DNA from: Bacillota bacterium | Lineage (GTDB): Bacteria; Bacillota; Clostridia; Acetivibrionales; DUMC01 | Reading direction: 5' to 3' | Length of the DNA: 62,628 bases | NCBI GenBank assembly: GCA_013314855.1 | Contig: JABUEW010000004.1 | Coordinates: 1-62,628, forward strand | Part shown: piece after piece, positions 1 to 62,628 of the stretch | Position numbering within the stretch: position 1 is the first letter of the stretch | How the letters are laid out: every line of letters starts with the position of its first letter | Made by a program: the position numbers and the translations under genes | The notes under the pieces: model-generated | What the model was told of the DNA's origin: nothing | Databases searched by the model: none | What the model saw: only the letters and a program-made list of their open reading frames with translations

Positions 1-3000
1 CCGGATGAAGGCTACCACTTTGTCAAGTGGAGTGACGGCTTAACCACTGCAACCAGGACGGATGAGAATGTAACAGGTAACATTACAGTAACTGCCGAGT
101 TTGCAATCAACACTTACACAGTAACCTTCAGGAACTGGGACGGAAGTGAACTTAAGACAGAGGCAGTAGAGCATGGCGACTCAGCGACAGCACCGTCAGA
201 ACCGGCAAGAGAAGGATATCACTTCACAGGCTGGGATGCTGACTTTAGTAATATAACTTCCGACCTGACGGTGACTGCAATTTTTACGATAAATGAATAC
301 ACACTGACCTATACAGCAGGAGAACACGGAAGCATTGAAGGAAGTGCAACCCAGACTGTAAGCCATGGAAGTAACGGAACTGCTGTAACTGCCGTGCCGG
401 ATGAAGGCTACCACTTTGTCAAGTGGAGTGACGGCTTAACCACCGCTACCAGGACAGATAAGGATGTCACAGGTAACATTACAGTAACAGCTATCTTTGA
501 AATAAACGAATACGAATTTACACCGCCGTCCATAACAGCACAGCCGGTCAGTCAGACAGTAACTGCGGGACAGACAGTCACCTTCACTGTAACAGCGGCA
601 GGAGATGCACCTTTAAGTTACCAATGGAAGAAGAATGGCAATAGTTTGATCGACGAAGGTAATATCAGCGGAGCTGCCACATCCACATTGACCATTAACA
701 GTGCACAAGCTTACGACGCAGGCAGCTATACCTGCTATGTGAGCAATGCGGCAGGCAGCGAGACCAGCGACGCCGCCACCCTGACGGTGAATGCGGCGCC
801 TCCTGTAAATAACCCGCCCACGGCGAAAAGTCCGGTACCGACTCAAAATGTGACCGCAGGCGATACAGCCACATTCACCGCTGCCGAAATTGCGGAGGAT
901 GCGGACAGCGATCCGCTGACCATCACGGCCATTGTGACAGGCCCGGACACAGCAAAGGCAACGGCAAGCCTTAATAGCGGCACTGTTACCCTCACCGGCG
1001 TGGCGGCGGGCGACACATCGGTTGTGGTCACGGTCTACGACGGGACGGATACAGCAGATGTAACCGTACCGGTTTCGGTAACGGCGGCGCCGCCCACCCT
1101 GGTAACCTCCATCACCGTAAGAGGGGCAGGCGACGCGACAACAGTAGTGAACGGCGGTACCCTGCAAATGACAGCGGAAGTATTGCCTTCTGATGCCACG
1201 GATAAGAGCGTGACCTGGAGCGTGTATTCCGGAACGGGCACAGCCGGCATAAACGCTTCCACCGGATTGCTCACGGGCACCGGAGAAGGCACGGTGACGG
1301 TAAGGGCGACGGCCAACGACGGCTCCGGGGTGTACGGCGAGGCAACCATCACCGTCACGGCGGCGCCGCTGCCGGTCATGGGCGGCAGTGTAACCATCAG
1401 CGGCAATGCCAAATACGGCGAAACACTGACAGCGGATACATCAGGCATCACCTATACCCCGGACACCAGCGATGACGTGCCAACCTACCAGTGGAAACGC
1501 GGCGGAGCGGATATCCCGGGGGCCACAGCCTCAACCTACACATTGGCGCAGGCCGACATCGGCCAGACCATCACCGTGACTGTCACCGCCGATGGCATCC
1601 ACGCTACGAGCAGCGTCACCAGTGCTCCGACGGCTGTTGTGGACAAAGCCGACGGGCCGGCGGCCCCGGGAGCACCTTCGCTGGCAAGCAAAACCCACAA
1701 CAGCGTCACCCTGGAAGCCAACGCAGCCTACGAATTCAGGGTAAACGGAGGCCTGTGGCAGGACAGCAATATATTCACGGGTCTATCACCGGAAACCTCA
1801 TACACCTTTACCGCCAGGGTCAAAGAAACCGCCACCCACAAGGCATCGTCCGAGAGCGCGGGGCTGACCGTATCGACAGATGCAGCGCCGGCCCAGCCTG
1901 ACACCACTCCGCCGGCCGTGGCGGACGGAACCATCACTGCCGGCGGCCTCACCCACAACGGAGTCACCTTGAGCTGGAGCAAGGCGACGGACGATGTGAG
2001 CCCCCAGGGCGCTCTGCGGTATCGGGTCTATTATTCGGATTCAGACAATATAGCATCAGTAACAGACGCGGTATATAACGGCACAGCAGCAGGAGATTAC
2101 GCAACAGATATCGGCACAAAAGAAATTACCGGCTTGAATAGCAATACCACCTACTACTTTAACGTCATCGTTATGGACGAAGCCGGGAACAAAACCGCTT
2201 ACACCATGACATCAGTAACCACCGCGGCCGCGCCGCCCGTGAACACCGCGCCGAAGCGCAAATCCGGCGTACCGGCAACAGCGACGGCCGTCGTGACCGT
2301 GAACAACGTCTACACCCTTGATCTGTCAACCATATTCGAGGATGCCGACGGCGACGACCTGACCTACAAGGTATCGGTGAACGGCGCCGCGTATGCTGCT
2401 GCAGACGAAAATTACTCCTACACGCCAAATGCTGTAGGCACAACCATCCTTATATTCACAGCCAATGACGGGAAAACGGATTCCACCGTCACCTATACTG
2501 TAACCCTGACGGCCAGTGCCGCTGTAACCTGCACCGTTTCCTTTGATTCCCAGGGCGGCAGCTCAGTAGCAAGCATTACCGGCGTTGCGCCGGGCTCCAT
2601 CATAACCGCGCCGTCCGTGCCGACACGGTCGGGCTATACCTTCGGCGGCTGGTATAAGGAAGCGTCCTGCGTTAACGCCTGGAACTTCGGTACTGACACG
2701 GTAACGGCGAATATAACCCTCTATGCCAGATGGACATATAACGGCGGAGGCAGCAGCAGTAGCACCGGCACTCCTGCCACGCCAACATACAAAGCTGAGG
2801 TTTCAGGCATCAGCACAACAGAAACCAGCCTGCCCGTCAGTGTCAATACAAATACGGACAGTGCGGCAACAGACCTTGGTACACTGGCCAAAGATATCTT
2901 TGCCGGCGCGGGGACGGCAGTCCTCACAGTACCCTCCATTCCCGGCGTGAACTCCTATACCGTAGGAATACCCGCCGCTTCCCTGTCAGGATCACAAGGG

Positions 3001-3960
3001 GAAGGCGTACTGACCTTCTCCACCGGCGCGGGCAGCGTCACCCTCCCGTCCGGCATGCTGGCGGGAATTCCGGGAACGGAAGAATCGAGCGCAGGTATCA
3101 CCATCGGCCAGGGTGACAAGTCCGGCCTGCCGGAGGAAGTAAAAGCAGCCGTCGGCGACCGGCCTATTGTCCAGCTCACCCTGACCCTGGACGGCAAGCA
3201 GACCGAATGGAACAACCCAAGCGCGCCGGTGACGGTAAGCATCCCCTATACGCCGACGGCGGCGGAGCTGGAAAACCCCGAGCATATCGTGGTCTGGTAC
3301 ATCGACGGCAGCGGCAGCGTGGTTTCGGTGCCCAACGGGCGCTACGACCCGGCCACCGGAACCGTGACCTTAACCACCACCCATTTCGGCTATTACGCCG
3401 TAGTCTACAAGCAGGTGAGCTTCAAGGACGTGGCAAAAGGCGCGTGGTACTCAAAAGCGGTTTCCTTCATCTCCGCCAGGGAGATCACCACCGGCACGGG
3501 AGGCGGCAATTTCAGCCCGGATGCGAAGCTGACCAGGGGGCAGTTCATCGTCATGCTGCTGAAGGCGTACGGCATCGCCCCCGATGCAAACCCGCAGGAC
3601 AATTTCGCGGACGCGGGCAATACCTGGTATACCGGCTACCTGGCCGCGGCCAGGAGGCTTAAAATATCCGCGGGCGTGGGCGGCAACGTGTTCGCACCCG
3701 AAAAGGAAATCACCCGCCAGGAGATGTTCACTTTGCTGTACAACGCGCTGAAGGTAATAGGACGGCTGCCTGAAGGCGATTCCGGCAAAAGGCTTTCCGA
3801 TTTCAGTGACACAGGCGAAATCGCCCCCTGGGCGAAAGAGGCTATGAAGCTGCTGGTGGAAACCGGCACCATCGTCGGCAGCGGCGGCAAACTTTTGCCT
3901 CAGGACACCACCACCAGGGCGCAGATGGCCCAGGTACTGTATAACTTGCTCTCAAAATAA
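1..3960 (+). CDS. Large S-layer-anchored modular surface protein, 5' end outside window
   Basis: The frame is open from base 1 with no start, so the gene begins upstream; 1319 residues are visible. Modules in order: Listeria/Bacteroides-type Flg_new repeats (residues 1-173, with a near-repeat of the block at nt 1-110 at nt 397-510), an Ig-like domain (about 175-265, with the YQWKKNG and [14 protein letters not shown] signatures), cadherin/Big-2-like domains (about 270-455), another Ig-like domain with YQWKRGG, a fibronectin-III-like domain (about 635-742), another Flg_new repeat (843-912), a Gly/Ser-rich linker, a conserved pre-SLH domain, and three SLH repeats (about 1138-1319). SLH repeats bind pyruvylated secondary cell-wall polymer, so the protein should sit on the outer surface with its C-terminus at the wall. 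The Ig and FN3 modules suggest adhesion or polymer binding, but no catalytic domain is visible. The stop at 3958-3960 has no obvious terminator after it. Confidence 0.93.
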
Positions 3961-3996
3961 AAGGACACATGCAGCAAGGAACTAAAGCTTGGCAAT

Positions 3997-4680
3997 ATGC
4001 AGATCCGGCACTCATATGCCGGATCTGCGGCAAAGGCAAATACTGAGGATAAGGTTAAGGAACGGCCTGAAACAGAGCTTTATCAACATGAGGCCGCGGC
4101 AGCCATCCGCAGGCTGGAGGCCGGGAAAAACAGGCATACCCCCATTATCGCCGTCACCGCCGGCGATACCCCTGAGGAAAAGGAAATGAGCCTTGCCGCC
4201 GGCATGGACGATTACATAAAAAAGCCCGTCCTGCTGGACGCCCTGTCCGGGACGCTGGTGCGCTGGCTGCCGGGCGCCGTGAAAAACGGGCGGCAGGTTT
4301 TGGGGGGCGCTTTCGCCGAAACCGCCGCAAGCCGGGTTATTCTCCCCTCCTTTGTGCCGGAGGGGAAAAAGGCGGAGCTGCTGCAAACGGTGGGCGCGGA
4401 CCCGGCGCTTTTGTCCCGGGTGCTGGCCGCCTTCCTGCGGGATATGCCGGAAAAGCTTGCCGCGCTGGAAGCCGCCCTGAAGGAAAAAGACGCCCCCCGT
4501 GCCCGGCTGCTCTCCCACGGGATGAAATCAAGCGGGCAGTTTGTTGGAGCCGCCTCCTTCGCCGCCCTATGCGGGGAGATGGAGGAAAAGGCCGTCGCCG
4601 GCGCCCTCGAGGGGGCCGATGAGCTGGCGGAAAAGATCCGCCGGGAACTTGTAAAAATTCAAAAAGAACTGGCACAGTAG
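3997..4680 (+). pseudogene. 5'-truncated receiver plus Hpt phosphotransfer remnant
   Basis: The open frame is 227 codons, but recognisable homology only starts near codon 31 (EAAAAIRRLE). It runs through the second half of a receiver domain (HTPIIAVTA, then AAGMDDYIKKP with the conserved lysine) into an Hpt domain with phospho-accepting His174 in SHGMKSSGQ. The first part of the receiver, including the phospho-acceptor Asp, is missing and replaced by unrelated codons. This is what remains when the front of a hybrid histidine kinase or receiver-Hpt protein is lost. No convincing ribosome-binding site precedes the first ATG. The C-terminal Hpt could still fold if expressed. Base composition matches the G+C-rich surface genes on both sides. 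Confidence 0.75.
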
Positions 4681-4683
4681 CAG

Positions 4684-4876
4684 AGGCCAGAATTCAGTAG
4701 TCAGAATTCAGAATTTAGGAGTCGGAATTCTATATTCGATATATATCATTAGAAAAACACTCTATTATTCTGCCCTGAAAATAGATCGTCGCCATTTTCC
4801 TCCCGCTGCTGGTGCCGCTTTGGCGGCGTGGGGGTCTGACTCCTGACTTCCGACTCCTGATCCCTGTCTCCTGAAA
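4684..4876. repeat. Degenerate short-repeat clusters in inverted orientation
   Basis: The 332-bp gap between the receiver/Hpt remnant and the next SLH gene holds two clusters of a short degenerate motif: AGAATTCAG/AGGAGTCGG-type at about 4688-4730, and its reverse complement TGACTCCTGACTTCCGACTC-type at about 4832-4875. They could pair around a roughly 100-nt middle. Nothing protein-like is convincing in the gap. Short dispersed motifs of this kind are common between genes in clostridial genomes; function is unknown. Confidence 0.5.
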
Positions 4877-5012
4877 AAATCTACCTTCCCTAAAGGTAAA
4901 AAGGGATAGAGCCTAAAGGTTGACCTGCTATAATATTCCGGACGCAAAATGAATTGTTTGAAAAAGGCATTGTGACGATTGCCTTTGCAAATTAAGAAGG
5001 GAGGAATAATAT

Positions 5013-8000
5013 ATGAATTGCAGACGACACAGGAAAAGAAGGACCAGTTCTTTTCTTGTCCTATTTCTTGTCCTGTTGCTGACGGTGAATCCAGTTATGC
5101 CTGCCAAGGCATACGCGCTTCCGTCAGTAGAGGATCTGGTCAACGAAGCTCTTGAACAAACGGGCATGAAGGATTTGGCGGACGATGTGGCCGAGACTCT
5201 GGAAGACGCCGTGAACGGCACTTTGCCGGTGTTGGAGAAAGTACCGGAAATGGTCATGGACGACACCAAGGCAAAAGCGGAAGATGCGGCAGCGCAGCTC
5301 TCCGTGATCATGCCGGTGCTGCGGGAAATTGCGGAAACCGGAAACGTTGTCACTGAAATTCTGGGCGCCGTACCCATTGACTTCGACATTGATGTTGCCG
5401 TGCCCATGCCGGGAGACTTGGGCAGCGACATAGGAGCGAAAGCCTGGGCGAAGAAGCAGGGGGATTACCTTTCACTGTGCATATGGGTGGACGGCCCCGG
5501 CCGCAGCCAGGCCATTTTCGGCATCGCCAACGACGACCCTCTGGGCGGGGGGAACGCGCCTCATTTTGAGAACCCCGGGCACATAACCACTGCTTTCTAT
5601 GACATAACCCCCAATGGGCGTGACTATGTCCATGCCCGGCTTCCTTTAGGGATGGATATGCCCACGGTATATGCGCGCGGCTATATCCCCTGGGGGTCTA
5701 GGGATGAGCAGTACATTAAGGTTGAAATCGGCGGCATGACCGACACCCAGGTAAACCTCAACTTTGAAGTAAGCCTAAAGGGGACGGCGGACGCGGAGGT
5801 CTCCATCGAGGGCGAGGCCAAAGCCAGCTTCTCGGTGGGCGTATCGCCCCAGGAGGCGCAGAAGGTCGCCAACCGGACCATGATCACCATGAATAAGGCC
5901 CTGATCGCCGAGACGGAAAAGGGTGAACTCGGCCCCGAGGCGGCGGCCAGGGTCATCAAGGCGGCCATTGGCCAGTTGAAAGCCTGCTCCGCTGAAAACC
6001 CCGGGGCCATCGGTTCGGTTACCCTGGGCGTGGATATCGCCGGGCTGGTGGGGCTGGGAGTGGCGGATTCCGTCTGGCCGGGCATCAGCGCTTCCGGCGG
6101 GCTGTATCTGGAATTGCCCCTGGACGCGGCGGCAAACATCGGGCTCGACGCTTTGGAAGGTTTACTGGAAAATGCGGAGCTGATGACCAACGATATCCAC
6201 CGGATTGCCTCCTGTGTGTTAAGCGGCGATCTCAGCAGCGAAACCCTGAATGAAGTGACCGCGAGGCTCCAGAATTCCTGGGAAAACGGCGCAAAACCGG
6301 TATTTGAAAATATAGTCAATGATACTGTAGGGGCCGTTGCCCAAACCAGCGTCGGCATTTCCTTATCCCTTGACCTGGCGGGAGAAGGCAGCACCTCTGG
6401 CGGCGGCGACGGCGGCACTGAAAGCTCCTTCAACCTCTTTGCCGCCGATGCTTCAATTCCCGGGGGAGAGGCTTTGGTGGCGGCTGCCAACGGAGAATTC
6501 ATCAGCGATACTGTCGAAGGCCTGGCCCTTTTCCTGGGCAACATGCTGAGCGGCAATGTGGACCGGGATGTGCCGGACCAGCTTGACAGGCTGGACGAAG
6601 TGGTTGACAACCTTGCGGAGGGAACGGTGCTGAGACTCGACATCTGCACGCCCCTCTATGTCCAGCTTACCGCGGAGCTTTCGGCCAAACCGCTGGTCGA
6701 GGCGTCCAAAACCAGTATCGAATACCTCAGGGGACTAAGCCGCGCCATGCTTCAAGCCGCCAGGGAAGGCAGCCTGGAACCGTTGCGGAACATCGAAAAT
6801 TACATCCAAGGCGGCACGGAACACCTGCTTGATTTCATCAAGAGCATCAGCGGGTCCATGTTCGGCCTTGACCTCGGTATTGGCGCCAGCGCCGACCTGG
6901 GAGCCGAAGCGATGGTGACGGTGGACGGCGGGGCCTCCGTGTACATGGAAGCCAACCCCGAAATGATCTTCTTCGTGACCTCCCTGGGCGAGCTGCAGTT
7001 TGACGACGTGACGGGCCTGGCGCAGGCGGGCATTGACATCTCGGTGGGCGCCAGCGGCGGCGTCAACCTGGGCGAGGGCGTGGAGCTGGGGGTTCAAGGC
7101 GGCGCCAGCGTGGATACCAGCCTGCTCAAGCTGCTCCTGGAGGAGCATCACGGTCCCATTGATGATCTCTATACCGTAAAAAGTTCGTCCAACGCCAACC
7201 TGGGCGAGCTGACCGTAACAGTCGGCGGGCAGCAGCGCAACCTGATACCGGAGCTGAACGACACTGATACCAGCTACACCGCGTATGTTCCCTACAACAC
7301 CAATCTTGTCACCGTTGAGGCAAAACCCCAGAACCCAGGCGCAAAAGTGAGATTTTGGAGCCTGGATACGAATCGGTACACGGAAGACCTCAACGGATAC
7401 AACATGTTGGTACCGATCACCGTATGGGCGGAAGACGGGACGATGAAGGAATACCAACTGTCGGTGCTGCAGGGTCCTTCCATCAAGCTCAGGTCCCTGA
7501 GTTCGCCGAACGATTCCGTATACTTTAGGCCTGACCAGTTTAGTCCTGACCAGAACAATTATGTTATCAACGTACCTTTATATCGCACCGATATTGAGTT
7601 CGTTCCGGTACTGGACAACATCAAAGCCACCCTCAAAGTGAACGGCGTGCCATGGTCCAGCGGGCAAACTTTCAAAGCCCCCCTCAATGTGGGAGAAAAC
7701 ATCATTACCTTTGAGGTCGGCGACTACATGGACACCAACACCTACACGGTCAAAGTGAACCGGGCTCCGTCCAGCGACGCCACGCTTGCCTATCTGAGCG
7801 TTAACCAGGGCACACTGGATCCGGCCTTTGACATATACACGAGATCCTATACCGTGAGTGTCGATGAAGATGTCGCCAGTATTGCTATCTACGCCGATGT
7901 TAACGAGCCCCACGCGACGGCGACCCTGTACAAGGTGGACGGAAATCAGCGTGAAGAACTGCAGTCCCAGCTCTACGGCATTCGCAAAACTGTTGATATC

Positions 8001-11000
8001 CAGCCGGGAGAGAACAGCTTCGAGATTGTCGTCACCGCCCAGGACGGTACAACCAGGGAAACTTATAGCCTCAAGGTCTTCCGGACAAATGTGCCGCTCA
8101 AAAGGCTGGCGGTCAGGATAGGCGATGGGGCAGGCGCTCAAAACATGGAACTAACTCCCTCTAGCTTAGGCCATGGTTTAGATTTAAACAATGACTCCAA
8201 CGTCTATATAACCGCAGAGCCCATAAGCGAGAACGTAAAAGTCTATATAGGAAATACAGTGGTCACCAAAGAAGATGGGTGGACGGCAAATCTTGGGCAA
8301 ATCCGCGAAGACCAGCAGGTGTCGATTCCCATCACAGTCAGAACATTAGCCGACCTAAAGCGGACCGATTATGTAATCAGATTTAATTCATCAAACTATG
8401 AAGATCGCCTGGAGAGTATCAGGTTTGTATACAAAGACCAATCCGGCAACGATCAAACAGTCGTGCCGTCATCCGGCACGGACGGGTTCCATGCGGAGGT
8501 GCCTTCCTACGTAGATCGGATTAAGGTATATGCAACGCCCAAATATACAGGTAACAACCCTGCTTACACTTTCGTAAGTCATATGATTGACTATGCCGGT
8601 TCGACTGTCTTTGTCGACCACAGTGTTCCGGGCGTAACCGTTTCCCTTGGATTCGGAATGAACACTATTCCAATAACCGTCGTTGCCGCAAACGGCAATA
8701 CCTCGACATATAATCTTTACGTTACGCGGCCAACACCTCCGGAAATGATTGCCGATCTTACCAGCATTTCTGCTAACTGCGGAAGTTTTGACCGTGCTTT
8801 CGATCCGCAAATTACAAGTTATGTCCTCACCATCCCGTATCAGCCGGACGAAGACGCCAATTCAACCACGTACCCGGGGTGGCCGAGTGAGGTTGAAATT
8901 AGGCTTGCATGCGCGTCAAATGGTTCGACATTCCAGGTGCCTACACAATATGTCACGAGGAAATACTCGGTTCACGGTGAGGGCGGCTTCGTAAATCCAT
9001 TATTATATGAGATCCATGTGGAAAACATATATACATTTGACCCTATCCCTGTGCAGTTTTCCGTTACCTCTCCGAACGGACAGGTGAGCAAGGTCTACAA
9101 CATTACCATCCAGCGCTCCCCTTCTGCGAACGCCTGGTTGGACCCTAACAGCGGACTGCAGGTAAGCATAGACAAGGACAGCATAGGAGGCTTGAATCCA
9201 GATTACTACATTTTCAACCTAGCCTACACCGTCAATGTGGGCAGCGAGGTGGATAAAATCTACCTTCGCGCCAAACCCATGTACCCCGGAGCATCTCTGA
9301 CCATCAACGGGGCTACAGCGGAATATCAATACGATGATGTCAACTATCCATATCCAGTACAGTACTGCGAATGGCGGGAAGTGCCCCTCAGCGCGGGAGC
9401 GAATAAAGTTGAGGTTGCAGTCACCGCGCCGAACGGCAAAAACACCAAGACCTATACCGTCACGGTAAACCGCGCGGCGCCGCCCGACACCGTGCCGCCT
9501 TCCATCGGAGTTCCGGGGAACATCACGGTTGAGGCGACTTCTTCCGCCGGGGCGGTCGTCAACTTCAATGCCAGGGCCATCGACGCCGTGGACGGCGAAG
9601 TGCCTGTGACCTACAGCAAAGAACCGGGGTCCGTATTCCCGCTGGGTGACACCGCCGTAACCGTCACCGCCCAGGACCAGGCGGGCAACACCGCCACAGC
9701 CGGCTTTACTGTCAAGGTGCAGGACACCACTCCGCCGTCCTTTGGGCCCGTGGGGGATGTAGAAGTCGACGCGGCCGGTTCCGGCGGCGCGGCGGTTAAT
9801 TTCTCCGCTACGGCCACAGACCTGGTGGACGGTCCGGTTGAGGTCATGTATTCAAGGACGCCGGGCTCCGTATTCCCGGTGGGAACTACCAGGGTAACCT
9901 GTATGGCGGAGGATTCGAGGGGCAACGCGGTTATTAAAACCTTCAATGTGACCGTTATAGGCCAGACAGTAGAAAATGCCGTTATTTCTTCGGATGCTGC
10001 GGATTTTGACAAAAATATCGCCAACCAGGCGGATGTGGAAACCACCATCACCTGGAATAGCGCCACAGCCGTTACCGATGTTAAGAAGGCCGGAGCCTCC
10101 ATTGGAATGGAAAACTATGCTGTAAACGGAAATATCCTGACTATAAAGAAGGAGTACCTGGCAACTCAGCCCACAGGCGGCCTTGTGCTGACGGTGGAAT
10201 TCGACAGGGGCAATGCGGCGACGCTGGCTATCAATATACTCGATACGACACCGCAAATCATCAGCGCAACCATCAGCCCGACGACAGTGACTTTCGATCT
10301 GGATAGCCCCGGCGACGTAAGCACGACCATATCCTGGGGCAGCGCAGCTACCGTCACTGATGTGGTCTATGGCTCAGTTTATTTGACATCGCCTGCGGAT
10401 TATAACGTTAGCGGGAACATCCTGACCATAAAGGAAACCTACCTCTCCGGACTAAATCTGACCGAAGGGAATTCCATAGACTTTGAAATCTCGTTTGATG
10501 CGGGAGACAGCGCAGTACTGACAGTTAACGCTGTCAGCAGCTACGTGCCGTCCGGTGACGCTGCTTTAAGCGATCTGAAAGTGGGCGGAGAAACCGTTGC
10601 GGGCTTTGTATACAAACAGTATGAATACACTGTCCAGCTGCCATACGGCACTCAGCCCGGCAGTCCGGCAGCCTTCGTCAGCGCAACGCCGAATGACTCC
10701 AGGGCAAACGTGCGCATCACTCAGGCCGCATCCCTGCCCGGAGCAGCTATGGTGGAGGTCACTGCCGAGGACGGCACTGTGCTGACCTACACCATACACT
10801 TTACTGTGGCAGAGCCACCGCTATCCTCCAATGCAAGCCTAAGCGGGCTGACATTGAGCGCCGGGAGCTTGAGCTTCGCGCCGGATACGGTAAGCTATAC
10901 ACTAAGCGTAGCCAATGGAGTAACAAGCACAACGGTTACCCCTGTTACAGCGGACGCAAATGCCAGGGTGCAGGTGAACGGAAAGGATGTTGAAAGCGGT

Positions 11001-12368
11001 CGGCCCTCCGAACCCATAGCACTTAAAGTCGGTAGCAACACGATTGTTATTGTGGTTACGGCACAGGACGGTGTAACCGCCAGGACATATACAGTCACTG
11101 TGAACAGGGCGGCAGCGCCAAGTGGAGATAGGGATGATGACAAAGGCAGTGGCGGAACCCCAACCCTTCAACCCCAGCCTGCGCAACCTCCGGCAGCAAC
11201 TGTTGGCGGGTTGAAGACCGCCGCAAGTGTGGATGCAGCTACGGGTACCGTAAAAACAGAGCTTGATGCCGATACTCTGAATATGGCCCTGGAAGGCGCA
11301 CTGACAGGTGATGACGGGAAAAAGACATTGGAAGTTGAACTGTCCAAGTCGGCTACGGGAAGCTACAATGTGGAATTTCCGGCATCGGCCCTTTCCAATC
11401 CGCATGCTGATATAAACATTGAAATCAAAACTGATGCAGGCACAGTTACACTTCCGGGCAACATGCTTGCTGGTACAGGATTTGAAAATCAGGGTGATGT
11501 AGGCTTGACAATTAAAAATGTTGATAAGTCAACTCTCCCGGAGGAGGTTAGAAACGCCGTAGGCGATAAACCGGTGATACAGCTGGGCCTTACAGTTGAT
11601 GGCGAGCAAAAGGCTTGGAACAACCCGGACGCTCCGGTGACGGTAAGCATTCCCTATACGCCGACGGCGGCGGAGCTGGCCGATCCCGAGCATATTGTGG
11701 TCTGGTACATCGACGGCAGCGGCAACGTGGTCTCGGTGCCCAACGGGCGCTACGACCCGGCCACCGGCACCGTGACCTTCACCACCACCCATTTCAGCCA
11801 CTACGCCGTGGCATACGTGCACAAGACATTCGGCGACTTAGGCGGCGCGGAATGGGCCAGAAAACCCGTTGAGGTTATGGCCTCCAAGGGAATCATCAAA
11901 GGAACAGGAAAGGATACCTTCTCCCCCGCTGCCAATATCACCAAGGCCGATTACCTGGTGCTGCTGATCAAGACCCTGGGACTGACGGCGGAATTCGACG
12001 GCAACTTTGACGATGTGGAGCCGGGCGCCTACTATTATGAAGCCGTGGGGATCGCTAAAAAGCTTGGCATTGCCGCGGGCAACGGGAACAACCGGTTCAA
12101 TCCTAAGGAAAGCATCTCCCGTCAGGACATGATGGTGCTGACAGCCAGGGCACTGGAGAAATTCAGGGGATTGAAGGCTGTGGACGCCAACGGTCTGCTG
12201 GATAAATACAGCGACAAGGGAGACATCGCCGGCTATGCGGCCAATAGCCTGGCCACACTGGTTAAAGAAGGCCTGATCAAGGGCTCCGGGGACAGGCTGA
12301 ACCCCCGCGCAAATGCCACAAGGGCGGAAGCAGCCGTGTTCCTGTACCGGATCTACAATAAATACTAA
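5013..12368 (+). CDS. Giant S-layer-anchored protein with cadherin-like, HYR and X2 modules
   Basis: 2451 residues. The start is the ATG at 5013, with a GGGAGG ribosome-binding site upstream, leading into a signal peptide (RRHRKRR, then a hydrophobic stretch, cleavage likely after AKA near residue 35). Residues ~37-700 are an unrecognised domain with Gly-rich repetitive beta segments. From ~727 to 1490 there are several cadherin-like (PF12733-type) modules. Two HYR/hyalin-like repeats follow (about 1491-1646, both with PGSVFP), then two X2-like modules (about 1650-1840, both with NILTIKE/K), two more cadherin-like modules (about 1850-2035), a linker, a conserved pre-SLH domain and three SLH repeats (about 2270-2451). 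X2 modules are known from cellulosomal and surface proteins of clostridia. Predicted role: long wall-anchored fibre or adhesin; no enzyme domain is seen. The last ~750 nt resemble the end of the first SLH gene closely at DNA level. Confidence 0.95.
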   Translation: MNCRRHRKRRTSSFLVLFLVLLLTVNPVMPAKAYALPSVEDLVNEALEQTGMKDLADDVAETLEDAVNGTLPVLEKVPEMVMDDTKAKAEDAAAQLSVIMPVLREIAETGNVVTEILGAVPIDFDIDVAVPMPGDLGSDIGAKAWAKKQGDYLSLCIWVDGPGRSQAIFGIANDDPLGGGNAPHFENPGHITTAFYDITPNGRDYVHARLPLGMDMPTVYARGYIPWGSRDEQYIKVEIGGMTDTQVNLNFEVSLKGTADAEVSIEGEAKASFSVGVSPQEAQKVANRTMITMNKALIAETEKGELGPEAAARVIKAAIGQLKACSAENPGAIGSVTLGVDIAGLVGLGVADSVWPGISASGGLYLELPLDAAANIGLDALEGLLENAELMTNDIHRIASCVLSGDLSSETLNEVTARLQNSWENGAKPVFENIVNDTVGAVAQTSVGISLSLDLAGEGSTSGGGDGGTESSFNLFAADASIPGGEALVAAANGEFISDTVEGLALFLGNMLSGNVDRDVPDQLDRLDEVVDNLAEGTVLRLDICTPLYVQLTAELSAKPLVEASKTSIEYLRGLSRAMLQAAREGSLEPLRNIENYIQGGTEHLLDFIKSISGSMFGLDLGIGASADLGAEAMVTVDGGASVYMEANPEMIFFVTSLGELQFDDVTGLAQAGIDISVGASGGVNLGEGVELGVQGGASVDTSLLKLLLEEHHGPIDDLYTVKSSSNANLGELTVTVGGQQRNLIPELNDTDTSYTAYVPYNTNLVTVEAKPQNPGAKVRFWSLDTNRYTEDLNGYNMLVPITVWAEDGTMKEYQLSVLQGPSIKLRSLSSPNDSVYFRPDQFSPDQNNYVINVPLYRTDIEFVPVLDNIKATLKVNGVPWSSGQTFKAPLNVGENIITFEVGDYMDTNTYTVKVNRAPSSDATLAYLSVNQGTLDPAFDIYTRSYTVSVDEDVASIAIYADVNEPHATATLYKVDGNQREELQSQLYGIRKTVDIQPGENSFEIVVTAQDGTTRETYSLKVFRTNVPLKRLAVRIGDGAGAQNMELTPSSLGHGLDLNNDSNVYITAEPISENVKVYIGNTVVTKEDGWTANLGQIREDQQVSIPITVRTLADLKRTDYVIRFNSSNYEDRLESIRFVYKDQSGNDQTVVPSSGTDGFHAEVPSYVDRIKVYATPKYTGNNPAYTFVSHMIDYAGSTVFVDHSVPGVTVSLGFGMNTIPITVVAANGNTSTYNLYVTRPTPPEMIADLTSISANCGSFDRAFDPQITSYVLTIPYQPDEDANSTTYPGWPSEVEIRLACASNGSTFQVPTQYVTRKYSVHGEGGFVNPLLYEIHVENIYTFDPIPVQFSVTSPNGQVSKVYNITIQRSPSANAWLDPNSGLQVSIDKDSIGGLNPDYYIFNLAYTVNVGSEVDKIYLRAKPMYPGASLTINGATAEYQYDDVNYPYPVQYCEWREVPLSAGANKVEVAVTAPNGKNTKTYTVTVNRAAPPDTVPPSIGVPGNITVEATSSAGAVVNFNARAIDAVDGEVPVTYSKEPGSVFPLGDTAVTVTAQDQAGNTATAGFTVKVQDTTPPSFGPVGDVEVDAAGSGGAAVNFSATATDLVDGPVEVMYSRTPGSVFPVGTTRVTCMAEDSRGNAVIKTFNVTVIGQTVENAVISSDAADFDKNIANQADVETTITWNSATAVTDVKKAGASIGMENYAVNGNILTIKKEYLATQPTGGLVLTVEFDRGNAATLAINILDTTPQIISATISPTTVTFDLDSPGDVSTTISWGSAATVTDVVYGSVYLTSPADYNVSGNILTIKETYLSGLNLTEGNSIDFEISFDAGDSAVLTVNAVSSYVPSGDAALSDLKVGGETVAGFVYKQYEYTVQLPYGTQPGSPAAFVSATPNDSRANVRITQAASLPGAAMVEVTAEDGTVLTYTIHFTVAEPPLSSNASLSGLTLSAGSLSFAPDTVSYTLSVANGVTSTTVTPVTADANARVQVNGKDVESGRPSEPIALKVGSNTIVIVVTAQDGVTARTYTVTVNRAAAPSGDRDDDKGSGGTPTLQPQPAQPPAATVGGLKTAASVDAATGTVKTELDADTLNMALEGALTGDDGKKTLEVELSKSATGSYNVEFPASALSNPHADINIEIKTDAGTVTLPGNMLAGTGFENQGDVGLTIKNVDKSTLPEEVRNAVGDKPVIQLGLTVDGEQKAWNNPDAPVTVSIPYTPTAAELADPEHIVVWYIDGSGNVVSVPNGRYDPATGTVTFTTTHFSHYAVAYVHKTFGDLGGAEWARKPVEVMASKGIIKGTGKDTFSPAANITKADYLVLLIKTLGLTAEFDGNFDDVEPGAYYYEAVGIAKKLGIAAGNGNNRFNPKESISRQDMMVLTARALEKFRGLKAVDANGLLDKYSDKGDIAGYAANSLATLVKEGLIKGSGDRLNPRANATRAEAAVFLYRIYNKY

Positions 12369-12400
12369 AGATAAGCTTCACCAATGGAAATAAGCTAATA

Positions 12401-12438
12401 CCTTGAGGCCGCGGTAAAAAAGGACTGCGGCCTCAAGC
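12401..12438 (+). terminator. Hairpin after the SLH gene
   Basis: CTTGAGGCCGC pairs with GCGGCCTCAAG across a ~14-nt A-rich loop, 33 bp after the SLH stop codon. The T-rich stretch lies ~15 nt further on rather than directly after the stem, so this may be a weak terminator or an mRNA-end stabilising hairpin. Confidence 0.55.
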
Positions 12439-12540
12439 ATTATCTCCGCCTTTTTCTAAAAGAAATGCTTTTGTTCCAAGCGGTCCAGGCTCACCTATAA
12501 GCTGGAACTTCTTCGTTAACATCAACATAATATCCGTGAC

Positions 12541-12625
12541 AAGGGCAAACCTGCCTAAAGGCCGGGACGCAAAGCCATAGGGTCTAAGGTGCTAAAAAGC
12601 GCTATGACAGCCTGGTTGCCGCAAA
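12541..12625 (+). promoter_or_regulatory. c-di-GMP-I (GEMM) riboswitch aptamer
   Basis: The conserved GEMM-I core is present: GGCAAACC at 12544, GGGACGCAAAGCC, GGTCTAAGG, then GCTATGACAGCC and closing GGTTGCC at 12614-12620, which pairs with the opening strand. This class binds the second messenger c-di-GMP and usually controls motility, pilus, surface or mobile-element genes. A terminator-like hairpin follows directly. No sizeable gene begins within 440 bp downstream; the next credible one is the sigma-like gene at 13083, behind a second strong terminator. The natural target is therefore unclear. Confidence 0.9.
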
Positions 12626-12636
12626 GACTGTGTAAT

Positions 12637-12669
12637 TAAACCTGCCCTTTTTAGCGGCGGGTTTTTTGT
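12637..12669 (+). terminator. Terminator hairpin of the c-di-GMP riboswitch expression platform
   Basis: AAACCTGCC pairs with GGCGGGTTT around a short T-rich loop and is followed by a run of Ts (GGGTTTTTTG). It lies 12 nt after the aptamer, the position expected for a riboswitch-controlled intrinsic terminator. Confidence 0.75.
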
Positions 12670-13082
12670 TTGCCAAGGCGGATAATTTTCGGCAAAATAC
12701 GACACTCATGTGAATCTTGGCACTGTTTAAAAGCATCGGGAGGGCTGACACATGAAAAAATCTATTGAGAGGTTGGAGTAACTGAATTTGCGTGCTATCA
12801 AGGCATCTGCAGCGCAAGAATTATCTCCCTCGGTTGGAATATGCACCTTCCAGCCTTATGGCTTTATGTGCGTTCATTAGATTTTTCATTTGGCAGTCCA
12901 GCTCATATTGATCGGAAAACCGCAGTCTGCAACTCGCAGATTGCGGTTTTCTTTTTGACAAAAATCTTATATTTTCGACTGAAAACAACAAATAGACGCC
13001 TTGCCCAATCGGCAAGGTGCCGCTCCCCTCCGCTTGTTCTTCATTTTCCGGATTAAAAAATCTCGAAATGGAGGACAAGCTC
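12670..13082 (+). other. Non-coding stretch downstream of the c-di-GMP riboswitch
   Basis: There is no convincing gene here. A 9-codon reading frame (MKKSIERLE, ATG at 12752) follows a GGGAGGG-like site at 12738; it could be a leader peptide but has no further support. A strong terminator sits at 12914-12957. Other open frames cross this terminator and show no family features. Confidence 0.5.
12914..12957 (+). terminator. Strong intrinsic terminator
   Basis: GAAAACCGCA...TCTGC pairs with GCAGA...TGCGGTTTTC, a ~15-bp stem with a 5-nt loop, followed by CTTTTT. It separates the riboswitch region from the sigma-like gene, so riboswitch transcripts should not normally reach that gene. Confidence 0.8.
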
Positions 13083-13499
13083 ATGGAAGAACAGGAGAGC
13101 AAGTATACATTGCTGGTTAACAAAAAGCGCGTCGCCGTGGGCAAAGAGGTATATAAGGCCTACTACCGGCAGAAGGAGCGCGAAGCGTATCTGGACAAGC
13201 TCGCCGGCAAGCACAACATATCCTTTGAGGAATGCGAGGAAAAAGGCATTCAGGTGGATTACCTGTTATCCCGCGCGGAAGAATCCATAGAGGAGGGCGT
13301 CATCAAGAAGGAAATGCTTAAAAAGCTGGCGCTGTGCCTGGAAACGCTTTCCGAGCAGGAACGGCTGCTGATTTACGCGCTGTTTTTCCAGGGGAAAAGC
13401 GAGCGCCAGTTGTCGGCGGAAACGGGGACGCCGCAAAGAACTATCAACGATAGAAAGCGCAGGATTCTCCTGAAGCTGAAAAAACTTTTGGAAAAATAA
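13083..13499 (+). CDS. Small sigma-70 region-4-like regulator
   Basis: 138 residues from ATG 13083, chosen because GGAGG lies 8 nt upstream; an earlier in-frame ATG at 13069 overlaps that site. The C-terminal ~55 residues (LSEQERLLIYALFF...SERQLSAETGTPQRTINDRKRRIL) match the helix-turn-helix of sigma factor region 4. The N-terminal half is highly charged and shows no region 2, so the protein is not a complete sigma factor. Such small region-4-like proteins are frequent in clostridial mobile elements close to recombinase genes. Inferred role: transcriptional control of the recombinase module downstream. It has its own strong terminator. Confidence 0.8.
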   Translation: MEEQESKYTLLVNKKRVAVGKEVYKAYYRQKEREAYLDKLAGKHNISFEECEEKGIQVDYLLSRAEESIEEGVIKKEMLKKLALCLETLSEQERLLIYALFFQGKSERQLSAETGTPQRTINDRKRRILLKLKKLLEK

Positions 13500-13513
13500 A
13501 AAATAAATCCGCT

Positions 13514-13558
13514 CAACCCCCTCATTTTTTTCCTTAAAGAAGTGAGGGGGTTTTTTTA
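13514..13558 (+). terminator. Intrinsic terminator of the sigma-like gene
   Basis: AACCCCCTCA pairs with TGAGGGGGTT, followed by TTTTTATT; it starts 15 nt after the stop codon. Confidence 0.92.
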
Positions 13559-14058
13559 TTCCCCCATTGCTCTTTGAAAAAAGCTGGCTTTAAGCCGTCC
13601 ATATCCAGCGGCTCAAATACGTTAGCCGTTCAGCCGGAAACGGAAAGCGACATTGGCAGGCACGCGAAGACTGCCTGCGGATCAGTCAAGGCGATCCGTA
13701 AAAACGATGGCATCAAAGGCGACGAGCGAGAAATGCCTGGACATAAAACAGTCTGTGGTGGACTGTATCGCGTTGACCTGAACGGCCTATAATGATACTC
13801 CCGCATAGTCGAGGTTAGGTCCCAGAGTGCGGCCCGGAGGCTCTCGGGGAGGTGGAATTCCTGTGATATCCGCTGACCACGGATAGTTTGCGCCGCTGCC
13901 ATTGGTGCTTGGGGAGCAGTGTCGAATTAAGCACATCGTCTGAAGCCGTTTATTCAGACCTGAAATGAAGAACAAGCGAAAACGCTTTGATCTTAGAAAC
14001 TATGCGGCGGGACGGCCACGCCCCGCCGCATCCTTGTAGGATCAAACCATATATTAAC
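13559..14058 (+). other. 500-bp G+C-rich non-coding region, possible structured RNA
   Basis: No open frame here has family features or a good start. The stretch is rich in short complementary G+C blocks, and its 3' part ends in a perfect hairpin (TGCGGCGGG / CCCGCCGCA, about 14002-14030) just before the ribosome-binding site of the recombinase-like gene at 14075. It could be an untranslated leader, a non-coding RNA, or a decayed gene. I do not recognise a known RNA family. Confidence 0.35.
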
Positions 14059-14074
14059 GGGAGGCATGAAAAAT

Positions 14075-14464
14075 ATGGATGAAAAGAAACGAGCATGGCT
14101 TTACTGCCGCATCGACGCTCCGGAGGACGAGCATGGCCGCCTCAAAGGGCAGCAGAAAGAACTCGAGGACTACGCCGAGCAGATGGGGTTTGAAGTGGTC
14201 GGAGTCTCCCAGGACACCGGCAGCGGCCTGAATTTTGCCAGAAACGGCCTTGCCGAGGTAATCGAGGCTGCGGCTGAAGGCAAGATGGATGTGCTGCTTA
14301 TTGTAAATCTCTCCCGCCTGGGCAGGGATACCGTAAAAACAATGGATTTCATCCGGGGATTGAACCAGCTTGGAATCGGACTCTATTCCCCGCTGGAGGG
14401 TGAAATCAAGCTGACGCGGCTTGAGGAAACGTATGGCGGCCTTGCCGCCATGAGAATGGAATAA
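14075..14464 (+). CDS. Small serine-recombinase-like protein without the catalytic serine
   Basis: 129 residues from ATG 14075, which sits 10 nt after GGGAGG; the ATG at 14066 is only 1 nt from that site. The protein matches the N-terminal catalytic fold of resolvase/invertase enzymes (YCRI..., ...DTGSG..., NLSRLGRDTVKTMDFIRG). In active enzymes the nucleophile follows as YxRVS; here the position is Asp14 (YCRID). The arginines of the SRLGR motif are retained. There is no DNA-binding domain. It is probably not a recombinase by itself; a regulatory or structural partner of the large recombinases downstream is an inference. A 58-aa gene follows 13 bp later. Confidence 0.8.
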   Translation: MDEKKRAWLYCRIDAPEDEHGRLKGQQKELEDYAEQMGFEVVGVSQDTGSGLNFARNGLAEVIEAAAEGKMDVLLIVNLSRLGRDTVKTMDFIRGLNQLGIGLYSPLEGEIKLTRLEETYGGLAAMRME

Positions 14465-14477
14465 GGAGGAAGCTGGT

Positions 14478-14654
14478 ATGAACGAATCTGCCGAAAGAAT
14501 CAGCGCCAACGCCGACTATATCGGAATTCTCAATGCTTTGAACTGGCTGGTTTCCACCGGTAAGATCACCGCCGAGGACGGCAGAAAAACCGCCTCGCGT
14601 ATTGCCGAACAATTGGGAGCCTCCATCTTCATTGTTTACCGCTATTGGGTATAG
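14478..14654 (+). CDS. 58-residue conserved-looking small protein in recombinase operon
   Basis: ATG 14478 lies 7 nt after a perfect AAGGAGGA site and the frame ends at TAG 14652-14654. The sequence begins MNESAERISANADYIGILNALNWL, is mostly helical in character and contains TGKITAEDGRK. I do not recognise the family. The strong ribosome-binding site, G+C-rich composition like its neighbours, and a position between two recombinase genes on the same strand argue that it is a real gene of the element. It might be a small DNA-binding or directionality factor, but nothing in the sequence proves that. Confidence 0.65.
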   Translation: MNESAERISANADYIGILNALNWLVSTGKITAEDGRKTASRIAEQLGASIFIVYRYWV

Positions 14655-14711
14655 CTATGACGCCGGTTGTGTGGTAGTGTATGTTGTTGACAAGAAAGGA
14701 GGCGAAAAGCC

Positions 14712-16322
14712 GTGAAAACAATCCAAAATACTGTTGGCGGAGCACTGGCGGGAGAACTTCAACCGGAAGCTCCCAGGGTTATTGTAATCAATCCGACCGT
14801 TCAGGCCCAAAAAGACAAGCTGCGCATCGCGGCATACGCCCGTGTCAGCAGCGACTCCGACGACCAGCTGAACTCCTTCGCGGCGCAGGTGAGCCATTAC
14901 ACCACGCTGATCCGGGAAAACGAGAATTGGGAACTCGTCGACATTTATGCCGACGAGGGCGTCACAGGACTGCGGATGGATAAGCGGGAGGATTTTCAGC
15001 GCCTTCTCCGCGACTGCCGCAAAGGGAAAATCGACCGAATCCTGACCAAATCCATCTCGCGGTTTTCCCGGAACACAAGGGAGTGTCTGGAAACCATCCG
15101 GGAACTCAAATCCCTTGGCGTGACCATTTATTTTGAAAAGGAACACATCGATACCGGAGAAATCAGCAACGAGATGCTGCTGACCTTTTTCTCCGGCAAC
15201 GCCCAGCAGGAGTCCATGTCCATATCGGGAAACATGCGGTGGAGCTATCAGCACCGCATGAAAAACGGCAAATTCATTACCTGCAAAGCGCCCCTCGGAT
15301 ACCGGCTGCAGAGCGGAACCCTGCAAATCCATGAGCAGGAAGCTGAAATCGTTCGCTATGTTTTCAACAGCTATCTGAACGGAAAAAGCAAGGACGAAAT
15401 CGCAGATGAACTGACTGCGCAGGGCGTCCCCACAAGGGACGGAAAAGACAGGTGGCACTACAGTACGATAGACTATCTCCTGAAAAATGAACGGTATGCA
15501 GGCGACGCCCTGCTGCAAAAACGGTACACCACCGCCGTCCTGCCGTTCCAGAAAAAGCGCAACAAAGGCGAGAAGGACAAATACTATGTCAAATACTCGC
15601 ATCCCGCAATTATCTCCCGCGATATTTTCGAAAGGGCGCAGGAGTTGAACCAAAGCAGGAATATCCCTACCATGTCGAAACGCTCGATGTATCCGCTGAG
15701 CAAAAGGATTCGATGCGGAGAGTGCGGGTCGCTTTTCAAAAGGAAAACCTGCAACGGAAAAACCTACTGGGTATGCCACAACCACAATAAAGGCAAATCT
15801 AACTGCACTGTAACCCAAATTCCGGAGCCGGAGATCTACGGAGCATTCCTCCGGCTGTACCACAAGCTAAAGCTGAACTATGATAAAATTTTATCCCCCA
15901 TGTTGGACCAACTGCAGGCGCTCAAGCGACACCGAAACTTAAGCAATCTGCAGGTGGTCGAGCTGAACCGGCAGATCGCGGAACTCACTGAGCGGAATCA
16001 TGTGCTGAACGGACTGAAGTCCAAAGGCATCATCGATTCCGCTCTTTTTATATCCCAAACCGACGAGCTGAGCAGAAAAATCCGCGCCTTAAAAGCAGAG
16101 AAAAACAAGCTGATGGAAAAGGATGAGGACGACAGCGCCATCACCGAAACCAGGAGCCTGATCGAAATCCTGGAGGACGGACCGGAGCATCTGAGCGGTT
16201 TTGACGAAACGCTCTTTGACAGCATAGTGGAGCTGGTTACCGCCGAGTCCGGCGAACGGCTGAAATTCAAGCTGATAAACGGTCTGGAGCTTGCCGAACC
16301 CATAGAAAGGACGGTGCGGTAG
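14712..16322 (+). CDS. Large serine recombinase (site-specific DNA integrase type)
   Basis: 536 residues, GTG start at 14712 with AAAGGAGG about 9 nt upstream. The catalytic resolvase domain (residues ~38-190) has the nucleophile Ser46 in AYARVSSDS and the SRFSRNTRE arginine motif. The 'recombinase' DNA-binding domain follows (LGYRLQSG...), then a zinc ribbon (CGECG ... CHNH...NC, residues ~335-360) and a coiled-coil C-terminus (about 385-480). This is the full layout of large serine integrases, which cut and join att sites by a serine-DNA intermediate. The stop is 1 bp before the next gene, so the genes are translationally linked. Confidence 0.92.
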   Translation: MKTIQNTVGGALAGELQPEAPRVIVINPTVQAQKDKLRIAAYARVSSDSDDQLNSFAAQVSHYTTLIRENENWELVDIYADEGVTGLRMDKREDFQRLLRDCRKGKIDRILTKSISRFSRNTRECLETIRELKSLGVTIYFEKEHIDTGEISNEMLLTFFSGNAQQESMSISGNMRWSYQHRMKNGKFITCKAPLGYRLQSGTLQIHEQEAEIVRYVFNSYLNGKSKDEIADELTAQGVPTRDGKDRWHYSTIDYLLKNERYAGDALLQKRYTTAVLPFQKKRNKGEKDKYYVKYSHPAIISRDIFERAQELNQSRNIPTMSKRSMYPLSKRIRCGECGSLFKRKTCNGKTYWVCHNHNKGKSNCTVTQIPEPEIYGAFLRLYHKLKLNYDKILSPMLDQLQALKRHRNLSNLQVVELNRQIAELTERNHVLNGLKSKGIIDSALFISQTDELSRKIRALKAEKNKLMEKDEDDSAITETRSLIEILEDGPEHLSGFDETLFDSIVELVTAESGERLKFKLINGLELAEPIERTVR

Positions 16323-16323
16323 C

Positions 16324-17202
16324 ATGAAAAACCGATACATCCCATTCGGATACCGGCTTTCTGAAGGAGTCATCGTACCTCATGACAGGGAAGCGGAAAT
16401 GGTGCGGCTGATCTTCCGGCAATACATATCCGGCGAGTCCTACGGCCGGATCGCCGCCATGCTGGAAAAAGCGGGGCAGCCCTATAGCGAAGGCTCCTCC
16501 CGCTGGAACAAGAATATGGTGGGACGCATCCTGCAAAACCGGAAATATACCGGACAGGACGGATATCCCAAACTGGTCACGGAGGACGAGTTCAGACAGT
16601 CCGCCCTGCTCCAGCAGGCAAAATATACCCGCAAGGATATACATACGGCTCTGGAGATTACAGCCCTGAAAAGGAAAGTATTTTGCAGAGAATGCGGAAG
16701 CCCTTATGAAAGGATTCTGGACAACCGGACCGGGGAGAAATGGAAATGCAAAAATACCGGGTGCCGCCGCACGACAAAAATCACCGACACCCTGCTGACC
16801 GGGCAGATCATCTCCCTGCTGAACCTTGCCGTTGAAAATCCGCAGCGCATCGAAATCCCGGCCATTGAAAGCCGATGCCATGACCTCGAAATCACAAGGC
16901 TGACCAACGAGATCAACCGGGAACTGGACAAGACGGACTGCGACGAGGAATACGCCAGAATCCTGATCATAGCCCGCGCCGCCGCCCAATACGAGAGCTG
17001 CCCGGAAGGTCTCCTGCCGCAAAAGGCGCGGGAAATCAAAGCGGCCTTTGAAAGCCGTAAACTCCTGACACAGTTTGATGCGGAGCTGTTCGAATGCGCC
17101 GTGGACGCGGTCGTCGTCCAGCCGGACGGAACGGTCTCCCTGAAGTTAAAAAACGGACAGAGCCTTGAAAACAGGCCGGAAAGGAGAGCAATGCCATGCT
17201 GA
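16324..17202 (+). CDS. Large serine recombinase-like protein lacking the catalytic domain
   Basis: 292 residues starting at ATG 16324, one base after the previous stop. The protein begins directly with the 'recombinase' DNA-binding domain (PFGYRLSEGVIVPHDREAEMVRLIF) and continues with a zinc ribbon (CRECGSPYER ... CKNTGC) and a helical C-terminus. The ~150-residue catalytic domain found in its two neighbours is entirely absent. No upstream frame holds the missing part; the intergenic space is one base. It cannot cut DNA alone, so it probably binds att DNA as a partner, or is a degenerate copy. It overlaps the next gene by 7 bp. Confidence 0.88.
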   Translation: MKNRYIPFGYRLSEGVIVPHDREAEMVRLIFRQYISGESYGRIAAMLEKAGQPYSEGSSRWNKNMVGRILQNRKYTGQDGYPKLVTEDEFRQSALLQQAKYTRKDIHTALEITALKRKVFCRECGSPYERILDNRTGEKWKCKNTGCRRTTKITDTLLTGQIISLLNLAVENPQRIEIPAIESRCHDLEITRLTNEINRELDKTDCDEEYARILIIARAAAQYESCPEGLLPQKAREIKAAFESRKLLTQFDAELFECAVDAVVVQPDGTVSLKLKNGQSLENRPERRAMPC

Positions 17203-18845
17203 TGGCACAAAGCGATTTACAACCGCAAGAAAAGCAAATTATCATCATCCCCGCCAATCCCCTCGTAGCCCAAAACAGGACATTCCCCCGGCAGCTTCGC
17301 GCCGCCGCATACTGCAGGGTCTCCACCGACCAGGAGGAACAGCTCACCAGCTACGAGGCGCAGGTGGCTTACTATACCGACAAGATCATGAGCAACCCAG
17401 AATGGACGCTGGCAGGCATATTCGCAGACGAAGGCATCACGGGGACATCGGTAAAAAAGCGCACCAACTTTCTGAGAATGATCCGTCTGTGCAGGAAGGG
17501 CAAGATTGATATCATACTGACCAAGTCTATCAGCCGGTTTGCGAGAAACACGGTAGACTGCCTGAACTACATCCGGGAACTCAAGGAGCTGGGGATAGCG
17601 GTCATTTTTGAAAACGAAAACATCAACACCATGAAAGCGGACACCGAAATTATTATCACCATGCTGGCAGGCTTCGCCCAGGCGCAGAGCGAGTCCATCA
17701 GCCAGAACGTCCGCTGGGGCAAGCGCCAGAGCTTCAAAAGCGGAAAGGTATCCTTCCAGTATTCAAGAATCTACGGATACGAAAGGGGCGAGAATGATAA
17801 GCCCAGGGTGGTCCCCGAACAGGCGGCTGTAGTGCGGCGGATATTTCAAAGCTATCTTGCCGGAAGCAGCGTGCCTGATATCAAGCGGATGCTGGAAGCG
17901 GAAGGCATCGCCGCGGCGGGAGGAAAGCCCCAATGGTCCGTCGGCGCCCTGCAGTACATGCTCCGGAACGAGAAATACTGCGGCGACGCCCTCCTGCAAA
18001 AGACCTTCGTGGAAAACTGCATCAGCAAGAAAACGAGGAAAAATAACGGCGAGCTACCCAAATACCTGGTTCAAAACCACCATGAGGCGATCATCGACCG
18101 TACGCTTTTTGAGAAAGTGCAAGCGGAAATCGCCCGCCGTGCCGGAAAGCGGAAGGTATCCGACAAGACCAGCAAAACCGGACAGTCCAAATACAGCGGA
18201 AGGTACGCCCTGACCGAGCTTCTTATCTGCGGCAACTGCGGTACTCCCTACAAGCGGGTGACCTGGTCAAAGCGGGGCAAGAAAAAGATCGTGTGGCGGT
18301 GCATCAGCCGGTTGGACTACGGCACGAAATACTGCAAAAGCTCCCCCACCGTCGATGAAGAAAGGCTTCAGGCAGCGGTGCTGAAAGCCATCAACGCCAT
18401 GATGAGCAATCGGGAACGGCTCATCGGTATCCTTAAAACCAATCTGAAAATCACGCTTTCTGAAAAAAGCAGCGGCGCGACCAATCCATACGCAATCGAA
18501 AACCGCATCCGCGAGCTGCAGGACAGCATGATGGAGTTGGTGGCGGTCGCGGCAAAGGCGGGAAACGCCGAAAGCTACGAGGACAAGTTCAGAGAAATTT
18601 CGGAGGAAATCAAATCCCTGCAGAAAACACTGGAGCAATACCAGGCGGAGCAAAACGGTCCGGATGAACTCGCCAGGCAGATGGATGACATCTGCAAGGC
18701 GCTGGAAGACGCCCCCTTTGAAATAACGGAATACAGCAACAACATTGTGCGGCAGTTTATCGACACCATCAAGGTGGTGAATGAAGATAAGCTGCTCTTT
18801 ATTTTCAAAGGCGGCATTACGATGGAACAACCGCTCACAATATAG
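17196..18845 (+). CDS. Large serine recombinase
   Basis: 549 residues. ATG 17196 has AAAGGAG about 10 nt upstream and lies inside the end of the preceding gene. The catalytic domain carries Ser43 in AAYCRVSTDQ and SRFARNTVD. The recombinase domain (YGYERGENDKPRVV...), zinc ribbon (CGNCGTPYKR ... CISR...YCKSS) and C-terminal coiled coil follow. It is similar in plan to the enzyme at 14712 but clearly diverged, so the pair may act as a heteromeric integrase. Sets of two or three adjacent serine recombinases occur on integrative elements of Firmicutes. Hairpin 18884-18912 closes the operon. Confidence 0.92.
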   Translation: MLMAQSDLQPQEKQIIIIPANPLVAQNRTFPRQLRAAAYCRVSTDQEEQLTSYEAQVAYYTDKIMSNPEWTLAGIFADEGITGTSVKKRTNFLRMIRLCRKGKIDIILTKSISRFARNTVDCLNYIRELKELGIAVIFENENINTMKADTEIIITMLAGFAQAQSESISQNVRWGKRQSFKSGKVSFQYSRIYGYERGENDKPRVVPEQAAVVRRIFQSYLAGSSVPDIKRMLEAEGIAAAGGKPQWSVGALQYMLRNEKYCGDALLQKTFVENCISKKTRKNNGELPKYLVQNHHEAIIDRTLFEKVQAEIARRAGKRKVSDKTSKTGQSKYSGRYALTELLICGNCGTPYKRVTWSKRGKKKIVWRCISRLDYGTKYCKSSPTVDEERLQAAVLKAINAMMSNRERLIGILKTNLKITLSEKSSGATNPYAIENRIRELQDSMMELVAVAAKAGNAESYEDKFREISEEIKSLQKTLEQYQAEQNGPDELARQMDDICKALEDAPFEITEYSNNIVRQFIDTIKVVNEDKLLFIFKGGITMEQPLTI

Positions 18846-18883
18846 GATATCCCGATGTGGAGTGAATAACAAAACCATCTTAG

Positions 18884-18912
18884 CGGAGCAAAGCAGCTCC
18901 GTTATTTCCATT
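18884..18912 (+). terminator. Terminator-like hairpin after recombinase operon
   Basis: AGCGGAGC pairs with GCTCCGTT around AAAGCA-type loop bases, followed by a short ATTTCC tail; it lies 39 nt after the last recombinase stop. Base composition turns A+T-rich from here on. Confidence 0.6.
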
Positions 18913-19130
18913 GAAATAAGCTGAATATGAATGATACAAGTTTTTCTGCTTTGTTAAGTTGAGTGCTCCGGAACTATTTATGTAGAATAGATTGGATTGT
19001 CAATTACTTGTTCAATTTGTCCGAGTATATAATGAAATAGCAAAACGAAGATCCATACCAACCATTTGATGTTTTTATCAATAATATAGTGACATCTTTT
19101 TTTACCTAACTTTCCAAAAATAAAATGTCG

Positions 19131-19180
19131 AAAACTGTCGTGTCATTGTAGAAGAAGATGACGTGGCAGTTTTTGTATTA
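19131..19180 (+). terminator. Hairpin with T-rich tail in the MFS leader
   Basis: The arms 19131-19147 (AAAACTGTCGTGTCATT) and 19157-19173 (GATGACGTGGCAGTTTT) pair over 17 positions with several G-U wobbles, and TTTTGTATT follows. It could terminate transcription from the left or be an attenuator. Confidence 0.5.
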
Positions 19181-19251
19181 TGGTGAGACAGATATATTCC
19201 CTTGTTGTTGAATCAGGTAGTTCAACGACGTGAATAGGATGGGATTTAAAA

Positions 19252-19273
19252 TTGCAGATAGTATAATCTGCAA
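19252..19273 (+). promoter_or_regulatory. Inverted repeat overlapping a -10 box upstream of the MFS gene
   Basis: TTGCAGAT and ATCTGCAA are perfect inverted 8-mers separated by 6 nt, and TATAAT (19262-19267) lies between and within them. A repressor bound here would block the promoter. No good -35 box is visible, and no regulator gene is adjacent. Confidence 0.4.
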
Positions 19274-19333
19274 GATGTATAAACAACTGCCTTGCGTGAC
19301 ATTATTTAACGTTAACAGAATGGAGACCTTTAT

Positions 19334-20605
19334 ATGATACAATCGAAGTCAACATTATATAAAAACAACTTCTGGCTGCTTGCTTTGGAAGGCACTTTTG
19401 TTATGGCAGCAATAAGCTTCTTTAGCTCAAGCACAATCATACCAGTATTTATTAATACCATGACTAACAGTAAGCAGCTTGTTGGACTTACCATTACATT
19501 AGGCTCGTTTTTTATGTATCTGGGTCGTCTGCTTATAGGACCATTTATACCACACATAAAGAACCATGCAAAGTTTTCTACAACCCTAATGTTTATGACT
19601 CGTCCTATACTATTGCTGCCCGCACTTTTTATTTTCATTGGGCTAACTAAGGCATCTGTTATCGCATTGATAGCAGCATATGCGATTTTCTGGCTTTGTG
19701 ATGGCGCAGTAGTCCCCCCTTGGTCTGAGGTGCTTGCCAATACTGTGGATGAGCAAAGGCAAGGGAGGCTCCTGGGCTGGCAGATGTTATTAGGAGGTCT
19801 AGCGGGCATAGGAAACGGTGCTCTCATAAATATACTCCTTGCAAATCCTCAGTTTGATATAAAACTTGCGTTCGGTTGGATTTTTCTAATCGGAGGGATA
19901 TTTTCCGTCCTTTCCTGTGTAACGATGGCTTTTGTAAAAAACGCACCTCATCCTCACAAAACTGGTAAGATTGATATAATTGGTTATTATAAAGGGCTGC
20001 CTAAATGCTTAAAAAGTGAAAAGGATTACGCACGCATGATGGGGATACAATTCATGTTTCTAACAGCTGCTATGTGCACTCCGTTCACAATACTATTTGC
20101 CAGTGATCAACTTAAAATGCCACAGAACATGATCGCATTGCTCATTCTCGCTCAGACCTTAGGTGCACCGATTGGAGGTTGGATGTGGGGCCAGATATGC
20201 GACCGTATAGGGGCGCACAACGGCATCAAACTGGCAGGTGCAAATATACTGCTGATAGCTTTTCTATCCCTGCTTGCTTTTGTTTTAGAAGCTCTAAATC
20301 CAATGATTATTATGCTCCCGGTTTTGTTTTTAGCCGGTATAAGTAGTGGTGTATGGTCATGTTATTATATATACACAGTACAGGTAGTCAGTCCTGAATC
20401 ACGTCCCTCCTGCCTGGTATTATCATGTGTTATTACGCTTCCAGCCTCATTTGCCAGCTACGTTGCCGGTTACATATTAGAAATGTTTGGCTTTGCTGTG
20501 CTATTCTTCATATCTATCATATTGACGCTTGTCGGTATGACTCTTGCATGGAGGCTGAGGCCAAGCAAGACGGTGGTGGCTGAAAAAAATGCTCTCGAAA
20601 TATAA
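19334..20605 (+). CDS. MFS transporter
   Basis: 423 residues with about 12 hydrophobic segments. ATG 19334 has GGAG about 9 nt upstream. Two six-helix halves are separated by a polar loop around residues 205-235 (KNAPHPHKTGKIDIIGYYKG). The WGQICDRIGAHNG segment after helix 7-8 resembles the MFS motif-A loop. The first-half motif A is weak, so this belongs to a divergent MFS branch. Substrate cannot be told from sequence; drug or metabolite export is possible. The leader has a promoter-overlapping inverted repeat, suggesting repressor control. The gene stands alone, with hicAB facing it. Confidence 0.85.
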   Translation: MIQSKSTLYKNNFWLLALEGTFVMAAISFFSSSTIIPVFINTMTNSKQLVGLTITLGSFFMYLGRLLIGPFIPHIKNHAKFSTTLMFMTRPILLLPALFIFIGLTKASVIALIAAYAIFWLCDGAVVPPWSEVLANTVDEQRQGRLLGWQMLLGGLAGIGNGALINILLANPQFDIKLAFGWIFLIGGIFSVLSCVTMAFVKNAPHPHKTGKIDIIGYYKGLPKCLKSEKDYARMMGIQFMFLTAAMCTPFTILFASDQLKMPQNMIALLILAQTLGAPIGGWMWGQICDRIGAHNGIKLAGANILLIAFLSLLAFVLEALNPMIIMLPVLFLAGISSGVWSCYYIYTVQVVSPESRPSCLVLSCVITLPASFASYVAGYILEMFGFAVLFFISIILTLVGMTLAWRLRPSKTVVAEKNALEI

Positions 20606-20784
20606 GTAAGCACGTCTTAAATAATCGATTTGCAATAGAGGACTATTTTCCAAGTAAAAGACGTTATCAATGAAGTTGATCAGTGCCCTTATCGATACGT
20701 GAAAGTATGACCAAAGAACGAAAAGTATTATGACCAAAGAACAAGAGGGCAAGCTTTGAAGCTTGCCTCTAGTTTGATTATTAT
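20606..20784. other. Intergenic region with direct repeat and two-way terminator
   Basis: A 13-14-nt direct repeat (ATGACCAAAGAAC) occurs at about 20707 and 20731. The symmetric hairpin GAGGGCAAGC/GCTTGCCTC at 20746-20768 lies between the convergent MFS and hicB genes and can end transcription from both sides; a T-rich tail is seen on the plus strand (TAGTTTGATTATT). Confidence 0.6.
20746..20775. terminator. Two-way terminator between MFS gene and hicB
   Basis: Near-perfect palindrome GAGGGCAAGCTTTGAAGCTT-GCCTC with a T-containing flank on the plus side, placed exactly between two converging genes. Confidence 0.7.
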
Positions 20785-21201
20785 TTACCGGTAAGTGTGT
20801 AGTCGTTCGATCAGGCCTTCTCTGAGTACCTGAGAAAAGTTGATACCTTGCTGAACCGCACGGTCATTGAGCCAACTCGGTATCGTCACCGTCTTTTTGA
20901 CTGATCGTTCGAAATGTGTCCGTGCATATTCATCGACATCGACCGAGACAAGGCTTACAAAAGCCTCAACATAATCATCATATTCGGCTGCCGGATCTAT
21001 ATTGTTAAGCTCAGAAGGAGCAGGGACTTCTTCGCCTTCCTTCTTCGCCGTATAGAGGTACCCAGCCAAGCAGTCGATAGCCATTTCCATCGCCTGTTCT
21101 AACGTTTCCCCGTCGGTTGCCAAGTGTCCAAGATCGGGAAATATGACCGAGTAGCCACCGGACTTCTCTTTGTAGAAGCAGGCTGGATAAACGGATAACA
21201 T
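20785..21201 (-). CDS. hicB: HicB-type antitoxin
   Basis: 138 residues. ATG at 21201 is preferred (AAAGGTGG about 6 nt upstream); a GTG at 21210 is the alternative. The N-terminal half is the HicB fold (YPACFYKEKSGGYSVIFPDLGHLATDGETLEQAMEMA), and the C-terminal part (KKTVTIPSWLNDRAVQQGINFSQVLREGL) is a ribbon-helix-helix-like DNA-binding segment. HicB neutralises the HicA mRNA interferase and usually represses the operon. It follows hicA by 77 bp on the same strand. Only one complete hicB exists in the window, because the left breakpoint of the 12.5-kb duplication lies within hicA and leaves hicB outside. Confidence 0.92.
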   Translation of the reverse strand: MLSVYPACFYKEKSGGYSVIFPDLGHLATDGETLEQAMEMAIDCLAGYLYTAKKEGEEVPAPSELNNIDPAAEYDDYVEAFVSLVSVDVDEYARTHFERSVKKTVTIPSWLNDRAVQQGINFSQVLREGLIERLHTYR

Positions 21202-21278
21202 AGCAACCACCTTTCTTTCTTTACAAGCCTTTCCATAAGGCTCGCCAGATTATAATTGACAGGCAGGGCAAGGGGCTA

Positions 21279-21461
21279 TTACTTCAACCCTGCCTGCTTG
21301 AGAACAGAGTTAACAACCGCCGGTTTTATATCGCCGCGATGGTTAGGTATAGTAACCTTACCGGGCTTTGTTGGATGCTTGTAATGAATGTGAGATCCGA
21401 CACTCGACTTTCGCACCCAGCCGTCGGCTGTTACTATTTTCTCCAATTCTCGAAATGTCAT
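21279..21461 (-). CDS. hicA: HicA-type mRNA interferase toxin
   Basis: 60 residues from ATG 21461, chosen because a perfect promoter (21484-21512) overlaps the longer open frame and AAGGGGTG lies upstream of this ATG. The dsRBD-like HicA fold is clear: MTFRELEKIV, DGWVRKSSVGSHIHYKHP with catalytic His24 in GSH, KVTIPNHRGDIKPAVVNSVLKQAGL. The length is typical for HicA. It cleaves mRNA and is held inactive by HicB. The tandem-duplication breakpoint falls at codon 39 (base 21347): everything upstream of this point is repeated at 33887-34001, everything downstream is not. Confidence 0.93.
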   Translation of the reverse strand: MTFRELEKIVTADGWVRKSSVGSHIHYKHPTKPGKVTIPNHRGDIKPAVVNSVLKQAGLK

Positions 21462-21483
21462 GCACAACACCCCTTGCATTAAT

Positions 21484-21512
21484 ATTATATCTTTTGATAC
21501 GTACAGTGTCAA
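21484..21512 (-). promoter_or_regulatory. hicAB promoter with TACGTA repeats
   Basis: On the minus strand: TTGACA, 17-bp spacer, TATAAT, all consensus. Two TACGTA hexamers flank the -35 box (one just upstream of TTGACA, one in the spacer) and are a plausible HicB operator. Confidence 0.9.
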
Positions 21513-21546
21513 TACGTATTAAATTGGCCCAGGTACATTTTCTTTC

Positions 21547-21687
21547 TATGACCCATTATATTCCGGAAAGATGCCACAGGTCTTAAAGAGCCTGTAAATT
21601 CACTTCGGGGCAAATCAAACTCACTCCTCGTCGGATTAACAGGCTCTACAAGTCTTTCGCACTATTTCGCTCATTATATGGGTCATG
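21547..21687. repeat. Nested inverted repeats upstream of mntA (MITE-like)
   Basis: The outer arms TATGACCCAT (21547-21556) and ATGGGTCATG (21678-21687) are inverted, with A/T-rich TTATAT next to both. The inner arms AGAGCCTGT (21587-21595) and ACAGGCTCT (21639-21647) are perfect 9-mers. There is no open frame inside. The structure resembles a small inverted-repeat element or an insertion remnant between the divergent hicAB and mntA-hepT operons. Confidence 0.5.
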
Positions 21688-21719
21688 TGCAAAAAATGCG
21701 CCCCGCCGCAAGGACCTGG

Positions 21720-21748
21720 TTGTAATATTATTGAAAATACTATATAAT
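21720..21748 (+). promoter_or_regulatory. mntA-hepT promoter
   Basis: TTGTAA, 17-bp spacer, TATAAT, 39 bp before the mntA start. GAGAGGAAAG just upstream of the ATG is the ribosome-binding site. Confidence 0.75.
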
Positions 21749-21787
21749 TAAATTGGAAATAGAGCATGGAGAGGAAAGCAATCTAAT

Positions 21788-22204
21788 ATGGATAAAGAAA
21801 TGATTGTAGCGAAAATAAAAGATTACTTTAATAGTACGAAAAACATTAGTGCTGTGTATTTATTTGGTTCAGTTGCAAAAAACAAGAACAGAAAAGATAG
21901 CGACATTGACATTGCGGTATTATTCTCCGAAGGTATGGATATGGTTGAAAGATTTGATGAAAAATTGAGGATTGCTTCCGAACTTGAAAGTATATTTCAT
22001 ACAAAAGTAGATGTAATAGACTTGGAAAGCGCTGACCTGTTTTTTGTTCATAAAATTATGGAGGAGAAAATATTGATTGTTGACATGGAAGTAAATAGAA
22101 GAGTTAAGTTTGAAGTTGCACAGCGAAGGAATTTTTTCGATAGACAATACTTTTATAAGCTCTACCATGAATGTGCCATGAAGAGATTGGAGGAAATGGA
22201 GTAA
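21788..22204 (+). CDS. mntA: MntA-type minimal nucleotidyltransferase antitoxin (copy 1)
   Basis: 138 residues. The nucleotidyltransferase signature is complete: G27-S28 in YLFGSVAKN, Asp39 and Asp41 in DSDIDIAV, and Asp75 in TKVDVIDLE. MntA proteins inactivate their HepT partner by adding AMP to a tyrosine in the HEPN active site. hepT starts 1 bp after the stop, so the two are co-translated. It is the first gene inside the duplicated unit, divergent from hicAB. Confidence 0.92.
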   Translation: MDKEMIVAKIKDYFNSTKNISAVYLFGSVAKNKNRKDSDIDIAVLFSEGMDMVERFDEKLRIASELESIFHTKVDVIDLESADLFFVHKIMEEKILIVDMEVNRRVKFEVAQRRNFFDRQYFYKLYHECAMKRLEEME

Positions 22205-22205
22205 T

Positions 22206-22628
22206 ATGGTGGATGTAAACGTAGTTCAGCGACGTTTGGTAGCATTGGAAGAGTACATAAATGATTTATTGGAAGTGAAAAATGAAATAAATTGGGATGT
22301 TTTTTCAACCGATAAAGTAATTAGAAGATATGTAGAACGTACGTTACATATGGCAGTGGAGGCCTGTTTAGATATAACAAATCATATAATTTCATATGAA
22401 GGTTATAGAGAACCCAGAGATAATAAAGATAGTTTTGAAATTTTAAAAGAACAGGGCATGATTTCAGAAGAATTAAGTGTACAGTTAAAAAAGATGGCTC
22501 AATTTAGAAATGTCATTGTACATGATTACCTTAGAATCCAGCCTGAAATTGTATATGCTATATTAAAAAAGAATGTTCCGGATCTCATAAGATTTGCAAA
22601 AAGTATAAAGAGCAGATTTATTGATTAA
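22206..22628 (+). CDS. hepT: HepT-type HEPN RNase toxin (copy 1)
   Basis: 140 residues, helical HEPN fold. The RNase motif R-x4-H-x-Y is present as Arg101-NVIV-His106-D-Tyr108; the tyrosine is the target of AMP addition in characterised MntA-HepT pairs. The start ATG at 22206 lies one base after the mntA stop. The pair functions as a toxin-antitoxin module in characterised members; the trigger here is unknown. Confidence 0.92.
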   Translation: MVDVNVVQRRLVALEEYINDLLEVKNEINWDVFSTDKVIRRYVERTLHMAVEACLDITNHIISYEGYREPRDNKDSFEILKEQGMISEELSVQLKKMAQFRNVIVHDYLRIQPEIVYAILKKNVPDLIRFAKSIKSRFID

Positions 22629-22692
22629 TAAAGAAGCAGCCAGCCTTTGATCTTTTCGGAAATCTTTCAATCCTGGAAAATATTGGGCATCA

Positions 22693-22721
22693 TTGACAAA
22701 CAATAGATAAGGATGTATAAT
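22693..22721 (+). promoter_or_regulatory. Promoter of the c-di-AMP riboswitch-hydrolase unit
   Basis: TTGACA, 17-bp spacer, TATAAT; transcription would start near 22728, about 40 nt before the aptamer. Confidence 0.88.
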
Positions 22722-22767
22722 ATTCATAAAGTGGTACAAGGCTTATAAATAAGGCAAAACTTATAGA

Positions 22768-22916
22768 AAAAAGCTGAATCCTCTTTGAAGAAAGAGGTAC
22801 GGAGGAACCTTATTTGAGGGGTTAATCTGTTCCGGTACATATCGTGGTTTACACGTGGACTTTCAGGAATGGTAGGGTGCCTATTACCGAACCCGTCAGC
22901 TAACTCCGGAAGCTTA
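22768..22916 (+). promoter_or_regulatory. c-di-AMP (ydaO/yuaA) riboswitch (copy 1)
   Basis: The class-specific segments are present: GCTGAATCCTC near 22773, GGAGGAACC at 22801, GAGGGGTTAATC, AGGGTGCC, and ACCGAACCCGTCAGCTAAC with a closing GGAAGC that pairs back to the start (AAGCT/AGCTT). This class senses c-di-AMP and often lies before cell-wall hydrolase and osmolyte genes, matching the NlpC/P60 gene 20 bp downstream. Ligand normally turns expression off. Confidence 0.92.
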
Positions 22917-22936
22917 AATAGGAGGACAAAAACAAA

Positions 22937-24136
22937 ATGTACAAATTAAGCAAGACCAACAAATTTACCAAAGTAAAAATGCCTTTAAGTGTTTTTACAG
23001 TCGTTCTACTTTTTATCCTTTATTCTCCCATTATATATGCAGATACCCTGAAAGAAGGAATAGTTAATGTCGAGTACCTTAATGTAAGGCAAAATCCCAG
23101 TACATCAGCCACAATTGTAGGTCAGCTTTTAAAAGATACTGAAGTGAAAATCAATGATAATTCTGGTGACTGGTATAATATTACATTTAACAATCTGACA
23201 GGGTGGGTATATGGAGATTACGTTACGGTAAAAGAAGCCTCAACGTCATCTTCCGGTGAATCTCCAAAACCTACAGGTTCTACTGGGGAAGAAGATAAGA
23301 AAACCGGGGTGGTAACGGCTACTGTCCTTAATGTAAGGGAAGGAGCCGGGACTTCTACAAAGGTAATAGCTCAACTGAACAATGGTATGGAAGTCAAAAT
23401 CCTAGAAGAAGATAATACCAAAGACGCATTCTGCTGGTATAAGGTAAATTATGGAAACATAAATGGTTGGGTGTCTGGTGAGTACATATCATTTAAAAAT
23501 GAGCCTATTGATGAAGGGGTCGTCAATGTCAGTGTTGCCAATGTCAGGAGCGGCCCAAGTTTAACCTCCGGTGTTGTTACCCAGCTAAAGAGCGGCAGTA
23601 AGGTCAATATTTATTCTTGGTATGGCGAGTGGTATAAGATAAAATTAGAAGATGGAAGTTTTGCCTGGATATTTGGAGAACTGGTAACTACAAGAAAGTC
23701 CTTGTTACCGAGAAGCAGTCTTGCCTCCAGAGGTGGAGCAACCGGTGGAGAGAGTTCCAGTTCCCTGGGACAGCAGATTGTAAATTATGCAAAGAAATTC
23801 CTCGGTGTTAGGTATGTATGGGGAGGGACAAGCCCTAACGGTTTTGATTGTTCTGGCCTTGTACAGTACGTCTTCAGGCAGTTTGGAATAAGTTTGAATC
23901 GTGTTGCTGCAGATCAGGCAAAACAGGGCACTAAAGTTACCAGAGCACAGTTGAAACCTGGGGATTTGGTTTTCTTTAATACTGATTCCGACAGTGTTAT
24001 TGATCATGTGGGCATATATATAGGCAACAACCAATTCATTCACGCATCTAACGGAAGGGGCAAGGTATTGATAGACCCGCTCAATTCCGGCTATTATAAT
24101 GGGAGACTTGTGACAGCAAGAAGGATAGTAAATTAG
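22937..24136 (+). CDS. Secreted SH3b x3 - NlpC/P60 peptidoglycan hydrolase (copy 1)
   Basis: 399 residues; AGGAGG lies just upstream of ATG 22937. A signal peptide or N-terminal anchor covers residues ~15-36. Three bacterial SH3 repeats follow (about 40-98, 120-183, 194-253; each with LNVR/ANVR and a GW/AW segment), then a Ser/Gly linker and an NlpC/P60 domain (about 283-399) with catalytic Cys305 in GFDCSG, His357 in DHVGIY and His369 in FIHAS. Such enzymes cut the D-Glu-diamino acid bond in peptidoglycan stem peptides. The c-di-AMP riboswitch ties its expression to wall or turgor signalling. A terminator follows, so it is a single-gene unit. Confidence 0.94.
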   Translation: MYKLSKTNKFTKVKMPLSVFTVVLLFILYSPIIYADTLKEGIVNVEYLNVRQNPSTSATIVGQLLKDTEVKINDNSGDWYNITFNNLTGWVYGDYVTVKEASTSSSGESPKPTGSTGEEDKKTGVVTATVLNVREGAGTSTKVIAQLNNGMEVKILEEDNTKDAFCWYKVNYGNINGWVSGEYISFKNEPIDEGVVNVSVANVRSGPSLTSGVVTQLKSGSKVNIYSWYGEWYKIKLEDGSFAWIFGELVTTRKSLLPRSSLASRGGATGGESSSSLGQQIVNYAKKFLGVRYVWGGTSPNGFDCSGLVQYVFRQFGISLNRVAADQAKQGTKVTRAQLKPGDLVFFNTDSDSVIDHVGIYIGNNQFIHASNGRGKVLIDPLNSGYYNGRLVTARRIVN

Positions 24137-24199
24137 GCGACAAAAGCACTAGAATAAGGAAAATGAAGTAGAAAAGTAAGTATTTAACCATTAACGATA

Positions 24200-24229
24200 A
24201 AAATACCCCGAAAAGGGGTATTTTTTTTA
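24200..24229 (+). terminator. Intrinsic terminator after the NlpC/P60 gene
   Basis: AAATACCCC pairs with GGGGTATTT around GAAAA, followed by a run of Ts. Confidence 0.95.
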
Positions 24230-24320
24230 TGTTTTTATGGTAGAAAAATATATAATTTTATGATATTATATACATATATTACATAAAATTACAATACACA
24301 TGCTTTGTGTAGGGGGAATA

Positions 24321-26762
24321 ATGAAAAGATATTTGGTTTTGTTTTCCATAGCTCTTATTATTGGAATTTTATCTGCAGATCTTACCCAATCTCTTAAATT
24401 TATCATTATTACTCTGAGCATTCTTTGTATATTAATAAGCGTTTTAATTTATAAGGACAGGGCGCTTCTTTTTCCTTTAACGGGAATATTCGTTTTCTTT
24501 GCAATCGGTGCTTTTGAATACCTTTATATGGACAATGTAATTACACGAAAGTTTATAAATTTTAACGAGCAACAGGTTATTGTTCAAGGTGTAATATGTT
24601 CAAAACCCGAATATAAAGATGCGAATACCGAATATAAGGATGGGAGGATACGCTGTGAAATGGTTACCTACCAGGTTTCCTTCCTAAATAAAGAAAATGC
24701 CGGTGCTTCGCTAAATAAAGGAAATGCCGATACTTCTCAAACTAAAAATAAAGAAAGAATATCTAAGGGAAAAATCCTCTTAACAATATACGGGCAGGAC
24801 CTATTATTAGAGTACGGCAGCGAAATAGAAGTAACAGGGGTCCTTACCATTCCTAACAAAAGAAGAAATCCCGGGAGTTTAGACTACAGAAGGTATCTGG
24901 CAGGTTCCGGAATATCTGCAACAATATATACCAAAAGCAGCAATGTTAAAACCGGTAATACAAGGGATGAAGGCATTTTATTAAGAACAGGCCATATAGT
25001 GAGGGAGAGAATTATAAAAGTTATAAACTTAAGCTTGCCCGAAAGACAAGCTCCCCTCCTGAACGCAATGTTGACCGGTTACCGTGGAGAGGTTCCTGAT
25101 GAACTGCAAGAGAATTTCAGCGACTCAGGTTTAATCCATATTATGGCTGTGTCGGGACTCCACGTCGGATTTATTATGCTTCCCTTTGTGTTTGTTTTCA
25201 ATAAACTTGGCTTAAAAAAGAAGATTGCCAACCCAATCGTTATACTGGTTCTTTTAATATATGTACTGATAACCGGTCCTCAATCCTCGGTGCTCCGTGC
25301 GGTAATAATGGCCGTAACTGTACTTATTGGCCAGATGATATGGAGGGAGCCTGATACACTAACAAGTATTTCTTTTGCTTCCATTTTGATTTTGCTGTGG
25401 AGACCTCATATGCTTTTTAATGTCGGTTTCCAATTATCTTTTGCGGCTACTGTATCAATTGTTCTATTCAATAAAAACATAAAAGAATTTCTGAAGTCTA
25501 AGTATATTTCTGACAATGTTTCAAGTATCCTGGCAACAACCCTGTCAGCCCAGGCAGGTATTTTACCCATAACAGCGGTGTATTTCAACAAAGTGTCTCT
25601 CATTTCTGCCTTTTCCAATCTTTTAGTTGCGCCTATTACAGGGATTATAATCATGCTGGGGATGGCAATGGCTGGATTGGGCCAAATATACATCCTCTTT
25701 TCCCGGATAATAGGGTATATTAACACAGTTTTGCTTACATTTGTAATTTTTGTTTCAAAAACTGCAGGAAATCTACCTTTTGCTATGTTAAAAGTTGTTA
25801 CCCCTTCAATTCTTCTTATAACGGTATATTATATCTTAATATGGTTCTTATTCTGGTTTAAACCCAAGTATAAGGTTAAAATAAAGCCGGAATACTACAT
25901 CATTGCATTAATGTTCATTATTGCCTTTACTCTAATAGCAAACTTGCTTCCAGGAGAAATGGAGGTTGTTTTTTTGGACGTAGGTGAAGGTGATTCTGCA
26001 TTCATAAGGACCCCTTCGGGAAAAGCTGTTTTAATAGATGGAGGGGGTAAAAAAGGAGACAATTTCGAAGATGGAACTAATGTGGGTAATAAAGTGGTAA
26101 TACCCTTTTTACTTGAATTTGGAGTAACAAAACTTGATATGGTAGTGGTGACTCATGCCCATGAAGACCATATTAATGGTATTATGCCGGTACTGGAGGA
26201 AATAAAAGTTGAAAATGTGATCATTCCGGATTATATTATCGATGATGAGTTTGATAAATTATTGGATATTTGTAGCCAAAGGAAAATAAAAGTCACCTAT
26301 GTCAGCAAAGATAATTCCATAAATCTTGGTAAAGATACATATATAAAAATACTCAACCCCCCTAAAGACACAAAAAAAGGAGAACTGTCTTTAAATAATA
26401 GCTCTGTTGTGTTAAAATTATATTATAAAGATATGGAAATTCTTTTTTCCGGGGACATTGAGAAAGAAGTGGAAAATAGAATTATAGAGAGCATGCCCGA
26501 TGATATCAAAGCTGATGTTTTAAAAGTGCCTCACCATGGATCTCTTACTTCTTCAACACAGGAATTTCTTGAGCTTGTGGGACCGAAAGCTGCAGTAATC
26601 AGCGTGGGGAAAAACAATTACGGCCATCCTTCAAGTGATGTTTTAGACAGGTTGGCCGGAGTTGGGGCAAAAATTTTCCGGACCGATTTGAATGGAGCGG
26701 TAATCTTGAGGTCAAACGGAAAAATCATAAGGATAAAGGTGATGTGTAAAGATGAGTCTTGA
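24321..26762 (+). CDS. comEC: ComEC/Rec2 DNA-uptake channel (copy 1)
   Basis: 813 residues from ATG 24321; the earlier ATG at 24300 is rejected because AGGGGGA sits between the two, placed for the later one. An N-terminal DUF4131-type region is followed by the Competence domain with many membrane helices (GLIHIMAVSGLHVGFI, TGPQSSVLRA) and a C-terminal metallo-beta-lactamase-like domain with HAHEDH near residue 612 and KVPHHGS later. ComEC carries single-stranded DNA across the membrane during transformation; the C-terminal domain is thought to degrade the other strand. holA overlaps its end by 11 bp. The window's type IV pilus genes would supply the capture step. Confidence 0.95.
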   Translation: MKRYLVLFSIALIIGILSADLTQSLKFIIITLSILCILISVLIYKDRALLFPLTGIFVFFAIGAFEYLYMDNVITRKFINFNEQQVIVQGVICSKPEYKDANTEYKDGRIRCEMVTYQVSFLNKENAGASLNKGNADTSQTKNKERISKGKILLTIYGQDLLLEYGSEIEVTGVLTIPNKRRNPGSLDYRRYLAGSGISATIYTKSSNVKTGNTRDEGILLRTGHIVRERIIKVINLSLPERQAPLLNAMLTGYRGEVPDELQENFSDSGLIHIMAVSGLHVGFIMLPFVFVFNKLGLKKKIANPIVILVLLIYVLITGPQSSVLRAVIMAVTVLIGQMIWREPDTLTSISFASILILLWRPHMLFNVGFQLSFAATVSIVLFNKNIKEFLKSKYISDNVSSILATTLSAQAGILPITAVYFNKVSLISAFSNLLVAPITGIIIMLGMAMAGLGQIYILFSRIIGYINTVLLTFVIFVSKTAGNLPFAMLKVVTPSILLITVYYILIWFLFWFKPKYKVKIKPEYYIIALMFIIAFTLIANLLPGEMEVVFLDVGEGDSAFIRTPSGKAVLIDGGGKKGDNFEDGTNVGNKVVIPFLLEFGVTKLDMVVVTHAHEDHINGIMPVLEEIKVENVIIPDYIIDDEFDKLLDICSQRKIKVTYVSKDNSINLGKDTYIKILNPPKDTKKGELSLNNSSVVLKLYYKDMEILFSGDIEKEVENRIIESMPDDIKADVLKVPHHGSLTSSTQEFLELVGPKAAVISVGKNNYGHPSSDVLDRLAGVGAKIFRTDLNGAVILRSNGKIIRIKVMCKDES

Positions 26763-27753
26763 TGTTTTAAAAACACAAATAAAAAATAAGGATATCAAAT
26801 CCCTATACTTGTTCTATGGGCCTGAGGAATACCTTAAAAAATACTACATGGGAAGTATAGAGGAAATAATATTAGAAAAAAGCACCAGGGCTTTAAATAA
26901 AATTGTGATGGAAGATAAGGTAGAAGTTTCTAAAATTATAGATAATTGTGATACCTATCCCGTTTTTTCTCAAAAAAAGGTGGTTGTAGTTAAAAACTCC
27001 GGCCTGTTTAAAGGAAGCGAAGGAAGTAAAGAAGATACCGGGAAACTTATAGATTACATGAAAAACATACCTCCATTTACGTGCCTTATTTTTTATGAAA
27101 CAGAGGTGGACAAGCGTCTTCGCATTTATAATGCGATTAAAAAAGAAGGCCTAATAGTTGAGTTTCCTTACCAAAAGTCATATGACTTGGCCAAATGGGT
27201 GGTAAAGGTAGCAAAAGCAAATAAAAAAGAAATAAGTATGGAAACTGCTTCAATCCTGGTTGAGAAAAGCGGGCAGGAAATGACGGAAATACTGAATGAA
27301 ATAAATAAACTAATTGTCTATACCGGAGAAAAAAAAGTTATTGAAAGTGAAGATGTAAGGGAAGTGTGTAATACTTCCATAAAAAGCAAAATATTCGATT
27401 TGACAGACGCAATTGTGGAAAAGGACATAGCCAAGTCATTGAAGTATCTTGACGACATGATTACTTTGAGGGAGCCGGTGCCTATAATTATATATATGAT
27501 TGCAAGGCAGTTTAGGCAAATACTGGAGGCAAAAATCCTTGCCGGAAGTGGAGCAGGTTTGAAAGAAATCGCATCAAAGTTGAAAGTTTCGCCATATATT
27601 GCAGGCAAGATACAAAAACATGCAGAACAATTTTCTTTTCAGTGGCTTAACAGGAGCATCCAAGATATCTTTGAATGTGATGTTGCAATTAAAACAGGGA
27701 AAATGAAAGATAAAACGGCGGTAGAACTGTTAATTGCGAAACTGGTAGGATAG
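26752..27753 (+). CDS. holA: DNA polymerase III delta subunit (copy 1)
   Basis: 333 residues. The N-terminal signature KSLYLFYGPEEYLKKYY matches the HolA AAA+-like domain (degenerate P-loop), followed by the helical domain II/III that meets the clamp loader. HolA opens the beta clamp for loading. The comEC-holA-rpsT order is classic in Firmicutes. ATG 26752 lies inside the comEC end; AAAGGTGATG upstream is the ribosome-binding site. Confidence 0.94.
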   Translation: MSLDVLKTQIKNKDIKSLYLFYGPEEYLKKYYMGSIEEIILEKSTRALNKIVMEDKVEVSKIIDNCDTYPVFSQKKVVVVKNSGLFKGSEGSKEDTGKLIDYMKNIPPFTCLIFYETEVDKRLRIYNAIKKEGLIVEFPYQKSYDLAKWVVKVAKANKKEISMETASILVEKSGQEMTEILNEINKLIVYTGEKKVIESEDVREVCNTSIKSKIFDLTDAIVEKDIAKSLKYLDDMITLREPVPIIIYMIARQFRQILEAKILAGSGAGLKEIASKLKVSPYIAGKIQKHAEQFSFQWLNRSIQDIFECDVAIKTGKMKDKTAVELLIAKLVG

Positions 27754-27765
27754 AAAAAAACAAAA

Positions 27766-27801
27766 ATAAATAAAACGTACATTTGTACGTTTTATTTATT
27801 T
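27766..27801. terminator. Two-way terminator between holA and rpsT
   Basis: AATAAATAAAACGTAC and its perfect inverse GTACGTTTTATTTATT flank a 4-nt loop; the A/T-rich arms supply the U-tract in both directions. The right arm includes the end of rpsT. Confidence 0.9.
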
Positions 27802-28079
27802 ACTGTAGTATTAACTGTGATGTTGGCTGTATTAAAAGCTTTTGTGAGCTTGGATTTATTTCTTGCGGCAGTGTTCTTGTGTATTACATTTTTAGCCGCT
27901 GCTTTATCTAATGCTTTTATTGCATTTTTAAGAAACTCTGCAGCCTTAGGGTCGTTATTTTGAATTGCTATCTTGCATTTTTTAACTGCTGTCCTTAATG
28001 CGGACTTTCTCATGGCATTTATTAATCTTTTCTTCTCCGCAATTCGTACTCTCTTTATTGCTTTCTTGGTATTAGGCAA
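27792..28079 (-). CDS. rpsT: 30S ribosomal protein S20 (copy 1)
   Basis: 95 residues, very basic: MPNTKKAIKRVRIAEKKRLIN at the N-terminus, then helical repeats ending near KLTKAFN. The start codon is TTG (28079-28077), with GGGAGGGG about 10 nt upstream. A UUG start is also known for E. coli rpsT, where it takes part in translational self-control; the same control here is only a possibility. The short C-terminal extension (TANITVNTTVNK) extends into the terminator stem. Confidence 0.96.
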   Translation of the reverse strand: MPNTKKAIKRVRIAEKKRLINAMRKSALRTAVKKCKIAIQNNDPKAAEFLKNAIKALDKAAAKNVIHKNTAARNKSKLTKAFNTANITVNTTVNK

Positions 28080-28118
28080 GCTGTTTTCACCCCTCCCGAT
28101 AATTAATGAACGGAGTAA

Positions 28119-28147
28119 ATTCTATCATGAAAAAAAGTAAATTTCAA
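28119..28147 (-). promoter_or_regulatory. rpsT promoter
   Basis: Minus strand: TTGAAA, 17-bp spacer, TAGAAT, 40 bp upstream of the rpsT start. Confidence 0.8.
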
Positions 28148-28249
28148 GAGGAATGCAAAAAATAAATTAAGGAAAAATAAAAAGGAGTAAATTAACTAAC
28201 CAGCACAATATGTTAAATTAATAAAGAGCGGAAAGAAAGGAATGGTAAG

Positions 28250-29254
28250 ATGGAACAAATAAGAAATGTGGTTACGGATTTGGCAATAGAACTTCGTGAA
28301 CTGGTAAAGGAACGGAATGCAAAGCAAGTTCCCCCTAAGGAAGAAGAGATACCGGGAGTTGAGGTAACAAATGCCGGTACGGAGGAAATTAAAATATCAA
28401 GAGTAAAAATCAACTCTATCCAGGGACAAAATGCCCTTGGGAAACCCATGGGAAACTATATTACAATTGAAGTTCCGGGCATAAAATATAACGATATGGA
28501 CTTATATGAGAATACATGTAAGGCATTAGCTACAGAACTGGCTGGGATACTTAATCTTAAGGAAAAGTCTACGGTTTTGGTAGTAGGGCTTGGAAATTGG
28601 AATGTGACCTCTGATTCTCTCGGTCCAAAAGTTGTTTCAAAATTAATGGTAACAAGGCACCTGGTACAATATGTACCTGAGGAAGTAGAACAGGGAGTAA
28701 GGCCGGTGTGCGCAATAGCTCCCGGAGTATTGGGGATTACCGGAATAGAGACAGGAGAAATTATAAGAGGCATAGTTGACAGGATAAGGCCTGATTGTAT
28801 TATAGCAATTGATTCTCTTGCATCAAGAAGGCTCGATAGGGTAAATACAACAATACAAATTGCAGATACAGGCATATCCCCGGGATCAGGAGTAGGCAAT
28901 AAAAGGATGGACCTTTCCAGGGATACATTGGGAGTACCCGTTATAGCAATAGGTGTACCTACAGTTGTTGATGCGGCCACAATAGCTAATGATGTTATAG
29001 ACCTTGTCCTGGACAGTTTTATAAACCAGGCTGAGCAGGGAACCCAATTTTACAATATGCTTAAGAGCATAGACAGAAATGAAAAATACCAACTTATACA
29101 GAAAGTATTGGACCCGTATACGGGGAATTTAATTGTTACTCCGAAAGAAATAGACGAGGTTATTGAAAGGATAGCAAAAGTGATTGCCAACGGGATTAAT
29201 ATTGCTGTCCACCAGGGAATTACTCTGGATGATGTTAACAGGTATTTGCATTAA
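28250..29254 (+). CDS. gpr: Germination (spore) protease GPR (copy 1)
   Basis: 334 residues. The sequence matches the GPR family along its length: VVGLGNWNVTSDSLGPKVV, LAPGVLG-like IAPGVLGITGIETGEII, DSLASRRLDRVNTTIQIADTGI-type core, and a C-terminal MDLSRDTLGVPVIAIGVPTVVDAATI region. GPR is made as a zymogen in the forespore and degrades small acid-soluble spore proteins at germination; the first ~15 residues are the likely propeptide. AAAGGA lies 9 nt before ATG 28250. Divergent placement from rpsT is usual in clostridia. It shows that the organism makes endospores. Confidence 0.95.
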   Translation: MEQIRNVVTDLAIELRELVKERNAKQVPPKEEEIPGVEVTNAGTEEIKISRVKINSIQGQNALGKPMGNYITIEVPGIKYNDMDLYENTCKALATELAGILNLKEKSTVLVVGLGNWNVTSDSLGPKVVSKLMVTRHLVQYVPEEVEQGVRPVCAIAPGVLGITGIETGEIIRGIVDRIRPDCIIAIDSLASRRLDRVNTTIQIADTGISPGSGVGNKRMDLSRDTLGVPVIAIGVPTVVDAATIANDVIDLVLDSFINQAEQGTQFYNMLKSIDRNEKYQLIQKVLDPYTGNLIVTPKEIDEVIERIAKVIANGINIAVHQGITLDDVNRYLH

Positions 29255-29260
29255 AAACTG

Positions 29261-29290
29261 TTGACATCAATTTAACAAATGATTTATAAT
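29261..29290 (+). promoter_or_regulatory. Promoter of the glycine riboswitch-serA unit
   Basis: TTGACA, 18-bp spacer, TATAAT, ending 20 bp before the first aptamer. Confidence 0.85.
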
Positions 29291-29309
29291 AAAACTAATT
29301 TAATAAAGT

Positions 29310-29485
29310 CGGATGATTGATGGGGGAGAGATATTCCTTAAAGCTTTGGAAGCAGAGGAATACACCGAAGGAGTTGCACTCTCAGGTAAAAAGACCTCGT
29401 CAGGACGGACCTCTGGAGAGACCGTTGTCGGCGCCGAAGGGGCAAGGCTTAAAATGGGCCAATCTCTCAGGCAAAAGGACAGAGT
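29310..29485 (+). promoter_or_regulatory. Tandem glycine riboswitch (copy 1)
   Basis: Two consecutive aptamers are visible. The first has GGGGGAGAGA (29322), CACCGAAGGAG and CTCTCAGGTAAAAAGACC. The second has CTCTGGAGAGACC (29411), GCCGAAGGGGCAA and CTCTCAGGCAAAAGGACAGAG (ending 29484). These are the conserved P1/P3 elements of the class, which binds glycine. Target by position is serA, 148 bp downstream. Confidence 0.93.
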
Positions 29486-29538
29486 GGGTTGCTAAAAGAA
29501 AATGCAATATGCATTTTGTCATACTTGGTTTACTACAG

Positions 29539-29580
29539 AGGTCATGTTCCGTAAGGACTTGACCTTTCAATTTATTATTA
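29539..29580 (+). terminator. Hairpin between glycine riboswitch and serA
   Basis: AGGTCATGTTCC pairs with GGACTTGACCT (one mismatch, one bulge), followed by a T-rich tail (TTCAATTTATTATT). It is the likely expression platform: a conditional terminator. Confidence 0.6.
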
Positions 29581-29632
29581 AAGCGGTAGGTTTGCACAAC
29601 TGATTAAACTAAAAAGGGGAGGTTTTGTATTT

Positions 29633-31240
29633 ATGAGGATTATTGTAACAGATAAAATGGCAGAAGACGGAATTGAATATTTAAGGGAGAAAGGGTTTGA
29701 AGTTGATACCAGGTTTGGCATTTCCCCTGAAGAGCTGCTCCAGGTAATTGAAAACTATAATGCGATTATTGTAAGAAGTGAAACAAAAGTAACAGAAAAA
29801 GTTATCGAAAAGGGAAAGAATCTTAAGGTTGTAGGTCGAGCCGGGAACGGCATAGACAATATAGATGTTAACGCCTGTACAAAAAGAGGCATCCTGGTTG
29901 TAAATACGCCTGAAGGGAACATAATGGCGGCAGCCGAGCTAACGATAGGCATGGCATTTGCCCTGTTCAGGAATATACCCCAAGCCTATATGGCAGCTAA
30001 AAATAAGGATTTCAGAAGGAATAGGTTTGTAGGAAATGAACTCGATGGTAAAGTTGCAGGCGTTGTGGGACTTGGAAGAATTGGTTCAATTGTAGCTTCA
30101 AAACTGAAAGCCCTGAATATGAAAGTTATTGCCTATGACCCTTTTGTTACCGACGAGCGGTTTGAAAAGATGGGAATAGTAAAATGTGAAACCCTTGAAG
30201 AGTTAATGAAACAGGCTGATATGATTACCGTCCACATTCCAAAGACGGACAAAAGCCAGGGGCTCATAGGAGAAAAAGAGTTGAAATTATGTAAAAAAGG
30301 TGTCAGGATAATAAATGTGGCAAGAGGTGGTGTTATTGATGAAAAAGCGCTGTACAACGCCCTGAAGGAAGGCCGTGTTGCAGGAGCTGCCATAGACGTT
30401 TTTGAAAAAGAACCTAATTTCAACAAGAAACCGGAAGAACAGGATTATACCAACCCATTGCTGGAGTTGGACAACGTTATTTATACTCCTCATCTTGGGG
30501 CATCAACAGAAGAGGCAAACCATAATGTAAGCCTCGGGGTTGCTAAACTTATTGAAGGTGCATTAAAAGGCGAAGTAGTTGCTGCAGTCAACATGCCCCC
30601 AATTAAAGCTGACAATTTGAATGGCATAAAACCCTACGTAGAAATAGCTGAAATACTAGGGAAAATATATTACCAGGCAGAAAAGAATACCGTGCACAAA
30701 ATAGAGGTTATATACAGCGGGGATCTTGCCCAAAAAGACACAAAACTTATATCTCTTTCAGTTTTGAAAGGTTTTCTTGAACATGCAGGTAAAGATACGG
30801 TAAATTATGTAAACGCCGGGTATATTGCAAAAAGCATGGGCATAGAAATGGTAGAAAGCAAAAGCACAAACCTGGACAAATACACCAACCTTATAACTGT
30901 TAAGTTTGTTACCAGGGAAAGGGAACTCAGTGTATCGGGTACCGTATTTGCAAAAGAAGAAATAAGGATAGTAGATTTCTTCGGATATAAACTCGACTTT
31001 GAACCGACACCCTATGTTATTGCTATCCAAAACATAGACAAACCCGGAATTATAGGAAGAATCGGTACCATCCTCGGCGCAAATAATATTAATATTGCAG
31101 CTATGCAGTGGAGCAGGAACAGGAAGAGCGACAACAAGGCGGTAGCTTTTGTAAGCGTAGACTGTGAAGTGCCGGATAACATCTTGCAGCAGTTAAGGCA
31201 AATAGACGGTGTATTAAAAGCAACAATGCTCACTTTTTAG
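29633..31240 (+). CDS. serA: D-3-phosphoglycerate dehydrogenase (copy 1)
   Basis: 535 residues, full length for the long (type I) enzyme. The substrate-binding segment VVGRAGNGIDNIDV, the NAD-binding VVGLGRIGSIVASKL, the INVARGGVIDEKAL segment and the catalytic His in TPHLGASTEEA are all present. An allosteric-substrate-binding-type domain follows, and an ACT domain closes the protein (YVIAIQNIDKPGIIGRIGTIL). It catalyses the first committed step of serine, hence glycine, synthesis. AGGGGAGG lies just upstream of ATG 29633. The upstream glycine riboswitch suggests end-product control. Confidence 0.95.
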   Translation: MRIIVTDKMAEDGIEYLREKGFEVDTRFGISPEELLQVIENYNAIIVRSETKVTEKVIEKGKNLKVVGRAGNGIDNIDVNACTKRGILVVNTPEGNIMAAAELTIGMAFALFRNIPQAYMAAKNKDFRRNRFVGNELDGKVAGVVGLGRIGSIVASKLKALNMKVIAYDPFVTDERFEKMGIVKCETLEELMKQADMITVHIPKTDKSQGLIGEKELKLCKKGVRIINVARGGVIDEKALYNALKEGRVAGAAIDVFEKEPNFNKKPEEQDYTNPLLELDNVIYTPHLGASTEEANHNVSLGVAKLIEGALKGEVVAAVNMPPIKADNLNGIKPYVEIAEILGKIYYQAEKNTVHKIEVIYSGDLAQKDTKLISLSVLKGFLEHAGKDTVNYVNAGYIAKSMGIEMVESKSTNLDKYTNLITVKFVTRERELSVSGTVFAKEEIRIVDFFGYKLDFEPTPYVIAIQNIDKPGIIGRIGTILGANNINIAAMQWSRNRKSDNKAVAFVSVDCEVPDNILQQLRQIDGVLKATMLTF

Positions 31241-31372
31241 TGAAGCTCACTTTTCAGGAAAGCGCAACAGATTGTTGACAATGAATTTTAATGGCGGTTA
31301 AAGAATATTTGGCACAAGCGGAAAACAATAAAAAAACGGGAAACAAACAAGAAAGAGGCAGCAATAGTTACT

Positions 31373-31738
31373 ATGGTGACGGCAACTGTTTTTATAATGG
31401 GGCTGGTTGTGGGGAGCTTCCTTAACGTATGTATCTACCGCATACCGCGACGTGAATCGGTGGTTGCGGGCGCTTCGCATTGCCCTGATTGCGGCAGAAA
31501 AATAAAATGGTATGACATGGTGCCTGTCTTAAGCTATATACTGCTAAAAGGCAGGTGCCGTTTTTGCAAAAACAGGATATCTTTAAGGTATCCTGTTGTC
31601 GAATTTTTAAACGGGATAACCTGGCTTACCCTGCACATTATCCTAGGCCTTTCGGTATGGTTTGTGTTAAGCTGTATTGTTGTGTCTTGTATGTATGTCA
31701 TATTTTTCATGAGGAAGGATAAAACAATGGGAGAGTAA
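31373..31738 (+). CDS. Prepilin-peptidase-like protein with N-terminal domain only (copy 1)
   Basis: 121 residues. The protein matches the N-terminal part of type IV prepilin peptidases (GSFLNVCIYRIPRRESVV, two CxxC pairs in SHCPDCGRKIKWYDMVPVLSYI and GRCRFCKNRISLRYPVVE). It stops after two more membrane segments with no GxGD motif and no catalytic Asp pair. Complete enzymes are around 250 residues. This part is linked to N-methylation of pilins, so the product might be a methylase-only protein or a remnant. No frameshifted second half is seen in the ~160 bp before the pilin gene. It lies between serA and pilin on the same strand. Confidence 0.82.
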   Translation: MVTATVFIMGLVVGSFLNVCIYRIPRRESVVAGASHCPDCGRKIKWYDMVPVLSYILLKGRCRFCKNRISLRYPVVEFLNGITWLTLHIILGLSVWFVLSCIVVSCMYVIFFMRKDKTMGE

Positions 31739-31787
31739 AAATTATGTCTTTTTTTATAATAAAATAGAAAGAGTGATCAAAAAATAT

Positions 31788-31817
31788 TTGTTTACATTTT
31801 GCAAGATATGATATAAT
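31788..31817 (+). promoter_or_regulatory. Pilin gene promoter
   Basis: TTGTTT, 18-bp spacer, TATAAT; a 15-bp spaced TTTACA is an alternative -35. It leaves an ~75-nt leader before the pilin start with AGGGGAGG as ribosome-binding site. Confidence 0.65.
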
Positions 31818-31898
31818 ATAATTGGAGGAATTTAATATAATAGTAGTAAAATAGGTAGGGATTACTATTAAATTTATTTTTTAGGGGAGGTCAAAGCT

Positions 31899-32264
31899 AT
31901 GATTAACAAATTCATGAAAGGATTCAAAAAGAACAAGAAAGGTTTCACCCTGGTTGAACTTATGGTAGTAGTTGCAATCATCGGTATACTTACGGCGATA
32001 GCCGTGCCCATCTACACAAATTCACAGCAAAAGGCCAGGGAAGCTGCGGACGCAGCAAATGAAAGGATCTTGAAGGGTGCTGCAGCCATGTACCTAGCGG
32101 ATGAAGGCTTGCCGACCAGCGACGAAGTATGGGACGGTACCGCTGGTCAGAATTGGGAAGATTACCTGGAATCCTGGCCCGAGTGCCAAGTAGATACTAC
32201 CAAGAATTTCAAAGTAACTATTGGTACTGATGGCTCAATAACTGTTGAGCAAGTAACTCCATAA
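31899..32264 (+). CDS. Type IV pilin, class III-like signal (copy 1)
   Basis: 121 residues. The prepilin leader FMKGFKKNKKG ends at the cleavage site G/FTLVELMVVVAIIGIL, with Glu at position 5 of the mature protein, then an alpha-1 spine. The C-terminal head is short (~80 residues) and acidic with one Cys (PECQVD). It has its own promoter and a strong ribosome-binding site, fitting the major pilin. It would be processed by a prepilin peptidase, which the adjacent short protein could not do alone. Confidence 0.93.
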   Translation: MINKFMKGFKKNKKGFTLVELMVVVAIIGILTAIAVPIYTNSQQKAREAADAANERILKGAAAMYLADEGLPTSDEVWDGTAGQNWEDYLESWPECQVDTTKNFKVTIGTDGSITVEQVTP

Positions 32265-32377
32265 GAACAATACGATTAATTTTTCTTACTAATTCCAGGT
32301 ATGACATATATATTGAAAGCATGACTTATTTAAGCTTTATATGCCTTGCGTTACTTTATCATGAGAAGACATGCATA

Positions 32378-32411
32378 TTACAAAGGGAGTAAATGATTAC
32401 TCCCTTTGTAA
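32378..32411 (+). other. Perfect 15-bp hairpin in pilin 3' region
   Basis: TTACAAAGGGAGTAA and TTACTCCCTTTGTAA are perfect inverses with a 4-nt loop (ATGA). No T run follows, so it more likely stabilises or separates the pilin mRNA end than terminates it. Confidence 0.7.
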
Positions 32412-32602
32412 ACATGGAGAGCAAGGAAATGTTGTTTTCTCATATTTGTGTTACATTTTTTATGTTATATTCTTGTTGTTTATGGCAAAAGCTTAGTGCC
32501 ATATTTATTTAATATTTGATTTTTTGATTTGATAATAGTGTAATTTATAAATAATGTTATTGTATAAAAAATATTAATTAAATTAAAAAATATAAAAATA
32601 TA

Positions 32603-32628
32603 TTGATTATAAAGGTTGATTATAAAGG
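32603..32628 (+). repeat. 13-bp tandem repeat carrying the ribosome-binding site
   Basis: TTGATTATAAAGG occurs twice head to tail; the second copy ends in AAGGGG, the Shine-Dalgarno sequence of the gene at 32638. Changes in repeat number would alter the leader spacing. Confidence 0.75.
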
Positions 32629-32637
32629 GGAAAGAAC

Positions 32638-33195
32638 ATGCCTGCCGATTGGGATGGGAACAATATTCCTAGTGGTTTTAAAAGCAAAATTGTCCAATTT
32701 TTTAATAAAAATAAACTTCTTGTATATGCCTTACCGCTATTAATTATCCTTATCGTCGTATTAATAATTTTGTACTCGAATAGAGGTATCGGAGGTAATA
32801 TCAAAGACCGCCCTGCTGGCGGGGAAGCTTTAGATACGGGGCAGATTGGCAATTTAATTGAAGAGATAGAAGATAAGGTCGAAGTACTCCCAAACGTAGT
32901 CCGTCCGGTTGACCAGCAACAGCAAACTGCTGCACAGGCAGCTGAAAAATCCGACGATGCGGTATTGTATAACCCGTTTGAACAGCCAATGGTGCTTTCT
33001 GGGATATTGTATGCTGAAAACGGAAACAGTGTTGCTATTATAGAAACAAGTGAAAAGTCATATATTGTAAGAAAAGGTGATAGTGTAGGTACAAGCTGGA
33101 AAGTGGAAGAAATAACCGACAACACGGTGGTTTTAAAAGCTGGAGAAAAGGAGACCACGTTAAGCATATTGAAAAATGAACATATTGAAAAATGA
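32638..33195 (+). CDS. PilP/GspC-like pilus assembly protein (copy 1)
   Basis: 185 residues. One N-terminal membrane helix (residues ~29-47), a Q/A-rich linker (~70-105), then a compact domain (NPFEQPMVLSGILYAENGNSVAIIE... VRKGDSVGTSWKVEEI) resembling the HR domain of GspC/PilP proteins, which connect the inner-membrane pilus platform to the secretin. The charged residues before the helix put the C-terminus outside. The pilQ-like gene follows ~70-80 bp later. Confidence 0.75.
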   Translation: MPADWDGNNIPSGFKSKIVQFFNKNKLLVYALPLLIILIVVLIILYSNRGIGGNIKDRPAGGEALDTGQIGNLIEEIEDKVEVLPNVVRPVDQQQQTAAQAAEKSDDAVLYNPFEQPMVLSGILYAENGNSVAIIETSEKSYIVRKGDSVGTSWKVEEITDNTVVLKAGEKETTLSILKNEHIEK

Positions 33196-33275
33196 AATAC
33201 AATACAATAAAATAAAATAAAATTAGTAAAAAAGCAATAAAAAATACAGAAACAAAAGATAAGGTGACACATTCA

Positions 33276-33887
33276 ATGCAATCGATGCAACCTAAGACAC
33301 ATTGGTTGAGGTGGAAAGTTGTTAAGATGAGAAAAACGAGGAAATCAACGTTCAAAGCTAGAAAAAGGAAGAAAATACTCAATACGATAGGAATAATCAT
33401 CCGTATTTTCCTTTGTATTGTTTATATAACCTATTTTATGACAGCAGTAACAGCAGAAACCGTTATAAAGCCTCTTATTTGGAATAACACGTCATCGGAA
33501 ACAGCATCGACTGTTTCGAAGATAAATAATGCAAGTACTGTGGCTAGTAGAATTGATACTTCAGGTATTTCTAATAAATCTTCTTTAGAAACGATCAGCA
33601 AGACAGCATCCGATAAAATTTCTCTCAATGTGGAAAATGCCGATATAAGGGATGTACTCTCAGCAATTGCGCTCGGACTGGACTTAAACATAATTTTTAT
33701 GGAACAATCACAAAGGGTATCTTTCCGGATAAATAATGTGACATACCTTACGGCTCTCGAATATTTATTGAAGAGCAACGGCTTGGACTACCTGGTAAAT
33801 GACAATATTATTATTGTAGGCAAGAGCGAAACGCTGCAAAATGACTTTTTTAACAAGCCACTTCTTGCAAGGTTTGATTTGAATTAG
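33276..33887 (+). pseudogene. pilQ-like gene truncated by the duplication junction
   Basis: 203 codons identical to the start of the intact gene at 45816: charged N-terminus, signal/membrane segment, linker and the STN-type domain (NVENADIRDVLSAIALGLDLNIIF). The junction converts the following codons into TAG (33885-33887), so the frame ends after FDLN with no extra residues. The product would be a secreted STN-domain protein lacking all repeats. The rest of the operon (pilT onward) is absent after this copy. Confidence 0.9.
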
Positions 33888-34001
33888 TATAGTAACCTTA
33901 CCGGGCTTTGTTGGATGCTTGTAATGAATGTGAGATCCGACACTCGACTTTCGCACCCAGCCGTCGGCTGTTACTATTTTCTCCAATTCTCGAAATGTCA
34001 T
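33765..34001 (-). pseudogene. Chimeric hicA fused to antisense pilQ sequence
   Basis: The frame starts at the duplicated hicA start and encodes HicA residues 1-38 (including catalytic His24), then switches at the junction to 40 residues read antisense to the pilQ-like gene (LIQIKPCKKWLVKK...). HicA residues 39-60, including the last helix, are lost. The intact hicAB promoter drives it (34024-34052). No hicB follows this copy. It may be a dead toxin, but the reading frame remains open for 78 codons. Confidence 0.88.
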
Positions 34002-34023
34002 GCACAACACCCCTTGCATTAAT

Positions 34024-34052
34024 ATTATATCTTTTGATACGTACAGTGTCAA
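34024..34052 (-). promoter_or_regulatory. Duplicated hicAB promoter
   Basis: Same TTGACA-17-TATAAT with TACGTA repeats as at 21484. It now points into the chimeric hicA and, beyond, antisense to the truncated pilQ-like gene. Confidence 0.88.
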
Positions 34053-34086
34053 TACGTATTAAATTGGCCCAGGTACATTTTCTTTC

Positions 34087-34227
34087 TATGACCCATTATA
34101 TTCCGGAAAGATGCCACAGGTCTTAAAGAGCCTGTAAATTCACTTCGGGGCAAATCAAACTCACTCCTCGTCGGATTAACAGGCTCTACAAGTCTTTCGC
34201 ACTATTTCGCTCATTATATGGGTCATG
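34087..34227. repeat. Nested inverted repeats upstream of mntA, copy 2
   Basis: Second copy of the structure at 21547-21687. Confidence 0.5.
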
Positions 34228-34259
34228 TGCAAAAAATGCGCCCCGCCGCAAGGACCTGG

Positions 34260-34288
34260 TTGTAATATTATTGAAAATACTATATAAT
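34260..34288 (+). promoter_or_regulatory. mntA-hepT promoter, copy 2
   Basis: TTGTAA-17-TATAAT as at 21720. Confidence 0.72.
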
Positions 34289-34327
34289 TAAATTGGAAAT
34301 AGAGCATGGAGAGGAAAGCAATCTAAT

Positions 34328-34744
34328 ATGGATAAAGAAATGATTGTAGCGAAAATAAAAGATTACTTTAATAGTACGAAAAACATTAGTGCTGTGTATT
34401 TATTTGGTTCAGTTGCAAAAAACAAGAACAGAAAAGATAGCGACATTGACATTGCGGTATTATTCTCCGAAGGTATGGATATGGTTGAAAGATTTGATGA
34501 AAAATTGAGGATTGCTTCCGAACTTGAAAGTATATTTCATACAAAAGTAGATGTAATAGACTTGGAAAGCGCTGACCTGTTTTTTGTTCATAAAATTATG
34601 GAGGAGAAAATATTGATTGTTGACATGGAAGTAAATAGAAGAGTTAAGTTTGAAGTTGCACAGCGAAGGAATTTTTTCGATAGACAATACTTTTATAAGC
34701 TCTACCATGAATGTGCCATGAAGAGATTGGAGGAAATGGAGTAA
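34328..34744 (+). CDS. mntA: MntA-type nucleotidyltransferase antitoxin (copy 2)
   Basis: Product identical to that of 21788-22204 (GSVAKN, DSDID, VDVIDLE). Its promoter and the partner hepT are duplicated with it, so this toxin-antitoxin pair is complete in both copies, unlike hicAB. Confidence 0.92.
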   Translation: MDKEMIVAKIKDYFNSTKNISAVYLFGSVAKNKNRKDSDIDIAVLFSEGMDMVERFDEKLRIASELESIFHTKVDVIDLESADLFFVHKIMEEKILIVDMEVNRRVKFEVAQRRNFFDRQYFYKLYHECAMKRLEEME

Positions 34745-34745
34745 T

Positions 34746-35168
34746 ATGGTGGATGTAAACGTAGTTCAGCGACGTTTGGTAGCATTGGAAGAGTACATAA
34801 ATGATTTATTGGAAGTGAAAAATGAAATAAATTGGGATGTTTTTTCAACCGATAAAGTAATTAGAAGATATGTAGAACGTACGTTACATATGGCAGTGGA
34901 GGCCTGTTTAGATATAACAAATCATATAATTTCATATGAAGGTTATAGAGAACCCAGAGATAATAAAGATAGTTTTGAAATTTTAAAAGAACAGGGCATG
35001 ATTTCAGAAGAATTAAGTGTACAGTTAAAAAAGATGGCTCAATTTAGAAATGTCATTGTACATGATTACCTTAGAATCCAGCCTGAAATTGTATATGCTA
35101 TATTAAAAAAGAATGTTCCGGATCTCATAAGATTTGCAAAAAGTATAAAGAGCAGATTTATTGATTAA
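34746..35168 (+). CDS. hepT: HepT-type HEPN RNase toxin (copy 2)
   Basis: Identical to 22206-22628, with Arg101/His106/Tyr108 intact. Confidence 0.92.
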   Translation: MVDVNVVQRRLVALEEYINDLLEVKNEINWDVFSTDKVIRRYVERTLHMAVEACLDITNHIISYEGYREPRDNKDSFEILKEQGMISEELSVQLKKMAQFRNVIVHDYLRIQPEIVYAILKKNVPDLIRFAKSIKSRFID

Positions 35169-35232
35169 TAAAGAAGCAGCCAGCCTTTGATCTTTTCGGA
35201 AATCTTTCAATCCTGGAAAATATTGGGCATCA

Positions 35233-35261
35233 TTGACAAACAATAGATAAGGATGTATAAT
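35233..35261 (+). promoter_or_regulatory. Promoter of riboswitch-hydrolase unit, copy 2
   Basis: TTGACA-17-TATAAT as at 22693. Confidence 0.85.
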
Positions 35262-35307
35262 ATTCATAAAGTGGTACAAGGCTTATAAATAAGGCAAAAC
35301 TTATAGA

Positions 35308-35456
35308 AAAAAGCTGAATCCTCTTTGAAGAAAGAGGTACGGAGGAACCTTATTTGAGGGGTTAATCTGTTCCGGTACATATCGTGGTTTACACGTGGAC
35401 TTTCAGGAATGGTAGGGTGCCTATTACCGAACCCGTCAGCTAACTCCGGAAGCTTA
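35308..35456 (+). promoter_or_regulatory. c-di-AMP (ydaO/yuaA) riboswitch (copy 2)
   Basis: Same aptamer as 22768-22916, again directly before the NlpC/P60 gene. Confidence 0.92.
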
Positions 35457-35476
35457 AATAGGAGGACAAAAACAAA

Positions 35477-36676
35477 ATGTACAAATTAAGCAAGACCAAC
35501 AAATTTACCAAAGTAAAAATGCCTTTAAGTGTTTTTACAGTCGTTCTACTTTTTATCCTTTATTCTCCCATTATATATGCAGATACCCTGAAAGAAGGAA
35601 TAGTTAATGTCGAGTACCTTAATGTAAGGCAAAATCCCAGTACATCAGCCACAATTGTAGGTCAGCTTTTAAAAGATACTGAAGTGAAAATCAATGATAA
35701 TTCTGGTGACTGGTATAATATTACATTTAACAATCTGACAGGGTGGGTATATGGAGATTACGTTACGGTAAAAGAAGCCTCAACGTCATCTTCCGGTGAA
35801 TCTCCAAAACCTACAGGTTCTACTGGGGAAGAAGATAAGAAAACCGGGGTGGTAACGGCTACTGTCCTTAATGTAAGGGAAGGAGCCGGGACTTCTACAA
35901 AGGTAATAGCTCAACTGAACAATGGTATGGAAGTCAAAATCCTAGAAGAAGATAATACCAAAGACGCATTCTGCTGGTATAAGGTAAATTATGGAAACAT
36001 AAATGGTTGGGTGTCTGGTGAGTACATATCATTTAAAAATGAGCCTATTGATGAAGGGGTCGTCAATGTCAGTGTTGCCAATGTCAGGAGCGGCCCAAGT
36101 TTAACCTCCGGTGTTGTTACCCAGCTAAAGAGCGGCAGTAAGGTCAATATTTATTCTTGGTATGGCGAGTGGTATAAGATAAAATTAGAAGATGGAAGTT
36201 TTGCCTGGATATTTGGAGAACTGGTAACTACAAGAAAGTCCTTGTTACCGAGAAGCAGTCTTGCCTCCAGAGGTGGAGCAACCGGTGGAGAGAGTTCCAG
36301 TTCCCTGGGACAGCAGATTGTAAATTATGCAAAGAAATTCCTCGGTGTTAGGTATGTATGGGGAGGGACAAGCCCTAACGGTTTTGATTGTTCTGGCCTT
36401 GTACAGTACGTCTTCAGGCAGTTTGGAATAAGTTTGAATCGTGTTGCTGCAGATCAGGCAAAACAGGGCACTAAAGTTACCAGAGCACAGTTGAAACCTG
36501 GGGATTTGGTTTTCTTTAATACTGATTCCGACAGTGTTATTGATCATGTGGGCATATATATAGGCAACAACCAATTCATTCACGCATCTAACGGAAGGGG
36601 CAAGGTATTGATAGACCCGCTCAATTCCGGCTATTATAATGGGAGACTTGTGACAGCAAGAAGGATAGTAAATTAG
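35477..36676 (+). CDS. Secreted SH3b x3 - NlpC/P60 peptidoglycan hydrolase (copy 2)
   Basis: Identical 399-residue product to 22937-24136, with catalytic Cys305, His357 and His369. Both copies keep promoter, riboswitch and terminator, so dosage of the hydrolase would double while staying under c-di-AMP control. Confidence 0.94.
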   Translation: MYKLSKTNKFTKVKMPLSVFTVVLLFILYSPIIYADTLKEGIVNVEYLNVRQNPSTSATIVGQLLKDTEVKINDNSGDWYNITFNNLTGWVYGDYVTVKEASTSSSGESPKPTGSTGEEDKKTGVVTATVLNVREGAGTSTKVIAQLNNGMEVKILEEDNTKDAFCWYKVNYGNINGWVSGEYISFKNEPIDEGVVNVSVANVRSGPSLTSGVVTQLKSGSKVNIYSWYGEWYKIKLEDGSFAWIFGELVTTRKSLLPRSSLASRGGATGGESSSSLGQQIVNYAKKFLGVRYVWGGTSPNGFDCSGLVQYVFRQFGISLNRVAADQAKQGTKVTRAQLKPGDLVFFNTDSDSVIDHVGIYIGNNQFIHASNGRGKVLIDPLNSGYYNGRLVTARRIVN

Positions 36677-36739
36677 GCGACAAAAGCACTAGAATAAGGA
36701 AAATGAAGTAGAAAAGTAAGTATTTAACCATTAACGATA

Positions 36740-36769
36740 AAAATACCCCGAAAAGGGGTATTTTTTTTA
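36740..36769 (+). terminator. Terminator after NlpC/P60 gene, copy 2
   Basis: Same AAATACCCC/GGGGTATTT stem and T run as at 24200. Confidence 0.93.
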
Positions 36770-36860
36770 TGTTTTTATGGTAGAAAAATATATAATTTTA
36801 TGATATTATATACATATATTACATAAAATTACAATACACATGCTTTGTGTAGGGGGAATA

Positions 36861-39302
36861 ATGAAAAGATATTTGGTTTTGTTTTCCATAGCTCTTATTA
36901 TTGGAATTTTATCTGCAGATCTTACCCAATCTCTTAAATTTATCATTATTACTCTGAGCATTCTTTGTATATTAATAAGCGTTTTAATTTATAAGGACAG
37001 GGCGCTTCTTTTTCCTTTAACGGGAATATTCGTTTTCTTTGCAATCGGTGCTTTTGAATACCTTTATATGGACAATGTAATTACACGAAAGTTTATAAAT
37101 TTTAACGAGCAACAGGTTATTGTTCAAGGTGTAATATGTTCAAAACCCGAATATAAAGATGCGAATACCGAATATAAGGATGGGAGGATACGCTGTGAAA
37201 TGGTTACCTACCAGGTTTCCTTCCTAAATAAAGAAAATGCCGGTGCTTCGCTAAATAAAGGAAATGCCGATACTTCTCAAACTAAAAATAAAGAAAGAAT
37301 ATCTAAGGGAAAAATCCTCTTAACAATATACGGGCAGGACCTATTATTAGAGTACGGCAGCGAAATAGAAGTAACAGGGGTCCTTACCATTCCTAACAAA
37401 AGAAGAAATCCCGGGAGTTTAGACTACAGAAGGTATCTGGCAGGTTCCGGAATATCTGCAACAATATATACCAAAAGCAGCAATGTTAAAACCGGTAATA
37501 CAAGGGATGAAGGCATTTTATTAAGAACAGGCCATATAGTGAGGGAGAGAATTATAAAAGTTATAAACTTAAGCTTGCCCGAAAGACAAGCTCCCCTCCT
37601 GAACGCAATGTTGACCGGTTACCGTGGAGAGGTTCCTGATGAACTGCAAGAGAATTTCAGCGACTCAGGTTTAATCCATATTATGGCTGTGTCGGGACTC
37701 CACGTCGGATTTATTATGCTTCCCTTTGTGTTTGTTTTCAATAAACTTGGCTTAAAAAAGAAGATTGCCAACCCAATCGTTATACTGGTTCTTTTAATAT
37801 ATGTACTGATAACCGGTCCTCAATCCTCGGTGCTCCGTGCGGTAATAATGGCCGTAACTGTACTTATTGGCCAGATGATATGGAGGGAGCCTGATACACT
37901 AACAAGTATTTCTTTTGCTTCCATTTTGATTTTGCTGTGGAGACCTCATATGCTTTTTAATGTCGGTTTCCAATTATCTTTTGCGGCTACTGTATCAATT
38001 GTTCTATTCAATAAAAACATAAAAGAATTTCTGAAGTCTAAGTATATTTCTGACAATGTTTCAAGTATCCTGGCAACAACCCTGTCAGCCCAGGCAGGTA
38101 TTTTACCCATAACAGCGGTGTATTTCAACAAAGTGTCTCTCATTTCTGCCTTTTCCAATCTTTTAGTTGCGCCTATTACAGGGATTATAATCATGCTGGG
38201 GATGGCAATGGCTGGATTGGGCCAAATATACATCCTCTTTTCCCGGATAATAGGGTATATTAACACAGTTTTGCTTACATTTGTAATTTTTGTTTCAAAA
38301 ACTGCAGGAAATCTACCTTTTGCTATGTTAAAAGTTGTTACCCCTTCAATTCTTCTTATAACGGTATATTATATCTTAATATGGTTCTTATTCTGGTTTA
38401 AACCCAAGTATAAGGTTAAAATAAAGCCGGAATACTACATCATTGCATTAATGTTCATTATTGCCTTTACTCTAATAGCAAACTTGCTTCCAGGAGAAAT
38501 GGAGGTTGTTTTTTTGGACGTAGGTGAAGGTGATTCTGCATTCATAAGGACCCCTTCGGGAAAAGCTGTTTTAATAGATGGAGGGGGTAAAAAAGGAGAC
38601 AATTTCGAAGATGGAACTAATGTGGGTAATAAAGTGGTAATACCCTTTTTACTTGAATTTGGAGTAACAAAACTTGATATGGTAGTGGTGACTCATGCCC
38701 ATGAAGACCATATTAATGGTATTATGCCGGTACTGGAGGAAATAAAAGTTGAAAATGTGATCATTCCGGATTATATTATCGATGATGAGTTTGATAAATT
38801 ATTGGATATTTGTAGCCAAAGGAAAATAAAAGTCACCTATGTCAGCAAAGATAATTCCATAAATCTTGGTAAAGATACATATATAAAAATACTCAACCCC
38901 CCTAAAGACACAAAAAAAGGAGAACTGTCTTTAAATAATAGCTCTGTTGTGTTAAAATTATATTATAAAGATATGGAAATTCTTTTTTCCGGGGACATTG
39001 AGAAAGAAGTGGAAAATAGAATTATAGAGAGCATGCCCGATGATATCAAAGCTGATGTTTTAAAAGTGCCTCACCATGGATCTCTTACTTCTTCAACACA
39101 GGAATTTCTTGAGCTTGTGGGACCGAAAGCTGCAGTAATCAGCGTGGGGAAAAACAATTACGGCCATCCTTCAAGTGATGTTTTAGACAGGTTGGCCGGA
39201 GTTGGGGCAAAAATTTTCCGGACCGATTTGAATGGAGCGGTAATCTTGAGGTCAAACGGAAAAATCATAAGGATAAAGGTGATGTGTAAAGATGAGTCTT
39301 GA
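36861..39302 (+). CDS. comEC: ComEC/Rec2 DNA-uptake channel (copy 2)
   Basis: Identical to 24321-26762; start chosen for the same AGGGGGA site. It again overlaps holA by 11 bp. Confidence 0.95.
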   Translation: MKRYLVLFSIALIIGILSADLTQSLKFIIITLSILCILISVLIYKDRALLFPLTGIFVFFAIGAFEYLYMDNVITRKFINFNEQQVIVQGVICSKPEYKDANTEYKDGRIRCEMVTYQVSFLNKENAGASLNKGNADTSQTKNKERISKGKILLTIYGQDLLLEYGSEIEVTGVLTIPNKRRNPGSLDYRRYLAGSGISATIYTKSSNVKTGNTRDEGILLRTGHIVRERIIKVINLSLPERQAPLLNAMLTGYRGEVPDELQENFSDSGLIHIMAVSGLHVGFIMLPFVFVFNKLGLKKKIANPIVILVLLIYVLITGPQSSVLRAVIMAVTVLIGQMIWREPDTLTSISFASILILLWRPHMLFNVGFQLSFAATVSIVLFNKNIKEFLKSKYISDNVSSILATTLSAQAGILPITAVYFNKVSLISAFSNLLVAPITGIIIMLGMAMAGLGQIYILFSRIIGYINTVLLTFVIFVSKTAGNLPFAMLKVVTPSILLITVYYILIWFLFWFKPKYKVKIKPEYYIIALMFIIAFTLIANLLPGEMEVVFLDVGEGDSAFIRTPSGKAVLIDGGGKKGDNFEDGTNVGNKVVIPFLLEFGVTKLDMVVVTHAHEDHINGIMPVLEEIKVENVIIPDYIIDDEFDKLLDICSQRKIKVTYVSKDNSINLGKDTYIKILNPPKDTKKGELSLNNSSVVLKLYYKDMEILFSGDIEKEVENRIIESMPDDIKADVLKVPHHGSLTSSTQEFLELVGPKAAVISVGKNNYGHPSSDVLDRLAGVGAKIFRTDLNGAVILRSNGKIIRIKVMCKDES

Positions 39303-40293
39303 TGTTTTAAAAACACAAATAAAAAATAAGGATATCAAATCCCTATACTTGTTCTATGGGCCTGAGGAATACCTTAAAAAATACTACATGGGAAGTATAG
39401 AGGAAATAATATTAGAAAAAAGCACCAGGGCTTTAAATAAAATTGTGATGGAAGATAAGGTAGAAGTTTCTAAAATTATAGATAATTGTGATACCTATCC
39501 CGTTTTTTCTCAAAAAAAGGTGGTTGTAGTTAAAAACTCCGGCCTGTTTAAAGGAAGCGAAGGAAGTAAAGAAGATACCGGGAAACTTATAGATTACATG
39601 AAAAACATACCTCCATTTACGTGCCTTATTTTTTATGAAACAGAGGTGGACAAGCGTCTTCGCATTTATAATGCGATTAAAAAAGAAGGCCTAATAGTTG
39701 AGTTTCCTTACCAAAAGTCATATGACTTGGCCAAATGGGTGGTAAAGGTAGCAAAAGCAAATAAAAAAGAAATAAGTATGGAAACTGCTTCAATCCTGGT
39801 TGAGAAAAGCGGGCAGGAAATGACGGAAATACTGAATGAAATAAATAAACTAATTGTCTATACCGGAGAAAAAAAAGTTATTGAAAGTGAAGATGTAAGG
39901 GAAGTGTGTAATACTTCCATAAAAAGCAAAATATTCGATTTGACAGACGCAATTGTGGAAAAGGACATAGCCAAGTCATTGAAGTATCTTGACGACATGA
40001 TTACTTTGAGGGAGCCGGTGCCTATAATTATATATATGATTGCAAGGCAGTTTAGGCAAATACTGGAGGCAAAAATCCTTGCCGGAAGTGGAGCAGGTTT
40101 GAAAGAAATCGCATCAAAGTTGAAAGTTTCGCCATATATTGCAGGCAAGATACAAAAACATGCAGAACAATTTTCTTTTCAGTGGCTTAACAGGAGCATC
40201 CAAGATATCTTTGAATGTGATGTTGCAATTAAAACAGGGAAAATGAAAGATAAAACGGCGGTAGAACTGTTAATTGCGAAACTGGTAGGATAG
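39292..40293 (+). CDS. holA: DNA polymerase III delta subunit (copy 2)
   Basis: Identical to 26752-27753. Two copies of this single-copy replication gene are unusual and are explained by the tandem duplication. Confidence 0.94.
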   Translation: MSLDVLKTQIKNKDIKSLYLFYGPEEYLKKYYMGSIEEIILEKSTRALNKIVMEDKVEVSKIIDNCDTYPVFSQKKVVVVKNSGLFKGSEGSKEDTGKLIDYMKNIPPFTCLIFYETEVDKRLRIYNAIKKEGLIVEFPYQKSYDLAKWVVKVAKANKKEISMETASILVEKSGQEMTEILNEINKLIVYTGEKKVIESEDVREVCNTSIKSKIFDLTDAIVEKDIAKSLKYLDDMITLREPVPIIIYMIARQFRQILEAKILAGSGAGLKEIASKLKVSPYIAGKIQKHAEQFSFQWLNRSIQDIFECDVAIKTGKMKDKTAVELLIAKLVG

Positions 40294-40305
40294 AAAAAAA
40301 CAAAA

Positions 40306-40341
40306 ATAAATAAAACGTACATTTGTACGTTTTATTTATTT
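40306..40341. terminator. Two-way terminator, copy 2
   Basis: Same palindrome as at 27766, between holA and rpsT. Confidence 0.88.
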
Positions 40342-40619
40342 ACTGTAGTATTAACTGTGATGTTGGCTGTATTAAAAGCTTTTGTGAGCTTGGATTTATT
40401 TCTTGCGGCAGTGTTCTTGTGTATTACATTTTTAGCCGCTGCTTTATCTAATGCTTTTATTGCATTTTTAAGAAACTCTGCAGCCTTAGGGTCGTTATTT
40501 TGAATTGCTATCTTGCATTTTTTAACTGCTGTCCTTAATGCGGACTTTCTCATGGCATTTATTAATCTTTTCTTCTCCGCAATTCGTACTCTCTTTATTG
40601 CTTTCTTGGTATTAGGCAA
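40332..40619 (-). CDS. rpsT: 30S ribosomal protein S20 (copy 2)
   Basis: Identical to 27792-28079, including the TTG start and GGGAGGGG site. A duplicated ribosomal protein gene is rarely kept, which argues for a recent event or an assembly artefact. Confidence 0.96.
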   Translation of the reverse strand: MPNTKKAIKRVRIAEKKRLINAMRKSALRTAVKKCKIAIQNNDPKAAEFLKNAIKALDKAAAKNVIHKNTAARNKSKLTKAFNTANITVNTTVNK

Positions 40620-40658
40620 GCTGTTTTCACCCCTCCCGATAATTAATGAACGGAGTAA

Positions 40659-40687
40659 ATTCTATCATGAAAAAAAGTAAATTTCAA
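40659..40687 (-). promoter_or_regulatory. rpsT promoter, copy 2
   Basis: TTGAAA-17-TAGAAT on the minus strand, as at 28119. Confidence 0.78.
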
Positions 40688-40789
40688 GAGGAATGCAAAA
40701 AATAAATTAAGGAAAAATAAAAAGGAGTAAATTAACTAACCAGCACAATATGTTAAATTAATAAAGAGCGGAAAGAAAGGAATGGTAAG

Positions 40790-41794
40790 ATGGAACAAAT
40801 AAGAAATGTGGTTACGGATTTGGCAATAGAACTTCGTGAACTGGTAAAGGAACGGAATGCAAAGCAAGTTCCCCCTAAGGAAGAAGAGATACCGGGAGTT
40901 GAGGTAACAAATGCCGGTACGGAGGAAATTAAAATATCAAGAGTAAAAATCAACTCTATCCAGGGACAAAATGCCCTTGGGAAACCCATGGGAAACTATA
41001 TTACAATTGAAGTTCCGGGCATAAAATATAACGATATGGACTTATATGAGAATACATGTAAGGCATTAGCTACAGAACTGGCTGGGATACTTAATCTTAA
41101 GGAAAAGTCTACGGTTTTGGTAGTAGGGCTTGGAAATTGGAATGTGACCTCTGATTCTCTCGGTCCAAAAGTTGTTTCAAAATTAATGGTAACAAGGCAC
41201 CTGGTACAATATGTACCTGAGGAAGTAGAACAGGGAGTAAGGCCGGTGTGCGCAATAGCTCCCGGAGTATTGGGGATTACCGGAATAGAGACAGGAGAAA
41301 TTATAAGAGGCATAGTTGACAGGATAAGGCCTGATTGTATTATAGCAATTGATTCTCTTGCATCAAGAAGGCTCGATAGGGTAAATACAACAATACAAAT
41401 TGCAGATACAGGCATATCCCCGGGATCAGGAGTAGGCAATAAAAGGATGGACCTTTCCAGGGATACATTGGGAGTACCCGTTATAGCAATAGGTGTACCT
41501 ACAGTTGTTGATGCGGCCACAATAGCTAATGATGTTATAGACCTTGTCCTGGACAGTTTTATAAACCAGGCTGAGCAGGGAACCCAATTTTACAATATGC
41601 TTAAGAGCATAGACAGAAATGAAAAATACCAACTTATACAGAAAGTATTGGACCCGTATACGGGGAATTTAATTGTTACTCCGAAAGAAATAGACGAGGT
41701 TATTGAAAGGATAGCAAAAGTGATTGCCAACGGGATTAATATTGCTGTCCACCAGGGAATTACTCTGGATGATGTTAACAGGTATTTGCATTAA
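40790..41794 (+). CDS. gpr: Germination (spore) protease GPR (copy 2)
   Basis: Identical to 28250-29254. Confidence 0.95.
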   Translation: MEQIRNVVTDLAIELRELVKERNAKQVPPKEEEIPGVEVTNAGTEEIKISRVKINSIQGQNALGKPMGNYITIEVPGIKYNDMDLYENTCKALATELAGILNLKEKSTVLVVGLGNWNVTSDSLGPKVVSKLMVTRHLVQYVPEEVEQGVRPVCAIAPGVLGITGIETGEIIRGIVDRIRPDCIIAIDSLASRRLDRVNTTIQIADTGISPGSGVGNKRMDLSRDTLGVPVIAIGVPTVVDAATIANDVIDLVLDSFINQAEQGTQFYNMLKSIDRNEKYQLIQKVLDPYTGNLIVTPKEIDEVIERIAKVIANGINIAVHQGITLDDVNRYLH

Positions 41795-41800
41795 AAACTG

Positions 41801-41830
41801 TTGACATCAATTTAACAAATGATTTATAAT
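41801..41830 (+). promoter_or_regulatory. Promoter of glycine riboswitch-serA, copy 2
   Basis: TTGACA-18-TATAAT as at 29261. Confidence 0.83.
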
Positions 41831-41849
41831 AAAACTAATTTAATAAAGT

Positions 41850-42025
41850 CGGATGATTGATGGGGGAGAGATATTCCTTAAAGCTTTGGAAGCAGAGGAA
41901 TACACCGAAGGAGTTGCACTCTCAGGTAAAAAGACCTCGTCAGGACGGACCTCTGGAGAGACCGTTGTCGGCGCCGAAGGGGCAAGGCTTAAAATGGGCC
42001 AATCTCTCAGGCAAAAGGACAGAGT
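41850..42025 (+). promoter_or_regulatory. Tandem glycine riboswitch (copy 2)
   Basis: Both aptamers as at 29310-29485. Confidence 0.92.
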
Positions 42026-42078
42026 GGGTTGCTAAAAGAAAATGCAATATGCATTTTGTCATACTTGGTTTACTACAG

Positions 42079-42120
42079 AGGTCATGTTCCGTAAGGACTT
42101 GACCTTTCAATTTATTATTA
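42079..42120 (+). terminator. Hairpin between glycine riboswitch and serA, copy 2
   Basis: Same stem and T-rich tail as at 29539. Confidence 0.58.
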
Positions 42121-42172
42121 AAGCGGTAGGTTTGCACAACTGATTAAACTAAAAAGGGGAGGTTTTGTATTT

Positions 42173-43780
42173 ATGAGGATTATTGTAACAGATAAAATGG
42201 CAGAAGACGGAATTGAATATTTAAGGGAGAAAGGGTTTGAAGTTGATACCAGGTTTGGCATTTCCCCTGAAGAGCTGCTCCAGGTAATTGAAAACTATAA
42301 TGCGATTATTGTAAGAAGTGAAACAAAAGTAACAGAAAAAGTTATCGAAAAGGGAAAGAATCTTAAGGTTGTAGGTCGAGCCGGGAACGGCATAGACAAT
42401 ATAGATGTTAACGCCTGTACAAAAAGAGGCATCCTGGTTGTAAATACGCCTGAAGGGAACATAATGGCGGCAGCCGAGCTAACGATAGGCATGGCATTTG
42501 CCCTGTTCAGGAATATACCCCAAGCCTATATGGCAGCTAAAAATAAGGATTTCAGAAGGAATAGGTTTGTAGGAAATGAACTCGATGGTAAAGTTGCAGG
42601 CGTTGTGGGACTTGGAAGAATTGGTTCAATTGTAGCTTCAAAACTGAAAGCCCTGAATATGAAAGTTATTGCCTATGACCCTTTTGTTACCGACGAGCGG
42701 TTTGAAAAGATGGGAATAGTAAAATGTGAAACCCTTGAAGAGTTAATGAAACAGGCTGATATGATTACCGTCCACATTCCAAAGACGGACAAAAGCCAGG
42801 GGCTCATAGGAGAAAAAGAGTTGAAATTATGTAAAAAAGGTGTCAGGATAATAAATGTGGCAAGAGGTGGTGTTATTGATGAAAAAGCGCTGTACAACGC
42901 CCTGAAGGAAGGCCGTGTTGCAGGAGCTGCCATAGACGTTTTTGAAAAAGAACCTAATTTCAACAAGAAACCGGAAGAACAGGATTATACCAACCCATTG
43001 CTGGAGTTGGACAACGTTATTTATACTCCTCATCTTGGGGCATCAACAGAAGAGGCAAACCATAATGTAAGCCTCGGGGTTGCTAAACTTATTGAAGGTG
43101 CATTAAAAGGCGAAGTAGTTGCTGCAGTCAACATGCCCCCAATTAAAGCTGACAATTTGAATGGCATAAAACCCTACGTAGAAATAGCTGAAATACTAGG
43201 GAAAATATATTACCAGGCAGAAAAGAATACCGTGCACAAAATAGAGGTTATATACAGCGGGGATCTTGCCCAAAAAGACACAAAACTTATATCTCTTTCA
43301 GTTTTGAAAGGTTTTCTTGAACATGCAGGTAAAGATACGGTAAATTATGTAAACGCCGGGTATATTGCAAAAAGCATGGGCATAGAAATGGTAGAAAGCA
43401 AAAGCACAAACCTGGACAAATACACCAACCTTATAACTGTTAAGTTTGTTACCAGGGAAAGGGAACTCAGTGTATCGGGTACCGTATTTGCAAAAGAAGA
43501 AATAAGGATAGTAGATTTCTTCGGATATAAACTCGACTTTGAACCGACACCCTATGTTATTGCTATCCAAAACATAGACAAACCCGGAATTATAGGAAGA
43601 ATCGGTACCATCCTCGGCGCAAATAATATTAATATTGCAGCTATGCAGTGGAGCAGGAACAGGAAGAGCGACAACAAGGCGGTAGCTTTTGTAAGCGTAG
43701 ACTGTGAAGTGCCGGATAACATCTTGCAGCAGTTAAGGCAAATAGACGGTGTATTAAAAGCAACAATGCTCACTTTTTAG
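42173..43780 (+). CDS. serA: D-3-phosphoglycerate dehydrogenase (copy 2)
   Basis: Identical 535-residue product to 29633-31240, with NAD-binding, catalytic and ACT segments intact. Confidence 0.95.
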   Translation: MRIIVTDKMAEDGIEYLREKGFEVDTRFGISPEELLQVIENYNAIIVRSETKVTEKVIEKGKNLKVVGRAGNGIDNIDVNACTKRGILVVNTPEGNIMAAAELTIGMAFALFRNIPQAYMAAKNKDFRRNRFVGNELDGKVAGVVGLGRIGSIVASKLKALNMKVIAYDPFVTDERFEKMGIVKCETLEELMKQADMITVHIPKTDKSQGLIGEKELKLCKKGVRIINVARGGVIDEKALYNALKEGRVAGAAIDVFEKEPNFNKKPEEQDYTNPLLELDNVIYTPHLGASTEEANHNVSLGVAKLIEGALKGEVVAAVNMPPIKADNLNGIKPYVEIAEILGKIYYQAEKNTVHKIEVIYSGDLAQKDTKLISLSVLKGFLEHAGKDTVNYVNAGYIAKSMGIEMVESKSTNLDKYTNLITVKFVTRERELSVSGTVFAKEEIRIVDFFGYKLDFEPTPYVIAIQNIDKPGIIGRIGTILGANNINIAAMQWSRNRKSDNKAVAFVSVDCEVPDNILQQLRQIDGVLKATMLTF

Positions 43781-43912
43781 TGAAGCTCACTTTTCAGGAA
43801 AGCGCAACAGATTGTTGACAATGAATTTTAATGGCGGTTAAAGAATATTTGGCACAAGCGGAAAACAATAAAAAAACGGGAAACAAACAAGAAAGAGGCA
43901 GCAATAGTTACT

Positions 43913-44278
43913 ATGGTGACGGCAACTGTTTTTATAATGGGGCTGGTTGTGGGGAGCTTCCTTAACGTATGTATCTACCGCATACCGCGACGTGAATCGG
44001 TGGTTGCGGGCGCTTCGCATTGCCCTGATTGCGGCAGAAAAATAAAATGGTATGACATGGTGCCTGTCTTAAGCTATATACTGCTAAAAGGCAGGTGCCG
44101 TTTTTGCAAAAACAGGATATCTTTAAGGTATCCTGTTGTCGAATTTTTAAACGGGATAACCTGGCTTACCCTGCACATTATCCTAGGCCTTTCGGTATGG
44201 TTTGTGTTAAGCTGTATTGTTGTGTCTTGTATGTATGTCATATTTTTCATGAGGAAGGATAAAACAATGGGAGAGTAA
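43913..44278 (+). CDS. Prepilin-peptidase-like protein, N-terminal domain only (copy 2)
   Basis: Identical to 31373-31738. Both copies end at the same point, so the short form is not a product of the duplication. Confidence 0.82.
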   Translation: MVTATVFIMGLVVGSFLNVCIYRIPRRESVVAGASHCPDCGRKIKWYDMVPVLSYILLKGRCRFCKNRISLRYPVVEFLNGITWLTLHIILGLSVWFVLSCIVVSCMYVIFFMRKDKTMGE

Positions 44279-44327
44279 AAATTATGTCTTTTTTTATAAT
44301 AAAATAGAAAGAGTGATCAAAAAATAT

Positions 44328-44357
44328 TTGTTTACATTTTGCAAGATATGATATAAT
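44328..44357 (+). promoter_or_regulatory. Pilin promoter, copy 2
   Basis: Same as 31788-31817. This copy is the one continuous with the complete pilus operon. Confidence 0.63.
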
Positions 44358-44438
44358 ATAATTGGAGGAATTTAATATAATAGTAGTAAAATAGGTAGGG
44401 ATTACTATTAAATTTATTTTTTAGGGGAGGTCAAAGCT

Positions 44439-44804
44439 ATGATTAACAAATTCATGAAAGGATTCAAAAAGAACAAGAAAGGTTTCACCCTGGTTGAACT
44501 TATGGTAGTAGTTGCAATCATCGGTATACTTACGGCGATAGCCGTGCCCATCTACACAAATTCACAGCAAAAGGCCAGGGAAGCTGCGGACGCAGCAAAT
44601 GAAAGGATCTTGAAGGGTGCTGCAGCCATGTACCTAGCGGATGAAGGCTTGCCGACCAGCGACGAAGTATGGGACGGTACCGCTGGTCAGAATTGGGAAG
44701 ATTACCTGGAATCCTGGCCCGAGTGCCAAGTAGATACTACCAAGAATTTCAAAGTAACTATTGGTACTGATGGCTCAATAACTGTTGAGCAAGTAACTCC
44801 ATAA
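44439..44804 (+). CDS. Type IV pilin (copy 2)
   Basis: Identical to 31899-32264. It is the pilin that precedes the intact downstream assembly operon. Confidence 0.93.
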   Translation: MINKFMKGFKKNKKGFTLVELMVVVAIIGILTAIAVPIYTNSQQKAREAADAANERILKGAAAMYLADEGLPTSDEVWDGTAGQNWEDYLESWPECQVDTTKNFKVTIGTDGSITVEQVTP

Positions 44805-44917
44805 GAACAATACGATTAATTTTTCTTACTAATTCCAGGTATGACATATATATTGAAAGCATGACTTATTTAAGCTTTATATGCCTTGCGTTACTTTATC
44901 ATGAGAAGACATGCATA

Positions 44918-44951
44918 TTACAAAGGGAGTAAATGATTACTCCCTTTGTAA
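44918..44951 (+). other. Perfect 15-bp hairpin, copy 2
   Basis: Same arms as at 32378-32411. Confidence 0.68.
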
Positions 44952-45142
44952 ACATGGAGAGCAAGGAAATGTTGTTTTCTCATATTTGTGTTACATTTTT
45001 TATGTTATATTCTTGTTGTTTATGGCAAAAGCTTAGTGCCATATTTATTTAATATTTGATTTTTTGATTTGATAATAGTGTAATTTATAAATAATGTTAT
45101 TGTATAAAAAATATTAATTAAATTAAAAAATATAAAAATATA

Positions 45143-45168
45143 TTGATTATAAAGGTTGATTATAAAGG
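45143..45168 (+). repeat. 13-bp tandem repeat with ribosome-binding site, copy 2
   Basis: TTGATTATAAAGG twice, as at 32603. Confidence 0.73.
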
Positions 45169-45177
45169 GGAAAGAAC

Positions 45178-45735
45178 ATGCCTGCCGATTGGGATGGGAA
45201 CAATATTCCTAGTGGTTTTAAAAGCAAAATTGTCCAATTTTTTAATAAAAATAAACTTCTTGTATATGCCTTACCGCTATTAATTATCCTTATCGTCGTA
45301 TTAATAATTTTGTACTCGAATAGAGGTATCGGAGGTAATATCAAAGACCGCCCTGCTGGCGGGGAAGCTTTAGATACGGGGCAGATTGGCAATTTAATTG
45401 AAGAGATAGAAGATAAGGTCGAAGTACTCCCAAACGTAGTCCGTCCGGTTGACCAGCAACAGCAAACTGCTGCACAGGCAGCTGAAAAATCCGACGATGC
45501 GGTATTGTATAACCCGTTTGAACAGCCAATGGTGCTTTCTGGGATATTGTATGCTGAAAACGGAAACAGTGTTGCTATTATAGAAACAAGTGAAAAGTCA
45601 TATATTGTAAGAAAAGGTGATAGTGTAGGTACAAGCTGGAAAGTGGAAGAAATAACCGACAACACGGTGGTTTTAAAAGCTGGAGAAAAGGAGACCACGT
45701 TAAGCATATTGAAAAATGAACATATTGAAAAATGA
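45178..45735 (+). CDS. PilP/GspC-like pilus assembly protein (copy 2)
   Basis: Identical to 32638-33195. Here it is followed by the full-length PilQ-like gene. Confidence 0.75.
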   Translation: MPADWDGNNIPSGFKSKIVQFFNKNKLLVYALPLLIILIVVLIILYSNRGIGGNIKDRPAGGEALDTGQIGNLIEEIEDKVEVLPNVVRPVDQQQQTAAQAAEKSDDAVLYNPFEQPMVLSGILYAENGNSVAIIETSEKSYIVRKGDSVGTSWKVEEITDNTVVLKAGEKETTLSILKNEHIEK

Positions 45736-45815
45736 AATACAATACAATAAAATAAAATAAAATTAGTAAAAAAGCAATAAAAAATACAGAAACAAAAGAT
45801 AAGGTGACACATTCA

Positions 45816-47657
45816 ATGCAATCGATGCAACCTAAGACACATTGGTTGAGGTGGAAAGTTGTTAAGATGAGAAAAACGAGGAAATCAACGTTCAAAGCTA
45901 GAAAAAGGAAGAAAATACTCAATACGATAGGAATAATCATCCGTATTTTCCTTTGTATTGTTTATATAACCTATTTTATGACAGCAGTAACAGCAGAAAC
46001 CGTTATAAAGCCTCTTATTTGGAATAACACGTCATCGGAAACAGCATCGACTGTTTCGAAGATAAATAATGCAAGTACTGTGGCTAGTAGAATTGATACT
46101 TCAGGTATTTCTAATAAATCTTCTTTAGAAACGATCAGCAAGACAGCATCCGATAAAATTTCTCTCAATGTGGAAAATGCCGATATAAGGGATGTACTCT
46201 CAGCAATTGCGCTCGGACTGGACTTAAACATAATTTTTATGGAACAATCACAAAGGGTATCTTTCCGGATAAATAATGTGACATACCTTACGGCTCTCGA
46301 ATATTTATTGAAGAGCAACGGCTTGGACTACCTGGTAAATGACAATATTATTATTGTAGGCAAGAGCGAAACGCTGCAAAATGACTTTTTTAACAAGCCA
46401 CTTCTTGCAAGGTTTGATTTGAATTACATTACGGCTAAACAATTAAGCAGTCAGATAGATGCCCTGGAAATTTCAGTAAAAAAGATAATTTTTGATGAAA
46501 ATGAAAAGTCAATTTGGGTACAGGGTACTTCACAATACATTTCGAAAGTTAAAGAATTAATCTCAATGGTTGATATACCAGAGAACGCAATAAAAGAAGC
46601 AGGCTTAGTACAAGGAATTGTTAAACTTCTTCCTTATGAATTGAAACACATTGATGCTGCGACCTTTGAAAACTTTATAAAGCAGTTGGGCATGGATATT
46701 AAGACAATTACCATTGACACTAATCCAAAAAAGATATGGGTTAGTGCTAAGGAAGAGGAAATTGCCGAATTAGAAGAACTTATAAAAACAATTGATGTTG
46801 AAGAAAACAAATTGGTGGCGAAAGAAGATATACCTCTCAAACTAATTCCTTACGAGTTGGAATTTGTTTCTTCCGACAGGATTAATAGTATTATTACCCA
46901 AATGGGTATCGATGTTAAGGTTTTATGCCTTTCATCAAACCCATATAAAATATGGCTAGATTCAAGAAGCAAGGACATCGCGGATTTCGAGGAACTGATT
47001 GATAAAATTGATATAATGGAAAACGGAAAGTGGTTTTTAGAGGTAACCACTTTGAAGTTGAAATATTTAACCGCCGACAGGTTTAAAGCTATAATAAACC
47101 AGCTCGATATCCCGGTACAAGTGATAACGCTTGACTCAAATGCTTATACCGTATGGGTTTCAGGTACTCCAAGGGATATCATTGATATTAAATTATTACT
47201 AAGAGATATTGATACTGATAATATAAGGGAAGATTCAGCGTTTTATATACATAAGCTGTCAAACATAAGCCCGCAGGAAGCTGTTACAAGGTTCGAGTAT
47301 TTGCAGATTACCGACGCAAAGGTGTTTACTCTTAATTTCCCTTTATTTTCAAAAGAAATTTTGGTTGTATGCAAGCCGGATAGAAAAGAAGAAATTGCAA
47401 AGGCTATAGACGGAATTGATGTAAAGGGTGAAAAAATAAAAGTACCTGTGGATTATTCCACCGATGCAGCAGGCCAGTCCAGGCTTGCCTCCAGGAGAGA
47501 TTTGCTCGTCAGCCTTACGGGGATACCTGCAACCAGTTTCTTTATTTCAAACAATGTATCCAGGGATTCAACACCACGCTATATAATGTGGGTTGAAGAA
47601 ACCCCTGAGAATATCCGTAAGATTTTAGATATGATTACTACTATTGATAGTTTTTAA
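45816..47657 (+). CDS. PilQ-like protein: STN and N-domain repeats, no secretin barrel
   Basis: 613 residues from ATG 45816 (AAGGTG 9 nt upstream; a GTG at 45804 and an ATG at 45867 are alternatives). A very basic N-terminus is followed by a membrane/signal segment (TIGIIIRIFLCIVYITYFM) and an STN/N0 domain (about residues 110-190: ISLNVENADIRDVLSAIA...NNVTYLTALEYLL). Four to five repeats of ~65 residues follow, each with a short strand, DxxxxxIWV/TVWV and an (I/L)KxLIxxID-type helix, resembling secretin N1-like domains. The C-terminal secretin pore domain is missing; the protein ends in another repeat. In a one-membrane cell an outer-membrane pore is not needed, so a wall-spanning ring or guide is a reasonable inference. 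pilT follows after 62 bp. Confidence 0.82.
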   Translation: MQSMQPKTHWLRWKVVKMRKTRKSTFKARKRKKILNTIGIIIRIFLCIVYITYFMTAVTAETVIKPLIWNNTSSETASTVSKINNASTVASRIDTSGISNKSSLETISKTASDKISLNVENADIRDVLSAIALGLDLNIIFMEQSQRVSFRINNVTYLTALEYLLKSNGLDYLVNDNIIIVGKSETLQNDFFNKPLLARFDLNYITAKQLSSQIDALEISVKKIIFDENEKSIWVQGTSQYISKVKELISMVDIPENAIKEAGLVQGIVKLLPYELKHIDAATFENFIKQLGMDIKTITIDTNPKKIWVSAKEEEIAELEELIKTIDVEENKLVAKEDIPLKLIPYELEFVSSDRINSIITQMGIDVKVLCLSSNPYKIWLDSRSKDIADFEELIDKIDIMENGKWFLEVTTLKLKYLTADRFKAIINQLDIPVQVITLDSNAYTVWVSGTPRDIIDIKLLLRDIDTDNIREDSAFYIHKLSNISPQEAVTRFEYLQITDAKVFTLNFPLFSKEILVVCKPDRKEEIAKAIDGIDVKGEKIKVPVDYSTDAAGQSRLASRRDLLVSLTGIPATSFFISNNVSRDSTPRYIMWVEETPENIRKILDMITTIDSF

Positions 47658-47719
47658 GCGCTTAAATATTTATAAAAATCTTTTAATAAGATACTTGAAT
47701 AAAGGAGAAGATTAACAAA

Positions 47720-48817
47720 ATGCTTAGTTCGCAGCTTGATTCAACATATCCGTTAAGCATTAACCAGCTTTTAGAAATAACAGTAAATAGAAACGCTTCC
47801 GACTTGCACCTTGTTGTAGGTTATCCTCCTGCCATAAGAGTTGCAGGGGACATAAATGTACTTGATTATCCTGCTATTAAACCAAGGGATATGGAAGGTC
47901 TGTTGTTACCGATCCTTGAGGAGTGGCAGCTTAAACGCCTAAAAGAAAACCTTGAACTCGACTTCTCATATGCAATTGAAGGATTAGCGCGGTTCAGGGG
48001 TAACATTATGCTTCAAAGAGGGACTTACGCCGCAGCCTTCAGGGCAGTTCCGTTTGTAGTTCCCAAGTTCGATGATCTGGGGCTTTTACCCGAAATAAAG
48101 GAACTGTGTAACCTTTCAAGGGGGCTGGTTCTTGTTACAGGCCCCACGGGGAGCGGTAAATCAACTACCCTAGCGGCATTAATAGACATTATAAATAATA
48201 CCAGGAGATTAAACATAGTTACTATAGAAGACCCGATTGAGTTTTTACACAGGCATAATAAGTCTACGGTAAGGCAAAGGGAAATCGGTTTGGATACTCA
48301 CTCTTTTGTAAACGCATTAAGGCACGTGTTAAGACATGACCCTGATGTTATAATGATAGGGGAAATGAGGGATTTAGAGAGCATATCAATTGCTCTTACA
48401 GCAGCAGAAACAGGTCACCTTGTATTTTCTACCCTTCATACCCAGACTGCGCCACTTACTATATCAAGAATTGTTGATATATTTACACACGAAAAACGTG
48501 AACAGGTAAGGCAGCAACTTGCAAATTCCTTGCAGGCAATTATATCTCAGCAATTGGTACCTTTAATTGACAGGAGCGGCAGAGTGGTAGCAGTGGAGTA
48601 TATGGTAAGTACACCTGCCGTAAGAAATTTAATTAGGGAAGGAAGGGAACACCAGCTTTATAGTACCATACAGACAGGACATTCGTATGGTATGCAGACA
48701 ATGGACCAGGCTTTGGTTAAGCTTTACAATAAGGGCAAAATTTCAAGAGAAAGTGTACTTGAATATTGTATTGATAAGCAGGAAGTTGAAAGATTAATGC
48801 GCCAGGCGGGGGTGTGA
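47720..48817 (+). CDS. pilT: PilT-type retraction ATPase
   Basis: 365 residues. The N-terminal PAS-like domain begins with NRNASDLHLVVGYPPAIRV. The ATPase core has Walker A GPTGSGKST (141-149), the Asp box (IEDPIEFLH), Walker B DVIMIGEMRD, and the His box TGHLVFSTLHT. A C-terminal SxxxxxxLVKLYNKGKI region resembles the AIRNLIRE retraction signature (VRNLIREGREHQ). PilT disassembles the pilus from the base. AAAGGAG lies upstream of ATG 47720. pilC starts 1 bp after the stop. Confidence 0.96.
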   Translation: MLSSQLDSTYPLSINQLLEITVNRNASDLHLVVGYPPAIRVAGDINVLDYPAIKPRDMEGLLLPILEEWQLKRLKENLELDFSYAIEGLARFRGNIMLQRGTYAAAFRAVPFVVPKFDDLGLLPEIKELCNLSRGLVLVTGPTGSGKSTTLAALIDIINNTRRLNIVTIEDPIEFLHRHNKSTVRQREIGLDTHSFVNALRHVLRHDPDVIMIGEMRDLESISIALTAAETGHLVFSTLHTQTAPLTISRIVDIFTHEKREQVRQQLANSLQAIISQQLVPLIDRSGRVVAVEYMVSTPAVRNLIREGREHQLYSTIQTGHSYGMQTMDQALVKLYNKGKISRESVLEYCIDKQEVERLMRQAGV

Positions 48818-48818
48818 T

Positions 48819-50036
48819 ATGCCGAATTACAATTATGAATGCATTAACAGGCAGGGGGAAACAGTGAGGGGACAGATTATGGCAGATAATTATGCTTCTG
48901 CCGTGGAAAAACTAAAAAAAATGGGTTTGGCGATAATCGAATTACGGGAGTTTGTAACAACTGCCAAAAACAAGGGATTTTTTTGGAATAAAAAGAAGGT
49001 CCCGATTAGCGAATTGAGTATGTTCAGCAACCAGATGGCAGCTATGATCAGTGCGGGTATACCGGTAACAAGAGCACTGTATACATTAGGACAACAGACA
49101 ACAAATATGGTTTTTAAAGATGCATTGCTGAATATTGCACATAATGTAGAAGGCGGGATGGGTTTAACAGATGCTTTTAGTATGTACCCAGCTATATTCT
49201 CAGACCTTTATATTGCTATGATCCATTCGGGGGAAGTAGGGGGTATGCTTGAAGAGGTTTTAAGACGATTGGCTGAACAGCTGCAAAAAGAAAAACTGTT
49301 AAGAGATAGCATTAAGGCAGCAACCTTTTACCCTAGAATGGTTGCGGGATTTGCGATCTTATTGTTTGTCGGTATCCTTACATTGATGGTCCCTATTTTT
49401 AAGGGATTTATACCTTCAAACATAGCGCTTCCCTGGATAACAAAGGCAGTATTCGCACTTTCTGATTCACTAAGAAACAGCTGGTATATCTGGTTTATAT
49501 CAATAGTTATAATAATAGTGGCAGCATTTATTTTTGTTAAAAGCTCTTCGGGAAAGAGGACCTGGGACAGGATAAAATTTAATATTCCTGCTTTTGGACC
49601 TATAATACACAAGTCGGTAATGGCAAGATTTGCCCGAACCCTATCTACACTTCTTGAAGGTGGAATACCTGTTATACAGGCACTGGAGACTGCTGCACCA
49701 ACATCAGGAAGCATAATTGTAACTGAAGCGATTAATGTGGCTATACGAAAAATTGAGGAAGGAAAGACTATTGCGGGGCCGCTCAAGGAGAGCAATTTAT
49801 TTCCTCCCATGATGATACAAATGATTTCTGTTGGGGAAGATTCAGGTTCTCTTTCAAGTTTACTCGAAAAAATAGCAAGTTTTTACGAGGAAGAAGTAAG
49901 CTTGTTGACAAAGGGATTATCGGCCATCATTGAACCGGTGATGCTTACCGTGGTAGGTTTAATAGTTGGCATAATGCTGATCGCAATGTACTTGCCTATA
50001 TTTACTGCTATAGTACAGTCAGGGATTAATTATTGA
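48819..50036 (+). CDS. pilC: PilC/GspF-type pilus platform protein
   Basis: 405 residues. The N-terminus PNYNYECINRQGETVRGQI is typical; two T2SSF domains follow (about 70-190 and 270-400), each with the SGIPVTRAL/EGGIPVIQAL motif and membrane helices at about 170-195, 215-240 and 375-400. It is the inner-membrane platform on which PilB and PilT act. GGGGGTGTG before the ATG overlaps the pilT end, so translation is coupled. Confidence 0.95.
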   Translation: MPNYNYECINRQGETVRGQIMADNYASAVEKLKKMGLAIIELREFVTTAKNKGFFWNKKKVPISELSMFSNQMAAMISAGIPVTRALYTLGQQTTNMVFKDALLNIAHNVEGGMGLTDAFSMYPAIFSDLYIAMIHSGEVGGMLEEVLRRLAEQLQKEKLLRDSIKAATFYPRMVAGFAILLFVGILTLMVPIFKGFIPSNIALPWITKAVFALSDSLRNSWYIWFISIVIIIVAAFIFVKSSSGKRTWDRIKFNIPAFGPIIHKSVMARFARTLSTLLEGGIPVIQALETAAPTSGSIIVTEAINVAIRKIEEGKTIAGPLKESNLFPPMMIQMISVGEDSGSLSSLLEKIASFYEEEVSLLTKGLSAIIEPVMLTVVGLIVGIMLIAMYLPIFTAIVQSGINY

Positions 50037-50082
50037 GTGGAAGAAATAGAGATGCAAGACAAGGCAATGGGGTGAGTTTTAC

Positions 50083-51024
50083 GTGAACATTCTAAAAAAA
50101 AGAGTTGTGGGGCTTGAAATAAACGATACATGTATGCATGCTGTTGAATTATCAGGTTCATACCAGAATCCTGAGATTATAAATTATGGCAAAAAATTGC
50201 TTGCTCCCGGGGTGGTAAAAGAAGGGAAGATAATTGATGCAGAAAGTGTAAAAACAGCCATTGAAGAAATGTGGAGAGAAATTAGAATAAAGTCGAGGGA
50301 AATCATACTAGGAGCAAATAATGAAGATGTTATAATAAGATTTCTGAAGCTGCCTAGGATTGAAAGGGAAAAAATAGGCAACTTTATTAGATTTCAGGCA
50401 TCGGATTATATTCCTTTCAATATTGAAGAATTTGAACTTGACTATATGGTGACAGGTGAACAAAAGACCAATGAAGGTGATTTTTACAGTGTTTTGCTTG
50501 TTGCAGCACGAAAAAACATGCTTTACGAATATTTGAAAACGTTTGAGTCAACCCGGCTGTTAATCAGAGATATAAAAAGCTCAACTCTTGTGCTTGACAT
50601 ATTTTTACCGCAAGAATATAAAAACCAGGCGTGTGTAATTGTTAATCTTTCATTCGGTGTTTGTAATATTTTAATAATGGACAAGAATGTTCCTGTTTTT
50701 GCGAGGACAGTCATGATGGGCAGAAAAGATAATACGGAGGATATTGCAAGCATTGCTGCAGGAGAAATAAGGTCGTCGGTTTTTTATTTTCAGTCTCAAA
50801 ACAGATCCGCAGTGGTGAGAAAAGTTTTTTTACTTGGGGGCGAAGTGACAAAAAGCGGGATTAAAGAAAGTATTAGAAACATAATAAATATTGACACTGA
50901 AGTCTTGATGCCTTTTGAATATCTTTACAGGAAAACAGCCGAACAAGACCAGAAAGAGCTTCATGCAACTGAATACGCAGTAGCTTTCAGCCTTGCTCTA
51001 CACGGCCTTAAAGGGGTGAATTGA
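50083..51024 (+). CDS. pilM: PilM actin-like pilus assembly protein
   Basis: 313 residues, GTG start at 50083 with GGGGTGAG upstream. The actin-like fold begins with VVGLEINDTCMHAVELSG and shows RFLKLPRIEREKIGNFIRFQASDYIPF, a PilM hallmark, and a later VFLLGGEVTKSGI phosphate-2-like loop. PilM is cytoplasmic and binds the N-terminus of PilN, linking the ATPase to the membrane complex. pilN begins at the base after its stop. Confidence 0.92.
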   Translation: MNILKKRVVGLEINDTCMHAVELSGSYQNPEIINYGKKLLAPGVVKEGKIIDAESVKTAIEEMWREIRIKSREIILGANNEDVIIRFLKLPRIEREKIGNFIRFQASDYIPFNIEEFELDYMVTGEQKTNEGDFYSVLLVAARKNMLYEYLKTFESTRLLIRDIKSSTLVLDIFLPQEYKNQACVIVNLSFGVCNILIMDKNVPVFARTVMMGRKDNTEDIASIAAGEIRSSVFYFQSQNRSAVVRKVFLLGGEVTKSGIKESIRNIINIDTEVLMPFEYLYRKTAEQDQKELHATEYAVAFSLALHGLKGVN

Positions 51025-51579
51025 TTGAGTGAAATAAGTTTAATGCCGCCAAGTTACAGGGGCTATATCGAAAAAAGAAAAAAGTTCAGTAAGTATATTT
51101 TAACCGGAATTGTCCTGGTTACAGCCACACTTTTAGTTTATGGGTTGCTTTCCCTGATTCATGCTATTTATGAAAATGAACTTGGAACTTTAAGAGTTGA
51201 AAGGAAACAACTAGAGAACCGGATTGGAACGCTTGGTGAATATGAAAAAACATTACGTTCGGTAAGTGATTATGAGAAACTTGTTAAAGAAGCAGAGATA
51301 CCTATACCTGTATGGGAGGAAATTATATCGGATATTTCGGCTGTATTACCGTATGGAATTTGGTTTGACAGCATTAGTTTAAAATATGAAAATAATAAGG
51401 GAAAATGTGAAATAACAGGGCGTGCGGTAAAAAAAGATATAATTGCTGTCTGGTTAAAAGATATTGAGGGATATCCGTACTTCAAAAATGTAAATTTAAA
51501 ATATATTACCGAGAACGAAGAAGAGGGCAAGAAAATAACCAGGTATATTATAGAAATGGATGTTATTGTAACAAGCTGA
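51025..51579 (+). CDS. pilN: PilN-type pilus assembly protein
   Basis: 184 residues with TTG start directly abutting the pilM stop and AAGGGGTGA upstream. The N-terminal SEISLMPPSYRGYIEKRKK is the PilM-binding segment (short conserved LxPxxxR-like), followed by one membrane helix (about 25-47), a coiled coil and a small periplasm-type domain (VWEEIISDISAVLPYGIWFDSISLK). Forms a heterodimer with PilO. Confidence 0.9.
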   Translation: MSEISLMPPSYRGYIEKRKKFSKYILTGIVLVTATLLVYGLLSLIHAIYENELGTLRVERKQLENRIGTLGEYEKTLRSVSDYEKLVKEAEIPIPVWEEIISDISAVLPYGIWFDSISLKYENNKGKCEITGRAVKKDIIAVWLKDIEGYPYFKNVNLKYITENEEEGKKITRYIIEMDVIVTS

Positions 51580-51615
51580 AAATAAAAACAAAGGATAAAA
51601 GGATGATGACATAAG

Positions 51616-52137
51616 ATGATGAAAAACAGGGATTATGCCATATTAATGTTGGTGGTACTGCTAGTATTACTGGCTGCCTTTTTCTTGGCATTCAGGATAA
51701 AAAGTTTACAAGCCACTTTAAGTGAGATAGAAAATGAAAAAGCTGCTATTGAAAAATTATATGAAAAAGCATTATACTTTCAGGATATAAAGAGCAGAGA
51801 GGCTGAGCTTTTAAGTACGGTTGAAATGTATAAAAGGATGGTGCCGGGCGAACCTGATAAGAACGGGATAACTATAACGATGTACCAACTAGCTGAAAAT
51901 AATGGCATTAATTTAAATAAAATACAATTCGGGCAGGAAATCAAGGGACAAAGGTTGATTAAAGTCCCTGTTACTATAAATTTAGATGGAAATTATGTTG
52001 ATATTATAAATTTTCTTAAAGGTATAAGGCAACTTGAAAGGATATATAGACTTATAAACATTAATTTGAGTAGGGCTGAGCAGTCAAGTGACAGGATTTA
52101 CGCAGATATTTTGTTAAATGCTTATTATAAAAGATAA
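51616..52137 (+). CDS. pilO: PilO-type pilus assembly protein
   Basis: 173 residues: membrane helix at ~7-27, coiled coil (~30-75), then a ferredoxin-like domain (ITITMYQLAENNGINLNKIQF...VPVTINLDGNYVDIINFLKGIRQLERI) typical of PilO. It pairs with PilN in the alignment subcomplex. A 110-bp A+T-rich gap precedes pilB and could contain a promoter, though I see no clear one. Confidence 0.9.
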   Translation: MMKNRDYAILMLVVLLVLLAAFFLAFRIKSLQATLSEIENEKAAIEKLYEKALYFQDIKSREAELLSTVEMYKRMVPGEPDKNGITITMYQLAENNGINLNKIQFGQEIKGQRLIKVPVTINLDGNYVDIINFLKGIRQLERIYRLININLSRAEQSSDRIYADILLNAYYKR

Positions 52138-52247
52138 AAGAGAATTGTGAAATTATAGATATGTAAATATAGGTATAGACCATATTAATATTAATGAAAA
52201 ACGTCAAGTTTTTTATATAAATACTTTATGGAAGGAGAAAACCGAAA

Positions 52248-53936
52248 ATGGAAAATGTATCCGGGAGGAGCCTTATAGGGGAAAAGCTGGTTGAAACAGG
52301 AATAATAACCAGGGAACAGTTAAATGAGGCCTTGATGAAGCATGAGATAAAAAAACTAAGGGGAGAAAAGGGGTTAATAGGGCAGACACTTGTAGAACTT
52401 GGGTATTGTACTGAAGAAGACATAGCTAAAGTTGTGGCAAAACAAACAGGCATAAAGTTCCTGGAAATAAGCAACTATAATATTGATATGTCGGCAGCCA
52501 ACCTTATATCTCCTGAAGTTGCCTTAAAGTATAGTGCAATCCCTATTGGCTTTGAAAAAGGAAAACTCCTGGTGGCGATGAAAAATCCCGGTGACATTAT
52601 AGCGATAGATGATTTACGAATAATAACAGGGTATAACATTGAACCTGTTATAATCAGTGACAGAGAACTTGATACGGTTATAAAAAGGTTTGCCAATATA
52701 AGCACAAATGTAGAAACAGACGTTGAAGAAGAATCTGAAGAAGATACAACCGGGAATATGGAAAATAACGAGCAACCTGCAGTCCAGCTTGCAAACCAAA
52801 TTATTAACCAGGCCGTAAAAGCAGGCGCCAGCGATGTACACATTGAACCCCAGGAAAAGCGTATGAGAGTAAGGTTCAGGATAGACGGGGTCTTACATGA
52901 AATGCTACAACAGCCCCTTAGCATACATCCTTCCCTTGCTTCAAGGATAAAGATTATGGCTAACATGGACATTGCAGAACGGCGTATTCCCCAGGATGGG
53001 CGTATATCTTTAAAGGTCGAGGGAGATATAATTGATGTGCGTGTAGCATCAATGCCGTCCGCTTACGGAGAAAAGATAACAATGAGGCTTTTAAACCGCA
53101 ATGACAGGTTTATTACTTTAAAGGAGCTTGGATTTTCGGAAAAGCAGTTAAAAAGATTTATGGAGGTGCTGGAACTTCCGTACGGCTTTATACTGATAAC
53201 TGGACCTACAGGAAGCGGAAAAAGTACCACCATGTATGCGGCTTTAGCCAAACTTAACCGTCAGGATAAAAATATAATAACATTGGAAGACCCTGTTGAA
53301 AGAAGATTGGATGGGTTAACGCAGGTACAAGTAAATGTTAAAGCAGGGATGACTTTTGCGAGCGGGCTTCGCTCAATAGTCAGAAATGATCCGGATATTA
53401 TAATGGTTGGAGAGATAAGGGACCACGAGACGGCGCGAATTGCAGTTGAATCGGCTTTAACTGGGCATCTTGTACTTTCTACCATGCATACAAATGATGC
53501 TGCCGGTGCCGTGACACGACTTGCCGATATGGGAATTGAGCCGTACCTTACTGCATCGTCCTTAATTGGTGTTGTTGGGCAGAGATTAGCGCGTTTGCTT
53601 TGTAAAGAATGCAAGCAGCCCTATAAAGTAACCAGGGAAGAACTGGTTAATTCGGTGCCTGATTTTCCTTTTGAAGGGAACGAGCGGGAAATAGAGCTTT
53701 ATAAGGCAAAAGGATGTGTATACTGTAACGGAACAGGTTACAAAGGTCGCACAGGAGTATATGAATTTTTAAGAATTACCGAAAACATACAAAAGTTGAT
53801 TTTAATGAAAGCTTCTTCAGCTGAGATACGACAGAACGGAGTACGGGAAGGCATGTTGACAATGAGGCAGGACGGGCTTTTAAAAGTAAAAGCGGGTATA
53901 ACAACTGTAGAAGAGCTACTCCGTGTAGTGGTTTAA
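52248..53936 (+). CDS. pilB: PilB/GspE-type pilus extension ATPase
   Basis: 562 residues; GGAGAAAACC lies before ATG 52248. N-terminal MshEN-type domain with two related motifs (LIGEKLVETGIITREQLNEAL and LIGQTLVELGYCTEEDIAKVV, about 9-30 and 43-65); some MshEN domains bind c-di-GMP, though the usual RLG start is LIG here. The ATPase core has DVHIEPQ, Walker A GPTGSGKST at ~319, LEDPVERR, Walker B-type DPDIIMVGEIRD and the His box. A four-Cys zinc site (CKEC...CVYC) lies in the C-terminal part, as expected for extension ATPases. Confidence 0.96.
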   Translation: MENVSGRSLIGEKLVETGIITREQLNEALMKHEIKKLRGEKGLIGQTLVELGYCTEEDIAKVVAKQTGIKFLEISNYNIDMSAANLISPEVALKYSAIPIGFEKGKLLVAMKNPGDIIAIDDLRIITGYNIEPVIISDRELDTVIKRFANISTNVETDVEEESEEDTTGNMENNEQPAVQLANQIINQAVKAGASDVHIEPQEKRMRVRFRIDGVLHEMLQQPLSIHPSLASRIKIMANMDIAERRIPQDGRISLKVEGDIIDVRVASMPSAYGEKITMRLLNRNDRFITLKELGFSEKQLKRFMEVLELPYGFILITGPTGSGKSTTMYAALAKLNRQDKNIITLEDPVERRLDGLTQVQVNVKAGMTFASGLRSIVRNDPDIIMVGEIRDHETARIAVESALTGHLVLSTMHTNDAAGAVTRLADMGIEPYLTASSLIGVVGQRLARLLCKECKQPYKVTREELVNSVPDFPFEGNEREIELYKAKGCVYCNGTGYKGRTGVYEFLRITENIQKLILMKASSAEIRQNGVREGMLTMRQDGLLKVKAGITTVEELLRVVV

Positions 53937-53969
53937 AATTAAGATTTTAAAGGGTAATTGAGGGTAATT

Positions 53970-54419
53970 ATGAATGAAAAGGAAAAATGTTCCATGACTG
54001 TCCAGGATGAAAAGGGGTTTACCTTAGTTGAAACAATAATTGCAATAGCAATAATAACGATAATTGCGGCAATGTTTTCTAACTTTCTTGCTGTTGCGCT
54101 TAAAGCCAGGACTTTAAGCAGGGAAAGGCTTCAGCTTCTTGCATATGCCACAAGCAAACTTGACGAAATTACGGCTATACAAAATTATTGGCAGAATATT
54201 GAAGGATTACAGGGATGGCTTATTAACGACGGGTTTAGTGATGCAGGAAACGGCGTTTTTATAAAAGAACAAACTGATATAAACAATATAAATTATAATT
54301 TTGAGATTTCTATTGATGAAAATACAGGTATAGATGGAATTTTTCAATTGAATTTTTCTATAGAATCAGGTAGCGGCAACCGCCTTTTTTTTGTACTGCG
54401 CCTCAGGGAGGTGGAATAG
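53970..54419 (+). CDS. Type IV prepilin-like protein (minor pilin)
   Basis: 149 residues from ATG 53970 (AGGG 5 nt upstream; the TTG at 53958 is less likely). Leader MNEKEKCSMTVQDEKG ends at G/FTLVETIIAIAIITIIAAM with Glu5. The head is ~115 residues and resembles GspI/PilV-type minor pilins. It is three bases from the next prepilin gene, so they are co-translated; likely part of the pilus tip or priming complex. Confidence 0.88.
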   Translation: MNEKEKCSMTVQDEKGFTLVETIIAIAIITIIAAMFSNFLAVALKARTLSRERLQLLAYATSKLDEITAIQNYWQNIEGLQGWLINDGFSDAGNGVFIKEQTDINNINYNFEISIDENTGIDGIFQLNFSIESGSGNRLFFVLRLREVE

Positions 54420-54422
54420 CAT

Positions 54423-55787
54423 ATGTTTAAAAACATTAAAATATTAGCTGGAAACAGGGGTATAACCCTGGTTGAATTGATAATTGTTGTGGCCCTGGTC
54501 GGGTTAGTAGTTTCTATTTCATTTCCTTTAATAAACATGGTAAGGGGGATAACGTCTTCGCAGTTTAACGAAGCAGGCCAGAGGACAGCCGTTAGAGAAG
54601 CTTCGACATACCTGGCAAATGATATCAGGTATTCTAAAAGCGTAACCATTGACCCAGGTAATCCATCACGGATGGATATTATCGACAAGGATGATAACCA
54701 GGTGGCCTATTTCCTTGAAACTGGCCCTGGAGGTGAAAATTACCTGGTCAGGCAGAAAAACGGTGAGTCTGATGCACTTGATTTTAAAGAGATAAAAGGA
54801 GCCCAATTTGTCCTGGAAACCGAAAGATTGGTTTTTGCGAGGCTAATAATTGACGTCGTTAACAATAAATATTATGATTTCAAGATTGCAAGGCTGGAGT
54901 ATGCTTTACATGGCGGAGAAAGTGAAGACAATTTTTATACATTTTTAGTAGAAAACACCTGTTTTATCTATGGCAGCAGAATATATTTCAATGGCAATGA
55001 GATTATTTCGCCTGACGGTACCGTTATCCTGTTTAGCAACCTTAATACAACTGACCTAAACCGTGGTTGCCATATAAATGTCAAAAACATTTACATAGAT
55101 GGTAACATTAATCTTGAAGGGGGCAGTGCCAGTTTGGGTTTAAGCGATAATACCGGAAACATATATGTAAACGGGAATATGGTATTGGGGAACGGAAGGC
55201 GCGATATATACGGTACTGTCTACGTAAACGGCAACCTTGTTCTAAAGGATGCAATAATACATGGGACAGTATATGTTAATGGTAATCTTACTTTACAGTG
55301 GACACCCACAATATATGGAAGCATTCAGTACACGGGCACATTTACTTATCCTACCAATATGGGTTCCCACATTACGTCAAAATGTACCAAGGTAGACAGT
55401 GTACCGGGGTTTGATATGCCGGATTACGGAATGCCCCCTTTGAAGCCTGACAACTGGTATTTTGAGAATGGTTACGTATCGGGTGGTCCATTAACAGATG
55501 GAAAAAAGATTTTTTCTTCAACTAATTATACCAACACAAATTGGCAGGATTGTGAAAACGTGATAATAGTAAGCAAGAGAGATATTACTTTGGGTGGTTG
55601 GAGGACGGTTACCGGCCTCCTTTTTGCACCAAATGGCAAGGTGACATTCACGGGAGCCCGTTTTGAAGGTATTGTAATTGCAAGAGACGGTTTTTATGTT
55701 ACAAGCGGCGGTACTACAGTAGTGTCAAGGAATATAGAAGAGTTTATTCCCAATATTGAGGATTTACCGTTTGAGGTGGGAGAATGA
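54423..55787 (+). CDS. Prepilin with large beta-helix/bactofilin-like passenger
   Basis: 454 residues, GGGAGGTGG upstream. The leader NRG/ITLVELIIVVALVGLVV is a class III prepilin signal with Glu5. Residues ~30-190 form a pilin-like head (PilW/GspJ-like: EASTYLANDIRYSKS). From ~215 to 300 there are repeated short turns (NIYVNGNMVL, TVYVNGNLVL, TVYVNGNLTL), typical of a right-handed beta-helix as in bactofilin or polymer-forming domains, followed by a further beta-rich region. Such length is unusual for a pilin; it may be a tip adhesin. It overlaps the next gene by 4 bp. Confidence 0.85.
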   Translation: MFKNIKILAGNRGITLVELIIVVALVGLVVSISFPLINMVRGITSSQFNEAGQRTAVREASTYLANDIRYSKSVTIDPGNPSRMDIIDKDDNQVAYFLETGPGGENYLVRQKNGESDALDFKEIKGAQFVLETERLVFARLIIDVVNNKYYDFKIARLEYALHGGESEDNFYTFLVENTCFIYGSRIYFNGNEIISPDGTVILFSNLNTTDLNRGCHINVKNIYIDGNINLEGGSASLGLSDNTGNIYVNGNMVLGNGRRDIYGTVYVNGNLVLKDAIIHGTVYVNGNLTLQWTPTIYGSIQYTGTFTYPTNMGSHITSKCTKVDSVPGFDMPDYGMPPLKPDNWYFENGYVSGGPLTDGKKIFSSTNYTNTNWQDCENVIIVSKRDITLGGWRTVTGLLFAPNGKVTFTGARFEGIVIARDGFYVTSGGTTVVSRNIEEFIPNIEDLPFEVGE

Positions 55788-56197
55788 GAATAAAAAAAAT
55801 GCAATCCGAAAAGGGTAATGTGCTGGTTATGGTTCTTATACTTTCCGCAATAATGATTGCGCTTGGCTCAGCATTGTTGTTTGTACTCATTTCGGAAGTG
55901 AAAACAAATAGAGTGATGGAGGAAAGAGAAATAGCAACATACCTTGCTTATTCAGGTATAGAGCATGGGATAAAAACTATTGAGAATACACCTGAAGGTG
56001 AGGACCCTATAATGCCTGCAGGGGCTATAGTTGTGTATAACAACAGCAATAAGCAGTATGAATACCAGGTAATAGAAATAAGCATTAATTATGTCAAATC
56101 AGCGGGAAGGATAGTAGAAAACGGAGAGGTCATAAGAGAAATTACAATGTCGGCAAGTATTGATGACAACGGCAATGTAAGGCTTATTAAGCAATAA
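55784..56197 (+). CDS. PilX-like pilus-associated protein
   Basis: 137 residues. EKGNVLVMVLILSAIMIALGSALLFVL near the N-terminus matches the PilX_N-type helix of minor pilins without the classical FTLxE motif; then a head with AYSGIEHGIKTIENT. Start ATG lies in the stop of the preceding gene (ATGA), with GAGGTGGGAGA as ribosome-binding site. Last gene of the operon. Confidence 0.8.
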   Translation: MRIKKMQSEKGNVLVMVLILSAIMIALGSALLFVLISEVKTNRVMEEREIATYLAYSGIEHGIKTIENTPEGEDPIMPAGAIVVYNNSNKQYEYQVIEISINYVKSAGRIVENGEVIREITMSASIDDNGNVRLIKQ

Positions 56198-56232
56198 TTT
56201 TCAGGCAGTAACCGTCTATTCTATTATTTAAT

Positions 56233-57300
56233 CTAAACGGCGTTTGCCGCCATTATCTTTATATAATCAGGATCTGAAGCATAATTCAGCATATCGTCAA
56301 AGAGTATTTTCTTTTCTTTGTAAAGTTCAAGAAGTGAATTATCCATGGTTTTCATGCCAAACTTTGCACCTGTTTGAATTGCATTAAAAATCTGGGGCGT
56401 TTTATTTTCTCTTATCATATTACGTATAGCTGGAGTCGAAATCATAACCTCAACTGCCAGAACTCTTGAATTACCGTCTGTTGAAGATATCAGCTGTTGT
56501 GATATCACACCCTGCAAAACAAGAGAAAGCTGGGTCCTTATTTGATACTGTTGGTATGGCGGGAAAACATCAATTATTCTGTCTATGGTTTTTGCTGCTC
56601 CTATTGTATGGAGTGTGCTCAGTACCAAATGTCCTGTTTCAGCAGCAGTAAGGGCAATACTTATGGTTTCCAAATCCCTCATTTCTCCTATCAAAATAAC
56701 GTCCGGGTCTTGTCTTAAAGCTGCTCTGAGCGCATTTTTAAAGCTCAGGGAATCTGTTCCGATTTCACGCTGGTTTATTATGCTTTTTTTATGGTTGTGT
56801 ATATACTCGATGGGTTCTTCCAGGGTTAATATGTGGCAATCCCTATTAGTATTTATCCAGTCAATCATTGCAGCCAGAGTTGTTGATTTTCCAGAGCCCG
56901 TAGGACCGGTAACCAGTATCAGTCCCTTTGTTAATTTGCATAAATCTGCTATTACAGGAGGAAGACCCAAAGAATCAAAATCCGGTATTACATGGTTTAC
57001 AAGTCTTACAGACATCCCGAAATTATTTTTCTGGCGGAATGCGTTTATACGAAAACGCGTAGTATTGCCGAATATAATAGACGCGTCTACTTCTCCTTTC
57101 TTAGTAAGTATACTAAGCTGTTTCTCGGTAAGTATTGTTTTTACAAAGTTTTCGGCATCTTCTCTCAAAACGGGGACATCTCCTAACGGTTTAAGTTTCC
57201 CGTTTACCCTGCACATGGGAGGGATGCCTACAGCAATATGCAGATCGGAAGCTCTTAAAGCAACGGCCCTATCTAATAAATTATGAATATCTTTTATCAT
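56233..57300 (-). CDS. pilT: Second PilT-type retraction ATPase
   Basis: 355 residues from ATG 57300, chosen because AAAGGTG is 7 nt upstream; a start at 57330 would lie before that site. Same plan as the PilT at 47720: ASDLHIAVGIPPMCRV, Walker A GPTGSGKST (132-140), EEPIEYIH, DVILIGEMRD, ETGHLVLSTLHT, and a retraction-type AIRNMIREN. It is clearly a diverged paralogue, not a copy from the duplication. It is transcribed towards the operon, with only 35 bp between the stops. Two PilT-like enzymes (PilT/PilU-like) with different retraction properties are common in pilus systems. Confidence 0.94.
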   Translation of the reverse strand: MIKDIHNLLDRAVALRASDLHIAVGIPPMCRVNGKLKPLGDVPVLREDAENFVKTILTEKQLSILTKKGEVDASIIFGNTTRFRINAFRQKNNFGMSVRLVNHVIPDFDSLGLPPVIADLCKLTKGLILVTGPTGSGKSTTLAAMIDWINTNRDCHILTLEEPIEYIHNHKKSIINQREIGTDSLSFKNALRAALRQDPDVILIGEMRDLETISIALTAAETGHLVLSTLHTIGAAKTIDRIIDVFPPYQQYQIRTQLSLVLQGVISQQLISSTDGNSRVLAVEVMISTPAIRNMIRENKTPQIFNAIQTGAKFGMKTMDNSLLELYKEKKILFDDMLNYASDPDYIKIMAANAV

Positions 57301-57415
57301 AGCTTTCACCTTTCCAGTTATCCTTCCCATTATTTACAATTTTTATTACTGTACTTGCATAAAAAGTTTAACAAATTCAGTACTTTTAAAGATGGAAAAA
57401 TGTAAAATTTTTTAC

Positions 57416-57444
57416 TTGACATACGTTATTCCGTACGGTATAAT
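57416..57444 (+). promoter_or_regulatory. yefM-yoeB promoter with CCGTACGG operator-like palindrome
   Basis: TTGACA, 17-bp spacer, TATAAT. The spacer holds ATACGTTATTCCGTACGGTAT-type symmetry with a perfect CCGTACGG just before the -10 box, a plausible site for the antitoxin to repress its own operon. Confidence 0.88.
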
Positions 57445-57464
57445 TGACTTAAGGGGTGATTATT

Positions 57465-57707
57465 TTGAAAACAATAAATGTTACTAATGCAAGGGATAAT
57501 TTATATACTTTGATTGATGAAACCGAAATAAACCACGAACCAATACAAATAACGGGTAAACGTAACAATGCAATTCTTATATCAGAAAGCGATTGGAACG
57601 CTATACAGGAAACATTATACTTGTTAAGCATTCCAAACATGAGGGAATCTATAATCGAAGGAATAAATACTCCGATTTCAGATTGTTCTGAGAAATTGCA
57701 ATGGTGA
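57465..57707 (+). CDS. yefM: YefM/Phd-type antitoxin
   Basis: 80 residues from TTG 57465 (AAGGGG 8 nt upstream; GTG 57456 overlaps that site). The N-terminal DNA-binding part is TINVTNARDNLYTLIDETEINHEPIQITGKRNNAILIS with the family GKR segment and EISESDW-like SESDWNAIQETLYLL. The C-terminal tail wraps the toxin in known members. It overlaps the toxin gene by 7 bp. Confidence 0.92.
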   Translation: MKTINVTNARDNLYTLIDETEINHEPIQITGKRNNAILISESDWNAIQETLYLLSIPNMRESIIEGINTPISDCSEKLQW

Positions 57708-57967
57708 ACTTTAAGCTGGTATACACCAAAAAAGCCCAGGATGACGCACTTAAGTTGAAGAATGTTGGCCTTAAAGATAATGTTGAAAAATTGCTTAATA
57801 TTTTAAAAGTTAACCCTTTTCAGAATCTACCTCATTATGAAAAGCTTGTGGGGGATTTAGCGGGTGTTTATTCCAGAAGAATTAATTTAAAGCACAGACT
57901 TGTGTATCAAGTTTTTAAAGATGAAAAGATTGTAAAAGTAATTAGAATGTGGTCACACTATGAATGA
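57701..57967 (+). CDS. yoeB: YoeB/Txe-type mRNA interferase toxin
   Basis: 88 residues. Family features are clear: VNPFQNLPHYEKLVGDLAGV, YSRRINLKHRLVYQV, and the C-terminal RMWSHYE. Catalytic residues corresponding to the E. coli YoeB Glu, Arg and His are Glu47, Arg66 and His86. It cleaves mRNA in the ribosome A site. Start ATG is within the end of the antitoxin gene. Confidence 0.93.
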   Translation: MVNFKLVYTKKAQDDALKLKNVGLKDNVEKLLNILKVNPFQNLPHYEKLVGDLAGVYSRRINLKHRLVYQVFKDEKIVKVIRMWSHYE

Positions 57968-57975
57968 GATGTTTG

Positions 57976-58019
57976 CATTGACTCTATTATTAAACCGTTA
58001 CGAAAGTAGAGAGTCAATG
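57976..58019 (+). terminator. Hairpin after yoeB
   Basis: CATTGACTCT and AGAGTCAATG are perfect inverse 10-mers with a 24-nt loop, starting 9 bp after the yoeB stop. There is no T run, so terminator function is doubtful. Confidence 0.45.
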
Positions 58020-58103
58020 GTGCAATTTCTATGAAAAAGATGGTGATAAATATTCTAATGCATAATATAATAATATAATAATGATGGTGGTTAAGATAAA
58101 TAC

Positions 58104-58189
58104 TAATGGCGATGGAGCTCGCCAAAAATGCTTGGATTAAAAGCTAATAGCTCCTACTTTTTTGTAGGATCATTAGCTTTTTATTTTTT
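58104..58189 (+). promoter_or_regulatory. Fluoride (crcB) riboswitch with terminator
   Basis: The aptamer core GGCGATGGAGCTCGCC (58108-58123) with AAAAATGC, then GCTAATAGCTCCTAC (58143-58157), matches the crcB motif. The last strand also forms a terminator with GTAGGATCATTAGC (58164-58177) and a T-rich tail (58178-58189). Fluoride binding should prevent the terminator from forming and turn on the MFS gene that starts 20 bp further on. Confidence 0.9.
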
Positions 58190-58208
58190 ATGAAGGAGAT
58201 GTATTATT

Positions 58209-59393
58209 GTGGATAATAGGAGTAAACCGACCAAAGAACGAAATAATGTTCGTACACTAGGCTGGGTAGCCTTTTTTGGTGGTTTCGGTCAGGATATGAT
58301 TCAGCCCATACTTCCAATCTTTTATTCCTCTGTTTTGGGATTAAGCAAAGGGACTATAGGTCTTATTGAGGGCAGCTTGACAACAATCGTAAGTGTTTTT
58401 AAAATACTCTCCGGTATTATTTCCGACAGAATAGGAAGACGAAAGAGTATTGTTTTTATAGGCTATTTACTTTCGGCAATAAGCCGTTTCTTATTTGGCA
58501 CTGTGTCTTCTGCATGGCAAGCTTTTACTTTACGTTTGATAGACGGTATAGGAAAGGGAACAAAAGATGCTCCCAGGGATGTATTAATAGCCCAATCTGC
58601 AAAGGAAGGTCGGGTGGGATTCTCTTTCGGATATCAGCGTATGCTTGATACTTTTGGTTCCGTTATGGGACCGCTAGCAACAACCGGGATACTTTATCTA
58701 TTAGTAAACGGAAATATAAGGTACAGGATAATCTTTTATATCGCAGGTCTTATTTCTGCGGTAACAATACTTTTAATCGGACTTTTTGTAAGTGAAAAAG
58801 CCACACCTGTTTCCAAGGAACAAACAAAATTCGATTTTAGCATATTAAAGGGTAAATTCCTGTTTTTCCTTATAATCATGCTTGTTTTCACGTTGGGTAA
58901 TTCAAGCGATTCATTTTTATTTCTGCGTGCTCAAAACGTTGGTATAGATCCTGTTATTATACCGATTGTATATGCGGTGTTTAATCTCCTTTATGCTCTT
59001 TTGTCCGTTCCGGCTGGCAGTCTTTCGGATAAGATAGGCAGGGTCAAAGTAATGCAAGTCGGATGGCTTGTTTATGCCCTATCGTATTTAGGCTTTGCCG
59101 TCGCTAATCACCCCTGGCATATATGGTTAATATACATATTCTACGGTCTTTATTATGCAACAACCGAAGGAATAGCGAAGTCATTGATCGCTCGTATAGT
59201 ACCAGATAGCAAACGTGGTACAGCTTATGGACTATTTAATGCCTCATTAGGCATTATGACCTTGCCAGCAAATATTATTGCAGGATACCTTTGGGATAAA
59301 GTTTCTCCTTCGGCAACATTTTATTTTGGGGCTGCATGTGCTTTTGCTGCGTTATTGAGTATAAGCTTTTCAAAAATAGAAAGAGCTCCATAG
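58209..59393 (+). CDS. MFS transporter under fluoride riboswitch control
   Basis: 394 residues; GTG start at 58209 with AAGGAG 10 nt upstream. 12 membrane segments are seen, with motif A SDRIGRRKS after helix 2 and its echo SDKIGRVKVM after helix 8. The loop KGTKDAPRDVLIAQS and SFGYQRMLDTFGS carry polar residues in the membrane region of helix 4-5. Sequence is of the general efflux MFS type; no substrate signature is known to me. The riboswitch suggests a role in fluoride tolerance, possibly export of fluoride or relief of a linked stress. The TauE/SafE gene starts 13 bp downstream. Confidence 0.88.
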   Translation: MDNRSKPTKERNNVRTLGWVAFFGGFGQDMIQPILPIFYSSVLGLSKGTIGLIEGSLTTIVSVFKILSGIISDRIGRRKSIVFIGYLLSAISRFLFGTVSSAWQAFTLRLIDGIGKGTKDAPRDVLIAQSAKEGRVGFSFGYQRMLDTFGSVMGPLATTGILYLLVNGNIRYRIIFYIAGLISAVTILLIGLFVSEKATPVSKEQTKFDFSILKGKFLFFLIIMLVFTLGNSSDSFLFLRAQNVGIDPVIIPIVYAVFNLLYALLSVPAGSLSDKIGRVKVMQVGWLVYALSYLGFAVANHPWHIWLIYIFYGLYYATTEGIAKSLIARIVPDSKRGTAYGLFNASLGIMTLPANIIAGYLWDKVSPSATFYFGAACAFAALLSISFSKIERAP

Positions 59394-59406
59394 AAAGGAT
59401 TATTTT

Positions 59407-60129
59407 GTGATGACTAATTGGATGATACTCTTTTTGATTGCCTGGCTTGCTGCAACTATATCTGGTTCTGCAGGTTTTGGAGGTGCATTAATATTATTAC
59501 CGATACTCACAAACATTGTCGGTGTCAAGGCTGCCGTTCCTATTCTTACGGTTGCACAACTTCTAGGGAATATGTCTAGGGCTTGGTTTGGATGGCGTGA
59601 AATACGAATAAAGCCCGTATTGCTGTTCATTTTAGGAGCTATCCCAACGACAATTATTGGGGCAAAGCTTTTTGTATCTTTACCAAAGCAGTATATAAAT
59701 ACAGGCATAGGAATATTACTGATTATTATTGTAATTATGCGAAGGGTAAAATTATTCGACTTTAAGATAAACGAATTATTTTTAATACCTGGTGGCGCTT
59801 TAGTAGGATTTCTTTCGGCAGTAGCCGGAAGTGCTGGCCCTCTTGGAGCGGCATTTTTCCTGGGATTAAATCTTCCTGCTATCGCCTATGTCTCAAGTGA
59901 AGCGGTTACTGCAGTAGCAATGCATATTACAAAAACGGTAATGTATCAAAAATATGCATTAATAGGCTTAAACAACCTTCTATTAGGTCTATTTTTAGGG
60001 GTGGCGATGATAATTGGCTCATGGACAGGAAAAAAGCTAATACAGAAACTTTCCCGTGCAAAGTTCCTGCTGTTGGTAGAAGTCTTAATGGTTATATCAG
60101 GGCTGCAACTTATTTTATTCAATCAATAA
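59407..60129 (+). CDS. TauE/SafE-family permease
   Basis: 240 residues. GTG 59407 (AAAGGA 7 nt upstream) or ATG 59410 are possible starts. Two similar halves: SGSAGFGGALILLPIL with ...AAVPILTVAQLLGNMSRAWFGWREI, and LSAVAGSAGPLGAAFFL with ...AVTAVAMHITKTVMYQKY. This is the TauE/SafE (formerly DUF81) pattern of sulfite/sulfonate or anion exporters. Close spacing to the MFS gene suggests one transcript under the fluoride riboswitch. Transport of an anion would fit, but fluoride itself is unproven. Confidence 0.9.
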   Translation: MMTNWMILFLIAWLAATISGSAGFGGALILLPILTNIVGVKAAVPILTVAQLLGNMSRAWFGWREIRIKPVLLFILGAIPTTIIGAKLFVSLPKQYINTGIGILLIIIVIMRRVKLFDFKINELFLIPGGALVGFLSAVAGSAGPLGAAFFLGLNLPAIAYVSSEAVTAVAMHITKTVMYQKYALIGLNNLLLGLFLGVAMIIGSWTGKKLIQKLSRAKFLLLVEVLMVISGLQLILFNQ

Positions 60130-60321
60130 CCGGACTAATTATGATATATATTTGGGTTTAGTGGTATAAAATAAAATTAGCAAACAAAATAAAGTAAAAA
60201 GTAGATATGGCCCACCTAAACCACTAGGTGTATTCGGTTGATGGTTTCTATTATATCAATAATAGTACAAATCAGCCTTGCAAATAAAATAAAATACTTG
60301 TTTAAATATGGGGGATAATTA

Positions 60322-61059
60322 ATGAAAGAAAAAATTTATACCATACCTTTGTGGGATGCTTTTAGAAATGCTACAGAATGTCCATTGTGTGAAATAGAGG
60401 CAAAAATTGAGAAAAAGTATATTGATAACCTATTCAGTGAACATGATGCTATAATAATGGATACTGCTTTTAACAAAGAAATAACCAACTATACCTTTTG
60501 TAATTCACATTTTAAACAGCTTTATGAGTATCCAGATAAACTTGGACTTGCTTTAATAGTTCATAGATTACTTTATAGTGAAATTTCACAACTGAAAAGG
60601 TTAAAGTTAAGTGAAAATCTTAAAAGAATAATTGATTTGTCACTTTTGGCAAGAACTACAAGCATCATCTTTAAAAACAGTAAGAATAAGATAAAAATAG
60701 ATAAACATTGTTATCTATGTGATAAAATAAATAATGCAATGGGATCATATATTGATATAATGATTGACTTATGGTCAAATGATGAAGAATTTAAAGTTTT
60801 GTTCAACAAATCAAAAGGACTATGCCAGAAACATTTTAATTACGTTATTAACCACTCTAAGAGAATATTCAGTAACAAAAAGAGGAAAATTTTTATTTCG
60901 GCATGCCTGACAAATCAACTAAACAATATGTATCGTATGAATGAAGAATTGGAGTGGTTTTTGAAAAAATTGGATTTCCAGTTTAAGGATGAACCGTGGA
61001 AATCATCAAAAGATGCTCTTGTAAGGAGCATTAGCAAAATAACTGGCAAATTTCTATAA
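60322..61059 (+). CDS. DUF6062-like protein with two CxxC/CxxHF pairs
   Basis: 245 residues, GGGGGATAATTA before the ATG. Two similar halves: CPLC (residue ~21) with CNSHF ~60 residues later, and CYLC (~132) with CQKHF ~45 residues later. The paired CxxC and CxxH could bind two zinc ions. The protein is otherwise helical with no membrane segment, and ends LDFQFKDEPW. I believe this matches the uncharacterised DUF6062 family, from memory only. The neighbour at 61069 (minus) is of the same type. Function unknown. Confidence 0.78.
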   Translation: MKEKIYTIPLWDAFRNATECPLCEIEAKIEKKYIDNLFSEHDAIIMDTAFNKEITNYTFCNSHFKQLYEYPDKLGLALIVHRLLYSEISQLKRLKLSENLKRIIDLSLLARTTSIIFKNSKNKIKIDKHCYLCDKINNAMGSYIDIMIDLWSNDEEFKVLFNKSKGLCQKHFNYVINHSKRIFSNKKRKIFISACLTNQLNNMYRMNEELEWFLKKLDFQFKDEPWKSSKDALVRSISKITGKFL

Positions 61060-61068
61060 CAAAGATGG

Positions 61069-61809
61069 TTACAAGATTGAAATATTATTACCGGAAATAA
61101 TCCGAATTGCGTCTATCCAGGCTGTTTGCTCATCACCTTTAGGCTCGTTTGAAAATCTGTAATCCATCTTTCTCATATATTCATTTAATCTATTTTGCAA
61201 AGTTTTAAGCTTTTCAATATAGTTATCAATAAGCTTTTGCCTCTGTTCAAATTCCATTAATGGTAAAACCTTCACAAAGTGATCATAACATAAACCCTTC
61301 GAGTTATTGTAATATTTAAAAACATCCGGGTCGGTAAAATATTCTACAAAAAACTCCAGATGCCTGGATTCAGCTTCATGTTCATTTTGGCAAACAGCAC
61401 ATTCACACTTTCTCAATAAGGAATTTAAGTACTTGTTTGCTTTTTTATTCTTTCTTTTATTTAAATGTAGTGTTAATTGCTCATTTTTCAATTTAATATT
61501 TTCAATACTATTTATAACCTTCTCAATAAGACCCTCATACATTATTGTCTGTCCGAGATTGTTATCATATTCTGTTTCTCCGATTTTTTTCAAAATCCAT
61601 GCATGCCTGTTACAATAGCCAATGGAATTGTAAAATCTAATCCGTGTTGAAAGATCATTCACGTTCTCATCCAAAAGATACCGGAAATATCTTAATGTAC
61701 TATTAAAAACATTATTGCAAATCACACACCCATCCTTTTTAAACCCTTCAACAAATGATATATATGTTATTCCCCTCTCACTAATAAAAATCAACCTCCT
61801 TATGTCCAT
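61069..61809 (-). CDS. Paralogous DUF6062-like protein, convergent with its neighbour
   Basis: 246 residues, GGAAGGTG 5 nt before ATG 61809. Same plan as the protein at 60322: CVIC then CNRH, CAVC then CYDHF, and the ending MDYRFSNEPKGD that parallels FQFKDEPW. Only 9 bp separate the two stop codons. Overall identity between the two is low, so they are old paralogues. An extra AAGGAGG at codons 3-5 suggests a possible downstream start, but no suitable start codon lies there. Confidence 0.75.
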   Translation of the reverse strand: MDIRRLIFISERGITYISFVEGFKKDGCVICNNVFNSTLRYFRYLLDENVNDLSTRIRFYNSIGYCNRHAWILKKIGETEYDNNLGQTIMYEGLIEKVINSIENIKLKNEQLTLHLNKRKNKKANKYLNSLLRKCECAVCQNEHEAESRHLEFFVEYFTDPDVFKYYNNSKGLCYDHFVKVLPLMEFEQRQKLIDNYIEKLKTLQNRLNEYMRKMDYRFSNEPKGDEQTAWIDAIRIISGNNISIL

Positions 61810-61833
61810 GATTCACCTTCCTCTCCAAAACTA

Positions 61834-62628
61834 TCAGGTGTTGCCGCCGAATATCCTGTTATACAAATCCTCACCATAACTGGTTCGCAATGGTTCCCCT
61901 TCGATTATTTTAAAAGTCCGTCTTCCGTCGGTTTGCCTTTCGGCCCGCAGGAAAATGAAGTTTTCTATTTTTTTGCAATAAAAACCGTACGCAAATTCAT
62001 ATAAATGTGTAACGAAGAAAACCTTGATATGCTTTTCCAATAATGCACAAATTATTTACCTTGCAATCTCCGAGCCCTCTCTTTCGTTTGTCGCGGCAAA
62101 TGATTCATTAAACAGCAACATGGAATTTGACGTTATATTGTCTACGATATCGCTCATTCTGCTGAGTTCTTCATCAAGTTTCCCGCTTTTCATAGTAGCG
62201 TCTTCTTCCCTTTTGTAGTGTGTAAAAAGGCCGTCGCAGATATTGGAACAGAAAGACTCTGCCGGCACAAACATGCCGCATTGCATCATCAATTGGGATA
62301 AACCTATGCTTCGCAAAAAAGTCGATTTGCCGCCCTGGTTGGCGCCTGTGATTATCACGAGGTTTTTATTGTCAGCGTTCACATTGTTACCTACAATTTT
62401 TTGTTTCATGGTTAAGGCCAGACAAACGTCGTATAAGCCTTTAAAAGAATGTCTGCGTTCGCCAGGAGACACAGGCAGGGGAAAAGATATCGGTTCCCCA
62501 ATTTGGGCAAGTTGCTCATATAAATTCAAACAACCGATGTAAAAAGCCAGTTCGGTTCTTAACATATTAAAAAAACTGTTAATATGATCGGCGGACTGGG
62601 CGAGCGCATTGGCCACAAGGTTGATCCC
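61834..62628 (-). pseudogene. MutS-family ATPase C-terminus with internal in-frame stop (partial)
   Basis: The gene enters from the right window edge. The visible part has the MutS Walker A GANQGGKSTFLRSIG, an ABC-type signature region (LDEELSRMSDIV) and Walker B-like SMLLFNESFAATNEREGSEIAR. A TAA (62056-62058) follows, and the same frame continues at once with IICALLEKHIKVFFVTHLYEFA, the expected MutS switch/His region, to the stop at 61834. A single C-to-T change of a CAA codon would explain the stop. Wording resembles the MutS-like family without an N-terminal mismatch-binding domain, but the front is not visible. The C-terminus would be lost unless read through. Confidence 0.82.

Follow-up and report, generated by a model that had tools for sequence, protein, structure and literature searches.

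What does a transporter of the major facilitator superfamily (MFS) do behind a fluoride riboswitch? The question is raised by a locus near the right end of the window, by which we mean the whole 62,628-nucleotide stretch of DNA analysed here. The original prediction placed a crcB-type aptamer with a mutually exclusive terminator before an MFS gene, with a TauE/SafE gene 13 bp further on, remarked that the usual fluoride exporters (CrcB/Fluc or CLC-F) are absent here, and took the pair as a candidate fluoride-responsive transport system. The riboswitch and the two transporter genes comprise the following features.

58043..58071, plus strand: possible promoter, GTGATA-17-TATAAT (consensus scan, 10/12 matches), 27 bases 5' of the aptamer.
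58099..58163, plus strand: fluoride riboswitch aptamer (crcB motif), RF01734 at 51.1 bits (gathering score 34).
58139..58189, plus strand: intrinsic terminator, stem ~58139-58181 plus a T-rich tract to 58189 (fold and shuffle control).
58193..58199, plus strand: Shine-Dalgarno-like AAGGAGA, read from the sequence, 9 nt 5' of the MFS GTG start (58209).
58209..59393, plus strand: MFS transporter, 394 aa, GTG start (Pfam MFS_1, 1.4e-47), of a narrow fluoride-riboswitch-linked clade.
59407..60129, plus strand: TauE/SafE-family permease, 240 aa (Pfam TauE, 9.4e-30), 13 bases after the MFS stop (59393).

The riboswitch, and the coordinates and spacing of the genes behind it, were as predicted. An Rfam scan of the whole window matched RF01734 (Fluoride) to 58099-58163 with an E-value of 3.1e-11 over model positions 1-64 of 64, placing the conserved sequence and structure of the aptamer above the curated score for the family. 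The segment 58138-58182 folds into a hairpin of -18.7 kcal/mol, and none of 1000 mononucleotide shuffles folded as low (mean -3.6, sd 2.0). Because this terminator takes the 3' half of the aptamer as its 5' arm (~58139-58158), the two folds are mutually exclusive, and folding with the shuffle control thus identifies an expression platform of the predicted kind. The hairpin was not among the output of a simple consensus terminator scan of the region. An aptamer overlapping its terminator is the arrangement described for this class in an excerpt of PMC2864571, and the history of the class is told in sections of PMC7266159. The promoter call is weak, as the region holds 27 such sites against 19.7 expected in shuffles. 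A YefM/YoeB-type toxin-antitoxin pair lies just 5' of the riboswitch, at window 57456-57967.

The anatomy of the locus and the established mechanism of the riboswitch class argue for an ON switch. Without fluoride, the nascent RNA would fold into the terminator, and transcription would halt before the MFS gene. Fluoride and Mg2+ would stabilize the aptamer and hold back the terminator arm, and the MFS gene, the TauE gene and possibly a downstream DUF6062 gene would then be transcribed.

We looked for the same linkage in other genomes by scanning 84,980 species, one genome per species, with an alignment of the window MFS and its homologue in UBA1305 (genome G042), a member of the same order, as query. 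It searched with no more than two exact peptide patterns, which hit 82 stretches; four of these code for a relative, at 73-89% identity. RF01734 lay directly upstream of the gene in all four (Rfam scan, cut-off 34).

UBA1305: MFS ~88-89% identity, aptamer 58.8 bits, next gene an enolase.
Desulfosporosinus sp. PR: MFS 77% identity, aptamer 40.2 bits, next gene a P-type ATPase.
Caproiciproducens galactitolivorans: MFS 74% identity, aptamer 39.5 bits, next gene a second MFS.
Caproicibacter fermentans: MFS 73% identity, aptamer 35.7 bits, no further same-strand gene within the census limits.

UBA1305 had been met beforehand through its own riboswitch and formed the second row of the query, and the relatives in Desulfosporosinus, Caproiciproducens and Caproicibacter are therefore the three independent finds. 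In the leaders of all five MFS genomes, a predicted hairpin overlaps the 3' part of the aptamer. Since the genes after the MFS differ between genomes, it is the link between switch and MFS that persists and not the whole operon. Among these neighbours, the Desulfosporosinus ATPase is nearest to TIGR01647, the proton-efflux P-type ATPases, at 591 bits, below the cut-off of 615.5.

Eleven more distant MFS relatives, found in 391 genomes of the class, scored 150-296 bits, compared with 810 for the window protein, and none of the 11 had RF01734 above cut-off within about 1.5 kb. Under random assignment, 3/3 against 0/11 has a chance of 1 in 364 (calculated by hand), a figure that is indicative only, the sequences being related. 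The fluoride control originally predicted for this gene is thus supported by a riboswitch before every relative found beyond the window. The comparison supports the MFS as a dedicated member of the fluoride regulon, and its riboswitch control and regulon membership are, at the level of sequence, well supported. The clade is rare, comprising its own genome and the four species found by the two-pattern scan, and this rarity may be a sign of lateral transfer. Between the window genome and UBA1305, the MFS proteins share ~88-89% identity and the CrcB proteins 67-74%.

A census of 105 riboswitch places above cut-off, drawn from 58 genomes of the order and a 391-genome sample of the class, gave the wider gene content of these operons. 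At each place, as many as eight consecutive same-strand genes after the aptamer were sorted by similarity to seed proteins. The census leaves out below-cut-off places and ten places in L055-L058 that had been fetched because of their MFS gene, and in each of two tandem pairs it counts the second aptamer only. CPA-type cation/proton antiporters occupied 51 of the 105 places, CrcB of the first type 20, CLC 10, dynamin-like GTPases 7, the first MutS-like type 6 (two being one G042 unit reached from two aptamers), DUF6062-like copies 5 (window included), enolase 3, and this MFS 2 (the window genome and G042). Genes without a seed match were present at 41 places (87 proteins), and at two places no gene fell inside the limits. 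Among the best 25 of 170 families, Pfam matched five of the 87 unsorted proteins to NifU_N and three to GGGtGRT.

When a wide MFS profile was run on the 242 census proteins, it found, beyond this clade, a second MFS family only, distant from the first (133-150 bits). This second family occurs in fluoride operons of two genomes (L157 9208-10518 and L057 9224-10438); in G187 it sits 3' of a MutS-like pair, and in Caproiciproducens 3' of the first MFS. The census also yielded dynamin-like GTPases (Dynamin_N) after fluoride riboswitches at L036, L144, L168, L182, L189, L190 and L192, sometimes beside enolase, CrcB or MutS-like genes; no paper bringing dynamin together with a fluoride riboswitch was found among the matches listed. 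Tandem same-strand fluoride aptamers precede NhaP-like antiporter genes at G259:C11:68817-68968 and G361:C42:372-540. Five genomes have weakly NifU-like proteins in their fluoride operons, scoring at or near the NifU_N cut-off (L052 5520-7268, L044 11612-13324, L047 1-1312, L186 1645-2986 and L194 9835-10527), some with a second protein after them.

We next asked whether the usual exporters are missing. They are absent from this contig, as the original prediction had it; the genome as a whole does encode one. A whole-genome RF01734 search gave three fluoride aptamers above cut-off, in the window, on contig C35 and on contig C34, and both CrcB matches of the genome fell on C35, where the order is aptamer, diverged DUF6062 gene, and two adjacent CrcB genes. 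An adjacent crcB pair is the arrangement described for heterodimeric Flucs in a portion of PMC11139923. The search for crcB and eriC, proposed originally as a check, thus returned a CrcB pair, while no CLC match, that is, no Voltage_CLC domain marking a CLC-F antiporter, was obtained in the genome at E 0.001. The proteins under riboswitch control in the window match MFS families and TauE, and none has a CRCB domain. A genome devoid of exporters is therefore ruled out, since two genes for CrcB lie behind a further fluoride riboswitch. Nor is the notion supported that the MFS and TauE proteins substitute for absent exporters: all five genomes carrying this MFS encode CrcB, and the MFS therefore appears to add to the channel.

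What the MFS adds was approached through the protein itself. Its superfamily membership follows from an MFS_1 score of 162.8 bits and a structure prediction with a helical MFS fold (pLDDT 77). In a fold comparison, the organic anion transporter MFSD10 ranked first and the drug/H+ antiporter NorA next (TM 0.71-0.75); sugar and nucleoside importers are likewise among the fold matches. No named NCBIfam MFS subfamily reached its cut-off among the best 25 of 45 families, the top model scoring 93.7 bits against 131. Compared with ten long outgroup sequences, the clade has a first-helix motif of its own, GGFGQDMIQ (residues 24-32); in nine of the ten, position 25 is D and position 29 is K or E, the tenth having a gap, and additional polar sites are changed in the clade. 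The altered helix and polar sites suggest a substrate particular to the clade. The operon neighbours in other genomes, a proton-pump-like ATPase and an enolase, point to relief of pH and glycolysis.

Our preferred reading, to which we give a probability of roughly 0.6, is a fluoride-induced ON operon whose MFS is an accessory, probably proton-coupled transporter beside CrcB in a multi-operon fluoride regulon. The locus would be one of three riboswitch-controlled units in the genome, and the MFS would work as a secondary transporter next to the CrcB/Fluc channel. Our leading guess is that it exports a small acid or anion which accumulates under fluoride, as the cell turns acid and enzymes such as enolase are blocked; the main alternative substrate is fluoride itself.

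If fluoride were the substrate, the MFS would be an exporter in its own right, working by F-/H+ antiport or HF export as an active counterpart to the passive CrcB channel, much as CLC-F serves as the active pump in other bacteria. Direct riboswitch control in all five known genomes, the clade-specific first helix and the proton-pump-like ATPase of one MFS operon are compatible with such a role, and a genome without a CLC match is one without a known fluoride antiporter. However, every MFS genome already has CrcB, numerous genes that are not exporters likewise stand behind this riboswitch, and our literature search found no MFS fluoride exporter, nor do we know of one. We therefore consider direct fluoride export unlikely.

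We are equally doubtful that the MFS is a general efflux pump, for metals, drugs or metal-fluoride complexes, that was put under fluoride control in some lineages. The protein is weakly similar to multidrug pumps by sequence profile comparison, and its top PDB sequence match is NorA (7.7e-08, about 20% identity), which also places NorA-type drug/H+ antiporters near it by both sequence and fold; to our knowledge, NorA is not a fluoride-responsive gene. Metal-resistance plasmids carry members of the broader family, which in Cupriavidus metallidurans, for instance, neighbour lead/cadmium genes. But the listed plasmid relatives, whose labels include ‘MFS transporter’, one YajR and two tetracycline pumps, are 21-45% identical to the MFS, and the first helix of the clade departs from that of its closer relatives.

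The TauE/SafE gene presents a different picture. The TauE profile covers the whole protein (104.5 bits against 32.6, residues 8-235), and the gene follows the MFS after 13 bases under a common riboswitch, which speaks for the proposal that the two proteins form a matched pair. However, TauE is found at 1 of the 105 sampled riboswitch places, and it is missing from the other four MFS operons. A profile built from four TauE proteins, run at E 0.01 on the 242 census proteins, found no other TauE. Two samples (371 genomes at E 1e-30 and 58 at 1e-15) yielded three relatives at 47-52% identity, in G029, G049 and G296, and none has RF01734 within about 1.5 kb; each of these genomes has a fluoride riboswitch somewhere, a weak statistic that we set aside. 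In G029, the TauE gene and the gene next to it run towards a riboswitch-CLC operon, convergent with it. Across the sampled places, a conserved MFS-TauE unit is thus ruled out, and a functional match between the two is improbable. We infer a tie of TauE to fluoride from its adjacency to the MFS in one genome; it would most likely add export of another small anion, as an operon extension of this lineage. That the aptamer has decayed, or that the genes are passengers without a fluoride role, is most improbable, since the aptamer matches at full length with an overlapping terminator and the linkage is kept in all four relatives despite their different neighbours, while nothing direct favours decay, the nearest sign being a stop in the neighbouring MutS-like gene.

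Three further features lie between the TauE gene and the right end of the window.

60322..61059, plus strand: DUF6062 protein, 245 aa (Pfam DUF6062, 2.8e-68), after a 192-base gap from TauE.
61069..61809, minus strand: diverged DUF6062 protein, 246 aa, convergent (Pfam DUF6062, 1.1e-20).
62056..62628, minus strand: MutS-like gene, C-terminal part, running off the window (MutS_V, 3.8e-18), with an in-frame stop.

The plus-strand DUF6062 gene is perhaps the last gene of the MFS operon; the minus-strand copy is probably the end of a second fluoride operon. Both copies match the profile and carry CxxC and CxxH, each twice, and the structure predicted from them has a pLDDT of 36.8. DUF6062 was present in 204 of the 391 class genomes, and no genome other than that of the window had it less than 10 kb from a riboswitch among the matches listed, the nearest being G270 at about 14 kb. 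DUF6062 as a general fluoride family was ruled out, as it is common in the class and only diverged copies are fluoride-linked among the matches listed. These are the minus-strand copy of the window (61069-61809), the C35 copy and copies in G053, G060 and G187 (the latter four at L032 7018-7749, L043 5502-5732, L129 1565-1927 and L157 8759-9193). The five group with a support of 1.000 (FastTree) in a tree with long branches and three short copies, and three of the five are short or broken (120, 144 and 76 aa). A diverged copy stands between riboswitch and CrcB pair in three genomes, and in G187 and the window genome a DUF6062 gene adjoins a convergent or same-strand MutS-like unit of the fluoride locus. 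Our literature search found no mention of DUF6062.

The MutS-like piece of the window is 85% identical to the second MutS-like gene of the G042 fluoride island, where two MutS-like genes are adjacent behind one fluoride aptamer. One in-frame stop, at window 62056, interrupts the frame, with recognisable sequence beyond it. The C34 aptamer stands before a truncated MutS-like gene, of which 186 N-terminal residues are encoded before the contig ends; this piece has no Pfam match and was named by 62% identity to the first MutS-like gene of G042. Given the MutS-like gene order in G042, the right end of the window is probably a second, convergent fluoride operon, separated from C34 by an assembly gap; we found no overlap between the right end of the window and the left end of C34. 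Elsewhere in the window, 21343-33886 and 33884-46426 are a direct duplication of ~12.5 kb (12,544 aligned bases, 0 mismatches, 1 gap opening) that includes a c-di-AMP riboswitch and a tandem glycine riboswitch, and reflects either tandem duplication in the very recent past or an error of assembly.

A bolder reading would add the MFS clade to the bacterial fluoride exporters as their third class, of MFS type, active and proton-coupled, in tandem with the passive CrcB channel, and would set the clade, together with the MutS-like, dynamin-like and diverged DUF6062 genes, in an extended and undescribed clostridial fluoride island. We regard this combination as rather unlikely. Our preferred reading, an accessory transporter beside CrcB, can be compared with what has been described. 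Genes named with the fluoride riboswitch in an excerpt of PMC2864571 include mutS, K+ or Cl- transport genes and formate hydrogen lyase; those in a portion of PMC11139923 include exporters, Na+/H+ antiporters, pyrophosphatase, enolase, chorismate mutase and others. The controlled gene in the window, an MFS transporter, is not among the genes named in these excerpts for the RF01734 class, and the terms MFS, TauE and major facilitator do not occur in the main text of PMC11139923.

The Enterobacter cloacae FRM operon, as described in part of PMC5533749, resembles the window locus in that one riboswitch drives several genes. Its genes beyond the exporter include enolase and a universal stress protein, and contribute according to knock-outs and complementation (PMC5533749, same part). 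The six genes named there include neither MFS nor TauE, and, unlike in that operon, CrcB in the window genome lies in a separate unit. CLC-F (EriC-F) F-/H+ antiporter operons, for example CLC plus NhaP of C. difficile (an extract of PMC11477304), likewise place a secondary transporter behind a fluoride riboswitch; CLC-F is a family unrelated to MFS, and the window genome has no CLC match.

Our literature search found no report of this MFS family; the gene list of Baker et al. 2012, reportedly the main one for this riboswitch, and a 2021 exporter review lay outside its coverage. Provisionally, then, the locus is a fluoride-riboswitch operon with a gene content that we have not found described, in a genome that also has an ordinary exporter. 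Two protein families are named as bacterial fluoride exporters in a portion of PMC11139923, which also states that better fluoride tolerance is wanted in organofluorine-degrading strains. A transporter family found so far only behind fluoride riboswitches, and in genomes that bear CrcB, would offer a handle on the further transport needs of bacteria under fluoride stress.
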